Shown here piece after piece: positions 1 through 64,000 of a stretch of 64,000 bases of DNA (its first letter is position 1; each line of letters opens with the position of its first letter). The position numbers were made by a program, and so were the translations under genes. Source of the stretch: Sphaerisporangium album. GTDB taxonomy: Bacteria; Actinomycetota; Actinomycetes; Streptosporangiales; Streptosporangiaceae. The stretch covers positions 310,001 through 374,000 of the forward strand of contig NZ_QOIL01000006.1 of the NCBI RefSeq assembly GCF_003323745.1. The letters are read 5' to 3'. The notes under the pieces were generated by a model. The model made no database searches and was not told the DNA's origin. It saw only the letters and a program-made list of their open reading frames with translations.

Positions 1-129
1 GAGTGGGGTCAGGGGGTGGTGATGAGCCGCGATCCCGACCGGGTCACGGTGATGTTCGAGGAGGTCGGCTACAAGACGCTGTCGCTCCAGGCGGTCGAGC
101 GCGACGGGCTGCTCGTCCTGGCCCCGTGA
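1..129 (+). CDS. C-terminal end of a probable RecQ-family DNA helicase (5' truncated)
   Basis: The window opens inside a plus-strand reading frame (frame 1) that ends with TGA at 127-129; 42 residues remain. The visible tail has a WGQGVV motif followed by VTVMFEEVGYKTL. From memory this resembles the small SH3-like C-terminal extension of actinobacterial RecQ-type ATP-dependent helicases, where a WGxGxV turn precedes a GYKTL strand. No helicase motif lies inside the window, so the call rests only on this tail. It converges on kdpE, with a 28-base gap. Another DNA-processing ATPase with a similar tail cannot be excluded. Confidence 0.4.
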   Translation, partial: EWGQGVVMSRDPDRVTVMFEEVGYKTLSLQAVERDGLLVLAP

Positions 130-157
130 CCTCGGCCTTTCCGCGGCGGAGCACCGC

Positions 158-826
158 CTACGGCTGGAAGCGGTACCCCATTCCCGGCTCGGTGAGCAGG
201 TGGCGCGGGTGGGCGGGGTCGGTCTCCAGCTTGCGGCGGAGCTGCACCATGTACTGGCGCAGGTAGTGCGTCTCCTTCACGTAGTTCGCGCCCCAGACCT
301 CGGTGAGCAGGCGGCGCTGGCTGATCAGCTTGCCGGGGTTGCGCAGGAGGATCGTCAGCAGGTGCCACTCGGTGGGCGTGAGCCGGACGCCGCCCGAGAC
401 GGTCTTGGCCACGAGGTCGACGACGTGGTCCCCCACGGGGATCTCGGCCAGCTCCTCGTCCTGCGTGACCGAGCGCCGGGTGACCGCGCGGATCCTGGCG
501 AGCAGCTCGTCGATGCCGAACGGCTTGGTGACGTAGTCGTCGGCCCCGGCGTCCAGCGCGTCCACCTTGTCCGCGCTGCCGGCCCGGCCGGACAGCACGA
601 TGATCGGGACGCTGGTCCACCCGCGCAGCCCGTGGATGACGTCCACGCCGTCGATGTCGGGAAGACCGAGGTCGAGGACGACCAGGTCGGGGTGCCACCC
701 GGCGGCGTGGCGCAGCGCGGTGCCGCCGTCTCTCGCGACCTCCACGTCGTAATGGCGCGCGACGAGGTTGATGCGCAGCGCGCGCAGGAGCTGGGGTTCG
801 TCGTCGACGACGAGGATCTTGGTCAT
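158..826 (-). CDS. kdpE: KdpE-type response regulator
   Basis: A 222-residue OmpR/PhoB-class response regulator. The N-terminal receiver domain carries the acidic pair D8-D9, the phospho-acceptor D52 in a LVVLDLGLPDIDG context and the switch lysine in VTKPFG. The second half is a winged-helix DNA-binding domain with the LTPTEWHLL and GMGYRFQP signatures typical of KdpE. It would take phosphate from KdpD and activate a K+-uptake operon under K+ limitation or osmotic stress. Its ATG overlaps the TGA of kdpD (ATGA at 823-826), so the pair is translationally coupled. The usual target operon kdpFABC is not in the window, so its target here is unknown. Confidence 0.93.
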   Translation of the reverse strand: MTKILVVDDEPQLLRALRINLVARHYDVEVARDGGTALRHAAGWHPDLVVLDLGLPDIDGVDVIHGLRGWTSVPIIVLSGRAGSADKVDALDAGADDYVTKPFGIDELLARIRAVTRRSVTQDEELAEIPVGDHVVDLVAKTVSGGVRLTPTEWHLLTILLRNPGKLISQRRLLTEVWGANYVKETHYLRQYMVQLRRKLETDPAHPRHLLTEPGMGYRFQP

Positions 827-3423
827 ACGCCGCCCGCTCTGGAGGAAATCGGCAGAGTGAGGATCATAGTCAAGCCGCCTCCCGGCGTCTCCTCGGGGAG
901 GAGGGTGCCTCCCATCGCTTCCGTCAGCCCCCGCGCGAGGGCCAGGCCGAGGCCGACCCCGGTGTGGTCGCCGCGGTCGCCGAGGCGCTGGAACGGCAGG
1001 AACACCCGGTCGTGCTGGTCGGCGGGGATGCCGGGCCCCCTGTCGACGACCCGGATCTCGGCGTACCGCCCGTAGGAGCTGGCCGTGACCAGCACCTTCT
1101 CGCCTCCGGGACTGTACTTGAGGGCGTTGGACACCAGGTTGACCAGGACCCGTTCCAGCAGCGCCGGGTCGGCCACGACCTCGGGAAGCTCGTCGGAGAT
1201 CTCCTCCAGGACGCGCTCGCGCTCGGGCCCGAGGTCGGCGATCACGCGGGGCATGACCTCTTCGAGGCCGATCGGACGCGTGGCGAGGCCGAGGGCGCCC
1301 GCCTGGAGGCGGCTCATGTCCAGCAGGTTGGCGATCAGGCGATCGAGCCGGTCGAGGGACTCGTGGGCGGTGTCAAGGAGCGCGTCGTAGTCGTCCCGGG
1401 TCCAGAGGATGTCGCCGCGCAGGCTGTCCACGGCCGCCTTGGCGGAGGCGAGCGGGGTGCGCAGGTCGTGGCTGACGGCGGCGAGCAGGGCCGTGCGCAT
1501 CTTGTCGGCCTCCTCCAGGGGACGGGCCCGCTCGGCCTCCTCCGTCAGGCGTTGCTGGCGCAGCGCGACGGCCGCCTGGGCGGCGAACGCCTCGACCACC
1601 CGCCGGTCGGCGGCGTCGAGAAGCCGTCCGCCGAGCGCGAGGACGAGGTCCTCTCCCACGTCGACGTCGGTGCCGGCCTGGTCCGGGCACGCGACCGCCG
1701 TACGGTCGCCCGCGGTGGCGACGACGCTCCATGCGCGGGGGTCGGACCGGTCGCCGGCGACGGGCCGCAGCCCGGGAACGCGCTCCAGCAGCGTGACGGC
1801 GGTCAGGCCGAAGGTCTCCCGCAGCCGTTCCAGCAGGGTGGGCAGGGCGGCGTCGCCGCGCAGGACGTGCCCGGCGAGGGTGGACAGCATCTCGGCGTCG
1901 GCCCCCGCCCGCGCCGCCTCGCGGGTGCGGCGGGCGGCGAGGTCGACGACGGCGCTGACCATCACCGCCACGAGCATGTACACCACGAGCGCCAGCGCGT
2001 TCTGCGGCCGGGTCACGCCGAGCGTGTAGAGGGGCGGGGTGAAGAAGTAGTTGAGCAGGCCGTACCCCAGCAGGGCCGCCGTGACGGCCGGGAGCATCCC
2101 GCCGGTCAGGGCCACCACGACGACCATGAGCAGGAACAGCAGGATCTCGGCGGACAGCGGCAGGGCGCCCCGCGCCGCGTACAGGGCCGCGGTGAGCGCG
2201 GGCAGCCCGAGCAGGGCCAGCGCCCACCCGGCGGCACGCCTGCGCAGGGGCAGGGCCGCCCGTCCGGCTCGGGGCAGGCCCTTCCCGGCCTCGTGGTGCG
2301 TGATCACGTGGACGTCGATCGGGCCGGACAGCGCGATCGTGGTCACCCCGACCCCCGGGAAGAGCACCTGGGCCGGCCGGCCGCGCCGGGACGCGCCGAG
2401 CACGAGCTGGGTCGCGTTCACCCCCTGGGCGAAGTCGATCAGCGCGCGGGCGACGTCGTCCCCGACGACCTGGTGGTAGGTGCCTCCCATGCTCTCGACC
2501 AGGTCCCGCTGCCGGGTCAGGGCCGCGGGGTCGGCGCCCGCCAGCCCGTCGGAGCGGGTGACGTGGACGGCGAGCAGGTCGGCGGCGCGGCTGCGTCCGG
2601 CGATCCTGGCGGCCCGGCGGATCAGCGTCCCGCCCTCGGGGCCGCCGGTGAGCGCGACGACGACGCGCTCCCGGGTCTCCCACGGCCCGGCGATGCCGTG
2701 CTCGGCGCGGTAGCGGTCGAGCTGGTCGTCCACCTTGCCCGCGACCCACAGCAGCGCCAGCTCGCGCAGCGCGGTGAGGTTGCCGACGCGGAAGTAGTTC
2801 GCGAGGGCCGCGTCGATCTTCTCCGGGCCGTAGACGTTGCCGTGGGCCATGCGGCGGCGCAGCGCCTCCGGGGCCATGTCGACCAGCTCGACCTGGTCGG
2901 CGCGGCGGACGACCTCGTCGGGGATCGTCTCGCGCTGGGGCGCTCCGGTGATCTGCTGGACGACGTCGTGCAGGGACTCCAGGTGCTGGATGTTCACCGT
3001 GGAGATCACGTCGATCCCCGCCTCCAGCACCTCCTCGACGTCCTGCCAGCGCTTGACGTTGCGCGAGCCGGGGACGTTGGTGTGGGCCAGCTCGTCGATG
3101 CACGCCACACGCGGGTGGCGCCTGATCAGCGCCTCGGCGTCGAACTCGGTGAAGGTCGCCCCCCGGTGGACCAGCGTCCTGCGGGGGACGACCTCCAGCC
3201 CGTCGAGCAGCTCGGCGGTGCGGACCCGGCCGTGCGTCTCGACCAGGCCGACCACGACGTCGGTACCCCGGGAGGCGCGGCGGCGCGCCTCCGCGAGCAT
3301 CGCGAAGGTCTTGCCCACACCCGGCGCCGCCCCGAGGTAGACGCGCAGCCGGCCCTTGGCCACCGCGCCTTCCGGGCGTTCAGCCCCCATAGCGCCAATC
3401 GTGCCCGACGCGGGAGCGGCCAC
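823..3423 (-). CDS. kdpD: KdpD-type osmosensitive K+ sensor histidine kinase
   Basis: About 866 residues with the full KdpD layout. The N-terminal KdpD domain has a Walker A-like GAAPGVGKT near residues 31-39 and ELAHTNVPGS further on. A universal-stress-protein-like domain (about 250-375) follows, then four closely spaced membrane segments (about 395-500), a GAF-like region, a HisKA domain with phospho-acceptor H652 in AVSHDLRTPLAS, and a HATPase domain with NLVSNALKYSPGG and GVGLGLALARG. It senses K+ and turgor and phosphorylates KdpE. The GTG at 3423 has a weak ribosome site; an ATG at 3390 (residue 12) is an alternative. It lies 17 bases after the upstream PAP2 gene, so the sensor pair may be read as the tail of a membrane-phosphatase operon. 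Confidence 0.93.
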   Translation of the reverse strand: MAAPASGTIGAMGAERPEGAVAKGRLRVYLGAAPGVGKTFAMLAEARRRASRGTDVVVGLVETHGRVRTAELLDGLEVVPRRTLVHRGATFTEFDAEALIRRHPRVACIDELAHTNVPGSRNVKRWQDVEEVLEAGIDVISTVNIQHLESLHDVVQQITGAPQRETIPDEVVRRADQVELVDMAPEALRRRMAHGNVYGPEKIDAALANYFRVGNLTALRELALLWVAGKVDDQLDRYRAEHGIAGPWETRERVVVALTGGPEGGTLIRRAARIAGRSRAADLLAVHVTRSDGLAGADPAALTRQRDLVESMGGTYHQVVGDDVARALIDFAQGVNATQLVLGASRRGRPAQVLFPGVGVTTIALSGPIDVHVITHHEAGKGLPRAGRAALPLRRRAAGWALALLGLPALTAALYAARGALPLSAEILLFLLMVVVVALTGGMLPAVTAALLGYGLLNYFFTPPLYTLGVTRPQNALALVVYMLVAVMVSAVVDLAARRTREAARAGADAEMLSTLAGHVLRGDAALPTLLERLRETFGLTAVTLLERVPGLRPVAGDRSDPRAWSVVATAGDRTAVACPDQAGTDVDVGEDLVLALGGRLLDAADRRVVEAFAAQAAVALRQQRLTEEAERARPLEEADKMRTALLAAVSHDLRTPLASAKAAVDSLRGDILWTRDDYDALLDTAHESLDRLDRLIANLLDMSRLQAGALGLATRPIGLEEVMPRVIADLGPERERVLEEISDELPEVVADPALLERVLVNLVSNALKYSPGGEKVLVTASSYGRYAEIRVVDRGPGIPADQHDRVFLPFQRLGDRGDHTGVGLGLALARGLTEAMGGTLLPEETPGGGLTMILTLPISSRAGGV

Positions 3424-3440
3424 CTTACGTGGCCCCTCGG

Positions 3441-4169
3441 TTACCGCGTGGCCACGTCACGTCCTCGCCCGCCGGGGAACAGCGGGGTGCCGAGGATCGC
3501 GTAGCCCACCACGGCCAGGCAGGCGAACCCGAGCAGCAGGCCCCAGGTGACGTCCGTCAGGTGGTGCATGCCCCGGTACAGGCGGGAGACGCCGACGATC
3601 AGCGGGACGGCGAGGCCGATCACCCACCACAGCGCCTTGAGCGCGGTGTGGCGGTGGGTGTGCAGGGCGAGGACGAGCGCCATGCCGCAGTAGAAGCCGA
3701 CGGCGGCGCTGGTGTGCCCGGAGGGGAAGCTGGAGGTGGGGGGCGCGGGGTCGAGGTGGTGGACGCCGGGCCTCGGACGGTCGATGAACACCGTGGCCTG
3801 CAGGAACGCCAGCGACTGCGACCAGACGGCGAGGATGATGAAGATCGACTCGCGCCACCGGTGGAAGACGAGCCGGAAGGCGATCGCCGCGAGGGCGGTG
3901 AGGACGACGATGACCGGCGTGTCGGACAGCATGGACCCCCAGTGCGTGAGGGTGTCGAACAGCGGCGTGCGGTCCTGCGCGAGGCCCTCGTTGACCGCCA
4001 CCTCGCCCGCCACCTCGCTGTGGAAGGGCCTGGTGATCAGCCATCCGACGCCGTCGGTGACGGCCGCGATCAGCACGACCGGGAGTAACAGTAGGCGCAG
4101 AACCCACGCGATGACCGCGGACCACCGCGAGCCGTCCGCCGTCCTGGCCTGGCTAGCCTCCGTGACCAT
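3441..4169 (-). CDS. PAP2-superfamily membrane phosphatase (second copy)
   Basis: A 242-residue integral membrane protein with the three PAP2/acid-phosphatase motifs: DRPRPG (motif 1), FPSGHTSAA (motif 2, catalytic His) and SRLYRGMHHLTD (motif 3). Such proteins dephosphorylate lipid or undecaprenyl pyrophosphates at the outer membrane face. The start at 4169 is preferred because AAGGGA sits eight to nine bases upstream; a longer frame to 4217 would overlap the previous gene by 65 bases. It overlaps the stop region of the other PAP2 gene (4153) by 17 bases, so the two are probably co-translated. Two adjacent, dissimilar PAP2 proteins suggest different lipid substrates. Undecaprenyl-PP recycling is plausible but not proven by sequence. 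Confidence 0.85.
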   Translation of the reverse strand: MVTEASQARTADGSRWSAVIAWVLRLLLLPVVLIAAVTDGVGWLITRPFHSEVAGEVAVNEGLAQDRTPLFDTLTHWGSMLSDTPVIVVLTALAAIAFRLVFHRWRESIFIILAVWSQSLAFLQATVFIDRPRPGVHHLDPAPPTSSFPSGHTSAAVGFYCGMALVLALHTHRHTALKALWWVIGLAVPLIVGVSRLYRGMHHLTDVTWGLLLGFACLAVVGYAILGTPLFPGGRGRDVATR

Positions 4170-5064
4170 CTTGGTGTCCCTTCGGGAATATCTCTTGTTT
4201 GGCCTCCGGCTCGACACCCTCGCGGAGCGGCTCGGAGGGACGGCGCCCGATGTCCCGGCGCCACGTCTCGAATGCGGCCGTGGTGGCCGCGATCACCGCC
4301 ACACCCAGCACGACGCCCGCCACCACGTCGCTGACCCAGTGCACGCCGAGCGCCACCCGTGTGTAGGCGACGCCCAGGGCGATCACGGCGGCGACCGCCC
4401 ACGCGACCGTCCGCCACCGCCCCTTCAGCAGGGGCAGCAGCAACAGGACCAGCACGCCCGCGCCCAGCGTCGCGTTGAGCGCGTGCCCGGACGGGAACGA
4501 CGAGCCCGGAGCGAGCGCCACGGGGTCGGGCAGGTGGGGGCGGGCGCGGGCCGTGAGGCCCTTGAGCGCCAGTCCGAGCAGGCCGCCGACCGTGATCGTC
4601 GTGGCCGCCCACAGTGCGAGCCTCGGCGCGCGCCGCAGCAGCAGCCAGACCACGGCCAGCCCGACCAGCACGCGCCAGACGCCCGGGGAGAAGACGTCCG
4701 TCCAGGCCTGGAGGAACGTCACCCAGCCGGGATGCGCCATCGCGTAGGTGTGCAGGTCGCGGGCGACGCCCTCGTCCAGGTCGTTCAGCGGCCCGAACGA
4801 GGTGTGGACCAGCACCGCGAGCAGCGTGAAGGGCACCAGGAACAGGAACACCGCGCCGGTCGCGAGCGTGAGCCGCAGGCCGAGGTTTCTGTCGCGGTCG
4901 ACCCGCCGTCCGAACCAGCCGCCCGCCCCGGCCTTCCGTCCGGTCGCGGCGTTCCGGGCGTCGCCCACGTCACCGTTCGCATCGCGCGCCCGGTCCGATG
5001 CGCCGGCCGGTTTCGGCCGCCTGTGCTCACCATGGGAACCGAGGTGGTCACCGTAAGTGCTCAT
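4153..5064 (-). CDS. PAP2-superfamily membrane phosphatase (first copy)
   Basis: A 303-residue membrane protein. A charged 60-residue cytoplasmic N-terminus is followed by about six hydrophobic segments. Motif 1 is KGLTARARPHLP, motif 2 is SSFPSGHALNATLG and motif 3 is TRVALGVHWVSDVVAG; the two catalytic histidines and the SGH serine are present. This is the YodM/BcrC-like undecaprenyl-pyrophosphatase or phosphatidate phosphatase fold. The ATG at 5064 has GGAGG about ten bases upstream and lies three bases past the stop of the YihY gene, so the two are clearly one transcript. The long polar N-terminus is longer than usual for the family. Confidence 0.88.
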   Translation of the reverse strand: MSTYGDHLGSHGEHRRPKPAGASDRARDANGDVGDARNAATGRKAGAGGWFGRRVDRDRNLGLRLTLATGAVFLFLVPFTLLAVLVHTSFGPLNDLDEGVARDLHTYAMAHPGWVTFLQAWTDVFSPGVWRVLVGLAVVWLLLRRAPRLALWAATTITVGGLLGLALKGLTARARPHLPDPVALAPGSSFPSGHALNATLGAGVLVLLLLPLLKGRWRTVAWAVAAVIALGVAYTRVALGVHWVSDVVAGVVLGVAVIAATTAAFETWRRDIGRRPSEPLREGVEPEAKQEIFPKGHQDGHGG

Positions 5065-5067
5065 CGT

Positions 5068-6102
5068 TCACCGTACCTCCGCCGCAGTGTTCACGACCTC
5101 ATCCCGCGTGGGGCCCCGTACCCTCCTCGCGCCCCCCGTACGGCCGCCCGCCGGGCCGGGGTCCCGCGTGGCCGGGTCTCCAACCCCACCGTGGCACGCC
5201 TCCAGTTGCGCGGCGAAGGCGAGCCCGAGGAACAGCGCCACCGAGCTGAGCAGGGACCACAGCAGCAGGGCCACGATTGCGGTCAGCGGTCCGTACGTCT
5301 CGCCGAACGAGCCCGATCTCTCCACGTAGATCGCGAGCCCCCAGCTGAACATCGTCCAAAGCGCCAGCGCGACGATCGCGCCGCCGGCCAGCCAGGTGTG
5401 CCCGGGTTGTCGGCGCCGGGGCGCGGTCCGGAACAGCACCGACGCCGACAGCACGGCCAGCAGGAAGCCGGCCGGCCAGCGCAGCAGCGTCCACACGGCC
5501 ACCGTCGTGTCGCTCCACTCGTACACCTGCGCGAACGCCCGGCCGATCCCCTTGCCGCCGACCAGGATGACGAACCCCACGGTCATCAGCGACCCGGCGG
5601 TCACGGCCATGAGCAGGGCCTTGGTGTACTTGTGGCGGAACGGGGTGTCCCGCTCGACGCCGTAGATACGGTTGGCGCCCCGCTCGATCTGCGCCATGGC
5701 CGTGGTCAGTCCGATCACCGCCGTCAGCAGGCCGAGCCACAGGGCGATGGCGCCTCCGTCGACGGCGTGGCGGCGGCTGGTGTCCAGGGCGTCCCTGACG
5801 ATCTCGCCGCCGGAGCCGGGCGCGAACTGGTGGATCGTGAGCTCCAGGACCCGTCCGAGCCGCTCCTGGTTGAGGACCGAACTGAGCCCCACGACGGCGA
5901 TCACGCCGGGGATCACCGACAGGCAGATCTGGAAGGCCAGCGCCCGGGAGTGGCTGAAGCCGTCGCCGTACCGGAAGCGGACGAACGAGTCGCGGACGAG
6001 GGGCCAGCCGCCGTAGCGGCGCAGCGTCGCCCAGGCGTCGTCGGCGTCGAGCTCGTCGCCGTCCATGGACCGCGTCTCGGGCACCGTGGTCGCGGTTCCC
6101 AT
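5068..6102 (-). CDS. YihY/BrkB-family inner membrane protein
   Basis: A 344-residue YihY/virulence-factor-BrkB family membrane protein with six predicted membrane helices between about residues 45 and 300. It carries the family pattern around SRALAFQICLSVIPG, the INRIYG-like segment ANRIYGVE, and YGPLTAIVALLLW near the end. Members are often mis-annotated as ribonuclease BN; their role is unsettled (export or lipid-related). The charged, Gly/Arg-rich last 45 residues are probably cytoplasmic. It is first in the leftward block YihY-PAP2-PAP2-KdpD-KdpE. Its Shine-Dalgarno lies inside a perfect hairpin (see the entry at 6108-6128), which suggests regulated translation of the whole block. Confidence 0.87.
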   Translation of the reverse strand: MGTATTVPETRSMDGDELDADDAWATLRRYGGWPLVRDSFVRFRYGDGFSHSRALAFQICLSVIPGVIAVVGLSSVLNQERLGRVLELTIHQFAPGSGGEIVRDALDTSRRHAVDGGAIALWLGLLTAVIGLTTAMAQIERGANRIYGVERDTPFRHKYTKALLMAVTAGSLMTVGFVILVGGKGIGRAFAQVYEWSDTTVAVWTLLRWPAGFLLAVLSASVLFRTAPRRRQPGHTWLAGGAIVALALWTMFSWGLAIYVERSGSFGETYGPLTAIVALLLWSLLSSVALFLGLAFAAQLEACHGGVGDPATRDPGPAGGRTGGARRVRGPTRDEVVNTAAEVR

Positions 6103-6107
6103 GGTCA

Positions 6108-6128
6108 GCCTCCCGCCCTACGGGAGGC
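6108..6128 (-). promoter_or_regulatory. Hairpin that masks the YihY ribosome-binding site
   Basis: On the minus strand the leader reads GCCTCCCG, a five-base loop TAGGG, then CGGGAGGC: a perfect 8-bp G/C stem. The 3' arm contains the GGGAGG Shine-Dalgarno of the YihY gene, five bases upstream of its ATG. When folded, the ribosome site would be fully paired. This is visible in the sequence; a regulatory role is inference. Confidence 0.55.
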
Positions 6129-6347
6129 GGCGCGGTGTGCCGCACCTGGGCGGGCCGGCTCGGGGAATCCGGGGGCGATCACGGTGGCTCGGGGCATGAC
6201 AGTGCGCGCTACCCGAAATGTCGCGATTAGAACGGAGGTTTACGATACTCGTCTGATCTGGCCCCAGCGGGGCGCCGGCCGCGGATCCCCGTCCAGGCCG
6301 GAGCTCGGAAGGCGGGCGGCCGGATCCCTCCGTCCCGCCCAGCCGGC
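6129..6347. other. Intergenic region between YihY and PP2C genes
   Basis: Both neighbours are leftward. The stretch carries an A/T-richer patch near 6215-6260 (ATTAGAACGGAGGTTTACGA and following) that is the likely promoter zone for the YihY-kdpDE block. No gene or strong repeat was seen. Confidence 0.4.
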
Positions 6348-7085
6348 TCAGGTGGCGGGCAGGACCTCGGCGACGACGCACGTGATGTTGTCGGGCCCTC
6401 CGCCCTCTTTGGCGAGGTCGACCAGTCGCTGCGCCACCTCGCCCAGGTCGTCGCCCGAGCTCAGGGTCTCGTGCAGCGCCTGCGCGGACACCACGCCGCT
6501 CAGGCCGTCCGAGCAGATCAGGTAGCGGTCCCCCGCGTACGCGTCGCGCATCGACAGGTCGGGCTCGACCGAGCCGCTGCCGCCCAGCGCCCGCATCAGC
6601 AGCGACCGGCGCGGGTGCGCGGCCGCCTGCTCGGCGGTCATCTGCCCGTCGTCCACCAGGGACTGGACGAGGGTGTGGTCGCGGGTGATCTGGTACAGGT
6701 AGCCGTCGCGCAGCATGTAGCCCCGAGAGTCGCCGATGTGGGCGAGCGCGAAGCGCCTGCCGTCCCACAGCATCGCCGTGAGGGTGGTGCCCATGCCGGT
6801 CAGCTTGGGATCGCGGGCGGCCATGTCCTTCAGCCGCAGGCCGGCCTCGGTGATCGTGGTCTCCAGCGTTCCCAGCACGTCGGCGCCCGGCGGGTCGCTG
6901 TCGAGGACGGATAGGGCGGCGATGACGGTCGCGCTCGCCACTTCGCCGTGGCTGTGCCCGCCCATGCCGTCGGCGACGGCGAGCAGCCGTGGGCCGGCGT
7001 ACACCGCGTCCTCGTTGCGCGGACGGCGAAGGCCGACGTCGGTGCGAGCCGCGTAACGCAGCGTGAGCGTCGCGTTGTTCGACAT
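6348..7085 (-). CDS. PP2C-family Ser/Thr protein phosphatase
   Basis: A 245-residue soluble PP2C (PPM) phosphatase close in layout to the catalytic domain of actinobacterial PstP, but without the transmembrane tail. Metal-binding motifs are present: RRPRNEDAVY near the start, LAVADGMGGHSHGE (DGMGG), HIGDSRGYML, ICSDGLSG and GGPDNITCVVAE (terminal GGxDN). It would remove phosphate from Ser/Thr kinase substrates. A kinase without a transmembrane segment is encoded about 2.2 kb away at 9241-10134 and is a possible partner. TGAGG precedes the ATG. The upstream 7086-7212 segment is A/T-richer and separates it from the divergent methylase gene. Confidence 0.9.
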   Translation of the reverse strand: MSNNATLTLRYAARTDVGLRRPRNEDAVYAGPRLLAVADGMGGHSHGEVASATVIAALSVLDSDPPGADVLGTLETTITEAGLRLKDMAARDPKLTGMGTTLTAMLWDGRRFALAHIGDSRGYMLRDGYLYQITRDHTLVQSLVDDGQMTAEQAAAHPRRSLLMRALGGSGSVEPDLSMRDAYAGDRYLICSDGLSGVVSAQALHETLSSGDDLGEVAQRLVDLAKEGGGPDNITCVVAEVLPAT

Positions 7086-7212
7086 GGCCTCAGTAAATCA
7101 TTGGTTGAAACACTTCACAAGCATCTAATTTGTGGATCGCAGCGGCATGGTGGACTAATCTGACCCTGGGGAGCCGGGGCAAACCACGGGCGAGCAGGGA
7201 GAAGCGAGGGAA
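7086..7212. promoter_or_regulatory. Divergent promoter region (PP2C / N6-methylase)
   Basis: A 127-base gap between two divergent starts, with unusually A/T-rich blocks for this genome (AAATCATTGGTTGAAACAC; ATCTAATTTGTGGATC), expected to hold promoters for both. AGGGAGAA at 7196-7203 is the ribosome site for the methylase start at 7213. Confidence 0.45.
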
Positions 7213-9201
7213 ATGGGACACGACGCCATGTTGAACGCAGGCGACATCGCCCGGCTCGCCGACGTCGGCCGCGCGGCCGTGAGCAACTGGCGGCGCCGCT
7301 ACGACGACTTCCCGCAGCCCGTGGGCGGCACGGCGGCGAGCCCGCTGTTCTCCCTTCCCGAGGTCGAGGACTGGCTCCGTCGTAACGGCAAATCGTACGA
7401 GATGTCGCTGGGTGACCGCGTCTGGCAGCGGCTACGCGCCTCGGGCGACGACCTGCGCCTCGGCGAACGCGTCGGCTGCGCGGGCGCCTTCCTCCTCTAC
7501 CTGCGCCGCGACCCCGGCGACTGGAAGAACCTCGCGCGCACCCCCGAGCTCGCCGAACTGCTGCCCGAGGCCGCCGCCGGCGCCACCGCCGACCTTCCCG
7601 TGCCGGTCGCCTGGGACCTCATCGACGCCCGCCTGTACCACCTGCTCGCCGACCTCGCCGCCGAGCAGGGCCCCGCGGAGGCGTTCGAGCTGCTCTGCGA
7701 GCGCTACGTCGAGGCCCATTCCCGTCAGCTCTCGGTGACCCGCCCCGAGATCGCCGGCCTGCTGACCCGCCTGGCCCTGCACGACCTGCGGACCACCCCC
7801 GGCGGCGACGCGGGGACGGCGGCGACCGTCCTGGACCCGGCCTGCGGCATCGGCGCGCTGTTGCTGCCCTTCGGCGGCGCGCGGGTGCTGGGGCAGGAGA
7901 GCGGCGACACGACCGCGCTGCTCACCGCCGTACGCCTGCTGCTGCGCGGCACGCACGCCGAGGTCGTCGCCGGGGACTCCCTGCGGCTGGACGGGTTCCC
8001 GCGCCTGCGCGCCGACGTCGTGGTCTGCGACCCGCCGTTCAACGAGCGGGCGTGGGGCTACGAGGAGCTGACCGGCGACCCGCGCTGGGAGTACGGCCTG
8101 CCGCCGCGCGGCGAGCCCGAGCTGGCCTGGGTGCAGCACTGTCTGGCCCACGTGCGCCCGGGCGGGCTGGTCGCCATCCTCATGCCCCCGGCCGCCGCGA
8201 GCCGCCGTCCCGGCAAGCGCATCCGGGGCAACCTGCTGCGCGCGGGCGCGCTGCGGGCGGTGATCACCTTGCAGGCGGGCGGCCCCGACCTGTGGCTCCT
8301 CCGCCGCCCCGGCCCCGGCGAACGCCCGCCGTCGCTCGTCCTGCTGATGGACGCCGCCTCCGGCCCGGCCTCGGCGGAGGCCGCCCAGCCGTCGTCCCTC
8401 GTGGAGGCCGCATGGCGGGCCTTCACCACCGACCCGGAGGCGCAGCCGCCCGGTCCGTGCCGCGCGGTCCGCATCATCGACCTGCTGGACGACGAGGTCG
8501 ACCTCGGCCCCGCACGCCACCTCCCGCTGCGCGCGGACGAGGACCCCGCCGCCGGGTTCGTCGCGATCTCGGAACGCTTCCGCGCCTCCGCCGCCGAGCT
8601 GCCCGGCGCCCCGCCCTCGCTGGGCGTCCTCGCCGAGCCGCGCGACCTGCCGAGCACCACCGTCGGCGAGCTGGTGCGCGCCGGGCTGCTCACCATCCAC
8701 CAGGGACCGCCGAAGACGACGACCGGCCCCGGCGACGTGCCCGTGCTCACCGCCGCCGACCTCGCCGCGGGCGGCCCCCCGTCCGGGCGCACCTCCCCCG
8801 ACCCGGGCCACGTCACGCTCGAACCGGGGGACGTGGTCGCGGCGGGCGCGACCGGCGAGGGCGCCGCCCGCACCGTCACCGAGGGCGGCGCGGTGCTCGG
8901 CCCGCAGCTGTACCTCTACCGGGTGGACCCCGAGCGCATGGACCCCGACTTCCTGGCCGGCTTCCTCCGGTACGCGGGCGCGTGGGGCTCGGCCCGCTCA
9001 CATCCGGGGGCGAGCCGCGTGGACGCGCGCCGGGTGCGGATCCCCCGGCTCTCCCTGCCCGAGCAGCAGGTCTACGGCAAGGCGTTCCGCGAGCTGCTGG
9101 ACCTCGAGGACCGGCTGCGCGAGACGGCCGCCCTGGGCGAGGCGCTGATCCGGTTAGGCTTTGACGGACTGGTCGGCGGCCATCTGCGGCCCAGCGGCTG
9201 A
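7213..9201 (+). CDS. Solo N6-adenine DNA methylase with N-terminal HTH and C-terminal specificity-like domain
   Basis: A 662-residue protein with three parts. Residues 1-60 form a MerR/AlpA-like winged helix (GDIARLADVGRAAVSNWRRR, then FSLPEVEDWL). The middle is an HsdM-like gamma-class adenine methyltransferase with motif I VLDPACGIGALL (206-217) and motif IV DPPF (273-276). The last 200 residues resemble one target-recognition half of a type I HsdS subunit (LYRVDP, RVDARRVRIPRLSLPEQQ). It would bind and methylate DNA with SAM. No restriction subunit is adjacent, so it is an orphan or regulatory methylase, or a defence component whose partner lies elsewhere. The kinase gene starts 39 bases downstream and may be co-transcribed. 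Product class is confident; biological role is not. Confidence 0.82.
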   Translation: MGHDAMLNAGDIARLADVGRAAVSNWRRRYDDFPQPVGGTAASPLFSLPEVEDWLRRNGKSYEMSLGDRVWQRLRASGDDLRLGERVGCAGAFLLYLRRDPGDWKNLARTPELAELLPEAAAGATADLPVPVAWDLIDARLYHLLADLAAEQGPAEAFELLCERYVEAHSRQLSVTRPEIAGLLTRLALHDLRTTPGGDAGTAATVLDPACGIGALLLPFGGARVLGQESGDTTALLTAVRLLLRGTHAEVVAGDSLRLDGFPRLRADVVVCDPPFNERAWGYEELTGDPRWEYGLPPRGEPELAWVQHCLAHVRPGGLVAILMPPAAASRRPGKRIRGNLLRAGALRAVITLQAGGPDLWLLRRPGPGERPPSLVLLMDAASGPASAEAAQPSSLVEAAWRAFTTDPEAQPPGPCRAVRIIDLLDDEVDLGPARHLPLRADEDPAAGFVAISERFRASAAELPGAPPSLGVLAEPRDLPSTTVGELVRAGLLTIHQGPPKTTTGPGDVPVLTAADLAAGGPPSGRTSPDPGHVTLEPGDVVAAGATGEGAARTVTEGGAVLGPQLYLYRVDPERMDPDFLAGFLRYAGAWGSARSHPGASRVDARRVRIPRLSLPEQQVYGKAFRELLDLEDRLRETAALGEALIRLGFDGLVGGHLRPSG

Positions 9202-9240
9202 GGGTGTATTTTTCCCCCGATAGATCATCAGGAGGGGCGA

Positions 9241-10134
<894 letters not shown>

Positions 10135-10314
10135 CCACCTCTCAGCTCCGACCAGGTCCAGACATGTAGGCCGCGGTCCCGTCTCGCGACGATCATGGAT
10201 CCTGTGGGCGGCGGCGTTCCTCGTCGCAGTGGGTCCCGACCTTCACCGCTGGATCGGATCGCTGCTGTCCTGGCCGGATGACTCGCGGGCTCGGCCACCG
10301 GTCGCCTACCTCAC

Positions 10315-10782
10315 TCAGTCTCCGTTTCCGGAGGTCAGGCCCGCCAGCACGCTCTCGAAGATTGCCTGAAGCTGCCGTACCTGCTCGGGGCTGAGGTGGT
10401 CGAACAGCACCCGCCGGACCTCCTCGACGTGCCCCGGCGCGGCCTCGACCAGCACCGCGTACCCTTCGTCGGTCAGCCGGGCGAGGTTGGTACGCGCGTC
10501 GCCCGGGCGCTTGCACCGGCTCACCCAGCCCTGCGCCTCAAGCTTGGCCACCGCGTGCGACAGCCGGCTCGGCGACGACTGGACCAGCCGGGCGAGCTCG
10601 CTCATCGTCAGCGACCGGTCGGGAGCCTCGGAGAGCATGGCCAGGATGACGTAGTAGGTGTGCGGCATCCGGGCGTCCCGCTGCAACTGCCGATCGAGCG
10701 ACTCATGCAACAGCCGCGACGCCCAGAGAAACGTCCGCCACATCCTCTGCTCATCGTCATCCAGCCACCGAACCTCACCCAT
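10315..10782 (-). CDS. MarR-family transcriptional regulator
   Basis: A 155-residue MarR-type winged-helix regulator: LTMSELARLVQSSPSRLSHAVAKLE is the recognition HTH, and the wing follows (GWVSRCKRPGDARTNLARLTDEG). The start at 10782 (MGEVRWLDDDEQ) is chosen because the longer frame upstream is Pro/Arg-rich noise running into the next gene. A TTGA-N4-TCAA palindrome lies 22 bases upstream of the start. MarR proteins are typically autoregulators that release DNA on binding phenolics or oxidants. The FMN reductase-like gene upstream on the same strand is the obvious candidate co-regulated gene. Confidence 0.9.
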   Translation of the reverse strand: MGEVRWLDDDEQRMWRTFLWASRLLHESLDRQLQRDARMPHTYYVILAMLSEAPDRSLTMSELARLVQSSPSRLSHAVAKLEAQGWVSRCKRPGDARTNLARLTDEGYAVLVEAAPGHVEEVRRVLFDHLSPEQVRQLQAIFESVLAGLTSGNGD

Positions 10783-10803
10783 ACGCCCAGTGTACCGACT
10801 TAG

Positions 10804-10815
10804 TTGAGCGTTCAA
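10804..10815. promoter_or_regulatory. Candidate MarR operator (TTGA-N4-TCAA)
   Basis: A short palindrome with TTGA arms around GCGT, located between the MarR start (10782) and the stop of the FMN reductase-like gene (10872). TTGAnnnnTCAA matches the half-site style of many MarR operators; autoregulation is inferred. Confidence 0.5.
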
Positions 10816-10871
10816 TCTTCCCCCGCTGACCGGGCTTCGCGCCGCGGCGAAGTCCGTGCTCGTCGTGTTCG

Positions 10872-11441
10872 TCAGTGGGCCGAGGTCATGGTTCGCTGGG
10901 TGGGGATGGTGATGGTGGCCGTGAGGGTGGGCGGGCGCAGGTGGGTGAGGGCCTTGCGGAGGTGGTGGCGGGCCTTCGGGTCGGCCAGCCTGCCGTCGGG
11001 GTCGAAGCGGGTCGGGGTCGGCTTGGTGGGCAGGTCGGCGCTGTGGACGAGGGCGCCGGCGGCGCTTAGGGAGCGGCGCAGCAGGGTCTGGGTCCACATC
11101 GACTCGTAGGGGTGGACGCAGGACGTCAGGACGATGACCGGCTTGCCGAGGAGAGCCCAGTTGCCGTGCGAGGACGACATCCAGTCCAGGGCGTGCACGA
11201 GCTGCGCGGGCAGGACGCTGTGCGCGGGGGCGGCGATGATCACGCCGTCGGCCGCGGACAGTGCCTGGCAGAGGTCTTCCACCGGCCGCGGCAGCGTGTC
11301 GCCGGAGACGGGCGGGATGCGGTCCAGGCCGTCCCAGATCCGGAAGTCCGCCGACGTCGGCAGCTCCTTGCCCGCCGCGTCCAGCAGCCTGCGAACGTAG
11401 GCCTGGGAGAGCAGGCTTCCCGCGATACCGACCACCTTCAT
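10872..11441 (-). CDS. NADPH-dependent FMN reductase-like flavoprotein
   Basis: A 189-residue flavodoxin-fold protein. It starts MKVVGIAGSLLSQAY, the FMN-phosphate loop of the SsuE/ArsH-like NADPH:FMN reductase family. The middle has IIAAPAHSVLPAQLVHALDWM and the segment GKPVIVLTS that contact the flavin. The ATG at 11441 is preferred over a 30-residue extension without family similarity. It probably reduces FMN or quinone-like compounds using NAD(P)H. The C-terminal 45 residues are basic and Thr/Pro-rich and not conserved in the family. It lies upstream of the marR gene on the same strand (89-base gap), consistent with a redox or xenobiotic response pair. Confidence 0.75.
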   Translation of the reverse strand: MKVVGIAGSLLSQAYVRRLLDAAGKELPTSADFRIWDGLDRIPPVSGDTLPRPVEDLCQALSAADGVIIAAPAHSVLPAQLVHALDWMSSSHGNWALLGKPVIVLTSCVHPYESMWTQTLLRRSLSAAGALVHSADLPTKPTPTRFDPDGRLADPKARHHLRKALTHLRPPTLTATITIPTQRTMTSAH

Positions 11442-11758
11442 GGTCACCCCCGAATCCGGCGCGATGGCGCGCCCACCACGATGGAACCGATCACAGGAGT
11501 GCCGCTGCCCGGGAAACCGGCGAGCGAACATGATCGCGGAAGGAGATCCGATCTGTTTTCCGGCGCCACCCGTCGCGTCCCCTGCCCCGCAGGGGCGCGT
11601 TCACCTGTCGAACGCGGAGGACGAATGATGATTTGTCCGAAGTAAGATGCGCGGGTACCGACGACGCCCGGGCTCAGCCCATGGCTCGGCGGCGGTGACC
11701 AGGGACGCGCCGGTTCGACCTCCGCGCGCTGACACGAATCGCAGCAGTGGAGGGGAAC
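11442..11758. other. Divergent intergenic region (FMN reductase / FUSC)
   Basis: About 317 bases separate the leftward FMN reductase-like gene from the rightward FUSC gene. A/T-richer patches at about 11540-11565 and 11620-11650 (GATGATTTGTCCGAAGTAAG) are likely promoter areas. No gene, long repeat or clear operator was seen. Confidence 0.4.
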
Positions 11759-12850
11759 GTGCGGCGCCGACTTCGGAGGCTGGCGTCCAGGGTGCCGTCC
11801 ATCCTCCAGTGCGCGGCGGCCGCGGCCATCGCCTGGGTCGTGGCCAAGGAGGTGCTCGGACATCCCAGCCCCTTCTTCGCGCCGATCGCCGTCGTCATCT
11901 GCATCGGCGTGGCCCTTGGACGACGAGTGCGCCGCATGCTGGAGATGGTCGTCGGGGTCGGGCTCGGCGTCGGCGTCGGCGACGTGCTCATCGCGCGGAT
12001 CGGCTCGGGGCCCTGGCAGATCGCCCTGGTGGTCGCGCTGGCCATGGCCGTCGCCGTACTGCTGGACGAGGGGCCGGTGATCGCCCTGCAGGCGGGCTCG
12101 TCCGCCGTGCTGGTCGCGACCTTACTGCCGCCCAGCGGCAGCGGCGGCACCGCGCGCATGCTCGACGCCTTCGTCGGCGGTTTCGTCGCCATCGCCACCG
12201 TGGCGCTTCTCCCCTCCGACCCGGTCGCGCTGGTCCACCGGCACGGGCGCGTGGTCCTGGACGAGCTGGCCGAGGCGCTCGAAGGCGCCGCCGAGGCGAT
12301 CGCCGGACGTGACATCCCGCTCGCCGCCGACTCGCTGGACAAGGCGCGCGGCTCGCAGGCGGCCGTCGAGCGGCTGCGCGACGCGCTCCAGACCGGACGC
12401 GAGACCGCGTTCCTGAGCCCGCTACGCTGGCGCACCCGCGGCAGGCTGGCCCGCTACCAGGCCGCGAGCACCCACATCGACCACGCGCTGCGCAACACCC
12501 GGGTGCTCCTGCGCCGCACCCTGGCGGCCCTGCGCGACGGCGAGCCGATGCACCCCGACTTCACCGGCGTCCTGTACGGCCTGGCCGAGGTCGCACGCCT
12601 GCTCCGCGACGAACTCGCCTCCGGCGTCGAGCCGGAACAGGCCCGCCGCGTCGCCCTCTCCCTCGCCCGCGCCGGCCACACCGCACTGGTCGGCGACACG
12701 GGCTTCTCCTCCGGCGTCGTGGCCGCACAGGTGCGCTCCATCACCGTGGACCTCCTGGTGGCCACGGGAATGGACCGCGACGCCGCGATGGCATCCCTCC
12801 CACCCGCCGCACCGGGCGAGAGAGAACAAGAGGAAGCGCGCCCTGACTGA
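11759..12850 (+). CDS. FUSC-family (aromatic acid exporter-like) membrane protein
   Basis: A 363-residue membrane protein. Helices fill residues about 10-155 (ILQCAAAAAIAWVVAKEVLG, then PSPFFAPIAVVICIGVALGRR and three further segments), followed by a long cytoplasmic alpha-helical domain with heptad-like Leu/Ala spacing. This is the single-bundle FUSC/ArAE layout (DUF939-like), proposed to export aromatic acids or act in envelope stress. The GTG at 11759 is preferred over one at 11747 because GGAGGGG lies just upstream of it. It converges on the D-aminoacylase gene. The substrate is unknown. Confidence 0.75.
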   Translation: MRRRLRRLASRVPSILQCAAAAAIAWVVAKEVLGHPSPFFAPIAVVICIGVALGRRVRRMLEMVVGVGLGVGVGDVLIARIGSGPWQIALVVALAMAVAVLLDEGPVIALQAGSSAVLVATLLPPSGSGGTARMLDAFVGGFVAIATVALLPSDPVALVHRHGRVVLDELAEALEGAAEAIAGRDIPLAADSLDKARGSQAAVERLRDALQTGRETAFLSPLRWRTRGRLARYQAASTHIDHALRNTRVLLRRTLAALRDGEPMHPDFTGVLYGLAEVARLLRDELASGVEPEQARRVALSLARAGHTALVGDTGFSSGVVAAQVRSITVDLLVATGMDRDAAMASLPPAAPGEREQEEARPD

Positions 12851-12930
12851 CAGCGCCCCCCGACCCAGGTGGTGAGCGGCCACGCCGGCACTTAGGCACC
12901 CGCCGGTACTCGTGCGGTGTTCGTGGTTCG

Positions 12931-14574
12931 TCAGAGGGCGCGAGTGCCCGCGGGGGTGCGGCGCAAGGCTTTGCCGGGGAGAGCGCCCGTGGGCTGGGCG
13001 TCGGTGATCACGGCTACGCCGTTGACGTAGACGTACGGGATTCCGGAGGGCCGGCGGCGGGGGTCCTCGTAGGTGGCGGTGTCGGTGACCGTCTCCGGGT
13101 CGAAGAGGACCAGGTCGGCGTGGTGGCCTACGCGGACGAAGCCGCGGTCGAGCAGCTTCAGGCGGCGGGCGGGGCGGCCGGACAGGTGGGCCACGCACTC
13201 TTCCAGGGTGAGTACGCGCTCGTCGCGGACGTAGTGACCCAGGTAGCGGGGGAACGTCCCCCAGGCGCGGGGATGGGGGCGGGCGCCGGTCAGGAGGCCG
13301 TCGCTGCCCCCGGTGTGCGCGGGGTGGCGCATGACGGCGCGGACGTTCTCCTCGTTGCCCACGTGTTGCAGGATCGTGGTGCCGAGGTCGTCATCCAGGA
13401 GTTGTGAGCGGAAGACCTCGAACGGGGCGCGGCCGGAATCGCTGGCCAGGTCGGCGATCGTCTGGCCCACGCGGTCGATGAGGAAGGGCGAGCGGGTGCC
13501 GGAGATCTGGATGGTCGCCCAGTCGACGGGGACGCCGTGGCAGCCGTCCGAGCCGACCTCCTCCATGTCGTGCCGGACGCGCTCGACCGTGACGGGGTCC
13601 CGGAGGCGGGCGAGCGTGTCGCCGGGGCCTCCCTCGGAGGCCCAGCTCGGCAGGAGCGCGGCGAGGGTCGTCGAGCCGGGCAGGTAGGGATAGGTGTCGA
13701 GGGTGAGGTCGCAGCCGCCGGCGATGGCCGTGTCGAGCAGGTCCAGCAGGTCCCCGGCCCGGCCGGCGTTGACGGCGAAGTTCATGGTGGCGTGGGCGAG
13801 GTGCAGCGGGCAGCCGGACGCGCGTGACACCTCGATCATCTCGGCGTACGCCTCCAGCGCGCCCGCGCCGTACGAGCGGTGGTGCGGCGAGTAGTAGCCG
13901 CCGAGCCGGGCGACGACCCGGCACAGTTCGACCAGCTCGTCCGTGCTCGCGTACATGCCCGGGGTGTAGGTGAGCCCGCTGGACATGCCGACCGCGCCCT
14001 CGGCCATCGCGGTGGCGACCAGTTCCTTCTGCCGCAGCAGCTCACGCTCGGTGGCCGGGCGCGCGTCCCAGCTCATGGCGAGCGCGCGGACGGTGCCCTG
14101 GGGCACCAGGTAACAGGCGTTGACGGCGATGCCCCGGTCGAGCCGGGCGAGGTACTCGCCGACCGTCCGCCAGTCCCAGTCGAACCCCTCGGGGTCGCCG
14201 TTCCATCCGGCGATCTGCCGTCTGAGCTGCGCGAGCGTGGCGTCGTCCACGGGCGCGTACGACAGGCCGTCCTGTCCCAGCACCTCGCAGGTGACGCCCT
14301 GGCCGACCTTGGCGAGGTGGGCGGGCTCGGTCAGCAGGGCCAGGTCGGAGTGTGCGTGCATGTCGACGAACCCGGGCGCGAGGACGAGGCCCGTGGCGTC
14401 CAGAACCCGCCGCCCGCCGGCCACTGCGGACCCGGGCGGGGTGATGTCGGTGATACGGCCGCCGGTGACCGTGACGTCCGCGAGGTACGCGGGGTCGCCG
14501 GTGCCGTCCACGACCGTGGCCCCGCGGACGACCAGCCCGGTCGTGCCGGGCCACCCGCCGGCCGTGCCGCTCAT
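12931..14574 (-). CDS. N-acyl-D-amino-acid deacylase (D-aminoacylase family amidohydrolase)
   Basis: A 547-residue amidohydrolase-superfamily enzyme. It has the metal-binding HxH in GFVDMHAHSDLAL, the D-aminoacylase-type GVTCEVLGQDG (Cys metal ligand), HHRSYG, LHLAHAT, and the late catalytic Asp in GGSDGLLTG. N- and C-terminal stretches form the beta-sandwich (VVRGATVVDGTG ... GHHADLVLFDPETV). It hydrolyses N-acyl-D-amino acids to free D-amino acids in the cytoplasm. It lies 16 bases after the D-amino-acid deaminase gene on the same strand, giving a two-step route from N-acyl-D-amino acid to 2-oxoacid. The exact side-chain preference cannot be read from sequence. Confidence 0.88.
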   Translation of the reverse strand: MSGTAGGWPGTTGLVVRGATVVDGTGDPAYLADVTVTGGRITDITPPGSAVAGGRRVLDATGLVLAPGFVDMHAHSDLALLTEPAHLAKVGQGVTCEVLGQDGLSYAPVDDATLAQLRRQIAGWNGDPEGFDWDWRTVGEYLARLDRGIAVNACYLVPQGTVRALAMSWDARPATERELLRQKELVATAMAEGAVGMSSGLTYTPGMYASTDELVELCRVVARLGGYYSPHHRSYGAGALEAYAEMIEVSRASGCPLHLAHATMNFAVNAGRAGDLLDLLDTAIAGGCDLTLDTYPYLPGSTTLAALLPSWASEGGPGDTLARLRDPVTVERVRHDMEEVGSDGCHGVPVDWATIQISGTRSPFLIDRVGQTIADLASDSGRAPFEVFRSQLLDDDLGTTILQHVGNEENVRAVMRHPAHTGGSDGLLTGARPHPRAWGTFPRYLGHYVRDERVLTLEECVAHLSGRPARRLKLLDRGFVRVGHHADLVLFDPETVTDTATYEDPRRRPSGIPYVYVNGVAVITDAQPTGALPGKALRRTPAGTRAL

Positions 14575-14590
14575 CCGTCCTCCCGAAGCT

Positions 14591-15925
14591 CTAGAAGAAG
14601 GTTCTCACGAGGTCCACGACCTCCGGATCGTCGGCCTCGATGTCGTCGATCACCGGGATCAGCGTCCACTTGTCCAAGGCCGTGCACGGGTGGGAGAGCC
14701 CGAGGCGGACGACGTCGCCGCAGTCGAGCGCGGATCCGGGCTCCACCGACAGGAAGGTGAGCTGGTCGTTGAGCGCCGTGACCCGCGCGCCGCGCAGCAC
14801 GTCGGCGGGCCTGCCGCATGCGGCCTGCGGCTCGGGCAGCCCCTCGTCGAACGGCAGGTCGCGCTTGCCCGCGTCGAGCAGGGCGAGCCCGGGTTCGGGG
14901 CGCGAGACCACGCGGGCCCAGCCGTGCATCGCGGGCCGTAGCGGTCCCGGGCCGGCTACGCGTGAGGACGGGGAGTCGGCCGCGCCCGAGGACCGTGAGC
15001 CGTCGCCGCGCGAGAACGGGGAGATGGCGCGGTAGAAGCCGTCGTCGTGGATGATGTAGGCGCCCGAGCGCAGGACCAGCCGTCCGTGCAGGCCGCCGAG
15101 GACGTCCACCACCTGGTCGAAGTACGCGCTGCCGCCCGCGGTGCCGACCGGCTCGTCCACCTCGTAGGGCAGGTCGCCGTGCAGGGCCGCCATGCGCTTG
15201 AGGAAGGCGTCCACCGCGCCGAGGCTGGAGGGGGACGCGTCGTGACCGAGCGCGCCCTCGTACCCGGCGATCCCGGCCAGGCGCAGGGTGGGCGCGGCGC
15301 GGATCGCCTCGGCGACGGCCCGCGCCTCGGCCTCGTCCCTGGCGCCGGTACGGCCGCCGGGCGCGCCGAGCTCCACGCAGACGTCCACGGGCCGCGCCGC
15401 GGAGCGCAAGGCCGTGCGGTGCGGTGCCGCACGCAGGGCGGCGTCCATGATCTCCACCGTGCGCGGGGAGTCGGCCCAGCACAGGAACGTGAACGCCGGG
15501 TCGGCGTCGAGCTGGGCGGCGATCCAGGCGAGCCCGGCGGGGTCGGTGAGCGCGCTCGCGAGCATGAGACGGCTCACGCCGAAGGCGCGGGCGACGCGGA
15601 GCTGCGGCAGGTTGGCCAGCGTGATCCCCCACGCCCCGGCGTCGAGCTGGCGCCGCCACAGCGCGGGGGCCATCGTGCTCTTGCCGTGCGGGGCCAGCGA
15701 CACCCCGGCAGCGGCGGTCCAGGACGCCATCGCGGCGAGGTTGTGCTCGATGGCCCGGCGTTCGAGCGTGAGCAGCGGCGTGCCGAAGTCCGCCGCCCTG
15801 GGACGCCCGGCGAGGTACTCGCCCACGGTCACCGGGGCGCCGGAGACGCCCGGGGGCAGGGACTTGAAGCGCCAGTCGAACGGCTCGTCGCGCAGGGCGG
15901 CGACGGCGGCGGCGTCGATGAGCAC
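14591..15925 (-). CDS. PLP-dependent D-amino-acid deaminase (D-serine dehydratase/D-threonine aldolase-like)
   Basis: A 444-residue fold-type III PLP enzyme: an alanine-racemase-like barrel with the Schiff-base lysine K82 in SLAPHGKSTMAP and a C-terminal D-serine-dehydratase-like domain that binds the metal through a His/Cys pair (GLSHPCTALDKW). Enzymes of this type deaminate D-serine, D-threonine or related D-amino acids to 2-oxoacids via an enamine/imine. A low-complexity Ser/Gly insertion (GDGSRSSGAADSPSSR) interrupts the C-terminal domain. The gene is first in a leftward pair with the D-aminoacylase, and a RidA gene starts 107 bases away in the opposite direction. Retention of the metal-ligand motif favours deaminase over racemase. 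Confidence 0.8.
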   Translation of the reverse strand: MLIDAAAVAALRDEPFDWRFKSLPPGVSGAPVTVGEYLAGRPRAADFGTPLLTLERRAIEHNLAAMASWTAAAGVSLAPHGKSTMAPALWRRQLDAGAWGITLANLPQLRVARAFGVSRLMLASALTDPAGLAWIAAQLDADPAFTFLCWADSPRTVEIMDAALRAAPHRTALRSAARPVDVCVELGAPGGRTGARDEAEARAVAEAIRAAPTLRLAGIAGYEGALGHDASPSSLGAVDAFLKRMAALHGDLPYEVDEPVGTAGGSAYFDQVVDVLGGLHGRLVLRSGAYIIHDDGFYRAISPFSRGDGSRSSGAADSPSSRVAGPGPLRPAMHGWARVVSRPEPGLALLDAGKRDLPFDEGLPEPQAACGRPADVLRGARVTALNDQLTFLSVEPGSALDCGDVVRLGLSHPCTALDKWTLIPVIDDIEADDPEVVDLVRTFF

Positions 15926-16032
15926 GGCGGCCTCCTGGTGGACGGGGCGCGGTTTCGTGGTCCGCTCGGTGATCTGCGCTATTTTCTACCCGCCACGCAC
16001 GACGCGTGGAAGCCGATCTTGGGGAGACCGCC

Positions 16033-16434
16033 ATGAGTGACAAGACCGCCATCCGCACCGACGACGCGCCGGCGCCCGCGTGGGTGTTCTCCCAGGGGGT
16101 CCGCAAGGGCCCGTTGCTGCAGGTCTCCGGCCAGGGCCCGCAGGACCCGGCGACCGGCGAGTTCGTGCACCCCGGCGACGTGCGGGCGCAGACGCGCAGG
16201 ACGCTGGAGAACGTCAAGGCGATCCTGGAGGCCGGGGGCGCGAGCGTCGAGGACGTGCTGATGTTCCGGGTGTACCTGACCAAGCGCGAGGACTTCCCGT
16301 TGATGAACGAGGCGTACGGCGCGTTCGTCGAGGAGAACTGCCCGAGCGGCGTGCTGCCGTGCCGCACCACGGTGTTCGTCGGGCTGCCCCACGAGTCGAT
16401 GCTGGTGGAGATCGACGCCCTGGCCTCGGTGTGA
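16033..16434 (+). CDS. RidA-family enamine/imine deaminase
   Basis: A 133-residue RidA/YjgF/UK114 protein. It has the family core GPLLQVSGQGPQDPATG, TRRTLENVKAILEAGGAS and the active-site arginine R111 in LPCRTTVFVGLP. RidA hydrolyses reactive 2-aminoacrylate-type intermediates released by PLP-dependent deaminases. The start at 16033 has GGGGAG about nine bases upstream; a 9-residue extension has none. Its position divergent from the D-amino-acid deaminase is a direct functional fit: one enzyme makes the enamine, the other clears it. Confidence 0.9.
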   Translation: MSDKTAIRTDDAPAPAWVFSQGVRKGPLLQVSGQGPQDPATGEFVHPGDVRAQTRRTLENVKAILEAGGASVEDVLMFRVYLTKREDFPLMNEAYGAFVEENCPSGVLPCRTTVFVGLPHESMLVEIDALASV

Positions 16435-16486
16435 GCGGAATCGACGCCCCGGCCGCGCCGTAAGCCCGGCGGGGCGGCCTGTTTGC

Positions 16487-16531
16487 CCTGGGTCTCGGGG
16501 GTATGGGCCTCCTGTACCCGAGAAACCCAGG
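16487..16531 (+). promoter_or_regulatory. Long inverted repeat touching the LLM oxidoreductase ribosome site
   Basis: Arms at 16487-16503 (starting CCTGGGT) and 16515-16531 (ending ACCCAGG) pair with small internal mismatches around an 11-base loop. The right arm ends inside the AGGAGG Shine-Dalgarno (16529-16534) of the gene starting at 16540. It may act as a RidA terminator, a translational control hairpin, or both. Confidence 0.45.
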
Positions 16532-16539
16532 AGGCGACG

Positions 16540-17493
16540 ATGACCACCTTCGGATACTTCCTGTCCTGCGAGGAGCACGGCCCGCGCGAGCTCGTCCGGC
16601 AGGCGAAGCTCGCCGAACAGGCCGGGTTCGAAAGCCTGTGGATCTCCGACCACTACCATCCGTGGCTGGACGAGCAGGGGCAGAGCCCGTTCGTCTGGTC
16701 GGTGATCGGCGCCGTCGCCGAGGCCACCTCGCTGCCGATCACCACCGCCGTGACGTGCCCGCTCGTCCGCGTGCACCCGGCGGTGATCGCCCAGGCGGCG
16801 GCGACCAGCGCGGTGCTCTCCGAGGGCCGGTTCCGGCTCGGCGTCGGCACCGGCGAGGCGCTCAACGAGCACATCATCGACACGCGCTGGCCTCCGGCGA
16901 GCGAGCGGCTGGAGATGCTGGAAGAGGCCGTCGGGCTGATGCGCGAACTGTGGACGGGACGCCTGGTCACGCACCGGGGCGAGCACTACAAGGTCGACAC
17001 CGCCCGCATCTACACGCTGCCGGACACCCCGCCGCCGGTGTACATCTCCGGCTTCGGCCCGAAGGCCGTCGAGCTGGCCGGGCGGATCGGCGACGGCTAC
17101 ATCTGCACGGGCCCGAGCGCCGAGCTGGTCGAGAAGTTCCACTCATCCGGCGGGCAGGGCAAGCCCGTCCAGGGGGGCCTCAAGGTCTGCTACGACGAGG
17201 ACGTGGACCGGGCGCGCAAGACGGTCCACCGGCTGTGGCCGACCCAGGGCATCAAGGGGGAGGCGTCCCAGATCCTGCCCCTGCCCCGGCACTTCGAGCA
17301 GCTCGCCGAGATGGTCTCGGTGGAGGACGCGACGGCGGGCAGCCCGTGCGGCCCGGACCCGGAGGAGCACGTCAGGGCCATCAGGCAGTACGTGGACGCG
17401 GGCTTCGACGAGCTCCACATCAACCAGATCGGCCCCAACCAGGAGGCGTTCTTCGAGTTCTACGCCCGCGAGGTCCTGCCGCGCCTGCGCTAG
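16540..17493 (+). CDS. F420-dependent LLM-class oxidoreductase (G6PDH-like family)
   Basis: A 317-residue luciferase-like TIM-barrel oxidoreductase of the F420-dependent glucose-6-phosphate dehydrogenase-related group: FGYFLSCEEHGPRELV at the N-terminus, WISDHYHPWLDEQGQSPFVW (the His region that contacts F420 and substrate), RLGVGTGEALNEH, and VYISGFGPKAVELAGRIGDG. It would use coenzyme F420 to oxidise or reduce an unidentified substrate, in the cytoplasm. The ATG at 16540 has a perfect AGGAGG; a longer frame from 16483 lies within the inverted repeat. A terminator-like hairpin follows. The family is broad, so the glucose-6-phosphate assignment is not claimed. Confidence 0.85.
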   Translation: MTTFGYFLSCEEHGPRELVRQAKLAEQAGFESLWISDHYHPWLDEQGQSPFVWSVIGAVAEATSLPITTAVTCPLVRVHPAVIAQAAATSAVLSEGRFRLGVGTGEALNEHIIDTRWPPASERLEMLEEAVGLMRELWTGRLVTHRGEHYKVDTARIYTLPDTPPPVYISGFGPKAVELAGRIGDGYICTGPSAELVEKFHSSGGQGKPVQGGLKVCYDEDVDRARKTVHRLWPTQGIKGEASQILPLPRHFEQLAEMVSVEDATAGSPCGPDPEEHVRAIRQYVDAGFDELHINQIGPNQEAFFEFYAREVLPRLR

Positions 17494-17523
17494 GACGCCG
17501 CGGGTCCGGCCCCGTACGCGGGC

Positions 17524-17552
17524 GGTGAGGCGACGACACGCGCCGCCTCACC
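17524..17552 (+). terminator. Terminator-like hairpin after the LLM gene
   Basis: A perfect 9-bp stem, GGTGAGGCG (17524-17532) and CGCCTCACC (17544-17552), with an 11-base loop, 30 bases past the stop codon. No U-run follows, which is usual for high-GC actinomycetes. Confidence 0.5.
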
Positions 17553-17662
17553 CGTCCTGCCCCTGCTTGTGAGGCGATCGCGTTTAAGCCTTTTCGGGCG
17601 GGAAGACGCCCCTTACCCGATCAGGGGTCATGACCTGAGGGGCTGACAGGGAGCACGGGGAT

Positions 17663-19024
17663 GTGAACATTCGAACGATGGCCCACGCCGGGACCGCGGT
17701 CCTTGTGGCGGGTGCCCTGGCGGCGTGCGGGGGAGTGGGGGCCGGCGGCGGCGCGAGCGGGGCGAGTGCGAGCGGGGGCGGCAAGAGCCTGACGACGATG
17801 GGGTTCGGGCTGCCCGACGAGATCGCCTCGGTCCGCGTCGAGGAGTTCAAGAAGGCGTACCCGGACGTCAAGCTGACGATCAACCAGGGGCAGTTCGACG
17901 AGCAGGCGTTCCTGTCGGCCGTCGCCGCGGGCAACCCGCCCGACGTCGTCTACATGTCCCGCGACCGCATCGGCGGGTACGCGGCCCGCGGCGCTGTCCA
18001 GCCGCTGGACTCCTGCGTCGCCAAGGAGGGCATCGCGACCGGTGATTTCTACCCGGCCGCCCAGCAGCAGGTGCGGTATGCAGGCAAATGGTATGGCATG
18101 CCCGAGTTCTACAACTCGATCGTCCTGCTCGTGAACAACAAGGCGGCCAAGGACGCGGGCGTCGACCCCAAGGCGATCGACACCTCCGACTGGGACGGCC
18201 TGGCGAAGCTCGCCACGAAGATGGCCAGGTCCGACGGCGGGAAGATCCAGCGGTTCGGCTTCTACCCGAAGCTCCCGGAGTTCCTGCCGCTGTGGGCGAA
18301 GGCCAACGGCGCGGACATCCTCTCCGCGGACGGGCGCACCGCGCGCCTGGACGACCCGAAGGTCGTCGAGGCACTGGACTACGCGAACGGGCTGGTCAAG
18401 GCCCAGGGCGGCTGGACAAGACTCAAGGCGTTCGCCGACACCTTCGACTACTTCGGCGCGGAGAACCCGTTCACCAAGGACCAGATCGGGGCGATGCTCA
18501 CCGAGCAGTTCCTCGTCAGCGCCATGGCCGGCGCCTCCCCGGACGCCGACATCACCGTCCTGCCGTTCAAGGACCGCCAGGGCCGCCCCGTCAACAACGT
18601 GGGCGGCAACGCCTGGGTGATCCCCAAGGGCGCGAAGAACCCCGGCGCGGCCTGCGCGTGGATGAAGACCATGACCTCGGCGGACACGTGGATCGCGGCC
18701 GCCAGGGCGCGGGCGGACAAGCGCGCCAAGGAGGGCAAGGTCAACATCGGCACCTTCACCGGCAACATGAAGGCCGACGACGTGATCTTCTCCCAGATCG
18801 TGAAGCCGAGCGGGCGTCCGGCCTTCGACGACGCGGTCAAGACCATCCGGTCGGTGCAGCGGGCGGGGTTCGTCGTCCCGCAGTCCGGCGCCGCGGCGGA
18901 GTTCCAGAAGACGTGGCAGGACGCCGCCAACCGCGTCCTGCAGGGAAGCCAGGGAGCCGCCGAGGCCCTGCGCCAGGCGCAGGCGGAGGCGCAGCGGGCC
19001 CTGAACGGTGTGGGGCACCAGTGA
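17663..19024 (+). CDS. Sugar ABC transporter substrate-binding lipoprotein
   Basis: A 453-residue secreted lipoprotein: hydrophobic leader and lipobox LAAC with C22, then a Gly/Ser-rich tether and a CUT1-type extracellular sugar-binding fold (FKKAYPDVKLTI, AAGNPPDVVYMSRD, NVGGNAWVIPKGAKNP, EFQKTWQDAANRVL). It would capture an oligosaccharide and deliver it to the two permeases encoded next. GTG at 17663 has GGGAG nine bases upstream. No sugar-specific regulator is adjacent. Ligand identity is not determinable by eye. Confidence 0.88.
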   Translation: MNIRTMAHAGTAVLVAGALAACGGVGAGGGASGASASGGGKSLTTMGFGLPDEIASVRVEEFKKAYPDVKLTINQGQFDEQAFLSAVAAGNPPDVVYMSRDRIGGYAARGAVQPLDSCVAKEGIATGDFYPAAQQQVRYAGKWYGMPEFYNSIVLLVNNKAAKDAGVDPKAIDTSDWDGLAKLATKMARSDGGKIQRFGFYPKLPEFLPLWAKANGADILSADGRTARLDDPKVVEALDYANGLVKAQGGWTRLKAFADTFDYFGAENPFTKDQIGAMLTEQFLVSAMAGASPDADITVLPFKDRQGRPVNNVGGNAWVIPKGAKNPGAACAWMKTMTSADTWIAAARARADKRAKEGKVNIGTFTGNMKADDVIFSQIVKPSGRPAFDDAVKTIRSVQRAGFVVPQSGAAAEFQKTWQDAANRVLQGSQGAAEALRQAQAEAQRALNGVGHQ

Positions 19025-19047
19025 CCGTCCCGGAAGGAGAGAGCCGC

Positions 19048-19095
19048 GTGGCCATGCCACCGAGAGAAGGAACCGAAGGGAGGCAGACCTCATGA
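19048..19095 (+). CDS. Mini-ORF of 15 codons with a strong ribosome site
   Basis: GTG at 19048 follows AAGGAGA by seven bases and encodes 15 residues (MAMPPREGTEGRQTS). Its TGA (19093-19095) overlaps the next ATG in an ATGA junction. It lies 23 bases after the lipoprotein stop. It may be a coupling or leader peptide that passes ribosomes downstream. It could also be chance; the good ribosome site and exact overlap are the only support. Confidence 0.35.
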   Translation: MAMPPREGTEGRQTS

Positions 19096-19181
19096 CTTAC
19101 CCGGAGACGAAGACCGAAGAGCGCGACGACGAGCAGGCGGATTCGATGAACCCCCTGTGGTCCCGGATCGGATGGGAGTGA
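19092..19181 (+). CDS. Mini-ORF of 29 codons coupled to the permease
   Basis: ATG at 19092, preceded by GAAGGGAGGC, encodes a 29-residue very acidic peptide (starting MTYPETKTEERDDEQADS, ending RIGWE). Its TGA (19179-19181) overlaps a GTG at 19178 in a GTGA junction that is in frame with the first permease. Together with the preceding mini-ORF it forms a chain of stop-start couplings linking the binding protein to the permease. No known family was recognised. Confidence 0.4.
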   Translation: MTYPETKTEERDDEQADSMNPLWSRIGWE

Positions 19182-20131
19182 CGGCGGGCCGGGAGGCATC
19201 CCGGCGAGCATTGCCCGGGCCGCGCGGGCTCCGCCCGGAGACGCGGTGGGCGTACCTCTTCCTGCTGCCGTGGCTGGTCGGCCTGCTGGTCTTCCAGCTC
19301 GGGCCCATGGTGGCGAGCCTGGTGCTGTCGTTCACGGACTACGACCTGATCGACAGCCCGAGGTTCGCGGGCCTCGGCAACTACGCCGCGATGCTGGAGG
19401 ACCCCAAGGTCGCCCGCGCGGTCGGCAACACCGTTATCTACACCGCGCTCCACGTCCCGCTTGCCATCGCGATCGCGCTGGCGCTGGCGTTGATCCTGAA
19501 CCGGGTCACCGGCCGCGCGGCCGGGGTGTTCCGGACGGTCTTCTACCTGCCGTCCATGACGCCGTACGTCGCGACCGGCGTGCTGTTCCTGTTCCTGCTC
19601 AACGGCCAGGCAGGGGTGGTCAACCAGTTCCTCGGCCTGTTCGGGATCGACGGGCCGCAGTGGACGACCGACCCGAACTGGATCCTGCCCGGCATCGTGC
19701 TCATGTCCCTGTGGAACCTCGGGACCACGACGATCATCCTGGTCGCCGCGCTGCGGAACGTTCCGCGCGAGCTCAGCGAGGCCGCCATGATCGACGGTGC
19801 GGGCTCGTGGCAGCGCTTCCGCGCGGTGACCCTGCCGATGATCAGCTCGGCGCTGTTCTTCGTCGTCATCATCAACACGATCACGTCACTGCAGATGTTC
19901 GACCAGGTCTACACGATGTTCTTCGGCAACCAGTCCGCCCAGCAGAGCTACGGCGACTCGGCCCTCTTCTACGTCGTATACCTGTTCCAGCAGGCCTTCC
20001 AGTTCCTCCACATGGGGTACGCCTCGGCGCTGGCCTGGCTGCTGTTCCTCGTGATCGGCGTGATCACGCTGATCCAGGTCAAGGTGGGCAACCGCTTGGT
20101 GTACTACGAGGCCGAAGAGCAGGGCGCGTGA
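19178..20131 (+). CDS. Sugar ABC transporter permease, MalF-like
   Basis: A 317-residue (from GTG 19178) inner-membrane permease with six helices. It has the CUT1 permease hallmarks: WAYLFLLPWLVGLLVFQLGP at the first helix, FRTVFYLPSMTPYVATG, and the EAA-loop EAAMIDGAGSWQRFRAVTLP that docks the ATPase. Longer starts at 19172 and 19157 exist but lack a ribosome site; coupling through the upstream mini-ORF favours 19178. It partners the permease starting at 20128. No ATPase gene is present, so a shared MsiK-type ATPase elsewhere is expected, as is common in actinomycetes. Confidence 0.87.
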   Translation: MTAGREASRRALPGPRGLRPETRWAYLFLLPWLVGLLVFQLGPMVASLVLSFTDYDLIDSPRFAGLGNYAAMLEDPKVARAVGNTVIYTALHVPLAIAIALALALILNRVTGRAAGVFRTVFYLPSMTPYVATGVLFLFLLNGQAGVVNQFLGLFGIDGPQWTTDPNWILPGIVLMSLWNLGTTTIILVAALRNVPRELSEAAMIDGAGSWQRFRAVTLPMISSALFFVVIINTITSLQMFDQVYTMFFGNQSAQQSYGDSALFYVVYLFQQAFQFLHMGYASALAWLLFLVIGVITLIQVKVGNRLVYYEAEEQGA

Positions 20132-21033
20132 CCACGATCGACCGCGTCCAGCGGCCGGCGGCGGCGCCCGCCGCGACCGGAGCCGCAACGGACTCGGCCG
20201 GGCGGGGGACGCGCAAGGTGTTCTTCCTGGTCGTCCTGGCCGCCGCCTCGGCGATCTTCCTGTACCCGTTCGTCTGGCTCGTGGTCGCCTCGCTCAAGCC
20301 GCGCGACCGCACGTTCGCCGACCCGTTCCTGCCGTGGCCCCGCCCGTTCGCCCCGGCCAACTATGCCGCCGTATGGGACGCCGCGCCCGTCCTCGGCTGG
20401 CTGGTCAACTCGGTCGTCGTCGGGGTCGCCGCCGCGCTGACGGTCACCCTGTCCAGCGCGTTCGTGGCGTTCGGCTTCGCGTACTTCCACTTTCCCGGCC
20501 GCGGCCTGCTGTTCGGCAGCGTGCTGGCGACGATGATGCTGCCGGCGGCGGTGACGCTCGTGCCGACGTACCTGATCTGGAACGCGGCCGGGCTGACGGG
20601 GACGCAGGTGCCGCTGTGGGCGGGGAACCTGTTCGGCTCGGCGTTCTACATCTTCCTGCTGCGCCAGTTCCTGCTCGGCGTGCCGAGATACGTGTTCGAG
20701 GCGGCCCGGGTGGACGGGGCCTCGTACTTCGACCTGTTCTGGCGGATCGCGCTGCCGCTGTCACGGCCCGCGCTGATCATCGCGTTCATCTTCGAGCTCA
20801 AGGCGAGCTGGTTCGACCTGATGAAGCCGCTGATCTACCTGCAGGACCCGGCGCTGTTCACGCTGCCGCGCGGCCTCAAGGCGATCGTCGACCAGTTCTA
20901 CCAGGGCGGCGACCCGAAGTGGGAGATCGTCCTGGCCGCCGCCGTCGTCACCACGCTGCCCCTGATCGTGATCTTCTTCCTCGGGCAGCGCTACTTCGTC
21001 CAGGGCATCGCCACCACGGGCCGGCGTGGTTAG
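20128..21033 (+). CDS. Sugar ABC transporter permease, MalG-like
   Basis: A 301-residue permease starting at GTG 20128, overlapping the TGA of the previous permease (GTGA). A short polar N-terminus is followed by helix 1 (VFFLVVLAAASAIFLYPFVW), then LASLKP-type VVASLKPRDRTF and the EAA loop EAARVDGASYFDLFWRIALPL. It completes the membrane channel of the sugar importer. A longer open frame upstream is only the out-of-frame shadow of the first permease. The gene converges on the acetyltransferase gene with a 20-base gap. Confidence 0.88.
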   Translation: MTTIDRVQRPAAAPAATGAATDSAGRGTRKVFFLVVLAAASAIFLYPFVWLVVASLKPRDRTFADPFLPWPRPFAPANYAAVWDAAPVLGWLVNSVVVGVAAALTVTLSSAFVAFGFAYFHFPGRGLLFGSVLATMMLPAAVTLVPTYLIWNAAGLTGTQVPLWAGNLFGSAFYIFLLRQFLLGVPRYVFEAARVDGASYFDLFWRIALPLSRPALIIAFIFELKASWFDLMKPLIYLQDPALFTLPRGLKAIVDQFYQGGDPKWEIVLAAAVVTTLPLIVIFFLGQRYFVQGIATTGRRG

Positions 21034-21053
21034 CGGCGACCGGTTCGGTGTGG

Positions 21054-21569
21054 TCAGGAGAGCCGGGGCCTCCACTCGTGGGCGAGGATGCTCATGTTCA
21101 TGGAGGACCACCACTCGCCGCCGACCAGGGTGACCTCGCGGTGGACGCCCTCCCGCACGAAGCCGAGCCGCTCGTACAGGCGGATCGCGGCCGCGTTGTG
21201 CAGGTAGACGCCCAGGTCCACGCGGTGCACGCCGAGCTTCTCGAACGCCAGCCGCAGCGCGGCCTCCATGATCGCGGCGCCGTGCCCCCGGCCGCGGGAC
21301 GCGGGCGAGACCAGGACCATGCCCACGCGGGCCGACCAGTTGTGGGCGTCCGGCCGCAGGATCAGATGCGCGACCGGGGAGCCGCCGGTGTCGACGCCGA
21401 CGAGGACGTGCCGGGCGGGGTCGGCGGCGTGGCCGGCGACCAGCTCGTCCGGGACGAACGGCCAGGAGAACCCGTTGTTGCCCGACCAGGCGAACAGCGC
21501 CTCGGGCCCGTCAAGCCATGAGGCGATGGCCACGGCGTCGCCGGGCTGGAAGTCGCGAACGGTGATCAT
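21054..21569 (-). CDS. GNAT-family N-acetyltransferase
   Basis: A 171-residue GNAT protein: MITVRDFQPGDAVAIASWL start, acetyl-CoA-binding motif A in VGMVLVSPASRGRGHGAAIMEAAL (R-G-R-G-H-G loop), and motif B LHNAAAIRLYERLGFVREG. It is of the RimJ/RimL-like side-chain or N-terminal acetyltransferase type; the substrate is unknown. The ATG at 21569 overlaps the stop of a small upstream ORF (ATGA), suggesting translational coupling. Frames extending beyond this start show no similarity to the family. Confidence 0.87.
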   Translation of the reverse strand: MITVRDFQPGDAVAIASWLDGPEALFAWSGNNGFSWPFVPDELVAGHAADPARHVLVGVDTGGSPVAHLILRPDAHNWSARVGMVLVSPASRGRGHGAAIMEAALRLAFEKLGVHRVDLGVYLHNAAAIRLYERLGFVREGVHREVTLVGGEWWSSMNMSILAHEWRPRLS

Positions 21570-21727
21570 GCCGGCACCTCCGGAGGGACATCGGTGCCGC
21601 GCACCCATGGCGCGCGCTCGCCGTGGTTCTCGGTCACCTGGGACGGCGCGTCCCGCGGGCCGGCGTGCCGCGTCACCACGTGGCCGATGGCAGTGAGCTC
21701 GACGCTGCCGAGGATCTCGGGGCTCAT
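21566..21727 (-). CDS. Small ORF, possible degenerate TrmO-like fragment
   Basis: A 53-codon frame (MSPEILGSVELTAIGHVVTRH and onward) whose TGA overlaps the GNAT start codon. The strand VELTAIGHVVTRH resembles the first beta strand of TrmO/YaeB-type tRNA methyltransferases, but the rest does not follow that family and the length is far too short. It may be a remnant or a small leader protein. No clear ribosome site is visible. Confidence 0.25.
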   Translation of the reverse strand: MSPEILGSVELTAIGHVVTRHAGPRDAPSQVTENHGERAPWVRGTDVPPEVPA

Positions 21728-21865
21728 GGCGGCCGAGCGTACACGCCGGGCCCCGCCCGCGCGCGGGAAGATCACCTTCAGATACGCGGCCAGGGGCCGG
21801 GGCGGGGCAGCGGCGCGTCGTCGAGACGGTCGCCGACCTGGACGGGGCCTGAGGTCCCCGGCCCG

Positions 21866-23023
21866 TCACTTCAGCGTGGACCGGACGACCTTCGGCCTGC
21901 CCGCGCCGAGGAAGAAGATGCCCGGGTAGCCCTTGGTCTCGAATCCGGCGCTGCGGTTTCGGCGCAGCGCCGAGTTCTCGATGAGGAGGGTGCCGGTGCG
22001 GTCGTTGCTGACGAAGAAGACCGCTCCGCCGCCCTCCTTAGCGGAATTGTTCTCGATGATCGATCCGGCGACGCGCACGCTGAAGAGGTTGCCGTCGGTG
22101 TAGATCGCGCCGCCGCTGCCACCGCCCGGGGTGCCGCCGCGCGCCGGGTTGGCCCCGCGCCCGATCGCCGCGTTGTGCGTCATGACGCTGTTGAGGATCA
22201 CCCAGGACACGCCGATGCTGCTCACCGCGCCGCCGTTCGCGCACACGCCGCCCTGGCCCGCGGCTCCGCCGAAGGTGCTGTTCACGACGTAGACCGGCCG
22301 GTCGCGGGACTGGTCGAGCACGCGGACGGCCGCGCCGCCGACGTCCGGGCCCGTGGGGTCGCAGCGGTTGCGGACGAACCGCGAGTTGACGACCTTGACG
22401 CGCCCGCCCCTGACGAAGATCGCGCCGCCGCCTCCCCCGTCGGCCCCCTGACCGGTCGCGTCGCCGTCGGCGAAGGTCAGGTTCTGGACGGTGAGCTGGG
22501 GCGTCTCCTGGTCGTCGCAGTGCGAGGTCGTCCACCCCTGCGCCTGGTCGCAGGTGTTCATGTAGAGGATGCGGCGCTTGCCGCCGCCGCTGAGCGTCAC
22601 CTTGCCGCCGCCGTCCAGCACGATCTTCGGCCGGGCGTTGCGGACCTTGGCGGTGGCGGTCATCTTGATCGTCACCGGGCGGGGACCGCAGTCGAAGGTG
22701 ATGACCCCGCCTGCCGCCACGGCCGCGACCACGGCCTGCGACGTGCAGCTCGCGGGCGTGCCGTTCCCGACGACGCGGCTGGGGCGCGAGGTGTCGACGG
22801 CCCTGGCCTCGGGCGGCACGAAGGCGCGGCCGCTCGGATTGCCCGGAGCGGACGCGGACACGACCCCGGACGCGGATCCGGACCCGGTCGCCCCGGACGC
22901 GGCGACGGACGCGGCGGCGCCTGGCATGCCGGCCAGGCCGCTCATGGACGCGGTGACCGCGGTAACGGAAGCGACGACGACTGCCCATCTGACTCGCACG
23001 CCGCCGATGCTACTGCGACACAT
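21866..23023 (-). CDS. Secreted right-handed beta-helix repeat protein
   Basis: About 385 residues: an N-terminal signal peptide (VRWAVVVASVTAVTASMSGLAG), a low-complexity Ala/Gly/Ser stretch, then repeating short strands (LTVQNLTFADG, VKVVNSRFVRN, VYVVNSTFGG, SWVILNSVMTHNA, VRVAGSIIENN, TLLIENSALRRN) spaced like coils of a parallel beta-helix. Glycine-rich GGGGGAIFVRGG and GGGSGGAIYTDGN turns are typical of POMP-like or pectate-lyase-like helices. A role in binding or cleaving polysaccharide outside the cell is likely but unspecified. Start choice is uncertain: ATG 23023 lacks a clear ribosome site. Confidence 0.68.
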   Translation of the reverse strand: MCRSSIGGVRVRWAVVVASVTAVTASMSGLAGMPGAAASVAASGATGSGSASGVVSASAPGNPSGRAFVPPEARAVDTSRPSRVVGNGTPASCTSQAVVAAVAAGGVITFDCGPRPVTIKMTATAKVRNARPKIVLDGGGKVTLSGGGKRRILYMNTCDQAQGWTTSHCDDQETPQLTVQNLTFADGDATGQGADGGGGGAIFVRGGRVKVVNSRFVRNRCDPTGPDVGGAAVRVLDQSRDRPVYVVNSTFGGAAGQGGVCANGGAVSSIGVSWVILNSVMTHNAAIGRGANPARGGTPGGGSGGAIYTDGNLFSVRVAGSIIENNSAKEGGGAVFFVSNDRTGTLLIENSALRRNRSAGFETKGYPGIFFLGAGRPKVVRSTLK

Positions 23024-23314
23024 GTGGCTGGGTTTCCGGAATCACCGGATTCCTCGATGGGCGGCCCGGAGGGCACGCGGGCACGCGGAGCACGGGGTGG
23101 GCACGCGGTGGGCACGCGATAAATGCGCTGACCGTGCGGCGGGTGTCCATATAGGTGCCAGTAGCAATAAATCCCATATACGGCCATTTGTGGAACTAAG
23201 TGCTGGTCAGAGCATCTTCTCCGGAAATATGCCTCTTTCGGGCGCGGTTTCCGTCGCCCCCGGAAGGGCGCACAATTCTCGGCAAGTCCGTGTGAATTCT
23301 GCCAATGTGAGCCT
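23024..23314. promoter_or_regulatory. Divergent intergenic region with A/T-rich core
   Basis: It separates the beta-helix gene from the AAA ATPase gene. The half near the ATPase is strikingly A/T-rich for this genome (GTAGCAATAAATCCCATATA and nearby), so it probably holds the ATPase promoter. The half near the beta-helix gene carries short repeats (see 23071-23119). Confidence 0.45.
23071..23119. repeat. Four copies of a GGGCACGCGG decamer
   Basis: Direct copies of GGGCACGCGG (last copy ending A) begin at 23071, 23079, 23099 and 23110, lying 48-96 bases upstream of the beta-helix start. Irregular spacing argues against a simple tandem array; a cluster of regulator sites is possible. Confidence 0.4.
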
Positions 23315-24880
<1,566 letters not shown>

Positions 24881-24894
24881 CCCGAACGGCCGGA

Positions 24895-24942
24895 ACCCGC
24901 CGGGGCACGGCACCCGGCGGGTGGCAGGTCCCCGTGCCCCGG
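24895..24942 (+). terminator. Two mutually exclusive perfect hairpins after the AAA gene
   Basis: Hairpin 1 pairs ACCCGCCGGG (24895-24904) with CCCGGCGGGT (24913-24922), 10 bp. Hairpin 2 pairs CCGGGGCACGG (24900-24910) with CCGTGCCCCGG (24932-24942), 11 bp. They share 24900-24904, so only one can form. Most simply a strong terminator; the switch-like layout is noted in the findings. Confidence 0.55.
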
Positions 24943-25020
24943 TCCTGAGCGAACCGTCCCACGCGGCCCCGCGTCCCCGGCTCCGGGTCGGCGCGCGAGG
25001 GCCGAGGCGCGGGCCTTTCC

Positions 25021-25803
25021 TCAGGCCAGGAACTCCTTCAGCACAGGGGCGAGGACGTCCGAGGAGACATCGTGGCTCTGGCCCTGGAGGGTGTGGGACG
25101 TGCCGTGCGGCAGGGCGGCGGCGAGCGCGCGGGCCGACTCCCCCATCCAGTCGCCGGTCTCGGTGCCGTGCACGACGAGCGTCGGAGCCTTCACCAAGGC
25201 GACCAGGTCGGCGGGCATCGTGCCGTCGCCCATGACCGCGGCGTCGTAGGCGAGGGTGGGGGCCAGCGCCTCCATGCCCGCCCACATCGGGGCGTGACGC
25301 ATCCCGGAGATCATCTCCTCGGGTATCCCCACCAGGCCCATGAACAGGGCGACCGCGTCGCCGCGACGGCCCTCGCCGAGCAGCGTGGTGAGCGTGGTGG
25401 CGTACGCGTGCTGCCGGCGAGGCCCGTCCGGGTCGGTGGTGAACGGCGGCTCCCACAGGGCGAGCCGGGTGATCGGCAGGCCGCTCGCGGCGGCGTGCAG
25501 CGCCAGGACCGCGCCCGAGGAGCTCCCGAACACCGCCGCCGTCCCACCGGCCTCGTTGATCAACGCCTCCAGGTCCTCGATCTCTCTGTCGACCGCGTAG
25601 GGCAGCGTGTCGCCGCTCTCGCCGCGGCCCCGCCGGTCGTAGTTCAGCACCGTGAACTCCGTCGCGAGAAGCCGGGCCAGCGGCTCGTGCACGTTGCGGT
25701 CACAGGACGCGCCGGTCACCAGGACGACCGGCGCGCCCTCGCCCAGCCGCTCGTACGCGAGGTCGGTGCCGTCGGCCGAACGGACCATATGTGTGTTTCC
25801 CAT
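25021..25803 (-). CDS. Alpha/beta-fold hydrolase
   Basis: A 260-residue alpha/beta hydrolase: oxyanion region VVLVTGASCDRNVHEP, NYDRRGRGESGD, nucleophile elbow FGSSSGAVLALHAA (central Ser), acid region APTLVVHGTETGDWMG and final catalytic His in LQGQSHDVSSDV. It probably hydrolyses a small ester or amide; the substrate is unknown. AGAGAGA precedes the ATG at 25803. No signal peptide, so cytoplasmic. It converges on the AAA gene. Confidence 0.88.
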   Translation of the reverse strand: MGNTHMVRSADGTDLAYERLGEGAPVVLVTGASCDRNVHEPLARLLATEFTVLNYDRRGRGESGDTLPYAVDREIEDLEALINEAGGTAAVFGSSSGAVLALHAAASGLPITRLALWEPPFTTDPDGPRRQHAYATTLTTLLGEGRRGDAVALFMGLVGIPEEMISGMRHAPMWAGMEALAPTLAYDAAVMGDGTMPADLVALVKAPTLVVHGTETGDWMGESARALAAALPHGTSHTLQGQSHDVSSDVLAPVLKEFLA

Positions 25804-26113
25804 GACTTCTCTCTCTTCCTCGAAACCGAGCTCTCACCCCACCGCACCTAGGCCGGGGGCGTTCCCGCAGTTCAACGCCGCCGTCCGACTCTAGACGCGG
25901 GCACCGACAGAACCGGAGGTCCGCCGCCGTGGAGGCGCCCGGGCCGGACGGGCGCGCGGGGCGTGAACACCGTCCGGCCATCACACCCGCCGTCGATGTC
26001 ATCGTTATTCGCCATCCCGGCCTGCTCAGGTGGGTAACATCGCGACCGTGCGGCCGCTTTCGGCACTCCCGGCGAGGCCGGTTCGCCGTCCATGCACGTG
26101 ATGTTCATCCGAG
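25804..26113. other. Divergent intergenic region (hydrolase / GT87)
   Basis: About 310 bases with no gene. An A/T-richer patch near 25995-26020 (GTCATCGTTATTCGCC) is a plausible promoter for the rightward glycosyltransferase. No strong repeat or known regulatory motif was seen. Confidence 0.35.
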
Positions 26114-27373
26114 GTGAGTAGGTTCCGGCGCGTGCGAGACGAGGCCCCGCTGCGGCGGACGACGACAGGCGCGGCACTGGGCATGACGTACATCTGGCTC
26201 GCCACCAGAGTGCTGCTCCTGCTCATGGTGCTCGACGTCGTGCCGCTGTTCCGCAGCGTGAGCTGGGACGTCGTCGGGGTCTACCACGGCTGGCACGAGA
26301 CCATGCTCGCGGGCGGCTTCCCGGTCGAGGACGTCACCTGGCAGTACCCCCCGGCCGCCGCGCTGATCATCCTCGCCCCGTCGATGCTGCCCTTCAGCTA
26401 TCTCGGCGGCTTCCTGGTCATCACGGTCGCCTTCGACGCGCTGACGATGGCGTCGCTGGTCCGCGCGGCAGCCGCGGGCGAGGGGCGCGGCCGGGCGGGG
26501 GCGTGGGTGTGGCTGCTCGGCGTGCCGCTGCTCGGGCCGGTGGTCTACGCGCGGTTCGACCTGCTGGTGGCGGCGCTGGCCGTGTCCGGCCTGTTGCAGC
26601 TGAACGCGTCCGCGTGGCGCGGGGGGCTGTCGTTCGGCGTCGCGGCCGGTCTCAAGTTGTGGCCCGCGCTGGCGCTGATCGGCGTCCCGCGCGGCAGGGC
26701 GACGCGCATGGCGCTCGTCGGGGCCGTCGCGGGCGCCGCCGTCTCGACGCTGCTGATGCTGCTCGCCCTGGACGGGGGCCTGGACTTCGTCACCGCGCAG
26801 CAGGACCGCGGGGTGGAGGTCGAGTCGGTGTGGGCGCTGGGCTTCCACGTGGCCCGCTGGTTCGGCTGGCCGGGCGTGGTGAGCTACAACTACGGCTCGA
26901 TGGAGATGCTCGGCCCGTACGTCGACACGGTCGGCCGGGTCTCGCTGGCGGCCACGCTGCTCTGCCTGTGCTGGCTGCTCTACTGGCGTTACCGTGCCCG
27001 GACGTGGAGCGACGCCACGCCGTACGACGCCGCGTGCGCCGCCGTGCTCCTGTTCGTGGTCACCAGCCGGGTGATCAGCCCGCAGTACCTGGTGTGGCTG
27101 GTGGGCCTGACCGCCGCCTGCCTGACCGTGCGCGCGTCCACCCAGCGTCCGGTGGCGGTGCTGGTGCTCGCGGCGACGGCGGTCACCATGATCGAGTTCC
27201 CCGAGCTGTTCGACGACGTCCAGAAGAGCACCGCGCTCGGGGTGACGGTGCTGCTCGTACGCAACGGCCTGCTGGTGGCGGCGGCCGTCCTGTCCTGCCT
27301 GCGGTTGTGGCGGGCGACCGTCCCGCGGCCGCTGGCGGCAGGCCAGTACGACCCCGGCCTCTCACCGGCCTGA
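26114..27373 (+). CDS. GT87-family integral membrane mannosyltransferase-like protein
   Basis: A 419-residue polytopic membrane protein (about 9-10 helices). It has the GT-C signature of DUF2029/GT87 polyprenol-phosphate-mannose-dependent alpha-mannosyltransferases: acidic loop after the first helix (SWDVVGVYHGW), DVTWQYPPAAAL, YARFDLLVAALAV, AAGLKLWPALAL and VTSRVISPQYLVWL. It would transfer a sugar from a polyprenyl-phosphate donor on the outer face of the membrane. The GTG at 26114 directly abuts GAGG; a GTG at 26132 is possible. It is followed by the phosphoribosyl-prenyl synthase and DUF2079 genes, consistent with envelope glycan synthesis. Confidence 0.8.
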   Translation: MSRFRRVRDEAPLRRTTTGAALGMTYIWLATRVLLLLMVLDVVPLFRSVSWDVVGVYHGWHETMLAGGFPVEDVTWQYPPAAALIILAPSMLPFSYLGGFLVITVAFDALTMASLVRAAAAGEGRGRAGAWVWLLGVPLLGPVVYARFDLLVAALAVSGLLQLNASAWRGGLSFGVAAGLKLWPALALIGVPRGRATRMALVGAVAGAAVSTLLMLLALDGGLDFVTAQQDRGVEVESVWALGFHVARWFGWPGVVSYNYGSMEMLGPYVDTVGRVSLAATLLCLCWLLYWRYRARTWSDATPYDAACAAVLLFVVTSRVISPQYLVWLVGLTAACLTVRASTQRPVAVLVLAATAVTMIEFPELFDDVQKSTALGVTVLLVRNGLLVAAAVLSCLRLWRATVPRPLAAGQYDPGLSPA

Positions 27374-27459
27374 CCAGGAGGAATCCCCTCGCATGACGTA
27401 TCCAGACCAGTCGATATAACAGCTCAATTGAATGTTAATCTTGACGTTCCTCCCTGGTC
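27372..27459 (+). promoter_or_regulatory. Leader with mini-ORF and long inverted repeat upstream of the UbiA-type gene
   Basis: GACCAGGAGGAA (27372-27383) and TTCCTCCCTGGTC (27447-27459) are complementary except for one bulged base. The left arm holds an AGGAGGA ribosome site (27376-27382). Ten bases later an ATG (27393) opens an eight-codon ORF, MTYPDQSI, ending TAA at 27417-27419. The loop is A/T-rich (CTCAATTGAATGTTAATC). Folding would hide the ribosome site of the mini-ORF. Layout is attenuator-like; function inferred. Confidence 0.4.
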
Positions 27460-27527
27460 GCGGGGCACTGACTAGCGTCGCTGGACGGCCCACGTGGGAG
27501 CCGACGACCTCAGGGAGACCGACATCC

Positions 27528-28412
27528 GTGGGCGTGACCCAGATCGGACCGAACGCCGCGGGAACCTCCCTCGCGGCCGGTCTGCTGCGCACGGCCCGTC
27601 CGAAGCAGTGGTCCAAGAACCTCCTGGTCGCGGCGGCCCCCGTCGCGGCCGGGACGTACGACGCCGGGACGCTGCGCGGCACCGGCGCGGCCTTCGTGAC
27701 CTTCAGTGTGGCGGCGTCGGCGGTGTACTTCCTCAACGACGTCATCGACGTGCGCAAGGACCGCCTCCATCCGGTACGGCGGCTGCGGCCGATCGCCGCC
27801 GGGACCGTTCCCGAACGGCTCGCGCTCGTCTGCGCCGCCGTCCTCGCCCTCGCCGCGCTCGGCCTCGCCGCCGCGTGGCGCCCGCAGGCCGCCGGGGTGA
27901 TCGGCATATACCTGCTGGTCAACACCCTGTACTGCCTGAAGCTCAAGCACGTCGTGATCGTCGAGTTGGCCACCGTGGCGAGCGGATTCCTGCTGCGGGC
28001 GGTGTTCGGCGGGGTGATGGCCGGCCTGCCGCTGTCGCAGTGGTTCCTCATCGTGGTCGGGGCGGCCGCTCTATTCATGGTGGCGGGCAAGCGGTTCTCC
28101 GAGCTGGCGCTGCTCGGCCCGAAGGCCACCGCCACCCGGCCGGGGCTCGAACACTACTCGGCCGACTACCTGCGGTTCGTCTGGCAGGCGTCCGGGACGG
28201 TGGCGATGACGACCTACTGCCTGTGGGCGTTCGAGTTACCCGGCCGTCAGCTCACCGTCGTCCCCCTCGCCCTGGCGTTCCTGCGGTACGGCTGGCACGT
28301 GGACCGGGGTGAGGCGGGCGAGCCGGAGGCCGTCGTGCTGCGCGACCCGTGGCTGCTCGGGCTCGCCGCCGTGTGGATCGTTCTCTTCGTGGCCGGGACC
28401 GCCCGTGGCTGA
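27528..28412 (+). CDS. Decaprenyl-phosphate phosphoribosyltransferase-like UbiA-family prenyltransferase
   Basis: A 294-residue UbiA-superfamily membrane enzyme with about eight helices. The first Asp-rich motif is NDVIDVRKDRLHP (starting N70), and RTARPKQWSKNLLV near the N-terminus is the signature of the DPPR-synthase (UbiA/Rv3806c-like) branch. It would join phosphoribosyl pyrophosphate to polyprenyl phosphate, the first step to polyprenyl-phosphoryl pentose donors. The GTG at 27528 is chosen because AGGGAG lies ten bases upstream; the frame is open further but unsupported. It overlaps the DUF2079 gene by eight bases. In genera lacking arabinogalactan the pentose product may feed other envelope glycans. 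Confidence 0.85.
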   Translation: MGVTQIGPNAAGTSLAAGLLRTARPKQWSKNLLVAAAPVAAGTYDAGTLRGTGAAFVTFSVAASAVYFLNDVIDVRKDRLHPVRRLRPIAAGTVPERLALVCAAVLALAALGLAAAWRPQAAGVIGIYLLVNTLYCLKLKHVVIVELATVASGFLLRAVFGGVMAGLPLSQWFLIVVGAAALFMVAGKRFSELALLGPKATATRPGLEHYSADYLRFVWQASGTVAMTTYCLWAFELPGRQLTVVPLALAFLRYGWHVDRGEAGEPEAVVLRDPWLLGLAAVWIVLFVAGTARG

Positions 28413-30000
28413 GCGTACGACGCCCGGCCCGTCCACGGCCGGCCGGACGACGCCGGAACCGCCGGCGGCCAGGCCGCGCCTTCTCGCGGGACGGACCGCC
28501 GCCAGGCGCCTGCTGCTCCGGGCCCGCACGCTGGTCGGCGCCGTCCCCCGCCCCTCGGCGCGTGCCCGGCACGTGACCGCGCTGACGGCGCTCGTCCTGG
28601 CCGCCACGTGGGCGTACGCGCGGCTCGGCCTGGTCAGGTACGACCTGTACCGGGCGACGAGCCTGGACCTGACGCTCTTCGACCAGATGGTCCGGGGGTT
28701 CGCCCACTTCAGTGCGCCGACGAGCCCCCTGCGGGGGTTCACCCTCGACAAGGGCATGGACTTCAACCAGCTCGGCGAGCACTTCTCCCCGATCCTGGCG
28801 TTGCTGGCCCCCCTGTACTGGATCCACGACGGCCCCGAGACGCTGATCGTGGCCCAGGCGGCGCTGTTCGCGCTGGCGGTCCCGCCCCTGTGGGTGTTCG
28901 CCCGCCGCGCGCTCGGCACGACGGCGGGCGCCTACTTCGTGGTCGTCGCCTACGCCGTCTCCTGGCCCGTGGCGCGGGCGATGAACTTCGACTTCCACGA
29001 GGTGGCCTTCGTCCCGCTCATCACCGCCGTCATGATCGAGCGGTTCAGCGCGGGCCGACACGGCCACGTCCTCACGGCGGCGGCGGCACTCCTGCTGGTC
29101 AAGGAGGACATGGGGCTCATGGTCGCCGGTTTCGGCGCCTTCGCCCTGGTGCGGGGACGCCGCTTCGACGGCATCGCGTACATCCTGGGCGGGCTGGGCT
29201 ACACCCTGTACGCCCGGAGCCTCATGATCCCGGGCGTCGGCGGCGATCCGGAGATGTACTGGGCCTACGGGCAGTTCGGCCCGGACATCCCGCACGCGGC
29301 GGTCAAGGCCGTCTCCGATCCGCTGACCGTGATCGGCACGCTGTTCAGCCCGCAGGTGAAGATCGACACGTGGGGTTTCCTGCTGTGGCCGTCGCTGATG
29401 CTGTGCCTGTTCTCCCCGCTCTTCCTGATGGCGCTGCCGCAGTTGCTGGAACGGATGCTGTCGGACCGGCTGCACTGGTGGATCACCGACTTCCACCACA
29501 GCGCCTTCACCGTCGTGATCCTGCTGTGCGCGGGCACCGACGGGGCCGTCCGGCTGGGCCGCCGGCTGCGGCGGCACCATGACGGCCTGGAGGAGCGGCA
29601 CACCGCGCTGGTCTGGGCGGCGGGCGTGTGCGTGGTCGCGCTCACGCTCGTCCCGCGCTTCCCGTTCGACCAGCTCATCCGGCCCGAGTTCTACGACAGA
29701 CACCCGGACGTGGTCGCGGCCGACGAGGCGGTCAAGGCCGTGCCGTCCGGAGTGGTGGTGGAGGCCGTCAACCACGTCGGCCCGCACCTGTCCGCCCGGA
29801 CGACGGTCCTGCTCTGGGAGGACAAGCCGCCCGTGGCGCCGTGGATCGTCGCAGACACGGCGCGCGTCTCCCATCCTTGGGGGTCCCCCGACCGGCAGCG
29901 GCAGCGGGTGGACGAGCTGAAACTGCTCGGCTACCAGGTCGTCTTCGACCGCGAGGGTTATGTGGTACTGCACCGCCCCGGCGCCGCGCCCCCCTCCTGA
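28405..30000 (+). CDS. DUF2079 polytopic membrane protein (GT-C-like)
   Basis: A 531-residue DUF2079 membrane protein. After a Pro/Arg-rich N-terminus come multiple helices and the family signatures SLDLTLFDQMVRGFAHFS, HFSPILALLAPLYW, FHEVAFVPLITAV and LLLVKEDMGLMVAG. GT-C glycosyltransferases share this arrangement of acidic residues in outer loops (DLTLFDQ; KEDMG), so a membrane glycosyltransferase role is suspected but unproven. The GTG at 28405 overlaps the previous stop. The gene ends seven bases from the oppositely oriented methyltransferase gene. Confidence 0.78.
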   Translation: MAERTTPGPSTAGRTTPEPPAARPRLLAGRTAARRLLLRARTLVGAVPRPSARARHVTALTALVLAATWAYARLGLVRYDLYRATSLDLTLFDQMVRGFAHFSAPTSPLRGFTLDKGMDFNQLGEHFSPILALLAPLYWIHDGPETLIVAQAALFALAVPPLWVFARRALGTTAGAYFVVVAYAVSWPVARAMNFDFHEVAFVPLITAVMIERFSAGRHGHVLTAAAALLLVKEDMGLMVAGFGAFALVRGRRFDGIAYILGGLGYTLYARSLMIPGVGGDPEMYWAYGQFGPDIPHAAVKAVSDPLTVIGTLFSPQVKIDTWGFLLWPSLMLCLFSPLFLMALPQLLERMLSDRLHWWITDFHHSAFTVVILLCAGTDGAVRLGRRLRRHHDGLEERHTALVWAAGVCVVALTLVPRFPFDQLIRPEFYDRHPDVVAADEAVKAVPSGVVVEAVNHVGPHLSARTTVLLWEDKPPVAPWIVADTARVSHPWGSPDRQRQRVDELKLLGYQVVFDREGYVVLHRPGAAPPS

Positions 30001-30007
30001 CGCGGCG

Positions 30008-30877
30008 TCACGCCGTCCGGGTGGCGACCAGGGTGAAGGTGAGCAGCGCGAGGTCCTCGGCGTCGCGGTACGGGCGGGAGAGCCCGGAGCGGGCCCAGTC
30101 GACGTACGCGGGCGGGGCCACCAGCACGGGCACCAGCCGGGCGTCCCACCCGGTCGCGACGGCCGCGGCGAGGTAGTCCGCGGCGCGCAGCCGGTTGGGG
30201 ATGCCGGGGAAGCTCATCAGCCGGTACAGCCATCCCGGGTACCGCAGCATGTTGAGCGGGTCGCGGGGACGGATGCCGCGCATGTGCACCATCCCGTCGA
30301 TGTGATGGCACATGACCCCTCCGGGCGCGACGAGTTCGGCGAGGCGGGCGAACGTGCCGGGGACGTCGTCGAAGTGTTCCAGGGCCGCGTTGCTGAGCAC
30401 CAGGTCGAATGGCCCCTCGACGCCGGGCATCGCCGGATATTTCGTGACGTGGTAGCCGATCCGGCCGGTGTCCACCGGCTCGCCGAGCCGGCGGCCGAGC
30501 TCCTCGTAGAACGCCGGGTTCGTCCCCGTCGCGAGGGGGAACAGGTCCGCCGCCGTGTACGACGCGGCCCCCCGCGACAGCAGGACCGCGCCCGTGCCGA
30601 GGTCGGGGCCCGGCCCGAGCTCCAGCACCCTGCGCCCGCCGACGTCGAGGTCGCCGTCCTTGACCCACTGGTCGACCACGCCGAGGACGTAGTCGACGCT
30701 GCGGCCGACCTCGTCGGTCGTGAACGGGCGGGGCGTGCGGTACCCGCGCAGCCGGTGCCGCACCGCGTTCGCCAGGCCCATCGCGAGCCCGGCGGCCCAC
30801 CACGCGGCCCGCGACCCGCCGACGACCATGCCCGGAGCTCCCGGGCCCGGCCCGCGCTCGGGTGCGTCTGAGGTCAT
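30008..30877 (-). CDS. Class I SAM-dependent methyltransferase
   Basis: A 289-residue methyltransferase with SAM motif I VLELGPGPDLGTGAVLL, a motif II-like AADLFPL, and FDLVLSNAALEHFDDVPGTF before the motif III hydrophobic strand. A Gly-rich N-terminal segment and a hydrophobic patch WWAAGLAMGLANAV suggest membrane association. ATG 30877 follows GGGGGA; the longer frame is Pro/Arg noise. The substrate is unknown, but the setting among glycan genes suggests a sugar or surface-component methylation. It is downstream of the Ig-repeat gene (28-base gap), so it may be the last gene of the pst-linked operon. Confidence 0.82.
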   Translation of the reverse strand: MTSDAPERGPGPGAPGMVVGGSRAAWWAAGLAMGLANAVRHRLRGYRTPRPFTTDEVGRSVDYVLGVVDQWVKDGDLDVGGRRVLELGPGPDLGTGAVLLSRGAASYTAADLFPLATGTNPAFYEELGRRLGEPVDTGRIGYHVTKYPAMPGVEGPFDLVLSNAALEHFDDVPGTFARLAELVAPGGVMCHHIDGMVHMRGIRPRDPLNMLRYPGWLYRLMSFPGIPNRLRAADYLAAAVATGWDARLVPVLVAPPAYVDWARSGLSRPYRDAEDLALLTFTLVATRTA

Positions 30878-30905
30878 GGAAGTCCCCCGTATTCTGTCGC
30901 GGCGG

Positions 30906-33275
30906 TCACGGGGCGGTGGGGCGGGTGCGGCCCCACGCCTCCGCGACGGTCGCGGGGTCGGTGACGGTCGCCTGGCCACGGGCCATGGCGAGCGCGGCGA
31001 GGAAGTCGTCGAGGCAGTACGCCTCGGGGCCGCCGGTCCAGTGGGTGCGCCAGTCGGAGCCGGTGCAGTCCCACGACTCGCCCTGCCCCTGGTTCACGAT
31101 CCGCTTGCCGCGCATGAACCTGTACGCCTGCAACGACCGCCACGTGCCGGGGTAGCCCCTGAGGAACTCCCCCAGCTTGTCCGGGGCGGCGTAGGTGTAG
31201 TTGTTGCCGTCGGTCGGGCTCGGCACCCACTTGGCGCACAGCTTCGTGGTGTCGTTGCACCGGCCTCCCGGGATGCTCCAGGTGTTCTGGAACCACGGCC
31301 CGGCCACACCGCCCGGCGCGCCCGGGGGCTTGTTGAAACCGGTGCCGTACTTGCGGCCGAAGGCGAAGCAGGTGGAGACGACGTCCTGCTGGATCTGCGC
31401 GGTCAGCTTGTCGTTGGGGTACACGAACAGCCCCCACGCCCGGTCGTGGCCATGGCTTTCGAGCGCGCCCAGCGAGCCGCACGACTCGTCGCGCTGCTCC
31501 TGCGGGGTCAGGCTCGTCATGTCGCGGTAGCCGGCGCCGTGGCTGACGAAGCTCCAGCCGTCCTCGTCGCGCAGCGTGGCGAGGTCGGCCCAGTTCGCGT
31601 AGCCGATCATGTCCAGGCACTGCCGGCCCTGGTCCAGGGCCCGGTTGACCACGACCGTGCCGGTGCCCGTGAACCCGCTCGCCTTGAACAGGCGGGCGGA
31701 CTCCCGCAACGGCACGGCGGCGCGCAGCGGCCGGCAGGCCCCGTCCGTCGCGGACCACTGCGTGCGGGACATGAGCAGGCTGACGTACCTGCCCGCCGTC
31801 CCGGGGTCGTGGTCGAAGCTCTGCCAGCGCGTGAGCTCCTTGTTCGCGGTGTCCACGATCCTGGCCGCGAGGACGTAGTGACCGGCGGCGGGCGCGCGCC
31901 ACGTGTGGGACCAGTTCTCTCCGGTCAGCGTCGCGGGGGCCCAGAGGGCGTTGTTGCCCCAGGTCCCGTTCGCCTGCCACCACTTCCCCGTGTCCAGGTT
32001 CTCCACCCCGATGACGACCTTGGCGACGGCGACGTCGTCGGTCGCGGTGCCGCGCATCTGGATGTCGGGCGAGGTGTAGCCCTGGCTTCCGACCGGGCTG
32101 GTCACCGTCCCCCCGGGCGGCGCGCCGTCGGGGCCGGGCGGGACGACGGAGAAGGCCTGCCAGGGGTGCGCGGTGTCCACCAGGCCCGTCGCGTCGACGG
32201 ACAGCACCGAAAGGCCGTAGTCGCCCGTGGCGGGTGGCGTCCAGGTGTAGGTCCAGCCGGTCTCCGTGAACGACAGCTGCCCGGACGCCGACGCCTGCCA
32301 GGGCTTGCCGTTGAGCGGCCCGGTCAGCGGCACCGTCCGGTCCTGGTAGGCGCCCCAGGTGCCGTCGTCGCGCCACCAGAGCCTGCTGGTCCTGTCCATG
32401 ATGGCCACGCGGACGGAGGCGACGCCGCGGTTGTCGCTCGCGGTGCCGGTCCAGGTGATCCGTTGCCCGGCCGGGTGGGTGGCCTGCCCCGCGGCCGCGG
32501 TGACCGCGGGCGGGGCCGCGTCCGTTCTCAGCAGGATTCCGGGCGACGGGACGGTGACGCCCTGTGCGTTCCGGATTCTGACGCTGACCCAGAAGTCCCC
32601 CTCGCGCGGGGGTGTCCAGTCGTAGGTCCAGGTCACCCTGGCCGCGCCCGGCGCGTCGAGGGTCACGGGGAGCGCCTCGAACGCCCCCCAGGTGCCGTCG
32701 GCGTGCCAGAACGTCCCGGCCGCCGCGTCGAAGATGGTCAGCGCGGCCCAGGTCACCCCGCCGGCCGCCTGGCCTGCCCCGCGCATCGTCGTCTTCGCGC
32801 CGACCCGCGCGATCGCGCCGGCGGAGGGCTCGGTGACGACCCCCGCCGGGTCGGCCAGGGCCGCGGGCAGGTCCACGACGGTGAAGCGCCGGTAGGGCAG
32901 GGTGGTGTCGACGGAGCCGTCGGCGGCGACCGCCTTGGCCTGGACGAGGTAGTCGCCGGGTTCGGGGGCCTGCCAGGTGAAGCTCCACGAGCCGCCGTCG
33001 AGGGACGCCTCCTGGCCCTGGTAGTCGCCCCACGTGCCGTCCGAGTGCCACCAGACGTTGCCGACGCGGTCGGAGACGGCGACCACCATCCTGGCGGCGC
33101 CGCTGAGCGTGCCGCGGAAGGTGATCGGCGCGCGGGTGTACAGGACGCCGTCGGCGGAGGGCTCGCCGATCGTGCCGGACGGGGCCGCCGCGGCGGGCGC
33201 GGCGGCCGTCGTGACCAGTCCGGCGGCTAGCACCAAGAGGGCGGCCAGGCCGGTGAGCAGTCGTCGGACGTTCAT
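30906..33275 (-). CDS. Secreted protein with four Ig-like repeats and a deacetylase-like C-terminal domain
   Basis: 789 residues. A signal peptide (MNVRRLLTGLAALLVLAAGL, then ALA-type cleavage near residue 32) is followed by four beta-sandwich repeats of about 105-125 residues. Each carries the same hallmark: WWHSDGTWGDYQ, FWHADGTWGAFE, WWRDDGTWGAYQ and WWQANGTWGNNA, and each ends in a GDY/GHY strand (EPGDYLVQAKA; ATGDYGLSVLS). The last 280 residues differ: ANWADLATLRDEDGWSFVSHGAGYRDM and WGLFVYPND are reminiscent of a NodB-type polysaccharide-deacetylase barrel, though metal ligands are not clear. It lies 14 bases after the Q/N-rich PstS gene, so it is probably co-expressed with the pst operon. 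A cell-surface glycan-binding or -modifying role is inferred. Confidence 0.7.
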   Translation of the reverse strand: MNVRRLLTGLAALLVLAAGLVTTAAAPAAAAPSGTIGEPSADGVLYTRAPITFRGTLSGAARMVVAVSDRVGNVWWHSDGTWGDYQGQEASLDGGSWSFTWQAPEPGDYLVQAKAVAADGSVDTTLPYRRFTVVDLPAALADPAGVVTEPSAGAIARVGAKTTMRGAGQAAGGVTWAALTIFDAAAGTFWHADGTWGAFEALPVTLDAPGAARVTWTYDWTPPREGDFWVSVRIRNAQGVTVPSPGILLRTDAAPPAVTAAAGQATHPAGQRITWTGTASDNRGVASVRVAIMDRTSRLWWRDDGTWGAYQDRTVPLTGPLNGKPWQASASGQLSFTETGWTYTWTPPATGDYGLSVLSVDATGLVDTAHPWQAFSVVPPGPDGAPPGGTVTSPVGSQGYTSPDIQMRGTATDDVAVAKVVIGVENLDTGKWWQANGTWGNNALWAPATLTGENWSHTWRAPAAGHYVLAARIVDTANKELTRWQSFDHDPGTAGRYVSLLMSRTQWSATDGACRPLRAAVPLRESARLFKASGFTGTGTVVVNRALDQGRQCLDMIGYANWADLATLRDEDGWSFVSHGAGYRDMTSLTPQEQRDESCGSLGALESHGHDRAWGLFVYPNDKLTAQIQQDVVSTCFAFGRKYGTGFNKPPGAPGGVAGPWFQNTWSIPGGRCNDTTKLCAKWVPSPTDGNNYTYAAPDKLGEFLRGYPGTWRSLQAYRFMRGKRIVNQGQGESWDCTGSDWRTHWTGGPEAYCLDDFLAALAMARGQATVTDPATVAEAWGRTRPTAP

Positions 33276-33289
33276 GTGGTGCGCCGGTC

Positions 33290-35263
33290 TCACTCGCCGC
33301 CGGGCCGGCCCACGCGGGCCAGGCGGCGGGCGCCACCGATGATCACCGGCGCGAACACGATGCCGACCAGCAGCAGCGCCAGCCCGAACAGGCCCCAGGG
33401 CGTGCCCGCCTGGGCCGCCACCGTGTTGACCTCGCGGGCGGCGTTCGCGGCGAGCGTCGGGTTGATCATGCCGTTGCCGGTGGCGCCGGGCGTGCCCGGG
33501 GCGCCAGGAACCTGCTGGACGTTGGGATCGCCGGACGTGGGCAGGCCGTTGGTCGCGACGGCGCCGGGGTCGCCCGTGGCGCTGGGGCCGGTGGTGCCCG
33601 GCGCGGTCGGGTCCCCGGTGTTCTGGCCGGGCTGCGGCGCACCGGTGCTCGCTCCGGGAGAGGGCGTCTTGCCGCCGGTGCCGTTCTTGGTGGGCGTGCC
33701 GTTCGGCGTCTTGGTGCCGTTCTGGTTGGTCTTGTTGGTGTTCTGCTTGTTCGTGTTCTGCTTGTTGGCGTTGTCGTTCTTCTGGTCCTTATTCTGGTCG
33801 TTCTGGTTCTTGTTCTCGTCCTTGTTCTGGTTGTTGTTCTGCTGGCTATTCTGCTGGTTGTTCTGGTCGTTCTGGTTGTTCTGGTTGTTGTTCTGACCGT
33901 TGTTCTGGTCGCCGCCGCCACCCCCGTTGTTGTTGCCGCCGTTGTTGTTCTCCTGCGGCGGGGGGTCGTTCTTGGTCTCCTGCCCTTCCTGTTCGCACGA
34001 GGTGCCGTCCGGAAGTTTCAGGCTCTTGTAGAACTTGCCCCACGTGGCGGCCTGATCCGCGTTCGGAATCGCCGGGTGACCGGGCACCTGGCCGAGTACG
34101 GCGAAGCCTTCCTGGATGAGGTTCGTGGGCAGCGGCGAGTAGCCGATCTTGTCGACGTTCTTCTGGCCGTCGGTGATCGAGTACAGCACGAACTTGGCGA
34201 GCGTCTCGCCCTTGGCCGGGTCGAGGCCGTCGGTGGGGACGATCACGTAGTTGTAGCTGGAGATCGGGTAGGCGCTGGGCGAGGGGTGCGTGTGCACGCC
34301 GTCCAGGTTGTAGGTGCCGTCTTCGTTGCGACGGGCGTTGGTGAGGGCGATCGCCTGGTTGCACGCCGTGGGCAGAGTGTAGTTGCCGGCGACGTTCCTG
34401 ATGGTCGCCACTGGGACGTCGAGTTGCTTGGCGTAGGCGTACTCCGCGTAGCCGATCCAGCCCCAGCTCGGGTTGCCCTGCTTGACCTGGATCGCCACGC
34501 GGTCGGAGCCGTCCACCCGGTCGATGTCCGGCCGGTCCGGCCACTCGTCGGTGGCGCCGCACGCCTGCGGGGTGCACTTGTTCGTCGGCCGCGTGGTCGC
34601 GCACCCGTTGGGGTTGCCGTCGATGCCCTGCATGTACGCCTTCCAGCGCTGCGGGTCCATGTGGTTGAGGTAGTCGGTGAAGACCGCCGTCGTCCCGGAA
34701 CCACCGGCGCGCACGACCGGACGTACCCGGACATGCGGCAACTGGGCGGCGATGCTGGGGTTGTCCGCCTTGACCGCTGGGTCGTCCCAGTACATCTCGG
34801 GGTTCGCGCCCGGGTCGGCGCAGGAGAACATGTTCTGCGTGAACAGCTTCACCAGCAGCGGGCCCGAGAGCTGGAGGTTGCTGATCGGCCTGCCCGCGTT
34901 GTCCTTGAGGTTCACCATGATGGCCGTGCCGCCGGCGACCAGCGGCATGTAGGTGTATCCGAAGGACGGCTTGGTCTCGTTGCCGAGGCCGCCGGGGAAG
35001 TTGTAGGACACGTCGCTGGAGGCGAAGTCGACCAGCTTGTTGGTGAAGTCCGTCCGGCCCTGGGTCGAGCCCTTCGGCTGGAAGTTGACGCTCAGCCCCT
35101 GCTTGGCGACGTCGGACATCCACTGCTGGATCGCGATGAACGCGAAGGTCGAACCGGACCCGTTGACGGCTGCGCCGGCATACGCGGGCACGGTCACGAC
35201 CTGTGCGAGGAACGCCACCAGGGCCACCAGGGCCAGGCGGGCGGCTCGTCGGCGGACAGCCAT
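33290..35263 (-). CDS. PstS-fold protein with Asn/Gln-rich tail and C-terminal membrane anchor
   Basis: 657 residues. Signal peptide 1-30; PstS/PBP-like fold to about residue 420 (NGSGSTFAFIAIQQWM, DFASSDVSYNFPGG, RAGGSGTTAVFTDYLNHM, SYNYVIVPTDGLDPAKGETLAKF). Residues about 438-518 are almost entirely Asn, Gln, Lys and Asp (QNNNQNNQNDQNNQQNSQQ). A Pro/Thr/Gly-rich segment follows, then one membrane helix (about 620-642, WGLFGLALLLVGIVFAPVII) and a basic tail. AGGAG precedes the ATG at 35263. Ordinary PstS is a free lipoprotein of about 370 residues, so anchoring by a C-terminal helix through a long polar tether is unusual. It follows pstB on the same strand and is likely the binding component of this Pst system. 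Phosphate specificity is not proven. Confidence 0.82.
   Translation of the reverse strand: MAVRRRAARLALVALVAFLAQVVTVPAYAGAAVNGSGSTFAFIAIQQWMSDVAKQGLSVNFQPKGSTQGRTDFTNKLVDFASSDVSYNFPGGLGNETKPSFGYTYMPLVAGGTAIMVNLKDNAGRPISNLQLSGPLLVKLFTQNMFSCADPGANPEMYWDDPAVKADNPSIAAQLPHVRVRPVVRAGGSGTTAVFTDYLNHMDPQRWKAYMQGIDGNPNGCATTRPTNKCTPQACGATDEWPDRPDIDRVDGSDRVAIQVKQGNPSWGWIGYAEYAYAKQLDVPVATIRNVAGNYTLPTACNQAIALTNARRNEDGTYNLDGVHTHPSPSAYPISSYNYVIVPTDGLDPAKGETLAKFVLYSITDGQKNVDKIGYSPLPTNLIQEGFAVLGQVPGHPAIPNADQAATWGKFYKSLKLPDGTSCEQEGQETKNDPPPQENNNGGNNNGGGGGDQNNGQNNNQNNQNDQNNQQNSQQNNNQNKDENKNQNDQNKDQKNDNANKQNTNKQNTNKTNQNGTKTPNGTPTKNGTGGKTPSPGASTGAPQPGQNTGDPTAPGTTGPSATGDPGAVATNGLPTSGDPNVQQVPGAPGTPGATGNGMINPTLAANAAREVNTVAAQAGTPWGLFGLALLLVGIVFAPVIIGGARRLARVGRPGGE
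33712..33955 (-). repeat. Low-complexity Asn/Gln-coding tract
   Basis: On the coding strand the tract is built from AAC, CAG and GAC codons, giving a locally A-rich composition unlike the surrounding DNA. On the plus strand it appears as repeated TTGTTCTGG units. It encodes the polar tether of the PstS-fold protein. Such tracts can change length by slippage. Confidence 0.7.
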
Positions 35264-35289
35264 TCGTCTGCTCCTAAACTCGGGAAGAC

Positions 35290-36123
35290 TCAGCCGAAGC
35301 GGCCGTTGACGTAGTCGGCGGTCCTCGGATCGTTCGGGTCCGAGAAGAGCCGGTCGGTGGGGCCCTGCTCGATGACCCGTCCGGGCTCGTTCTCGGCCGC
35401 CAGGAAGAAGGCGCAGTGCTGGGAGACGCGCTGCGCCTGCTGCATGTTGTGGGTGACGATGACGATCGTGACCTGGTCCTTGAGTTCGAGGATGGTCTCC
35501 TCGATGCGCCGCGTGGAGGTCGGGTCCAGGGCGGAGCAGGGCTCGTCCATGAGCAGCACGTCCGGGCTCACGGCCAGGGACCTGGCGATGCAGAGCCGCT
35601 GCTGCTGGCCACCCGACAGGCCGCCGGCCGGGGCGTCCAGACGGTTGCGGACCTCGTTCCACAGGCCCGCCCGGCGCAGGCTGGCCTCGATGAGGCCGTC
35701 CCGGTCGGCGACCTTCTTGCCGGTCAGCTTCAGCCCGGCCGCCACGTTGTCGGCGATCGTCATCGCGGGGAACGGGTTGGGCTTCTGGAACACCATGCCG
35801 ATGCGGCGGCGGACCTCGGTGAGACGCAGGCCCACCCCGTAGATGTCGTGGCCGTCGAGGAGGACGGAACCGGCGAGCGTGGCGATCGGCACCAGCTCGT
35901 GCATGCGGTTCAGCGTGCGCAGGAAGGTCGACTTGCCGCACCCGGAGGGCCCGATGAGCGCGGTCACGACTCCCGCGTCCATCTTGATGTTGACGCCCTC
36001 CAGCACCTTGCGGGACCCGAACCAGCAGCTGACGTCGACTCCTTCGAGAACGCCGCCCATCGGGCCGGGCACGGCCTCCTGCGGGGCCATAGGCCGCGTG
36101 TGGTCGAGCTCTGGCGCGGTCAT
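35290..36123 (-). CDS. pstB: Phosphate ABC transporter ATP-binding protein
   Basis: A 277-residue ABC ATPase with Walker [11 protein letters not shown]-loop [13 protein letters not shown] (the PstB-type Q-loop), signature LSGGQQQR, Walker [14 protein letters not shown] and switch His VTHNMQQA. The family-typical stretch [13 protein letters not shown] is present. It energises phosphate uptake through PstC/PstA. The start at 36123 has GGAAGGA upstream. The N-terminal 30 residues are longer than in typical PstB. It lies in the leftward operon pstC-pstA-pstB and is followed by the Q/N-tailed PstS-fold gene. Confidence 0.95.
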
Positions 36124-36154
36124 GGATGTCCGTCCTTCCACACTGGGTACTGCG

Positions 36155-37384
36155 TCAGCGGCCACGACGGCGCCCGCCACGGCCGGGGATGGGGATCCGG
36201 AACCTGCGCCGCCCCGGACCCGCCGAGCCGACCAGCCGGGCCAGGATGAACAGCAGGAGCACGATGACCAGCAGGATCAGCGCGCCCGCCCACCCGCGGT
36301 CGACCTGGCTCTCCTGCGAGCTCCTGATCTGCGTGAACACGAAGAGCGGCAGGTTGTCCTGGAACCCGGACAAGGGGTTGGGGTTCAGCAGCGTCGTACC
36401 GCCCGTCGTCATCAGCACGGGCGCCGTCTCGCCGACCACGCGCGCCATGCCGAGGATCACGGCCGTCGACAGCCCCGCGCGGGCGGTGGGGAGGACGACC
36501 ATCAGGACGCTGCGCCAGTACGGCGCGCCGAGGGCCAGCGCGGCCTCGCGCAGGCTGCCCGGCACCACGCGCAGCACCTGTTCGGCGGTGATCGTCACCG
36601 TGGGCAGCATCAGGATGGACAGCGCGAGAGACCCCAGGATGCCCGACTGCCCGATGATGTGCGGCTTGATGAACAGCGAGAAGATGAACAGGCCCGCGAC
36701 GATCGACGGCAACGCGGTCATGGCGTCGGCGACGAGGCGGACGGGCCGCGCGAGCGGGCCCTTGATCTCACTGAGGTAGACGGCGGTGAGCACGCCGAGC
36801 GGCACCGCGATGACCGTGGCGAGCGCGAGCTGCTCCAGGGTCCCGATGATCGAGTGGAGGGCGCCGCCGTCCGTGGCCTCCGCGAGCGGGCCGACGAACT
36901 GCATGGTCTGGGTGAAGAAGTTGCCGCTCAGGGACTTCAGCCCGCGGTACAGCACGTACCCGATCACGAAGACGATCGGCGTGAAGGTGAACAGCGCGCC
37001 CGCCATGACGAAGACGGTGGCGACTCGGTCCTTCGCCGCCGTCGTGCCCTGCCCGTCCTTTGTCACGAACCAGTAGATCGGCAGGAACAGCACGAACCAG
37101 ATCGCGAAGAAGGCGAGCGGCATGATCCGGAAGGGCAGCAGCCTGTTGAAGATCAGCCACGTCAGGAAGAACGAGGCGGCGAGCGCGCCCGCGGCCTCCG
37201 CGATGTCGCTCCATCGCCACGCCCGCGGCCTCCGGCGCGGCGGCACCCTGCGGGCGGGGCCGGCGGGCGACCCCGTGGACGGCCCCGTGGACGACGCCGT
37301 GGGCGCGCCCTTCGATCCGGCGTCCAGGGACGCGGGGCTCGCCCCGGGCGCGGCCGTCAGGGCCCTGGTCTCCTGTGTCGTCAC
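36155..37384 (-). CDS. pstA: Phosphate ABC transporter permease PstA
   Basis: A 409-residue permease. A long Ala/Ser/Pro-rich cytoplasmic N-terminus (about 60 residues) precedes six or more helices. PstA hallmarks are the periplasmic [52 protein letters not shown] and the coupling loop [21 protein letters not shown]. It starts with GTG 37384 overlapping the pstC stop (GTGA). About 100 residues longer than the usual PstA because of extra N-terminal helices. It forms the phosphate channel with PstC. Confidence 0.93.
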
Positions 37385-38385
37385 GTGCTCGCTCCGGATC
37401 GGGACCTGCTGACCACCATCGCCGCCAGGAAGTTGATGGCGAAGGTGACGATGAACAGCGCGAGGCCCGCGGCCATCAGAGCGCTGAGGCCCATCTCCTT
37501 GGCGTCGCGGAACTCGATGGCGATGCCGCTCGCCACGGTGATGCCGCCGTTCTCCAGGATCCTGGGCTTGATCTCGAAGGCGATCGAGAGGATCAGCGTG
37601 GCGGCCAGGGTCTCCCCGAGCGCGCGGCCGAGGCCGAGCATCGAGCCGCCGATGATGCCGCCCTTGCCGAACGGGAGGACGACCGAGGTGATCATTCCCC
37701 AGCGCGTCCCGCCCAGGGCCAGCGCGCCCTCGCACTCGTGCCGGGGCGCCTGGGCGAGCACCTCACGGATGATCGAGGTCGTGATCGGGATGGTCATGCA
37801 GGCGACGATCAGTCCCGCGTTGAACAGCGACCCGCCGGTGGCCGACGCCTCCGCCAGCGGCAGCCAGCCGCCGAACTGCGCGACCACCCAGTCCTCGATG
37901 GGCGCGAGCGCCGGCACGAGGAAGAACAGCCCCCAGATCGCGAAGATCAGGCTCGGGATGGCCGCCATCAGGTCGACCAGCGACGTGAGGCTCCTGCGAA
38001 CGGCCCGGGGGGCGTACTCGTTGATGAAGAGCGAGGTGCACACCGCGACGGGCACGGTGATCGCCATCGCCACCACGGCGCTGACGAACGTACCGAACAT
38101 CATCGCCGCGACGCCGAATCTCGGCGGCTGACCGTCGGGGGTCCAGACTTTCTCGGTCAGGAACGAGAACCCGGCCTCCTTCAACGCGGGCCACGCGCCG
38201 ATCAGGAGGAAAACGCCGATGAGCGTGATGAGCAACAGCGTCGCGGCCGCGCCCGACGACACGACTGCCCGGTACACCCGGTCGGCGTCGGTCAGCCGGG
38301 CTTCGAGCTTTCGCGGTTCATCGGCATGTGGCGGTGGTTCGGGCACATCGCTCGGGACCGACCCCTGAGGGTCAGTTGTCTGCAC
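37381..38385 (-). CDS. pstC: Phosphate ABC transporter permease PstC
   Basis: A 334-residue permease with six helices: LLLITLIGVFLLIGAWPAL, then FGTFVSAVVAMAITVPVAV, NEYAPRAVRRSLTSLVDLMA, PSLIFAIWGLFFLVP and the coupling loop CEGALALGGTRWGMI ahead of MLGLGRALGETLAATLI. Start GTG 38385 follows GAGGAG by seven bases; longer frames upstream are without similarity. First gene of the Pst operon, expected to be under phosphate control; the divergent 38386-38738 segment is the promoter region shared with the neocarzinostatin/PstS-like gene. Confidence 0.94.
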   Translation of the reverse strand: MQTTDPQGSVPSDVPEPPPHADEPRKLEARLTDADRVYRAVVSSGAAATLLLITLIGVFLLIGAWPALKEAGFSFLTEKVWTPDGQPPRFGVAAMMFGTFVSAVVAMAITVPVAVCTSLFINEYAPRAVRRSLTSLVDLMAAIPSLIFAIWGLFFLVPALAPIEDWVVAQFGGWLPLAEASATGGSLFNAGLIVACMTIPITTSIIREVLAQAPRHECEGALALGGTRWGMITSVVLPFGKGGIIGGSMLGLGRALGETLAATLILSIAFEIKPRILENGGITVASGIAIEFRDAKEMGLSALMAAGLALFIVTFAINFLAAMVVSRSRSGAST

Positions 38386-38738
38386 GTCGATCTCCTCGTC
38401 AGCGGGCGCTGAGTCTCCAGCGATTCCTCGACGGATCCTCACGGCCGTCGCGTGGTCCCGGCAGGTTGCTCGAGGTCCGCCGCAAGTGTCGGACATGTCA
38501 TATGGCTGATGCGCTAATGGCGCGTGAACACGCGTGGGCAGGTGCTCGACGGGCACCATGCACCGTTCCACCCGAATCCGAGGCCATTTCCAGAACGCGA
38601 ATCCAGGATGAACGAACTCGGACGACCCCACGACGAATGTCCGCACCCATTGTCCGCGGTGAGCTCGGAGCGCTTCCCTATATGGGGCATATGCAGCGAG
38701 GTACGCACGCCCCGTTCAGGGCATCTAGGAGAGCGGAC
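38386..38738. promoter_or_regulatory. Divergent control region between pstC and the 878-residue surface protein gene
   Basis: 353 bases with no gene. It contains CATATG-type patches (GACATGTCATATGGCTG at about 38490-38506; CTATATGGGGCATATGCAGC near 38679-38698) that may be promoter elements. On the minus strand GTTCATCCTGG-ATTCGCG (38591-38613) loosely resembles 11-base-spaced actinobacterial PHO-box repeats (GTTCACC). The match is weak and is offered only as a candidate. Confidence 0.35.
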
Positions 38739-41375
38739 GTGTTGCGAAGAAGGCGTTTGGCGCTGCTGGCCGTGGCGGTGACGGGAGGTTCCGCGATCTT
38801 GGCGGTGGGCCCCGCACCGGCGCAGTCCCCGGCGAGCGCGGCGGAGCCGACCCCGACGGTCGAGGTGTGGTCCGCCGACGGCAGCACGAGGCTGGACGGG
38901 ATCACCAACCAGTTGCTCGGCCCGCAGCAGACGGTCACGGTCAAGTGGTCGGGTTTCACCCCGAACTCCTCGATCGTGCTCACCCAGTGCACGACCCCCG
39001 GCCGGGCGTGGTACGTCTACGACGGCAGCGTCATGAACGCCACTAACTGGAGCCCGTTCGACTGGTGCGGCCCGCAGATCCGCAAGCCGGTCAGCACCGG
39101 GCCCGACGGCAGCGGCTCGGCGACGTTCACCGTCAAGCAGGGCACGATGGCGCCCTCGGTCGTGTACAGCACCGGCGCGAACACCAAGACGAACAAGTCC
39201 TTCCTGTGCGCGGCGAACGCTCCCTGCATCGTCATCGCCAGTGAGTGCGAGTGGAGCCAGCCCCTGGACTACCAGACCACCTGGCCCCAGACCCTTTACC
39301 CACGCGCGGCGCAGCCCGAGGGCGTCGTGGACCCCGCGCGGGCGGCGGCGAGCCAGAGCCTCAACTTCGCCCCCGGCGATGACGGGAACCCGATCACCAC
39401 CGTCATCCCCCCGCTGACCCTTCCCGAGTTCCCCAAGGACAAGCCGCCGCCCGTGCTGCCGCCCGTCACGGGCGGGAAGGTCGGAGGCCCCATCTACGGG
39501 ACCGGCTCCGCCAACGTCGCGACGGTGTTCGAGGGCTGGCTCATCGACGTGCGCGCCCAAGCGAAGGCGGCGGACGCCGGGTACTCCCGCACGACGTCCG
39601 ACCAGGGCGGCGACGTCCTGAAGTCCGGGTTCGACACCAACTTCGACAGCGGCGCCGACTACGCCGTCACCGGCATCGATTACACAAAGGACAAGGTCGG
39701 CGGGGACGTCGCCTACGCTCCCATCTCGCTCACCGCCCTCGCCATCGCCAATCAGGTCGAGGTCGCCGGCCAGCCGATCCGCGAGGCGCGGATGAGCCCC
39801 CTCACCCTCGCCTGGATGCTCGGCCGGAACGCCGCGCCCACCACCGGGCCGCTGAACGACCTCAACGCCTACTCCATGGACTGGGGCGTGCTGTCCGGCG
39901 GCGGGAAGACCATGCTCGCCAAGGACAACCACGGCTGCGAGCTGCCTCCCCGCTCGGTCACCCCGATCTTCCGCCTCGGCAAGTCGGCGCAGAACAAGGT
40001 CCTTTCTGCGTGGCTGGGCGCGAACATCCCGCTGGAGCTGTTCAAGAAGGAATTCCCCATCAGCGACCCGGGCAGCCTGGAGTTCCTGTCGAGCCAGGCC
40101 GGAGTCCGCGGCACCCAGAGCGGCGCCGAGACCGCCTCCCAGCTCGCGACGCAGTTCGGCGACCTCACCAAGTCCAAGGCCGACGGCTCGCCCGACGAGA
40201 ACGTGTTCGGGTACCGCAACGGCAGGGCGTCGCTCGGATACCTGGACATCACCGAGGTCAAGGCGTACGCCGAGCGCGGGTTCACGCTCGGCGTGTCCCC
40301 GCTGCTCAACGCGGCCGGGAAGTACGTGGCGCCGACCAAGGAGTCGATCCTCGCCGCGTTCGCGACCATGAAGAAGGAGGCCGACGGGACGTACACGCCG
40401 GTCTTCGACGCCAAGGACGCGGCGGCGGCCTATCCCCTGCCGATGATCCACTACCTCGCGGTGCCGAAGAGGAACGCCGACGGGAAGAACCCGTTGCCGC
40501 AGGACAGGCGCATCGCGCTCGCCGCCCTCATCAGGTACATCGTCGGCGACGAGGCGCAGGCGAAGGTCGAGCGGCTCGGCGGCGCGCCGCTGCCGCAGGC
40601 GCTGCGCGCGCAGTCGCTGCAGGTCGCCGACATGCTGGAGACCCCGGACACGCCGAGCGACGACCCCACGCAGCCGCCCGCCGGGAACGGCGGGGGCGGG
40701 AACGGCGGCGGAGGCAACGGGGGAGGCGGCAACGGCGGTACCGGACCCAAGACCACCAACGAGGGGACGCCCGGCCCGCCCGACGACAACGCGGACCTCC
40801 TCGACGGCGCCGCCAGGCCGGCCCCGACCGCGACCGTGCGGATCACCCACACCCCGTCCCCGCGCGCCACCGCCAAGTCCTCCGGCACCGGCAAGTCGTC
40901 CGGCGGCAGCGGGAGCGGCGGCTCCTCGAACCAGCAGCCGATCGGCGGCGGCACGAACAGCGGCACGAACACGGGCGGCACCGGGGCGGGCGGAGCGACC
41001 ACGACCCCGCCCCCCGCCGTCGACCCAGGAACGGGAACGGGCCAGACCCCGCCCGCCGAGACCACGCAGCAGCCCGGCGCCCAGACGACCCCGAGCGCGC
41101 AGCCACTGGCCAACGAGGGCACCATCCGCGGCGGCACGATCCCGGCCGCCTCGTGGGCCGCGCGGACCAGCCTGCTGCTGATCCTCGGCCTGATCGCGCT
41201 GTCGGTCGGCGGCACCTGGCGCGGGTACGTGTTGTGGCGGATCCGCGCCAACGCGGTCACCGCGACGGCCGCCGGACCCAAGCCCCCCACCGGGGCCCCG
41301 GGCTCCGGCGCCACTCCCCCGGCGACCTCGAACTCCGGCACGACTCCCCCGGCGACTCCGGGCTCCGGCGCATGA
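38739..41375 (+). CDS. Surface protein: neocarzinostatin-like domain + PstS-like domain + membrane anchor
   Basis: 878 residues from GTG 38739 (TAGGAGAG five bases upstream). Signal peptide about 1-35. Residues about 40-170 resemble the Ig-like neocarzinostatin/macromomycin fold (LLGPQQTVTVKWSGFTPNSS, VLTQC, then DGSGSATFTVKQG). Residues about 245-640 resemble a PstS/PBP fold (GTGSANVATVFEGWLIDVRA; FASSD-like GADYAVTGIDYTKDK; DRRIALAALIRYIVGDEAQA). Then come a GNGGGG repeat linker, a Pro/Thr/Ser-rich stalk and a membrane helix near 806-830 (TSLLLILGLIALSVGG) with a short basic, Pro-rich tail. The stop overlaps the next ATG (ATGA). It is divergent from pstCAB. It is probably displayed outside the membrane on a stalk; ligand unknown. 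Confidence 0.72.
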   Translation: MLRRRRLALLAVAVTGGSAILAVGPAPAQSPASAAEPTPTVEVWSADGSTRLDGITNQLLGPQQTVTVKWSGFTPNSSIVLTQCTTPGRAWYVYDGSVMNATNWSPFDWCGPQIRKPVSTGPDGSGSATFTVKQGTMAPSVVYSTGANTKTNKSFLCAANAPCIVIASECEWSQPLDYQTTWPQTLYPRAAQPEGVVDPARAAASQSLNFAPGDDGNPITTVIPPLTLPEFPKDKPPPVLPPVTGGKVGGPIYGTGSANVATVFEGWLIDVRAQAKAADAGYSRTTSDQGGDVLKSGFDTNFDSGADYAVTGIDYTKDKVGGDVAYAPISLTALAIANQVEVAGQPIREARMSPLTLAWMLGRNAAPTTGPLNDLNAYSMDWGVLSGGGKTMLAKDNHGCELPPRSVTPIFRLGKSAQNKVLSAWLGANIPLELFKKEFPISDPGSLEFLSSQAGVRGTQSGAETASQLATQFGDLTKSKADGSPDENVFGYRNGRASLGYLDITEVKAYAERGFTLGVSPLLNAAGKYVAPTKESILAAFATMKKEADGTYTPVFDAKDAAAAYPLPMIHYLAVPKRNADGKNPLPQDRRIALAALIRYIVGDEAQAKVERLGGAPLPQALRAQSLQVADMLETPDTPSDDPTQPPAGNGGGGNGGGGNGGGGNGGTGPKTTNEGTPGPPDDNADLLDGAARPAPTATVRITHTPSPRATAKSSGTGKSSGGSGSGGSSNQQPIGGGTNSGTNTGGTGAGGATTTPPPAVDPGTGTGQTPPAETTQQPGAQTTPSAQPLANEGTIRGGTIPAASWAARTSLLLILGLIALSVGGTWRGYVLWRIRANAVTATAAGPKPPTGAPGSGATPPATSNSGTTPPATPGSGA

Positions 41376-43123
41376 CTCCGATGGACGTCGCGTCGCCGGC
41401 CGAAGGAGGCGGCGAGGAGGGGTACACCGCCGCGCTGGAGATGGCCGACCAGGCCGTGGCCCGGCTGGAGGAGACGGTCGCCCGCGTGTCCGGCACCGGC
41501 GGCGGGCCGGAGCATGCCAACGCCCTCGTCCAGGCGGGGTCGGCCTCGGTGCTGCTCGGGCAGCTCGAACTGACCGTCCCCGCCCACGACACCGCCCGCA
41601 GGGCCGTGGCCGTGGCCCTGCGGGCGCGCTACGACGACGCGCTCCTGCGGCTCGGCGCGGTTCCCGCTCCCGCGCAGGCGGCGCCCGCCATGCCGTACGG
41701 CCCGGCGCCGTGGATCCAGGTCGGGCCCGGGCAGTGGATGCCGCTGCCCCCGGCCACCGTGCCGGGCATGCCGCCCGGCTATGCCCTGCCGCCCGGGTAC
41801 GGACTGCCGTACGCCGTTCCGCAGGGGTACAGCGTGCCCGTGCCCTACCCGGGGCACACCGGCTACCCGGGCCACACGGTCCTGCCGGGCCAGACCGTGC
41901 CTCCCGGCCCGGGCGTGCCCCCGGCGCAGGGCGCGCCTCCGGCCCAGACGGGTCCGTCCGGTGACACGGCACCGCAGGCGCACACCGCACCGGCCGCGCA
42001 CGCCGCGCAGACGATGGGCCGGCCGGCGGCGTCCGCCCACACGGCGCCTCCCGGCCACCAGTTCGCCCAGCCCCCGGGTCACCAGTACACCCAGCCTCTC
42101 GGCCAGCCGTACCCTCAGGCCTACACCCAGCCGTTCACGCAATCCTTCGGGCGGCCGATGCCGCCCGGGCCGGGCGCGCCGATGTACCGCATGCCCGCGT
42201 ACGCCCCTCCGCCGAGGGTCAGTTGGTGGCGCACGCTGAAGAAGTCGATCGGCGACCTCCCCCCGGAGGTGCGCAAGCTGGGCGGCGTCGCGATGAGCGC
42301 GCTCACCGTGATGGGCGCGCTGCTGGTCGCCTTCTCGTTCTACGCGTCGTGGTTCGGCCACCTGACCTACGAGCGCAACCAGCGGATCATGGTCGACGAG
42401 ATCAACGACAAGTTCAAGATCGCCGCGGCGATCGCGGCGGCCCCCCAGCCCGGAGACCCCAACCTGGCGGCCAACCCGCCGCGCGGCGAGCCCATCGCGT
42501 TGCTGGAGATCCCCAGGATCGGCGTGCACGAGGCCGTGGTGCAGGGCACCGGCACGGCCGAGCTGAGGTCGGCGGTCGGCCACTACCGGCCGTCGTCGAT
42601 GCCGGGCCAGGTCGGGAACGCCGTCCTCGCCGGGCACCGCGACCTGTACGGCGCGCCGCTGGCCCGCATCGGAGAGCTCAAGAGCGGGGACAAGATCACG
42701 GTCACCACGCAGGAGGGCAAGTTCTCCTACACGGTGGAGACGACGCTGCGCGCCAGGACCGGCGAGCAGGACTTCATCTCGCAGGCCACGATCGTCAACC
42801 GGCTGACGCTGCTGACCACGCTGGAGTCGGGCGGCGGCGGCAGGCTCGCCGTCGTCGCGCGGCTCGACGGCCAGGTCGCGTCGCTGAAGACCCAGGACGA
42901 GAACCAGGTCAAGGTGGACGAACTGGGCCTCGGGCGCGATCCGACGGCGTGGTGGCCGAGCATCGGCTGGGGCGTGGTGTTCTTCGGCCTGCTCACCGGG
43001 ACGTTCGCGCTCTATCGCCGGTGGCGGAGGGCGTCGGCCTACGTGCTCACCACTCCCGCGCTGCTGGCGATGGTGCTGATCTGGTTCGAGGCGCTCGCCC
43101 GCCTGTTCCCGTCGACGTTCTGA
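41372..43123 (+). CDS. Sortase-fold membrane protein lacking the catalytic cysteine
   Basis: 583 residues. A helical N-terminus (MADQAVARLEETVARVSG) is followed by a long Pro/Tyr/Gln/Gly-rich cytoplasmic stretch (105-290), helix 1 (about 304-328), an extracellular class-E/F-like sortase domain (about 370-500) and two helices at the C-terminus. The sortase domain has LLEIPRIGVHEAVVQGTG and the catalytic His H422 in AGHRDLYG. At the site of the nucleophile the expected TLxTC reads TLLTT, so Thr (T483) replaces Cys, while the downstream Arg (R491 in GGRLAVVAR) is kept. It is translationally coupled (ATGA) to the 878-residue surface protein. It is unlikely to perform normal sortase transpeptidation and may be a scaffold or receptor. 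Confidence 0.8.
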   Translation: MTPMDVASPAEGGGEEGYTAALEMADQAVARLEETVARVSGTGGGPEHANALVQAGSASVLLGQLELTVPAHDTARRAVAVALRARYDDALLRLGAVPAPAQAAPAMPYGPAPWIQVGPGQWMPLPPATVPGMPPGYALPPGYGLPYAVPQGYSVPVPYPGHTGYPGHTVLPGQTVPPGPGVPPAQGAPPAQTGPSGDTAPQAHTAPAAHAAQTMGRPAASAHTAPPGHQFAQPPGHQYTQPLGQPYPQAYTQPFTQSFGRPMPPGPGAPMYRMPAYAPPPRVSWWRTLKKSIGDLPPEVRKLGGVAMSALTVMGALLVAFSFYASWFGHLTYERNQRIMVDEINDKFKIAAAIAAAPQPGDPNLAANPPRGEPIALLEIPRIGVHEAVVQGTGTAELRSAVGHYRPSSMPGQVGNAVLAGHRDLYGAPLARIGELKSGDKITVTTQEGKFSYTVETTLRARTGEQDFISQATIVNRLTLLTTLESGGGGRLAVVARLDGQVASLKTQDENQVKVDELGLGRDPTAWWPSIGWGVVFFGLLTGTFALYRRWRRASAYVLTTPALLAMVLIWFEALARLFPSTF

Positions 43124-43129
43124 GCCGCG

Positions 43130-45568
43130 GTGCAGGCAACGAGGCTTCGCCGCCGGCTCCCCTTCACGCCGAAGACCGCGTGGGGCATCGCCGACCAGGC
43201 CCTGGCCAGCGCGACGAGCATCGCCCTCACCGTGGTGGTGGCGCGCGAGGTCGACATCGCGGCGCTCGGCGCGTTCGCGATCGCCAACACGCTCTACATG
43301 ATCGTGCTGGGGTTCTCGCGGACGGTCGTCTCCGAGCCGCTGCTCGTCCGGTTCAGCCACGTGCCGCCGGACGAGCACCGGCGCGGCGTCCGCGAGTCGA
43401 CCGGGCTCGCGCTGCTCATCGGCCTGCTCGGGGGGCTGCTGCTGATGGCCGTCGTGCCCCTGTCCGGGGGCGCGGTGGCCGAGGCGGTCTACCCGCTGGC
43501 ACTCTTCCTTCCCGGCCTGCTGCTCAAGGACGCCTGGCGGTTCGCGTTCATCGCCGCGGACCGGCCGGGGCAGGCCATCCTGAACGACGTCATCTGGGCC
43601 GCCGGACAGGTCGCCGGGGTCGGCTGGGTCATCCGCTCCGGTCACCCGACGGTGGGGGGCATCGTGGCGGCCTGGGCGATCTCGGCGACGGTCGCCGCCG
43701 TGGCGGGGGCGGTGCAGGCCCGCGTCCTGCCGGCCCCGTGGCGGGCCCACCGATGGGTCCGCGCGACCTGGGACCTGCTGCCCGCCTACACCGTCGAGTT
43801 CGTCGCGCGGATGGGCGGGCGCAACCTCGCGATGCTGGCCATCGGCTGGGCCGGCGGGCTTCAGGTCCTCGGGGCGATCCGCGCGGCCGAGGTCGTGTTC
43901 GGCCCGCTGAACGTGCTGCTGCAGGCTGGCGGCCTCGTCGCCATCCCCCAGGCCGTGGGCGCGCTGAGGCGCTCGGCCGCGACCCTGCGCACCACGGTGG
44001 TCACCCAGTCCGCGGCCCTGGTCGTGATGGCCGCCGGCTACACGGTGGTCGCCCTGGTGCTGCCCGTCGGCGTCGGACGGGCGCTGGTCGGCGAGTCGTG
44101 GGGGCTGGCCGAGTCCATTCTGCTGCCGACCGCCCTCCTGTACGCGTGCGTCGCCGCCATGACGGGGCCGGTGGTCGGTCTGCGCGCCCTCGGCGACACC
44201 CGCCGCAGCCCGGCCGTGCGCCTGATGTTCGCTCCCCTCTACATCGGCTTCAGCGTGGCCGGAGCCGCCTCCTACGGCGCCGTGGGGGCCGCGACGGGGC
44301 TGGCCCTCGCCAACCTCGCCGGGGCGGCGCTGTGGATCTGGCAGTTCCACTCCGCGGTCCGCGGGGCCGAGCCGCCGGACTCCTCGCCGCCTCTGGTCCC
44401 GACCTCCGTGTCCGCGCCCGTCGCGGCGCCCGCTGCCAAGCCCGCGCCGGCGCCCCCCGCACCGGCGTCATCGGCCCTGCCATCCATCCGACGAGTCACC
44501 CGAGGAGACACGATGGAACTCTCCGAATATGGGCGACGGTATCGCGGGATCATCGTTCCGCTGGCCGCCATTCCCATCGTCGCCGCGGCGGGCGGCGCCG
44601 GCTGGGCGTACCTCCAGCCGCTCACCTACCGGCACGTCGTCGAGCTGCAGGTGACCACCCCGGACGCCGCCGGGGGCGCCGCCCTCGCCGAGCAGTCCGT
44701 CGCCAACTACCGCACGCTGGTCGGCTCCGCCTCGGTGACCGAGGCGGCGGCCAGGAAGACGGGCGTGGACGCCGGCAGCGTCGCCGGCGGGCTGACCACC
44801 GCGCGGCCCGACGGCGTCAAGGAGCGCGGCACCGTCGTCCAGGTCGTCTACACCGGCGAGGACCCGGTCAAGGCGGCGGCCGTCACCCGCGCCGTGGCCA
44901 CCGCCGCCCTGGACGCGCTGATCGACCCGTACGTGCAGCGCGCGAAGTCGGACGTCGCCACGGCGCGGCGCACCGCCGACGACAGCGCCAAGGCCCTGGC
45001 CAAGGTGGTGAGGAAGAACGGGCTGGCGCCCGACCGCTACCGCGTGCTGTACGCCGAGATCACCCGGCTGCAGTCGGAGCTGGCGGCTCCGACGGGCACC
45101 CGCGACAAGAACGAGATCCTCAAGGCCATCAGCGACCGGCAGAAGCAGCTCGCCGCCCTCACGCCCGACCTGGTGCCGTTCATCGCGCGGCAGAACGAGT
45201 CCGACCAGGCCAACCGCTTTCTCGTTCAGGCCACGCAGACGCTGCGCCAGGCCGAGGCGCGGCTGGCCCAGTCCAGGGCGTCGATCCGGCCGGTCACCCC
45301 CGAGGGCGAGGCGGTCGCGAAGTCGCCGCTCGTGGCGAGGTCGGCGGCGATGGCGGGCGGCGTCGGAGCGCTCCTGGCGGTCGTCATCCTGCTGCTGCGC
45401 GAGCTGCTGCGCCAGCGCCGCCCTGTGGTCCACCTCGGCCCGCCGCGCGTCTCGGCGGTGCAGGCGATGCCGCCGGGGCAGCCCCCGCAGCACGACGTGC
45501 GGGTGATCGAGCCGGAGATCCGCGTCCTCAGCGGCGGCGAGCGCACCGAGCACCGCCAGCTCGGCTGA
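43130..45568 (+). CDS. Continuous frame: Wzx-like polysaccharide flippase joined to Wzz-like chain-length protein
   Basis: An unbroken 812-codon frame. Residues 1-420 form a 12-14 helix MOP-superfamily flippase (TAWGIADQALASATSIALTV, VSEPLLVRF, FVARMGGRNLAMLAIGWAGG, AAEVVFGPLNVLLQAGGL). A Pro/Ala-rich linker (about 425-455) leads into a Wzz/PCP-like part: membrane helix IIVPLAAIPIVAAAGGAGWAYL, periplasmic coiled region (KSDVATARRTADDSAKALAK, EARLAQSRASI) and a second helix AAMAGGVGALLAVVILLLREL. A ribosome site and in-frame ATG lie at the junction (separate entry), so fusion protein, separate Wzz or both are possible. It lies seven bases after the sortase-like gene and would export and size the polysaccharide made by the 48-56 kb genes. 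Confidence 0.8.
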   Translation: MQATRLRRRLPFTPKTAWGIADQALASATSIALTVVVAREVDIAALGAFAIANTLYMIVLGFSRTVVSEPLLVRFSHVPPDEHRRGVRESTGLALLIGLLGGLLLMAVVPLSGGAVAEAVYPLALFLPGLLLKDAWRFAFIAADRPGQAILNDVIWAAGQVAGVGWVIRSGHPTVGGIVAAWAISATVAAVAGAVQARVLPAPWRAHRWVRATWDLLPAYTVEFVARMGGRNLAMLAIGWAGGLQVLGAIRAAEVVFGPLNVLLQAGGLVAIPQAVGALRRSAATLRTTVVTQSAALVVMAAGYTVVALVLPVGVGRALVGESWGLAESILLPTALLYACVAAMTGPVVGLRALGDTRRSPAVRLMFAPLYIGFSVAGAASYGAVGAATGLALANLAGAALWIWQFHSAVRGAEPPDSSPPLVPTSVSAPVAAPAAKPAPAPPAPASSALPSIRRVTRGDTMELSEYGRRYRGIIVPLAAIPIVAAAGGAGWAYLQPLTYRHVVELQVTTPDAAGGAALAEQSVANYRTLVGSASVTEAAARKTGVDAGSVAGGLTTARPDGVKERGTVVQVVYTGEDPVKAAAVTRAVATAALDALIDPYVQRAKSDVATARRTADDSAKALAKVVRKNGLAPDRYRVLYAEITRLQSELAAPTGTRDKNEILKAISDRQKQLAALTPDLVPFIARQNESDQANRFLVQATQTLRQAEARLAQSRASIRPVTPEGEAVAKSPLVARSAAMAGGVGALLAVVILLLRELLRQRRPVVHLGPPRVSAVQAMPPGQPPQHDVRVIEPEIRVLSGGERTEHRQLG
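44502..45568 (+). other. Internal ribosome site and ATG for a separate Wzz-like protein
   Basis: GAGGAG (44502-44507) lies five bases before ATG 44513, which is in frame with the flippase. From this ATG a 351-residue protein starting MELSEYGRRYRGIIVPL would correspond precisely to a normal Wzz-like protein start. No stop codon separates it from the flippase, so the two genes are merged or nested in the same frame. It could yield both a fused and a free product. Confidence 0.6.
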
Positions 45569-45595
45569 CGCCCGGTTCGCTCAGATCTGTAGCCC

Positions 45596-46474
45596 TCAGA
45601 GCTGGTAGCCGAACCGTTCGAGGTGCCCGCCCAGCGAGCGGTCGAGCAGGCCGACCTGGGCGGGGGTGAGGTCCCGGCGGAAGGCGTCGGCGCGGCTCGC
45701 CGAGAACGAGTACCGGGCGAAGCCGCGCTCGAAGCCGTGCGTCCAGGACAGGCCGAGGAACTCCAGGATCACTTCCAGGTGCTTGCGCGGGTCAGCCACG
45801 ATGTCCTCGTAGCGCACCTCCAGCCAGGCGTCCTCGGGCAGGGCCTCGCGCGCCGCGCCGTAGGCGTCGATGAGGTGCTTCCAGGCGAGCCCGGCGAGGT
45901 GGACGAGCGGGCGTCCCTCCGCGTCCCACTCGCGTGCGTACCGCTCGGGCAGCGGCCCGAAGGACCAGCCCTCGGGTCCGAGGTGCCCGCGCCACCAGGG
46001 CATCTGCACCAGCGAGTTGGCCACCGCGCGCCCGTCGCGGACGATGTGGACGAACCGCGTCCCGGGGAAGATCTCTCTGAGGAAGCCGGTCCGCGGCCAC
46101 CCGGTGAACTTGTGCAGGTACGCGGGGGCGCCCTCGGCCTCGGCGCGGGACTCGAAGAACGCCCGCGTGCGCCGGGCGAGCCACGGCGTGACGTCGGAGG
46201 CCAGCAGGTCCCGGAACGGGTCCACCAGCAGGGGGGACACCTCGCGGGCGAGCGCGCTGTAGGCCTCGGAGGGCGCGTAGCGCAGCCGGCCCTTGGCCGT
46301 CAGCCGCGGCGGCACCCGGCGGTAGATCGCGCCGCTGTTGCGGCGGACCCAGCCGGGGCAGCGCGCGTACCGGTCGTCGAGGTTGGAGACGAACCCCACC
46401 TCAGGGTGCCGGGCGAGCACCTCGTGGACGAGCGTCGACCCACAACGCCCGGTACCGATGACGAAGCTGAGCAC
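45596..46474 (-). CDS. Sulfotransferase-family protein
   Basis: 292 residues with the PAPS 5'-phosphosulfate loop at the N-terminus (GTGRCGSTL, residues 7-15) and the 3'-phosphate-binding region HIVRDGRAVANSLVQMPW, ending in a C-terminal segment rich in Arg and Leu. It would transfer sulfate from PAPS to a hydroxyl, most plausibly on the polysaccharide made by this locus. GTG 46474 has GGGAG six bases upstream and begins exactly at the PAPS-binding strand; a 10-residue extension is less likely. It converges on the flippase-Wzz frame (27-base gap). Acceptor unknown. Confidence 0.82.
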   Translation of the reverse strand: MLSFVIGTGRCGSTLVHEVLARHPEVGFVSNLDDRYARCPGWVRRNSGAIYRRVPPRLTAKGRLRYAPSEAYSALAREVSPLLVDPFRDLLASDVTPWLARRTRAFFESRAEAEGAPAYLHKFTGWPRTGFLREIFPGTRFVHIVRDGRAVANSLVQMPWWRGHLGPEGWSFGPLPERYAREWDAEGRPLVHLAGLAWKHLIDAYGAAREALPEDAWLEVRYEDIVADPRKHLEVILEFLGLSWTHGFERGFARYSFSASRADAFRRDLTPAQVGLLDRSLGGHLERFGYQL

Positions 46475-46637
46475 GTGTTCTCCCGCCGAACCCGAACCGA
46501 CCAATGAAATAACCCCGCGACCTCGCCGGTCACGCCGGACGAGAGAGGCCCCGCCGGACGGCCGAACCGGGCCGGGCTCGTGCGAGCCCGGCCCGGAACG
46601 GTACGGCCGTGTTGAGAGACCGAAGGTGGAAACTACG

Positions 46638-47825
46638 TCAGTTCACGTCGAACGTGACGCACTTGTTGCCGGTCGGGTTGACCTTCACGAAGCCGTTGGC
46701 GGTGATGACCTGGTCGATCGCCACGCCCCAGTTGCGGTCGACGTTCGCGTTGACGATGCCCGGGTTCGGGTCGCCGGTCGGCTTGCTGTGCAGGGCGTTC
46801 GGCTTGCAGATCCAGCCGGCCTCGCCCACGTAGCCCTGGATCCACGCCGGGCCGCCGCGGCGGTAGGCGTTGAACAGGGTGCGGTTGAACTGGTAGGTGC
46901 CGTTCTGGATCGTGGTGGGAGACGCGGCGATGCCGTTCACGCTGATCAGAGCGGTCCCGGTCGGGCTGCAGTCGGCCTCACCGGTGGTGTACTTGCCGAA
47001 CGACAGGGCCCAGATCGACCGCTGGCGGTCGACGGCGGGCAGGGTGTTGATCGGGGTGCAGTTGTTCTCGAAGAGGACCTGGCCGCCGGTGGCCGCGACG
47101 CAGGTGTTCGGGTCGCCGCCGAGGAAGCCGGACCACGCCGAGTAGGTGCCGGAGCTGGTCTGGATGCCGTTCACGCGGATGAGCGCGTTGCCGCCGCCGA
47201 ACTCGTTCCAGTTACGGTTGCAGCCGCCGGGGCCCGTGCCGAGGAAGATCTCCTTGAGCTGGGCGACCGTCAGGTTGGCCACGCCGTCGGAGGCGCCGCC
47301 GGTCCACCGCGGGATCGCCACGGCGTCCTTGGCCCAGCCGACGTAACGGAGCTTGTCGTTGGGGTCGTTCTTGCACTCGCTCGGGGCGCTGCCCGGGGCC
47401 GAGGAGGAACGCGCGTAGCTGTAGTACAGGGTGCCCGACAGGCCGTCGTTCTCCTGGCACAGCATGCGCAGACCGGCCGAGGAGCCCTGCGGGAACATCT
47501 CGGTGGCGACCTCGTGGTCGTAGTTCTCCGTCGTCACGGTGGTGGCCGTGTCGGCGAGGCAGGTCCACTGCGGGGTCGCCGGCGGGACGGTCAGGTTGCA
47601 GCCCGGGGCCTCGTTGAACAGGTTGTCCAGGTCCTGCATGGCGAAGTAGGTCGTGTCCGACCCGGCGCCCGTCATGACGAAGTTGAAGTGGCCGTCGGAG
47701 AAGTCGGGGAGCGCCGAGGCCGGGAGCGCGAAAAGGCTCACGGAGGTGAACACGGCCGCGATGGCGGCGACGCGCCGGGCCAGGCCGCGCAGCCGGCTCT
47801 TCTTTTCGGAAATTTCGATGGACAT
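46638..47825 (-). CDS. Secreted PstS-like substrate-binding protein
   Basis: 395 residues. Signal peptide with basic N-terminus and ALPASALPDF cleavage region near 38-40, then a PstS-like fold (MTGAGSDTTYFAMQDLDNLF; GWAKDAVAIPRW; LTVAQLKEIFLGTGPGG; SSGTYSAWSGFLGG). Six or more Cys suggest disulfides. No lipobox, no C-terminal helix and no LPxTG-like signal, so it is probably free or bound to other wall components. The classical phosphate-binding GSGT loops are only partly kept, so the ligand may not be phosphate. It is the third PstS-like protein in 15 kb and is not adjacent to permease genes. Confidence 0.72.
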   Translation of the reverse strand: MSIEISEKKSRLRGLARRVAAIAAVFTSVSLFALPASALPDFSDGHFNFVMTGAGSDTTYFAMQDLDNLFNEAPGCNLTVPPATPQWTCLADTATTVTTENYDHEVATEMFPQGSSAGLRMLCQENDGLSGTLYYSYARSSSAPGSAPSECKNDPNDKLRYVGWAKDAVAIPRWTGGASDGVANLTVAQLKEIFLGTGPGGCNRNWNEFGGGNALIRVNGIQTSSGTYSAWSGFLGGDPNTCVAATGGQVLFENNCTPINTLPAVDRQRSIWALSFGKYTTGEADCSPTGTALISVNGIAASPTTIQNGTYQFNRTLFNAYRRGGPAWIQGYVGEAGWICKPNALHSKPTGDPNPGIVNANVDRNWGVAIDQVITANGFVKVNPTGNKCVTFDVN

Positions 47826-48087
47826 GAATCCTCGATCCTCGGGGGATAGGGGAGCGTCGGCGCGCGGTCCGTCCCGAACAGGGGTGGTTTCGTCGCGACA
47901 CCACTGGGATCATCAATGCAGTTCCCCTGTTCGCCAACTAACCAGGTGTGTCCGCCACGGGAACGTGAGATGAGCAGGACGGATATTTCGGGATTCCGGG
48001 ACCGGTCCCGCGATTTATCAATTCGTTTACCGAGTCAGCACTTCACAGACCTGCTTTCGGCGCTTCAATCCCCGAGAGTGCCGTGTC
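47826..48087. promoter_or_regulatory. Divergent control region (PstS-like / cupredoxin-like)
   Basis: 262 bases with A/T-richer patches: GCAGTTCCCCTGTTCGCCAA near 47920-47939, and GATTTATCAATTCGTTTACC near 48012-48031. Promoters for both genes are expected here. No convincing PHO box or long repeat. Confidence 0.35.
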
Positions 48088-48534
48088 ATGAGAAATGCGG
48101 CGATCAGGATTTCGGTGGCGATGGCCGGGCTGGCGTGCGCGGCCGGCTGCGCGGTCGGCCAGGCGGACCAGGGTTTGCCCGGCAGGCCCCTCGAGAACGT
48201 GACGGCGCCGCCGCTCACCTCCGCCGACACCCAGCGGATCGGCTCGGGCCTGACCGTCAGCCTCACCGCCGGCGGTCCGGTTCCCCGCCAGCTCGTCGCC
48301 GGCCTGGGTGACACGATCACCTGGCGCAACGACTCGGGCGGGAAGGTCTCGGTCCACCTGATCGACGGCACCAGGCCCTCGGGCGACATCCCGCCGGGCG
48401 GCACGTTCACGCACGTCTTCGAGACGGTCGGCTCCTTCGCGTACCGGACCTCGAAGGACGGCGAACCCGTGGGCTTCGTCGAGATCCTCCCGCACGCGGG
48501 CCAGGAGCCCACCCCGGCGACCCCCACCCGCTGA
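48088..48534 (+). CDS. Cupredoxin-fold lipoprotein lacking most copper ligands
   Basis: 148 residues. A lipoprotein signal (GLACAAGC, lipobox Cys near residue 21) and a plastocyanin-like domain: LVAGLGDTITWRNDSGGKVSVHLID, SGDIPPGGTFTHVF, VGSFAYRTSKDGEPVGFVEIL. In a copper site the last region would read like Y-x-C-x-x-H-x-x-M; here Cys, the second His and Met are replaced (YRTSKDGEPVG). Only one candidate His (SVHLID) remains, so it probably does not bind copper in the normal way. A structural or binding role on the cell surface is inferred. Confidence 0.75.
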   Translation: MRNAAIRISVAMAGLACAAGCAVGQADQGLPGRPLENVTAPPLTSADTQRIGSGLTVSLTAGGPVPRQLVAGLGDTITWRNDSGGKVSVHLIDGTRPSGDIPPGGTFTHVFETVGSFAYRTSKDGEPVGFVEILPHAGQEPTPATPTR

Positions 48535-48555
48535 GCCGCACGCCGGCCGGGTCCG

Positions 48556-49287
48556 TCAGGAGGCCCGGCAGGCGATCAGCGACTTGGTGAGCCCGGCGAA
48601 GCGCTCGGCGATGAGGTCCGAGCCCGGGAAGTAGTGCCGCATCTGCGTACGGCTCATCAGCTCCACCTCCATCACCAGGGGAAGCGCCTCGGCCCGCGAG
48701 CGGGGACGCTTTCCCCACGCCGACAGCGGCCAGCGCGCGGCGATCGCCGTCTGCGCCGGCAGCGGCAGGAACTGGAACAGAGGGAACACCCAGTGCGGCT
48801 CGACCGGGAAGTACAGGTAGGGCACCTGCACCCAGTGCCGGTCGGACAGCATGTGGACGGAGTCGGCGAACCGGGCGCGCCTCTCGTGCCCGCCCACGTG
48901 CTCCATCACCGAGTTGGAGAAGACCAGGTCGAACCGCCGCTCGCGGAGGTGCGCCGGCAGGTCGCAGGCGTCGCCGATCTCCATGGTCACCCAGTCGGGC
49001 AGCACGTCGTCGGCGACGCCCTTGACCGGCGGCTCGGGGTTGATCAGGTGCACGTGGGCGGGACGGACCGGGGAGCGGGTCCAGGTGCGCACGGTGCCGC
49101 CGAGGTCGACGACCTCCATGTGCGCGAGGTCGGGGAACCGCTCCAGCAGCATCCCCATGCGCTTGGCGCGGAATCCCGTGTTCAAGGAGTTCGGCTGGCC
49201 TATCAGACGCGAGCGCACGCCTTTGCCGCGGTCCGGACGTACTTCGTCTACCGACGTCATCTCTGGTTCCCGTCTCACTGTGGTCAC
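48556..49287 (-). CDS. Class I SAM-dependent methyltransferase
   Basis: 243 residues from GTG 49287, which overlaps the TGA of the upstream glycosyltransferase (GTGA); ATG 49260 is an alternative. It has SAM motif I MEVVDLGGTVRTWTR, an acidic motif II region (HLINPEPPVKG) and DLVFSNSVMEHVGGH, followed by PYLYFPVEPHWVFPLFQFLP, typical of methyltransferases in surface-polysaccharide loci. Last gene of the minus-strand exopolysaccharide operon. Probable target: a sugar of the repeat unit. Confidence 0.82.
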   Translation of the reverse strand: MTTVRREPEMTSVDEVRPDRGKGVRSRLIGQPNSLNTGFRAKRMGMLLERFPDLAHMEVVDLGGTVRTWTRSPVRPAHVHLINPEPPVKGVADDVLPDWVTMEIGDACDLPAHLRERRFDLVFSNSVMEHVGGHERRARFADSVHMLSDRHWVQVPYLYFPVEPHWVFPLFQFLPLPAQTAIAARWPLSAWGKRPRSRAEALPLVMEVELMSRTQMRHYFPGSDLIAERFAGLTKSLIACRAS

Positions 49288-50528
49288 TTCTTCGCCCGGC
49301 CGCCGGCGCGGCGGGCCTCGGCGTAGATCTCGCCGAGCGCGCTCATGTGCCCCTCGGGGGAGAAGCGGGCGTTCGCCGTCATCCGCGCCGACCTGCCCAT
49401 GGCCAGGCTCTTCTGCGGGTCGCGCAGCAGGGCCAGCGCCGCGGAGGCCAGCTCCATGGGGACGTCCGGGGGCACCAGCCGCCCGGTGGCGCCGTCGGTG
49501 ACGAGCTCGCCGATGCCGCCGACGGCCGTCCCGATCACCGGGACGCCGCAGGAGAACGCCTCCAGGATCGTCATCGGCTGGTTCTCGTGCCAGCGGGACG
49601 GCACCAGCAGCGCGGTGGCCGAGCGGACGAGCTCCAGCACCTCCTCCCGCGACCTGCGGCCGAGGAACGTGACGCGGCCGGGCACGAGGTCGGCGGCCAT
49701 CTTCTCCAGCCGCTCGCGGTCCGGCCCCTCCCCCGCGACGACCAGCCGCGCGTCCGCGCCGAGCAGGCTCATCGCGCGGATCGCGGTGTCGATGCCCTTG
49801 CCCTCGTGCAGCCGGCCGACGCACACCAGCGGGCCGCCGGGCTCGGTCTTCTGCGGGGGGTCGGTGAGGTCGACGAAGTTGTCGAGCACGCGCAGCCGGT
49901 CGGGGTAGACCTGCGCGCGGGTGAGCTGCCCGGCCAGGAACTTGCTGGGGCTGATGAAGATGTGGACGCCGTCGTAGGCACCGAACCGGCGGTGCAGCCA
50001 GGTCTCGGCGGCGAGCACCGCGCTGGCCGAGCGGGAGTCGTCCTTGCAGCGGCGGCGCACCGCCTCGCGCAGGCTGCCGCCGACGCACGCGGTGCACACC
50101 TTGCCGTGGTCGAGGAAGGAGTACGACGGGCAGACCAGCTTGGAGTCGTGCAAAGTCATGACGACCGGGACGCCGGCCTGGCCCAGCGCGGAGACCACCG
50201 AGGGCGAGAGCTGGTGGTAGATGTTGTGCAGGTGCGCGACGTCGGGCTTGAAGTCGGCGATCACGCGGGCGAGGCCGCGCCGGGCGCTGGTGGACCACAG
50301 CATGCGGCCGACGCCCCTGGCCTTGGCGAAGGGGCCCCGCGGCGCCGGGTTCAGCTCGACGTTGCGCGGGAAGTGCTCCTCGTAGCGGGAGGGGATGTTC
50401 TCGGGGTGGGCCATGGCGTAGAAGGCGACCTCGTTGCCGTTCCTCACCTGCAGGTCGGCCAGGCCCAGCATGTACGCCTCCGCCCCGCCACGCCGGTAGA
50501 GGAACTTGTTGACGTGCAGAACCCTCAC
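49284..50528 (-). CDS. GT4-family glycosyltransferase
   Basis: 414 residues; GTG 50528 overlaps the previous stop (GTGA). GT-B fold: N-terminal VLHVNKFLYRRGGAEAYMLGL (nucleotide-sugar loop glycines), HLHNIYHQLSPSVV, and the C-terminal donor site with VCVGRLHEGKGIDTAIRAM, ALLVPSRWHENQPMTILEAF (the EX7E-type motif) and GVPVIGTAVGGIGEL. A cluster of Cys (VCPSYSFLDHGKVCTACVGG) is seen in a subgroup of actinobacterial GT4 proteins. It adds a sugar to the lipid-linked repeat unit on the cytoplasmic face. Confidence 0.88.
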   Translation of the reverse strand: MRVLHVNKFLYRRGGAEAYMLGLADLQVRNGNEVAFYAMAHPENIPSRYEEHFPRNVELNPAPRGPFAKARGVGRMLWSTSARRGLARVIADFKPDVAHLHNIYHQLSPSVVSALGQAGVPVVMTLHDSKLVCPSYSFLDHGKVCTACVGGSLREAVRRRCKDDSRSASAVLAAETWLHRRFGAYDGVHIFISPSKFLAGQLTRAQVYPDRLRVLDNFVDLTDPPQKTEPGGPLVCVGRLHEGKGIDTAIRAMSLLGADARLVVAGEGPDRERLEKMAADLVPGRVTFLGRRSREEVLELVRSATALLVPSRWHENQPMTILEAFSCGVPVIGTAVGGIGELVTDGATGRLVPPDVPMELASAALALLRDPQKSLAMGRSARMTANARFSPEGHMSALGEIYAEARRAGGRAKK

Positions 50529-51955
50529 TGGGTCTCCTTCCCGGGCGCCCCGATGCGAAGGGCAAGCCCGGCGAACACCGCGAGATACCACATGACGACC
50601 ACGGCGGTCATGATGTTGTCGGCCAGGGCCGATACGGCGAAGGCGGCGACGCAGCCGGTGAAACCGACGGCGATCCCGCGCGACGGGTCGGCCACGCGAA
50701 GGCCCGGCGGCCGGGCCGTCGCGCGCAGCGCCTGTCGCGCGGCGATGAACAGGGCGGCCAGCAGGCCGAGGTAGGCCAGCAGGCCCACGACTCCGGACTC
50801 GACCAGCGCCCGGACGTAGTCGTTGTGCACCTCTTTGTAGAGGAACAGCCGGGCGGTGCCGAGCCCGACGCCGGTGACCGGGTTCTCGGGCAGCAGTCCG
50901 GTCGCCTCGATCCAGTGGTCGAACCGCCACACGAGCGAGTTGGCTTCGTAGCCGCCCGCCGTGTAGGTCTGCGACAGGTCGGAGAACCGCGCCAGCACCG
51001 ACGGCACGGCCAGGACCACGCCGCCGACGACGGCCACGGCCCCGAGGATGATGCGGCGGTCCTGGAGGAACCCGACCACGAGCACGCCGACGAGCGCGGC
51101 GATCCACGCCCCGCGCGCGGCGGTCGTGACCAGGGCGGCGCCGAGGCCCGCGACCAGCAGGAACAGCGCGACCCGCGCGCCGCCGCGCACGTGCCACAGC
51201 AGCGCCACGCCCATGATCATGATCGTGTAGCAGAACTCGCCCAGCGCGTTGGGGTGCCAGAACGTGCCGACCGGGCGCATGAGCCCGTCCAGGTCCACCA
51301 GGCCGTTGCCGGTGACGACCTGGTAGAAGGTCACGAGCACCGGGACCACGCCGGAGGCGAACACCGCGCCGAGCAGCGGCCCCCTGCGGCCCGGGTCCTC
51401 GGCCACGAGCCGCTCGACCACGAAGATCATGACGAGGAACGCCGCGACGCGCGAGACCTCGCCGACGCTGACCGCCGGGGCCCGCGAGCCGAGCAGACTG
51501 AACAGGCACGCGCCGAAGAAGGTCAGGGCGGCCATCGGCAGCGCCGGGTGCGGGCGCGCCTCGATCGGGCGGCGTCCCTGCACGACCAGCCAGGCGAGCC
51601 CGGCGCAGATGAACAGCACCGCGAGCATCGAGGACGGGTCGAACAGGCTGGACGCTGTCGGCTGCCCGCCTCCCCCGTCCACCGTCGCGCCGATGTCGGC
51701 CAGCTTGGCCGCGTCCAGGCTCGACCGGATCGCCAGGACGATGACCAGGAACAGCGTGAACCGCGTGACGGCGACGACGGTCAGCGCGCCGGCCATCACC
51801 AGCGCCACGGGCATGATCCACGCGCTGCGGGGCGCGCCGGAGGCGAAGACGGCGCCGCAGTACACCGCGAGGGCGACCGCGCTCGCGCCGGCGATGACCA
51901 GGCTCTTCTCGACGGTGGCGCGGGGCCTGCCGTACGCGGAGCTGTGCGGGATCAT
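50525..51955 (-). CDS. O-antigen ligase/Wzy-like polysaccharide polymerase
   Basis: 476 residues with about 12 helices and the O-antigen ligase/polymerase (Wzy_C) signature: a large outer loop with FWHPNALGEFCYTIMIMGVA, TTAARGAWIAALVGVLVVG and NPVTGVGLGTARLFLYKEVHNDYVRALVESGVVG (the H-N-x-x-V motif). It would polymerise or ligate exported repeat units. The ATG at 51955 overlaps the stop of the glycoside-hydrolase-like gene (ATGA). It is a Wzy candidate for the flippase-Wzz frame about 5 kb away. Confidence 0.85.
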   Translation of the reverse strand: MIPHSSAYGRPRATVEKSLVIAGASAVALAVYCGAVFASGAPRSAWIMPVALVMAGALTVVAVTRFTLFLVIVLAIRSSLDAAKLADIGATVDGGGGQPTASSLFDPSSMLAVLFICAGLAWLVVQGRRPIEARPHPALPMAALTFFGACLFSLLGSRAPAVSVGEVSRVAAFLVMIFVVERLVAEDPGRRGPLLGAVFASGVVPVLVTFYQVVTGNGLVDLDGLMRPVGTFWHPNALGEFCYTIMIMGVALLWHVRGGARVALFLLVAGLGAALVTTAARGAWIAALVGVLVVGFLQDRRIILGAVAVVGGVVLAVPSVLARFSDLSQTYTAGGYEANSLVWRFDHWIEATGLLPENPVTGVGLGTARLFLYKEVHNDYVRALVESGVVGLLAYLGLLAALFIAARQALRATARPPGLRVADPSRGIAVGFTGCVAAFAVSALADNIMTAVVVMWYLAVFAGLALRIGAPGKETQ

Positions 51956-53394
51956 GCCGCCTCCAGCCAGCGCAGCGCGTCCGCGTAGGGCGCGGGGAAG
52001 GTGACGACGAGCGGCTCGGCGCCGACCTCCAGCGTCCCGGCCGTCCAGGACCACGAGCGGCCGCCCGGCAGCGCGGTGACCGCGATCGGCCGGTCGGCGT
52101 CGAGGGCCGGTCGCGGCTGGGCGACGGGCGTCCCGCTCGTGCTCCAGAGCACCAGCGTCGTCGTGCCGCCCTGGTCGGCGAGGCCGCCGGCGAGTCCGGG
52201 GCGCGTCACGGGGTGCCAGGCGCCGGTGGCGAAGTGCTTCCTGAACGTGTCGTACACGAGCTTGGCCGGGCGGGCGACGTTGTCCTCGCCGTACAACCCG
52301 CGCCAGTGCTCCGAGCCGGCGAGCGCGCCGGCCGACTTGTAGTTCAGCGGCAGGTACACGACGCGCTTCACGCCGCCGGCGAGCAGCAGGGTGACGAGCT
52401 TGGCCGTCTCGGTGCCGTGCGGCGCGGGGTCGTAGTCCGGGCCCGGCCAGTAGGCGCCCACTTCCCAGCCCTCGATCGGCATGCCCGCGGGCACCCGGGC
52501 ACGGATGTGCGCGAGGACGTCGGGGACGGCCTGCCAGCCCGCGTAGTAGTGGAGCTGGACGATGTCGAAGACGCCTTCCCTGTCCAGCTCGAACACCGCG
52601 TCCTGGGCCATGACGGCCCGCTGGGCCCTCGGCAGGGCGAACGCGGCCCGCAGGTCGTCGGCGGTGTTCGCCGCGGGGAAGCCGCCGTCCCCGCGCCCGG
52701 CGTAGAAGTCGCGGTAGAAGGCGAGGGCGCGGTCGGGCCGCCCGGCGTCCAGGAGCGCCTTGGCGACGGTGATGCCGTAGCCGGCGCTGGCCACCCCGGC
52801 GTCCAGCACCTTCGCCTGTGGATCGGCCGCACGCACGGCCCGCGCCCCGGCGCGGCCGACCGCCTGGTACTCGCGCGGGTCCACCCCCCAGGAGGTGAAC
52901 GCGTCGATCTCGTTCTCGATGCCGTACAGGTGCACGCCCTTGGCGGCGTAGCGGGTCACCGTGTCGCGCACGAACGCCTCGTACGCGGCCGTGTCGGCGG
53001 GCGGGTAGGACACGGCGACGCGCGGGCGCTCGGCGTCGGGCCTGCCGCTCGCCCAGCAGGATCCGACGCGGATGCGCAGCATGACACGGTAGCCGTAGGC
53101 GACCAGGTCGCCGACGACGCGGTCGTCGAGCCACCAGTTGCGCTCCCCGGGCCTCGGCTCGACGGCGCACCAGACGATCTCGTGGAACGTGCCACCGCCG
53201 CCGTACGACTCGATGACGGCGTCGTGGACGGTGGGCGGATGCTGGTAGCCGTCCCACTTCAGACCGAAGGGCTGCTCGGGCGGCTGCCGATGGACCGGGG
53301 TCTTTCCGGGCTCGGGCCGCGGCGGGCCGGCGGTGCATGCGGTGGCACACAGAACGGTCATGACCGCGAGTACGGCCGCGACCACGCGGATCAC
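51952..53394 (-). CDS. Glycoside-hydrolase-like lipoprotein (clan A-type barrel)
   Basis: 480 residues. Lipoprotein leader with lipobox near LCATAC (Cys about 20). The barrel shows the clan-A arrangement: YGIENEIDAF with the Asn-Glu acid/base pair at strand 4, and EGWEVGAYWPGPDY with a Glu in the strand-7 nucleophile position. Similar to GH39/GH5-like proteins encoded inside exopolysaccharide loci (PslG-type). GTG 53394 follows GGGAGGAG. It could trim polysaccharide or release it from the cell. First gene of the four-gene minus-strand operon. Both catalytic Glu appear present. Confidence 0.75.
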   Translation of the reverse strand: MIRVVAAVLAVMTVLCATACTAGPPRPEPGKTPVHRQPPEQPFGLKWDGYQHPPTVHDAVIESYGGGGTFHEIVWCAVEPRPGERNWWLDDRVVGDLVAYGYRVMLRIRVGSCWASGRPDAERPRVAVSYPPADTAAYEAFVRDTVTRYAAKGVHLYGIENEIDAFTSWGVDPREYQAVGRAGARAVRAADPQAKVLDAGVASAGYGITVAKALLDAGRPDRALAFYRDFYAGRGDGGFPAANTADDLRAAFALPRAQRAVMAQDAVFELDREGVFDIVQLHYYAGWQAVPDVLAHIRARVPAGMPIEGWEVGAYWPGPDYDPAPHGTETAKLVTLLLAGGVKRVVYLPLNYKSAGALAGSEHWRGLYGEDNVARPAKLVYDTFRKHFATGAWHPVTRPGLAGGLADQGGTTTLVLWSTSGTPVAQPRPALDADRPIAVTALPGGRSWSWTAGTLEVGAEPLVVTFPAPYADALRWLEAA

Positions 53395-53890
53395 GTTTTC
53401 TCCTCCCAAGGGACAGCCATTTATAGCGCCCGCGACGCGTATCGCACAGCGACGATCAGGCGAACCGATAAATACGCGAACAGAAATGACAGGTGGCGTA
53501 AATTTCATCTTTGCCGGGCTGTTCGGGCCTTGACCAACCCACAAAACCCATGTGGAATACAGGGAATCGGCGACAACGACGCGCCTGCGCCGGATCGGGC
53601 CGCCCAACCGCAGCTCAAGCGCGGGTTTCCCGCCGAAAGGGCCGGAGATCTTATCCGGAACTTATCGACCGGCGACGGTACGGATCATTAACGATCACTG
53701 GCGCGGCCGCGAACTTCTCCCTCAGGGAAAGCCCCCGCCGGCCGCGGCGCGCATGGGCGAGGTCGCGGGGGCCAACCATCGGTGAAGAGCGCGGAAATAC
53801 CCCGGACCCCTCTTTCCCGCGCCACCGGGAATTCCCTAGCGTCCACGCCAGAGGCGCGTTCCGCGATTGTCATATTTGGGGAGTTCGGGC
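53395..53890. promoter_or_regulatory. Long divergent intergenic region in the exopolysaccharide locus
   Basis: 496 bases without a gene between the two exopolysaccharide operons. It is A/T-rich near 53470-53520 (GATAAATACGCGAACAGAAA; TGGCGTAAATTTCATCTTTG). It contains a small dyad GATC-ATTAAC-GATC at about 53684-53697. The length suggests structured leaders or several regulator sites. I do not recognise a known riboswitch. Confidence 0.4.
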
Positions 53891-55084
53891 ATGCCCGCGG
53901 CCGAGACTTCAGGTTCCATCGCACATTCCCCGGCGTCCGCCGATCGGCGGGTGCTCCGCATAGCCATGATCGGCCAGCGCGGCATCCCGGCCACCTTCGG
54001 GGGCATCGAGCATCATGTCGCGCACCTCGGGCGGCGGCTCGCCGCCCGAGGTCACGAGGTGACCGTCTACTGCCGCAACAACTACGTGCTCGAACGGCCG
54101 GCCACGGTGGACGGCGTGCGACTGCGGCACCTGCCCACCCTCGGCACCAAGCACTTCGACGCCCTCGCGCACAGCCTGGTGTCCACCATGGCCGCCCTCG
54201 CGGACGGGCACGACATCCTGCACTACCACGCGCTCGGCCCCGGGCTGTTCGCCCCGCTGCCCCGCTACCTGTCGCGCGCGCGGGTCGTCCAGACCATCCA
54301 CGGGCGCGACGACCGCCGGCAGAAGTGGGGAGGCGCGGCCAAGGCCGTCCTGCGCAGCGCCCGCTGGCTGAGCGAGCGCGTCCCCGACGCGGTCATCGGC
54401 GTCTCCCGCGAGATCGCCGACGAGTACGCCCGGCTTCGTGCGCACCCGACCGTCCACATCGCGAACGGCGTCGAGCGGCCCGTGTCGGCCGTCTCCGTCG
54501 CGCCGGTCCTCGAACGCGGGCTGGCCCCGGGGCGGTACGTCCTGTTCGTCGGGCGCCTGGTGCCCGAGAAAGCCATCGACCTGCTCATCAGGGCCTTCCG
54601 CGACGTTCCGGGAGACATGCGGCTCGCCATCGTGGGCGGCTCTTCCTACACCGACGAGTACGTCCAGGAGCTGCACGCCCTGGCGGCGGGCGACCCGCGC
54701 GTGCGCATGCTGGGCTACCTCTACGGCGAGGACCTCGCCTCCCTGTACCGCCACGCCGCCGTCTACGTGCAGCCTTCGCACCTGGAGGGCCTGCCGCTCG
54801 CGCTGCTCGAAGCGTCCTCCTACGGCCTGCCGACCATCGCCAGCTCCCTCGGCTGCCACCGCGAGGTGATCGAGGAGGAGGGCCCGGGCGGGCGGCTGTT
54901 CCGCGAGGGAGACCACGAGCACCTGCGGGACGTGCTGGTGCGCGTGCTCTCCTCCCTCGACGCCGAGCGCGGCAGCGCCAGGACCCGGGCCGAGGACGTG
55001 CTCGCCCGCTACTCCTGGGACGTCGCCACCGACCGCACCGAGTCGCTCTACCGCTCGCTGGTGGCCGCGCCGGAGCGGCGGTGA
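53891..55084 (+). CDS. GT4-family glycosyltransferase with DUF1972-like N-domain
   Basis: 397 residues. The N-terminus has RIAMIGQRGIPATFGGIEHHVAHLG, the DUF1972/rhamnosyltransferase-type acceptor domain, and the C-terminal half is a Glycos_transf_1 donor domain (YVLFVGRLVPEKAIDLLIRA, YVQPSHLEGLPLALLEASS). It would transfer a sugar, often rhamnose in this family, onto the lipid-linked intermediate. ATG 53891 is preferred (GGGGAG eight bases upstream) over 53867. Its TGA overlaps the next ATG (TGATG), coupling it to the initiating transferase. Confidence 0.88.
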   Translation: MPAAETSGSIAHSPASADRRVLRIAMIGQRGIPATFGGIEHHVAHLGRRLAARGHEVTVYCRNNYVLERPATVDGVRLRHLPTLGTKHFDALAHSLVSTMAALADGHDILHYHALGPGLFAPLPRYLSRARVVQTIHGRDDRRQKWGGAAKAVLRSARWLSERVPDAVIGVSREIADEYARLRAHPTVHIANGVERPVSAVSVAPVLERGLAPGRYVLFVGRLVPEKAIDLLIRAFRDVPGDMRLAIVGGSSYTDEYVQELHALAAGDPRVRMLGYLYGEDLASLYRHAAVYVQPSHLEGLPLALLEASSYGLPTIASSLGCHREVIEEEGPGGRLFREGDHEHLRDVLVRVLSSLDAERGSARTRAEDVLARYSWDVATDRTESLYRSLVAAPERR

Positions 55085-56526
55085 TGACCGCCACCTCCCT
55101 GTCCAAGCCCCTCACCGCCGCTCCCGCGCCGTCCTGGGTCGGGCGCTACCAGCGCCGGCTGGTGGCCGGGGACGCGCTCGTCGTGTGCGCCGTCGTCGTC
55201 GGCTCCTACGGCGGCCGGTTCGGGTGGCGCCCGCCCGTCATGGCCGGCGTCCCCTACCACCTGGCGGGCCTGGTGATCGCGGCGGCCTGGCTGCTCTGCC
55301 TGCACCAGACGCGCTGCTACGACGGCCGGATGCTCGGCTACGGCATCGACGAGTACCGCCGGGTGGCCAACGGCAGCCTGTACCTCGCGGCGTTCGTCGG
55401 CATCACCTGCTACGTGCTCGACCTGCCCCTGGCCCGCGGATTCGTCGCGCTGGCCTGCCCGGCGGGGACCGCCGCCCTGCTCGGCTGGCGGTTCGCCGCC
55501 CGCACGTGGCTGCGCCGCCGCAGGGCGCGCGACGCGTCCTGGTCGCACCGCGTGCTCGTGGTGGGCACCGAGTTCCGCGTCACGCACCTGATCCGCGAGC
55601 TGCGGCGGGAGGCCCAGGCGGGGTACGCGGTCGCCGGGGTGTGCCTCTCCGACGGGTACGACGACGCGCTGCCCTCCGTGCCCGGCGTCCCCGTGCTGGG
55701 CACCGTCGACGACGTGCGGCGGGCCGTCACCCGGGCCGGCGCCGACACCGTCGCGGCGACGGGGCTGACCATCCCCCGGATGCGCGCGCTGTCCTGGGAG
55801 CTGGAGGACATGGGCGTCAACCTGATCGTCGCGCCCGCGCTCACCGACGTCACCGGGCCGCGCATCCACACCCGGCCCGTCGGCGGGCTGCCGCTGCTGC
55901 ACGTCGAGGCGCCCGAGCTGGCCGGGCCGCGCCGCACCGCGAAGGACCTGCTCGAACGCGCGGTCGCTGCGCTGGCCGTCCTGGCGCTGCTTCCGCTGCT
56001 CGCGGGCATCGCGCTGGCCGTGCGCCTCGACAGTCCCGGGCCCGCCGTCTTCCGGCAGACGCGCGTCGGGCTCGGCGGGCGGCGGTTCACGCTGTACAAG
56101 TTCCGCTCCATGGTCGTGGACGCCGAGGCCGCGCTGGCGGGCCTCGCCGCGCGCAACGAGAAGGACGCGGTGCTCTTCAAGATGCGTCACGATCCGCGCG
56201 TGACGCGGGTCGGCAGGTTCATCCGCAAATGGTCGCTGGACGAGCTGCCGCAGCTCTTCAACGTCGTCAGGGGCGACATGTCGCTCGTCGGCCCGAGGCC
56301 CCCGCTGCCGTCGGAGGTCGCCCGGTACGGCAGGGACGCGGCGCGGCGGCTGCTGGTGCGGCCCGGCATCACCGGGCTGTGGCAGGTGAGCGGCCGGTCC
56401 GACCTGACGTGGGAGGACAGCGTCCGGCTGGACCTGTACTACGTCGAGAACTGGTCCTTCACGGCGGACCTGGTGATCCTTTGGAAGACGGTCGGCGCGG
56501 TCCTGCGCCGCGACGGCGCCTACTGA
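55084..56526 (+). CDS. WbaP-type exopolysaccharide-initiating phosphoglycosyltransferase
   Basis: 480 residues. Four N-terminal membrane helices and a CoA-binding-like soluble domain (VLVVGTEFRVTHLIRELRRE) precede the bacterial sugar transferase domain: membrane segment, FRQTRVGLGGRRFTLYKFRS, MRHDPRVTRVGRFIRKWSLD, ELPQLFNVVRGDMSLVGPRP and RPGITGLWQVSGRS. It transfers a sugar-1-phosphate to undecaprenyl phosphate, the first step of repeat-unit assembly. Full length for the large (WbaP/polyprenyl glycosylphosphotransferase) class. It defines the locus as Wzx/Wzy-type. Confidence 0.93.
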   Translation: MTATSLSKPLTAAPAPSWVGRYQRRLVAGDALVVCAVVVGSYGGRFGWRPPVMAGVPYHLAGLVIAAAWLLCLHQTRCYDGRMLGYGIDEYRRVANGSLYLAAFVGITCYVLDLPLARGFVALACPAGTAALLGWRFAARTWLRRRRARDASWSHRVLVVGTEFRVTHLIRELRREAQAGYAVAGVCLSDGYDDALPSVPGVPVLGTVDDVRRAVTRAGADTVAATGLTIPRMRALSWELEDMGVNLIVAPALTDVTGPRIHTRPVGGLPLLHVEAPELAGPRRTAKDLLERAVAALAVLALLPLLAGIALAVRLDSPGPAVFRQTRVGLGGRRFTLYKFRSMVVDAEAALAGLAARNEKDAVLFKMRHDPRVTRVGRFIRKWSLDELPQLFNVVRGDMSLVGPRPPLPSEVARYGRDAARRLLVRPGITGLWQVSGRSDLTWEDSVRLDLYYVENWSFTADLVILWKTVGAVLRRDGAY

Positions 56527-56590
56527 GGCTGGACCGTGACATTCCCGGAGAGGTCCTGACAGGGCTGCGGTCCGTGACGTAACCGGAGGT

Positions 56591-56606
56591 CTGGCAGGGC
56601 TGCCAG
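56591..56606 (+). terminator. Hairpin after the exopolysaccharide operon
   Basis: CTGGCAG (56591-56597), GG, CTGCCAG (56600-56606) forms a 7-bp stem as written, though the two-base loop means outer pairs may open. Further G/C dyads (GCCCGGCCGGGC near 56674) follow up to 56690. The gap lies between convergent operons, so a bidirectional terminator is likely. Confidence 0.4.
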
Positions 56607-56753
56607 GACGACCCCGGGAGGTCCCGGCCCGGCCGTGAACCCCGGGGTGGCCGGCCTGCCGGGCCATGAACGAGCCCGGCCGGGCCGGTAGAGGCCCTAG
56701 ACCGTGCAGCCTCCGGGGTGCCCAGCCGGGCCGTGGGGGGCCGCAGCGACGTT

Positions 56754-56915
56754 CTAGCCGCCGACCGTGACGTCGTCCGTCGGCAGCACGCCGTCCACCA
56801 GCGGGAACACCACGTACCAGAGCAGCAGCACCACCACGGCGAGCAGCACCGCGGCCGACACCAGCTTGCCGAACGTGCGGCCCGGAAGCCGCTTCCAGAT
56901 CCACGGGTAGATCAC
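56754..56915 (-). CDS. Small membrane protein of the class E sortase cassette
   Basis: 53 residues from GTG 56915, overlapping the sortase stop (GTGA). Sequence MIYPWIWKRLPGRTFGKL, then one helix (VSAAVLLAVVVLLLWYVVFPLV) and an outer tail ending DDVTVGG. As I recall, small proteins of this form (YxWIWRxLPG then one helix) often follow class E sortase genes in actinomycetes, so it is probably a conserved sortase partner. Function unknown. Confidence 0.7.
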   Translation of the reverse strand: MIYPWIWKRLPGRTFGKLVSAAVLLAVVVLLLWYVVFPLVDGVLPTDDVTVGG

Positions 56916-57589
56916 GGGTGCCCCTTGAGCTCGGCCGGGCGGCCGGCGGACTTGGCCTGCTCGCGCACGAGCTCGGCGTGGACGATGAGCCGCTGCCAGT
57001 TCTGGAACTTGGGGTTGCAGGTGGTCAGCGTCAGCATGGCCTTGTCCGGTGGCCGGTTCTCGTCGTCCGGGTTCGGGGCGATCACCTCCACCTGGGTCGG
57101 CCGCACCAGGCGCTGCCGGGTCACCTTGTAGACGAACCAGCCGGTCTTCGTCTCGGCCACGATCGTGTCGCCCTTGTGGAGGTGGTCGATGTCCCAGAAG
57201 ACCGACGAGATCCGGTGCCCGGCGATGGCCACGTTGCCGACCTCGCCGGGCTGGGCGGTGCGCGGGTAGTGGCCGGGCCCCTTGCTCAGGTCGGACTGGT
57301 CCACCCCCTCGACCACCGCCCACTTGCGGTCCAGCTTGGGGATGTGGATGCGGGCCATGGGCTGGCCCGCCACCGGGCGCACCTCGTTCGCCGCCCAGCG
57401 CTCGTCCAGCTCGGCGGCGACGCCGTCCTGCGCGGCCTCGATCTGCCACGCCTTGCCGTACACCGCGTAGGCGGCGAACAGGAGCAGCAGCAGGCCGAGG
57501 GTGAGCATCACCTCGCCCACGGCCCGCGCGGCACGCCTGCCGGACGGCTCCCAGTCGTCCTCGGCGTGCCGCGGGGTCTCCTGCTCCAT
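56912..57589 (-). CDS. Class E sortase
   Basis: 225 residues from ATG 57589 (a GTG at 57601 with GGGAG just upstream is an alternative). Cytoplasmic acidic N-terminus, membrane helix VGEVMLTLGLLLLLFAAYAVY, then the sortase domain: MARIHIPKLDRKWAVVEGV, catalytic His H125 in AIAGHRISSVF, and catalytic Cys C191 in LTLTTCNPKF with Arg in WQRLIVHAEL. Class E sortases cleave LAxTG signals and attach proteins to peptidoglycan. The neighbouring gene encodes a protein ending in LAKTG, a matching substrate. Confidence 0.92.
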   Translation of the reverse strand: MEQETPRHAEDDWEPSGRRAARAVGEVMLTLGLLLLLFAAYAVYGKAWQIEAAQDGVAAELDERWAANEVRPVAGQPMARIHIPKLDRKWAVVEGVDQSDLSKGPGHYPRTAQPGEVGNVAIAGHRISSVFWDIDHLHKGDTIVAETKTGWFVYKVTRQRLVRPTQVEVIAPNPDDENRPPDKAMLTLTTCNPKFQNWQRLIVHAELVREQAKSAGRPAELKGHP

Positions 57590-57626
57590 CGTGCCGGTCA
57601 CTGGTCTCCCGGCCACCGCTCGCCTG

Positions 57627-59171
57627 TCACTGGTCACCGCGCTGGTAGGCGCCGCGGCGGGAGGCGCGCAGCGTGATGCCGCCGCCCACGATGAGCCCGA
57701 TGCCCGCGGTCATGAGCGGGATGACGAAGCCGTCGCCGGTCTTGGCCAGCGTCTCGTCGTCTCCCGCGTTCTTGGCGGGCAGCGTGGTGTTCTCCGTGAC
57801 GGTGTGCGTCGGCTTTGGCGTCGCGCTGCGCGAGGTCGACGCCGACGGCGAGGAGGACGTCGAGGGGGACGCGCTCCTGCTCGGCGACGCGCTGGTCGAG
57901 GGACACCCGGAGGCGCTCGTGCTCGGAGACGAGCTCGCGCTGGGACTGGTGCTGGTGGACGGAGTGGCCGAGGCCTCGGCCTCGGCGAAGGCGGCGAACC
58001 GCACGACCATCTCGCCGGCCGCCCGCGCCGCCCCCGGGGTCTGCGAGGAGCTGGCGGAGGGCGACGCGCTCGACGACGCGGAGGCGCTCGGCGAGGTGGA
58101 GGTCGAGGGGCTGCCCGAGGAGCTCGGGGTGGTGGAGCTCGACGGGCTGGAGCTGCTGGAGCTCGTCGGGGACGAGGTGGGACATGCGGACTGGCTCGGC
58201 GTGGGCGAGCCCGTGCCCGATCCCGAGGGGGTAGGCGAGGCCGAGGTGCTGGGCGACCCGCTGGCGCACGGGCTCGCCGACGCGCTCGGAGATGCGCTGG
58301 CCGAAGCGCTCGCGCTCGGGCTGCCGGAGACGCAGGGCGACGGCGACCCGCTGCCGGACGGCGAGGGGCTGCCCGTCCCGCTGCCGGTCGGCGTCGAGCC
58401 GGCGGAGTCGGCCACACCGGGGTTCGGGGCCGGGGTGCTCGCCTGGTCGAAGGTGACGGTGAGCGTCAGCGGGGTCAGCGGCTCGGTGCCGAGCACGTCG
58501 GCCAGCAGGCGGGCCGACTCCTCGGTGGCCGTCGCGGGCACGGCGGCCCACGTCACGGTCTGCTCCTGGACGCCGGCCGCGTCCTGGTCGATGGTCAGGC
58601 GGGCCAGCTCGGTGAGCGGCATCGGGCTCGTGGCGGTGCCGGACGGGTGCGGGGTGGCCGGCGCGGCGGCGTGCGTGCCGGGGGCCGCCGTGGGCGTGGC
58701 GGTGGGCGTGGCCGGCGGCGCGGCGACCTCGGCGTGCAGCGCGGACTCCGTGCCGTTGATCACGACGACGGGGTCGGCGATGACGACGGTCTTGTGCGCG
58801 CGCGTGACGGTGACGGTGCCGCCGTACCTGACGGTGCCGCCCCCGGTCGCCGGGTCGTAGGAGCCGCTCGCGACCGGGAAGTGGAACACGCCGTCACGGT
58901 CGCGCTCGACTCCCCCGGCGAGGACCACCTGCGTGTCGCCGGTCTGCGCCGCGCCGTTCCTGCCCTGCTCGCCGAGGTGCTCGTTGATCGCCCAGGCGAG
59001 CGACCCTCCGGTGACCTCCCGCGCCGTGGGCTGCCTTACCTGCACCGACACCGAGGCGAGCGCCGCCACGGTCGTCAGGCCACCGACCACCACTTGCACG
59101 AGGCCGAGCATGATCAACCAGCGGACGCGCCGTCGGGCCGGCCGGGGCCGACCGATGGACGTGGGACTCAT
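57627..59171 (-). CDS. HtaA-like heme-binding surface protein with LAKTG sorting signal
   Basis: 514 residues. N-terminal signal-anchor (LIMLGLVQVVVGGLTTVAAL); HtaA-like domain (about 45-150: SLAWAINEHLGEQGRNG, FPVASGSYDPATGGGTVRYGG, VVIADPVVVINGTES); a partial second beta-rich segment; then about 190 residues of Ser/Pro/Thr/Ala stalk; and a sorting signal LAKTG (475-479) with hydrophobic segment VIPLMTAGIGLIVGGG and basic tail. HtaA domains bind heme in corynebacterial iron uptake. The gene lies immediately upstream of the class E sortase that should anchor it. ATG 59171 has AGGA nine bases upstream. Heme ligands were not verified. Confidence 0.82.
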   Translation of the reverse strand: MSPTSIGRPRPARRRVRWLIMLGLVQVVVGGLTTVAALASVSVQVRQPTAREVTGGSLAWAINEHLGEQGRNGAAQTGDTQVVLAGGVERDRDGVFHFPVASGSYDPATGGGTVRYGGTVTVTRAHKTVVIADPVVVINGTESALHAEVAAPPATPTATPTAAPGTHAAAPATPHPSGTATSPMPLTELARLTIDQDAAGVQEQTVTWAAVPATATEESARLLADVLGTEPLTPLTLTVTFDQASTPAPNPGVADSAGSTPTGSGTGSPSPSGSGSPSPCVSGSPSASASASASPSASASPCASGSPSTSASPTPSGSGTGSPTPSQSACPTSSPTSSSSSSPSSSTTPSSSGSPSTSTSPSASASSSASPSASSSQTPGAARAAGEMVVRFAAFAEAEASATPSTSTSPSASSSPSTSASGCPSTSASPSRSASPSTSSSPSASTSRSATPKPTHTVTENTTLPAKNAGDDETLAKTGDGFVIPLMTAGIGLIVGGGITLRASRRGAYQRGDQ

Positions 59172-59291
59172 CGAACCAACCATCCTGAAATATGTGTTTC
59201 GGTGGACGTGAAGGACATCCGAGGATCACCGAACACCGGTGAACCGAAATCGCCCTGTGAGCGAGGCAACAAAACGGTAAATTCGGCCCGG
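59172..59291. promoter_or_regulatory. A/T-rich promoter region of the HtaA-sortase operon
   Basis: 120 bases between the class F sortase stop and the HtaA-like start, including AAATATGTGTTTCGG, GGTGAACCGAAATCGCCC and CAACAAAACGGTAAATTCGG. It is clearly lower in G+C than its surroundings. A promoter is likely; iron-regulator boxes were not recognised. Confidence 0.4.
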
Positions 59292-59903
59292 CTATATTGA
59301 GGTGGCCGGTCTCATGGACGCGTAGACGATCAGGTTGTCGGTGTGCGCGCCCGTTCTCCGATCGAAGTCACCGGCGCAGGTGATCAGTCGTAGACCAGGG
59401 CGGTCGAGGTTTCCATAGACCCGCTCCGTCGGGAATTCGGTCTTGCGGACCTGTTCCAGACGGTCCACGGTGAACACGGCCACCACGCCGTCGGAGCGCA
59501 CGATCCTGATCGCGTCGCCCCGGCGCAGCCGGGCCGCACGGGCGAAGACCGACGGCCCCGAACGCGTGCTCCTGTGCCCCACGATCACGGCGGGCCCCAG
59601 GCTGCCGGGGACGGGTCCGTACTTGTACCAGCCGGTCAGGTTGCGGGGGGCGAGCGGCGGCACCTCGATCTCGCCCGAGGGCATCAGCCCGACGGGGCGC
59701 ACGGGCGCGTCCACCCCGATGCGGGGGATCAGGATCCGCACCGGGCGGACCTCGGCCGCCGCCGCCCCGGGCTCGGCGGTCGCGGCGAACACCGGGGTCG
59801 TCACTCCCAGGAGGACGACCACCACGGCGACGACCGTCGTCGCCACCAGGGCGATCCGAATCGGCCGTCCGAGCAGGCCGGGCGGGCTCTCGCTCTGCGT
59901 CAC
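59292..59903 (-). CDS. Class F sortase
   Basis: 203 residues. A membrane helix (IRIALVATTVVAVVVVLLGV) precedes the sortase domain: VRILIPRIGVDAPVRPVGL, catalytic His H110 in AVIVGHRSTRSG, catalytic Cys C176 in LRLITCAGDFDRRTG, and the following NLIVYA strand. This D-F-D-R pattern after the Cys is typical of class F sortases in actinomycetes. Substrate unknown; it is upstream of the HtaA-class E cassette on the same strand, 120 bases apart. Confidence 0.88.
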   Translation of the reverse strand: MTQSESPPGLLGRPIRIALVATTVVAVVVVLLGVTTPVFAATAEPGAAAAEVRPVRILIPRIGVDAPVRPVGLMPSGEIEVPPLAPRNLTGWYKYGPVPGSLGPAVIVGHRSTRSGPSVFARAARLRRGDAIRIVRSDGVVAVFTVDRLEQVRKTEFPTERVYGNLDRPGLRLITCAGDFDRRTGAHTDNLIVYASMRPATSI

Positions 59904-60045
59904 TCTGTCTCTTCCCGTCTACGAGCGTCCGGGCTAGCAAAGGGTGGCGAGCTTCGGTTACGCCAAGGGGGCGGCCCGGCGGCTCACCGGTGTTGCCGCT
60001 GTGAAGGGTCTTTTGAAAGGTGCACGGGAGGCAACGCGGACATTT

Positions 60046-60063
60046 CCGGCGGGCGTCCGCCGG
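60046..60063 (-). terminator. Terminator-like hairpin after the NicO gene
   Basis: CCGGCGG (60046-60052), GCGT, CCGCCGG (60057-60063): a perfect 7-bp stem about 68 bases past the NicO stop codon on the minus strand. The surrounding 59904-60130 gap shows no convincing gene. Confidence 0.45.
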
Positions 60064-60130
60064 GCGAGCGGGACGTTGAACCGCCTCCGGGAGGGTGCCT
60101 CGCGGCGTTTCCCCGTCCATTTCCGGCAGC

Positions 60131-60925
60131 TCAGGTGACGAGCACGGCGACCGCGAAGTAGAGGTACAGGAACCCGCCGATCGACACCACGACCCCGGCC
60201 ACGACCGGCGTCCAGGCCGCCAGCGCCGTGGCCGCCGAGCCGGCCCGGAGGCGGCTGCTGAGCAGCGCGTACCCACCGATCGTCACGGCCCCCACCCCGG
60301 TGAGGGTGCAGGCCATGCCGACGCCGAAGGCGAGGACGAGCACGACGGCGTCGACGCCGCGCCCGGTGAGCAGGCCGCTCACCAGCACGAGGAACGCCGA
60401 CGGCGACGGCAGCAGCCCGCCGGACAGCGCGAGCGCCACCAGGCCCTTGCGCGACCACGGGTCGGTCGGCCCGTCCTCATGCCCGTGCCCATGACCGTGA
60501 CCGTGCCCATGACCGTGCCCCTGGACGTGCGCGCGGGAGTGCGCCAGCCGTCCCCTCAGGTGCCGGTACGTGAGATGGCCGCCGATCGCGACCACGACCA
60601 GCCCGGCCGCCACCTGCATCCACGCCGTGACCGACTCGGTGCCGAACCCGGCGATCCCGCTCACGCCGACCCATGCGAGCGCGAGCACCAGTACGGAGAA
60701 CGTGTGCATGACGGCGACGATGACGCCGAGCCGCACCGCGTCGCGGTAACGCCCGTGCGTGCCGACCAGGTACGCGGCCGTGATGCTCTTGCCGTGCCCC
60801 GGCGCGACCGCGTGCGCCGCGCCCGCGCCGAGCGCGATGACGAGCGCGAGCCAGAACACCCCCCTGCCGTCGAAGAAGGCGACGAGCCGGTCGTCGAGCA
60901 CGGGAATCCCGCCCATGCCGGTCAC
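60131..60925 (-). CDS. NicO/RcnA-like nickel/cobalt membrane transporter
   Basis: 264 residues, six to seven helices. The first helix holds the family motif HAVAPGHGKSITAAYLVG, and a later helix contains LPSPSAFLVLVSGLL. A His/Gly repeat loop (GHGHGHGHGHGHE) between helices is a typical metal-binding loop of RcnA/NicO proteins. GTG 60925 overlaps the stop of the upstream gene (GTGA). It moves Ni2+/Co2+ across the membrane; uptake or efflux cannot be told from sequence. Confidence 0.85.
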   Translation of the reverse strand: MTGMGGIPVLDDRLVAFFDGRGVFWLALVIALGAGAAHAVAPGHGKSITAAYLVGTHGRYRDAVRLGVIVAVMHTFSVLVLALAWVGVSGIAGFGTESVTAWMQVAAGLVVVAIGGHLTYRHLRGRLAHSRAHVQGHGHGHGHGHGHGHEDGPTDPWSRKGLVALALSGGLLPSPSAFLVLVSGLLTGRGVDAVVLVLAFGVGMACTLTGVGAVTIGGYALLSSRLRAGSAATALAAWTPVVAGVVVSIGGFLYLYFAVAVLVT

Positions 60926-61587
60926 GCCCGCCCGCCGCGCCGCCGCGCCCGACGGCCGACCACGACGCCCGCGCCGGCGACCATCACGACGCCCGCGCCG
61001 ACGACCACGCCCGTCAGGCCCATGGGGGTGCTCGCCGCCGTGGCCGAGAAGCGCACCCGCTGGGTGGCGGTGGCCTTGGTGAACAGCGTCCGCGCCGGGG
61101 TGGCGGGCGTCTCGGCGGTCAGCATCGTGCGGTAGTTCTCGTTGAGGTCGGTCAGCGCGGCCAGGGTGACCTGGACCTCGGTCACCGGGCCGTCGCAGTC
61201 GAAGCCGAACCGGGCGCCCTCGGTGAGCAGCGCCCGCAGCTCCTCCAGCCGGGCCTCGCACGGACGGCCGTTACGCGCGACCGTGATCCGTTCGAGCAGG
61301 TAGTCGCGAACCGCGGGCGAGCGCGACAGCTTCTGCTCGCCGGTCAGCGCGGTCGACACCGTGCCGGTCGCGGGGTCCTCGAACGCGCCGATCGACTGGC
61401 CGAGCGCGACCCAGTCGTCCTCGGCCGCCATCCAGGACAGGGTCACGTGCGACCCGTCGGCGCTGATCCGCGCGGTGGACGGCGGGCCGAACGGGTGCGC
61501 GGCGGCGGGCACGGCGCACGCGAGGACGATGAAGGCGGCGGCGCACACGACCGGCGCGGCCTTCGGCATGAGGGTACGGATGTTCAC
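60922..61587 (-). CDS. Secreted/membrane-anchored partner of the NicO transporter
   Basis: 221 residues from GTG 61587 (GGAG six bases upstream). Signal peptide (VCAAAFIVLACAVPAAAHPFGPP, His at the new N-terminus), an extracytoplasmic beta-rich domain, and a C-terminal helix (GLTGVVVGAGVVMVAGAGVVVG) with a basic tail. This two-gene pairing with NicO transporters recurs in actinomycetes, as I recall; the N-terminal His after cleavage could bind metal. No catalytic motif recognised. Confidence 0.7.
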   Translation of the reverse strand: MNIRTLMPKAAPVVCAAAFIVLACAVPAAAHPFGPPSTARISADGSHVTLSWMAAEDDWVALGQSIGAFEDPATGTVSTALTGEQKLSRSPAVRDYLLERITVARNGRPCEARLEELRALLTEGARFGFDCDGPVTEVQVTLAALTDLNENYRTMLTAETPATPARTLFTKATATQRVRFSATAASTPMGLTGVVVGAGVVMVAGAGVVVGRRARRRGGRA

Positions 61588-61654
61588 CACGGGCTCCAGT
61601 CCGATACGGCCGGACACGGCCCCGCCACGGTGGCGGGCCCGCGTCCGGCGTGGG

Positions 61655-63367
61655 TCACTTCTTCGTCACCGTGACGACGGGAGAGGTGATCTTCTGGTGC
61701 TCGCTGGACAGGTACACCACGTACGTCTCGTCCTTGCGGGAGACGGACGGGGCCTTGAAGGTGTAGGTCAGGCGGCCGAGCTCGTCGGCGGTGCGGAAGC
61801 CGACCAGGGAGCTGTCACGGTCCCACAGCTTCCACAGGTCCCGCCAGTCGCGGACGCGGGCGCGCTCGTCCTTCGCCTGGTCGGCGTCGCGCAGGAAGAC
61901 GGCGACCTTCTCGCCCGGGTCGTACCCGTAGGCCGAGACGGTGATGTCTTCGCGCGACCTCACCGTGGTCTTGTCGACGGCGACCTGCTCACCGGTGGTG
62001 TTCTGCTCGGTGCGGATCTCGTTGACGGTGCGCTCGCCCTTGTCGTTCTTGCGGACGAGGAACCCGTCGTGGTGCTGGCCGTTGGCGTAGCGGGCCTCGA
62101 AGCGGAGCTGGCCCTTGTCGACGTCGATGAGCTGGTAGAGCTGGACGTCCTGCCCCTTGCTCACGACCTCGGCGCCGTTGCCGGTCCAGTTCTCGCCGTT
62201 GTTCAGGGCGTACATCTTGCCGCCGGAGACCGACACCACGTACACCACGCCGTTGTGGACGGTGGCGGACTTGCGGGCGGTCTTGGCGTTGCCGCGGCCG
62301 TAGGAGTGGTCGTGACCCTGGAGGACCAGGTCCACGCCGTACTTCTCCAACAGCGGGCCCCACTGGTCGCGGACCTGCGGGTTGTTGCGGGTGCCGGTGG
62401 TGGAGTAGACGGGGTGGTGGAAGGTCACCACGGTCCACTTGTTGGGGTTGTTCTTGAGCAGGTTCTCCAGCCACGCGGTCTGCGAGGCCATGAGGGTGGC
62501 GTTGCTCTGGTAGTTGGAGTCGAGGCCGATGAACCGCACGCCCTGGTAGTCGACGTAGTACGCGGTCTGCTTCAGCTCGGGGTTGCCCGGCCCGTTGTCC
62601 GGATACGGGAACTGCGGCCGCCAGAAGGTGGACAGGCCGCTGCTGTACTCGTGGTTGCCGGGGATGGAGACGTTGTTGACCTGGCCGTCGATGAAGCCGC
62701 CGGCCTTGTACCACTGGCCCCACTGCTCTTCGCTGTTGGCCGAGTCGATCAGGTCGCCGGCGTTGACGATGACCTTGGCCTGCGGGCGCTCGGCGAACGC
62801 CTGGCGGAAGACGCGCGGCACCGCGGAGTCGATGTAGTTCTGCGCGTCGCCGTAGTAGATGAACGAGAAGGGCTGGAAGTCGGCGGCGGCGGTGGTGAAG
62901 TCCGTCCACTCACTCCAGTTGGTGCCGTCGCCGACGCGGTAGGTGTACCGGGTGTTCGCCTTGAGGCCGGTGAACTCGACGGTGTGGTACGTGGAGGCGT
63001 AGCCCAGCGTCGTGTTGACCGGCGTGCTGGCGACGGCCTTGACGTTGGTGACCGCCCCGGCGGCGGGAAGGACCTGGCCGAGCGCCTTCGGCGACTCCAG
63101 GATCTCCGCCTGCGCGAACTCGGCGGTGGTCTCGGCGCGCCAGGTGACCTTCTGGGAGGTGGCGGGCGTGGTGGTCGGGGTGAGGATGACGCGGTCGGGC
63201 ATGGGGGACGGCTTGTGGATCTCGGCCGCGGGGTAGCGGGGCGGCGCGGCGGCGCCGAACGCCACCGGGCCGAAGGCGATGCCGCCGACGAGCAGCGCGC
63301 CGACACCGGCGATGGCGAGCCTGGCCTGGGTGGAGCCCTTGAGCCAGATCTTTCTTTCGTTGCTCAC
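61655..63367 (-). CDS. Secreted metallophosphatase (purple acid phosphatase-like)
   Basis: 570 residues from GTG 63367. Signal/anchor (LAIAGVGALLVGGIAFGPVAFG), an N-terminal fibronectin-like domain (VEFTGLKANTRYTYRVGDG), then a calcineurin-type metallophosphoesterase core with YYGDAQNY, NAGDLIDSA, SIPGNHEYS, FHHPVYSTTG and LQGHDHSYGRG: all five metal-ligand blocks. The last 150 residues form another beta domain. It would release phosphate from organic phosphates outside the cell, fitting the Pst transporter about 25 kb away. Candidate PHO-like repeats lie upstream. Confidence 0.87.
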   Translation of the reverse strand: MSNERKIWLKGSTQARLAIAGVGALLVGGIAFGPVAFGAAAPPRYPAAEIHKPSPMPDRVILTPTTTPATSQKVTWRAETTAEFAQAEILESPKALGQVLPAAGAVTNVKAVASTPVNTTLGYASTYHTVEFTGLKANTRYTYRVGDGTNWSEWTDFTTAAADFQPFSFIYYGDAQNYIDSAVPRVFRQAFAERPQAKVIVNAGDLIDSANSEEQWGQWYKAGGFIDGQVNNVSIPGNHEYSSGLSTFWRPQFPYPDNGPGNPELKQTAYYVDYQGVRFIGLDSNYQSNATLMASQTAWLENLLKNNPNKWTVVTFHHPVYSTTGTRNNPQVRDQWGPLLEKYGVDLVLQGHDHSYGRGNAKTARKSATVHNGVVYVVSVSGGKMYALNNGENWTGNGAEVVSKGQDVQLYQLIDVDKGQLRFEARYANGQHHDGFLVRKNDKGERTVNEIRTEQNTTGEQVAVDKTTVRSREDITVSAYGYDPGEKVAVFLRDADQAKDERARVRDWRDLWKLWDRDSSLVGFRTADELGRLTYTFKAPSVSRKDETYVVYLSSEHQKITSPVVTVTKK

Positions 63368-63452
63368 GTGGGGTTTCTTTCTGTCCGTAAAGGAGGGGAG
63401 TTCCGTCCGCGGAGCACGGCAGGTGACCGCATTCACCCAGCCGCGACCGGCA

Positions 63453-63485
63453 GGGACATGAAGATCACCTGGACGCCACGTGAAC
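63453..63485 (-). promoter_or_regulatory. Candidate PHO-box-like direct repeats
   Basis: On the minus strand three 11-base units run GTTCACGTGGC, GTCCAGGTGAT, CTTCATGTCCC. The first matches the actinobacterial PhoP unit GTTCACC at six of seven positions, the others less well. They lie about 86 bases upstream of the metallophosphatase start. Phosphate control is inferred. Confidence 0.35.
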
Positions 63486-63540
63486 ATAAGCTCGCGTATG
63501 ACAAAGATCACATGGCCTCTGACCTGCGAAATCGCAAATA

Positions 63541-63581
63541 TGTCGGATTCTGCGTCCGACACCGGCGCTCCCCGCGCCGGT
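63541..63581. promoter_or_regulatory. Two adjacent perfect inverted repeats
   Basis: TGTCGGA (63541-63547), seven-base spacer, TCCGACA (63555-63561); directly followed by ACCGGCGC (63561-63568), TCCCC, GCGCCGGT (63574-63581). They share base 63561. They lie 89 bases upstream of the last gene and may be operator and hairpin elements of its control region, or a terminator pair. Confidence 0.5.
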
Positions 63582-63669
63582 CACGCCGCGTTCCCGTGGC
63601 ATTCAGCGGGCCCTGCCTACGATCAAGGGTGCGTCCCGCAGACCCCTCGTCCCGTTCCGGGCCTCGCCG

Positions 63670-64000
63670 ATGACCGCCGTACGACCGGTCGCGCCGCGGC
63701 GATGGTCCCGTCCGCTGGCCCTGCTACCCGGCGTGCTGGCGCTCGGCACGCTCTTCGTCGTCCCGCCGGGCGGGGCCGTCGTCAAGGACGACACCTTCAT
63801 GACCGCGCAGACGACGGGCATCCTCAACATCGAGGCCGGAGAATGCTTCGACGACCCGGTCTACTCACCCGCCGCGGGCGAGAAGATCGTCCTCTACAAG
63901 CCGTGTCCCGAGCGCGCCGACAACCAGGCCTACGGCTTCCTGCACGCGGCGGACGGCCCCTGGGACCGCGCCGGGCTCGCCGCGTTCGCCTGGAAGAAGT
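63670..64000 (+). CDS. Start of a secreted/membrane protein with Cys-rich septum-formation-like domain (3' truncated)
   Basis: 110 codons are visible from ATG 63670 to the window end. A basic N-terminus and hydrophobic segment (LALLPGVLALGTLFVVPPGG) are followed by an extracellular part: NIEAGECFDDPVYSPAAGEK, LYKPCPERADNQAYGFLHA. The GECFxDP...PCxxxHxxQ-like layout recalls the small 'septum formation' (DUF4190-associated) domain of actinomycetes, with two Cys likely bridged. The gene is divergent from the metallophosphatase. The rest lies outside the window. Confidence 0.55.
   Translation, partial: MTAVRPVAPRRWSRPLALLPGVLALGTLFVVPPGGAVVKDDTFMTAQTTGILNIEAGECFDDPVYSPAAGEKIVLYKPCPERADNQAYGFLHAADGPWDRAGLAAFAWKK

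Follow-up and report, generated by a model that had tools for sequence, protein, structure and literature searches.

What role is left to a sortase that has lost its catalytic cysteine, and why is such a protein encoded beside a surface protein resembling the phosphate-binding receptor PstS? The question is raised by a 64,000-nucleotide stretch of the Sphaerisporangium album genome (the window), in which a first-pass annotation had noticed a sortase-fold protein whose catalytic Cys is replaced by Thr. The open reading frame, its frame and the residues concerned were confirmed, and the original observation is real and reaches further than that annotation claimed.

The window protein belongs to the sortase superfamily by its match to Pfam Sortase (PF04203, 3.7e-23, residues 378-498) and by comparison of an AF2 model, built from a nine-row alignment and of moderate quality (pLDDT 69), with known structures. 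The best Foldseek match was SrtE (5go5, 1.3e-13), and class D 4d70 and SrtE1 5cuw were also among the top six; homology thus establishes the sortase fold. Against the class E model NCBIfam NF033747 the protein scored 111.9 bits, below the 160-bit cut-off. The catalytic His and Arg positions are retained as H422 and R491, and the nucleophile position is T483, in the motif TLLTT. With neither a His-Cys-Arg triad nor a TLxTC motif, the protein does not qualify as a catalytic sortase. A displaced Cys close to H422 and R491 was looked for, and the whole protein of 583 residues contains none. The T483 codon had been read correctly as ACG; its conversion to TGC or TGT takes three base changes, where at least two had been stated. 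A sequencing error can nonetheless be ruled out, as the annotation had argued, because three orthologues (L011/L046, L040 and L041) also read TLLTT.

Hydropathy analysis placed one transmembrane (TM) segment ahead of the barrel and two behind it, the last loop carrying the sequence RRWRR. The positive-inside rule was used to orient the membrane helices, and on this basis the RRWRR loop places the barrel outside the cell. The 190-residue region described earlier is indeed cytoplasmic by topology and rich in proline (residues 101-290: 48 P, 27 A, 24 G, 17 Q and 12 Y). Conservation of the N-terminal region is poor, with 27 of 200 positions (101-300) aligning in Actinomadura craniellae. Within the window's own subgroup, purifying selection acts on the barrel (dN/dS about 0.22-0.53, crude NG86 estimates from six pairs).

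Table 1 Features of the pseudo-sortase locus, in window positions or protein residues.
Feature	Position	Strand	Basis and remarks
PstS homologue, C-terminal TM	33293..35272	-	8ods 1.7e-24; RAGGSGT; 5' end approximate
PstB ATPase	35290..36180	-	TIGR00972 best family, 333.6 bits, slightly below 343.2 cut-off
PstA permease	36158..37600	-	NCBIfam TIGR00974, 226.6 bits, over cut-off; 5' end approximate
PstC permease	37384..38500	-	NCBIfam TIGR02138, 255.9 bits, over cut-off; 5' end approximate
Partner: surface PstS-like protein	38736..41375	+	ATGA overlap with pseudo-sortase; start codon uncertain
Pseudo-sortase gene, 583 aa	41372..43123	+	ORF, Pfam, topology, structure model
Cytoplasmic N-terminal part	residues 1-300
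TM ahead of barrel	residues 302-329
Extracellular sortase barrel	residues about 371-499
C-terminal TM pair	residues 530-548 and 554-582
Y405 codon	42584..42586	+	Aligned via GHY motif with SrtE1 Y229
H422 codon, catalytic His position	42635..42637	+	Arg/Lys in 69/73 Cys-less loci
T483 codon (ACG), position of sortase catalytic Cys	42818..42820	+
R491 codon, catalytic Arg position	42842..42844	+	Arg in 7/73 Cys-less loci, 2 uncovered
Secreted PstS-like (PBP_like_2) protein	46638..47825	-

After a preliminary survey of 60 genomes and named contigs, a 12-row profile (A2) was run against 393 genomes belonging to the same class and 396 from the phylum to gather relatives. In the class search, matches carrying the C-terminal tail scored E 5.6e-48 or better, some of them clipped by contig ends, and ordinary class E sortases, at 1.7e-43 or worse, stopped short of the tail. 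The phylum search also returned Cys-bearing sortases with a tail, whose scores fell within the family's range (down to 2.3e-69), and the Cys-less set was therefore defined by residues rather than scores. The resulting tally of 73 loci, which excludes the Cys-bearing L042, contained no Cys at the nucleophile position in any of the 72 covered loci, all from a single phylum: Ala was found in 45, Ser in 17, Thr in six, Gly in three and Val in one, with one locus uncovered. The His position held Arg in 64 loci, Lys in five and His in four, and the Arg position Val (27), Ala (14), Arg (7), Ile (6), Leu (6), Thr (4), Tyr (4), Ser (2) or Glu (1), with two uncovered. His-Cys-Arg was complete in all 11 tailed Cys-bearing sortases (L042 and ten more). 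Among 28 ordinary class E-type rows, His was present in every one, Arg in 22 of 22 covered and Cys in 22 of 22 covered (read directly in 20, one column off with TTC visible in two, uncovered in six). Loss of the nucleophile across the family is thereby established.

The four-member window subgroup is the only one to keep both His and Arg; it reads His-Thr-Arg in all four members, each of which also has Y405, the beta3/beta4-loop Tyr of class E sortases. Whether Thr is conserved in the clade, a point the first-pass annotation had raised, has a divided answer, since it is held in this nearest subgroup and gives way mostly to Ala or Ser elsewhere. The 61 non-window Cys-less rows share a different set of residues: Arg (57) or Lys (4) at position 422, Arg at 406 in 50, Arg as the commonest residue at 405 (37, the class E Tyr in none), Gln at 448 in 57, Arg at 477 in 52 of 60, and a new conserved acidic residue, Asp at 495, in 55 of 59. 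Both types occur together in genome G032, one of whose two pst/pseudo-sortase loci (L046/L054) is His-Thr-Arg and the other of Arg-Ala type. The distribution of the family is patchy, ten genomes of the window's own genus giving only weak matches to the window protein (best 9.5e-19). All 12 A2 members match both Pfam Sortase and the general NCBIfam sortase model at E 0.01 or better, so databases probably label them sortases, and sortase counts based on Pfam include non-enzymes.

A maximum-likelihood tree (102 rows, 208 columns, the three triad columns removed) grouped 69 Cys-less rows by one branch with support 100/99, and all 32 Cys-bearing rows (11 tailed, 21 untailed) fell on its other side. 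One of the 70 rows labelled as dead, the second piece of L197, is a fragment of a Cys-bearing protein, which leaves 69 real ones. Left out of the tree were L007, L009, L043-L045, L131, L133, L135 and L136, four of them Cys-less, and any row in which fewer than 95 columns were filled or the Cys position was uncovered. The identical split (100/98) had been obtained in an earlier tree, built from 89 rows and 125 columns. Homologues with Cys in the majority, which would imply a recent inactivation, were thus sought, and the Cys-bearing sortases found lie across a well-supported branch; recent inactivation is ruled out by this split and by the family-wide absence of Cys. The window subgroup (the window, G032, Spongiactinospora gelatinilytica and A. 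craniellae) is among the deepest Cys-less branches and is excluded from a 62-row group at 98/90. This fits an order of events in which Cys was lost first and the His and Arg positions were rebuilt later, an order that would depend, as does a single recruitment of the sortase into a Pst-type locus, which we infer, on rooting by the Cys-bearing rows. Three genomes (G443, G739 and G775) each have one dead and one tailed Cys-bearing copy, and in all counts loci of the same genome and near-identical rows are not independent, so that Fisher tests of the pst linkage and of the co-occurrence with the partner exaggerate the certainty.

The neighbourhoods of these loci establish a linkage to pst genes; the PstCAB genes had gone unmentioned in the first-pass annotation. 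With strict thresholds, at least one Pst gene was found at 64 of the 73 Cys-less loci, and each of the nine others has at least one flank shorter than 5 kb; where at least 5 kb was available on both sides, pst genes were present at 54 of 54 loci. None was found beside the 11 tailed Cys-bearing sortases (0/8 with both flanks) or beside 25 untailed Cys-bearing controls, every one with the Cys motif (0/21 with both flanks). A looser threshold added weak PstB-like ABC ATPase matches at three of the 25 untailed and nine of the 11 tailed controls, and no PstA or PstC in either set. At these nine tailed loci (L042, L186, L189, L191, L192 and L195-L198) the weak match starts within about 1.4 kb on the opposite strand, and the tailed Cys-bearing sortase and a PstB-like ATPase are possibly another conserved pairing.

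A common order elsewhere is PstC, PstA, surface PstS-like proteins, pseudo-sortase, PstB, and a same-strand PstB lies downstream of the pseudo-sortase at 42 of the 53 loci that have one. In the window the pst genes are divergent from the surface gene/pseudo-sortase pair and do not form a single operon with it. A second PstB, 59% identical, is encoded elsewhere in the genome, so the window locus need not be its sole Pst system. From homology and the RxxGSGT motif of its PstS, the window locus would be predicted to transport phosphate. A PstS homologue with a C-terminal TM was found at 59 of the 73 loci, with RxxGSGT in 26 of them; in 19 of the 59 no phosphate-site-like motif was recognised, and the transported substrate may therefore not always be phosphate. 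The secreted PBP_like_2 protein of the window also occurs close to the corresponding loci of G032, Spongiactinospora and A. craniellae.

The partner gene overlaps that of the pseudo-sortase by ATGA, as had been noted. Read from 38736 the gene has 879 codons (878 residues had been noted); the start is uncertain, the longest open reading frame beginning at 38328. The protein ends in a Gly/Ser/Pro/Thr stalk and a C-terminal TM, and it aligns with the partners of distant loci (11 rows, 24 invariant columns). A profile of the partner core (A5) matched mycobacterial and E. coli PstS structures at 5.5e-11 and weaker; a structure model of the partner (pLDDT 33) was discarded. Across the 393 genomes the pseudo-sortase is present in 49 (48 at E 5.6e-48 or better, plus G089, counted by a tail fragment alone with the Cys position unread), the partner in 50 and both in 47, establishing their co-occurrence. 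The three genomes with only the partner (G106, G258 and G375) have contig ends nearby; G258 has a piece of the pseudo-sortase at the contig edge, and G106 none in the 2.3 kb after the partner. The pseudo-sortase without partner was seen in G089 and G169. The suggested coupling to a PstS-like surface gene is thus general.

Before the TM of the window partner no LAXTG was found. A wider count covered 119 surface-type proteins from 59 of 63 loci examined, and L[AP]xT[GA] was near the TM in seven: one of the 91 proteins (57 loci) of the partner homology group, all five of another surface group, whose scanned member (L099) has Ig domains, and one single protein. The residues just before the partner TM are LANEG in the window and G032 and VSNPG in A. 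craniellae, three sequences that give only a hint of a decayed LAXTG signal. Scanning of 20 proteins at these loci detected further domains (PBP_like_2, Big_3_5, fn3 and WxLIP_PGBD). WxLIP_PGBD matches were at L105 (6364-7440, over the Pfam cut-off) and L106 (5031-6113, just below it).

Our preferred reading, held with moderate confidence, is that this protein is the non-catalytic sortase of a Pst-type importer and that it acts towards membrane-anchored PstS-like proteins as a receptor or scaffold that does not cut them. Its forerunner would be a class E-like sortase ending in two C-terminal helices, recruited a single time, by some ancestor inside the phylum, to the locus of a Pst-type ABC importer, where it would have lost catalysis. 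Its barrel would be directed outward on three membrane helices, and its partners would be PstS-like proteins whose C-terminal end is made up of a stalk and a TM, in many cases with a short basic tail as well, in effect the layout of a sortase substrate minus the cleavage motif. The former substrate groove would bind the juxtamembrane part of these proteins without cutting it, keeping the bound receptors next to the PstC/PstA channel, with a possible effect on phosphate uptake. The pseudo-sortase would thus probably hold importer parts together rather than cut. In SrtE1, Arg329 and Tyr229 have been proposed, from a tripeptide-bound structure and modelling, to hold the sorting signal, with Y229 reading the P3 residue of LAXTG (PMC5148588). 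Since the window subgroup keeps R491 and Y405, its groove could still bind a sorting-signal-like peptide uncut; in most relatives the signal-contacting Tyr and Arg are replaced, and the groove may bind something else or nothing. More tentatively, and with some doubt, the nucleophile of the enzyme and the cleavage motif of the substrate may have been lost together, turning a one-time anchoring reaction into a permanent non-covalent receptor, whose former active site, rebuilt with Arg/Lys in most lineages, may contact the transported anion. Among the roles named in the first-pass annotation, the one that fits best is a pseudo-enzyme with a scaffolding or assembly function; nothing was found in favour of a decoy receptor, which was set aside.

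The dead sortase might instead be a sorting chaperone, retaining surface proteins in unprocessed form until they are handed over to an active class E sortase whose gene lies elsewhere. Six further sortase-family genes are present in the genome, including two within the window, and L002/L003 and L004 at least retain His-Cys-Arg; at 6 of 63 loci, moreover, proteins from outside the partner group carry LAxTG before the TM. A role of this kind has been suggested for SipA/LepA in streptococcal pilus assembly, which might offer a precedent by analogy (PMC7900414). We nevertheless regard such a hand-over as unlikely, given that the motif is present in just seven of the 119 surface-type proteins and that the linkage runs to pst genes. 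We would also be rather surprised if the former active site had become a basic pocket for phosphate or some anionic polymer, through which the protein signalled to the importer or fed it. The replacement of His by Arg/Lys and of Tyr/Pro by Arg at 422, 406, 405 and 477 in the 61 rows would suit such a sensor, but the window subgroup keeps His and Tyr, and the conserved Asp at 495 (55/59) could pair with Arg.

We know of no sortase that uses Thr as its nucleophile. The His-Thr-Arg arrangement of all four subgroup members would be compatible with such an enzyme, yet the other family members have Ala, Ser, Gly, Val or Thr there, and a 2026 paper describes the His-Cys-Arg triad as common to all sortases (PMC13257024); we consider a catalytic Thr very improbable. 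The missing catalytic residue could also mark a decaying pseudogene or an assembly artefact. This is refuted by the wide distribution, by purifying selection in the window subgroup and by the absence of internal stops, which holds for class-search matches at E 5.6e-48 or better and for all phylum-search matches.

The pseudo-sortase shares fold, N-terminal TM and sequence similarity with the class E sortases (S. coelicolor SrtE1, 5cuw; S. avermitilis SrtE, 5go5), and in the window subgroup the residues at the Tyr, His and Arg positions as well, but it lacks the nucleophile, has the two-helix tail and adjoins pst genes, and the window partner lacks LAXTG. The tailed Cys-bearing sortases (L042, L186, L189 and L191-L198) have the barrel and a similar two-helix tail and outscore untailed class E sortases with the family profile; they differ in their intact triad (11/11) and in having no pst neighbours (0/11). 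The best precedent known to us for retaining an inactive membrane peptidase next to surface proteins is, by analogy, SipA/LepA, a catalytically dead signal-peptidase homologue of streptococcal pilus loci (PMC7900414). Both are membrane peptidase folds without catalytic residues beside the surface proteins that they serve or would serve; however, the folds are unrelated, Pfam and NCBIfam scans of the window protein returned no Signal peptidase I family, and SipA/LepA acts in pilus assembly whereas the pseudo-sortase sits beside an ABC importer. Homologues of PstC, PstA, PstB and PstS are shared with the canonical PstSCAB system, to which the pseudo-sortase is an addition; the PstS-like proteins here have a stalk and C-terminal TM as their anchor, frequently number more than one per locus, and are in some cases fused to Ig/fn3 domains. 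A resemblance to WxL/WxLIP wall binding is confined to a minority of loci, including L105 and L106 (the homology group of the L105 protein spans 11 loci), and WxLIP_PGBD was not found among the window proteins scanned.

Our literature search, which covered largely titles and abstracts with subscription journals mostly outside its scope, found no published pseudo-sortase and no sortase fold in a pst locus. A widespread family that lacks the triad and is kept by selection, as measured in the window subgroup, suggests that the sortase fold has a second job. The loci point to a surface-anchored form of the Pst importer in Actinomycetota, of which we found no description, and supply a concrete candidate partner and a putative binding site. 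If the proposal is correct, there would be a second kind of phosphate importer, anchored at the surface, with a member of a phylum-wide pseudo-sortase family among its structural subunits.

Several neighbouring genes deserve mention. The further sortase-family genes of the window lie at 56915-57637 (-) and 59295-59903 (-); the former (L004), with an intact His-Cys-Arg, is matched by a counterpart close to the loci of G032 and Spongiactinospora. Directly downstream of the pseudo-sortase, 43130-45568 (+) encodes 812 aa with no Pfam match, conserved in G032 and A. craniellae; it is apparently a fusion, its G032 counterpart being called as two genes, which we take to be flippase-like and chain-length-determinant-like. 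Adjoining the anchored PstS gene, 30909-33293 (-) encodes 795 aa that match an Ig domain and, slightly under the cut-off, a polysaccharide deacetylase. Finally, a purple acid phosphatase (61658-63562, -; Metallophos 7.4e-18, Pur_ac_phosph_N 9.1e-17) is encoded about 18 kb from the pseudo-sortase, in keeping with the phosphate theme of the locus.
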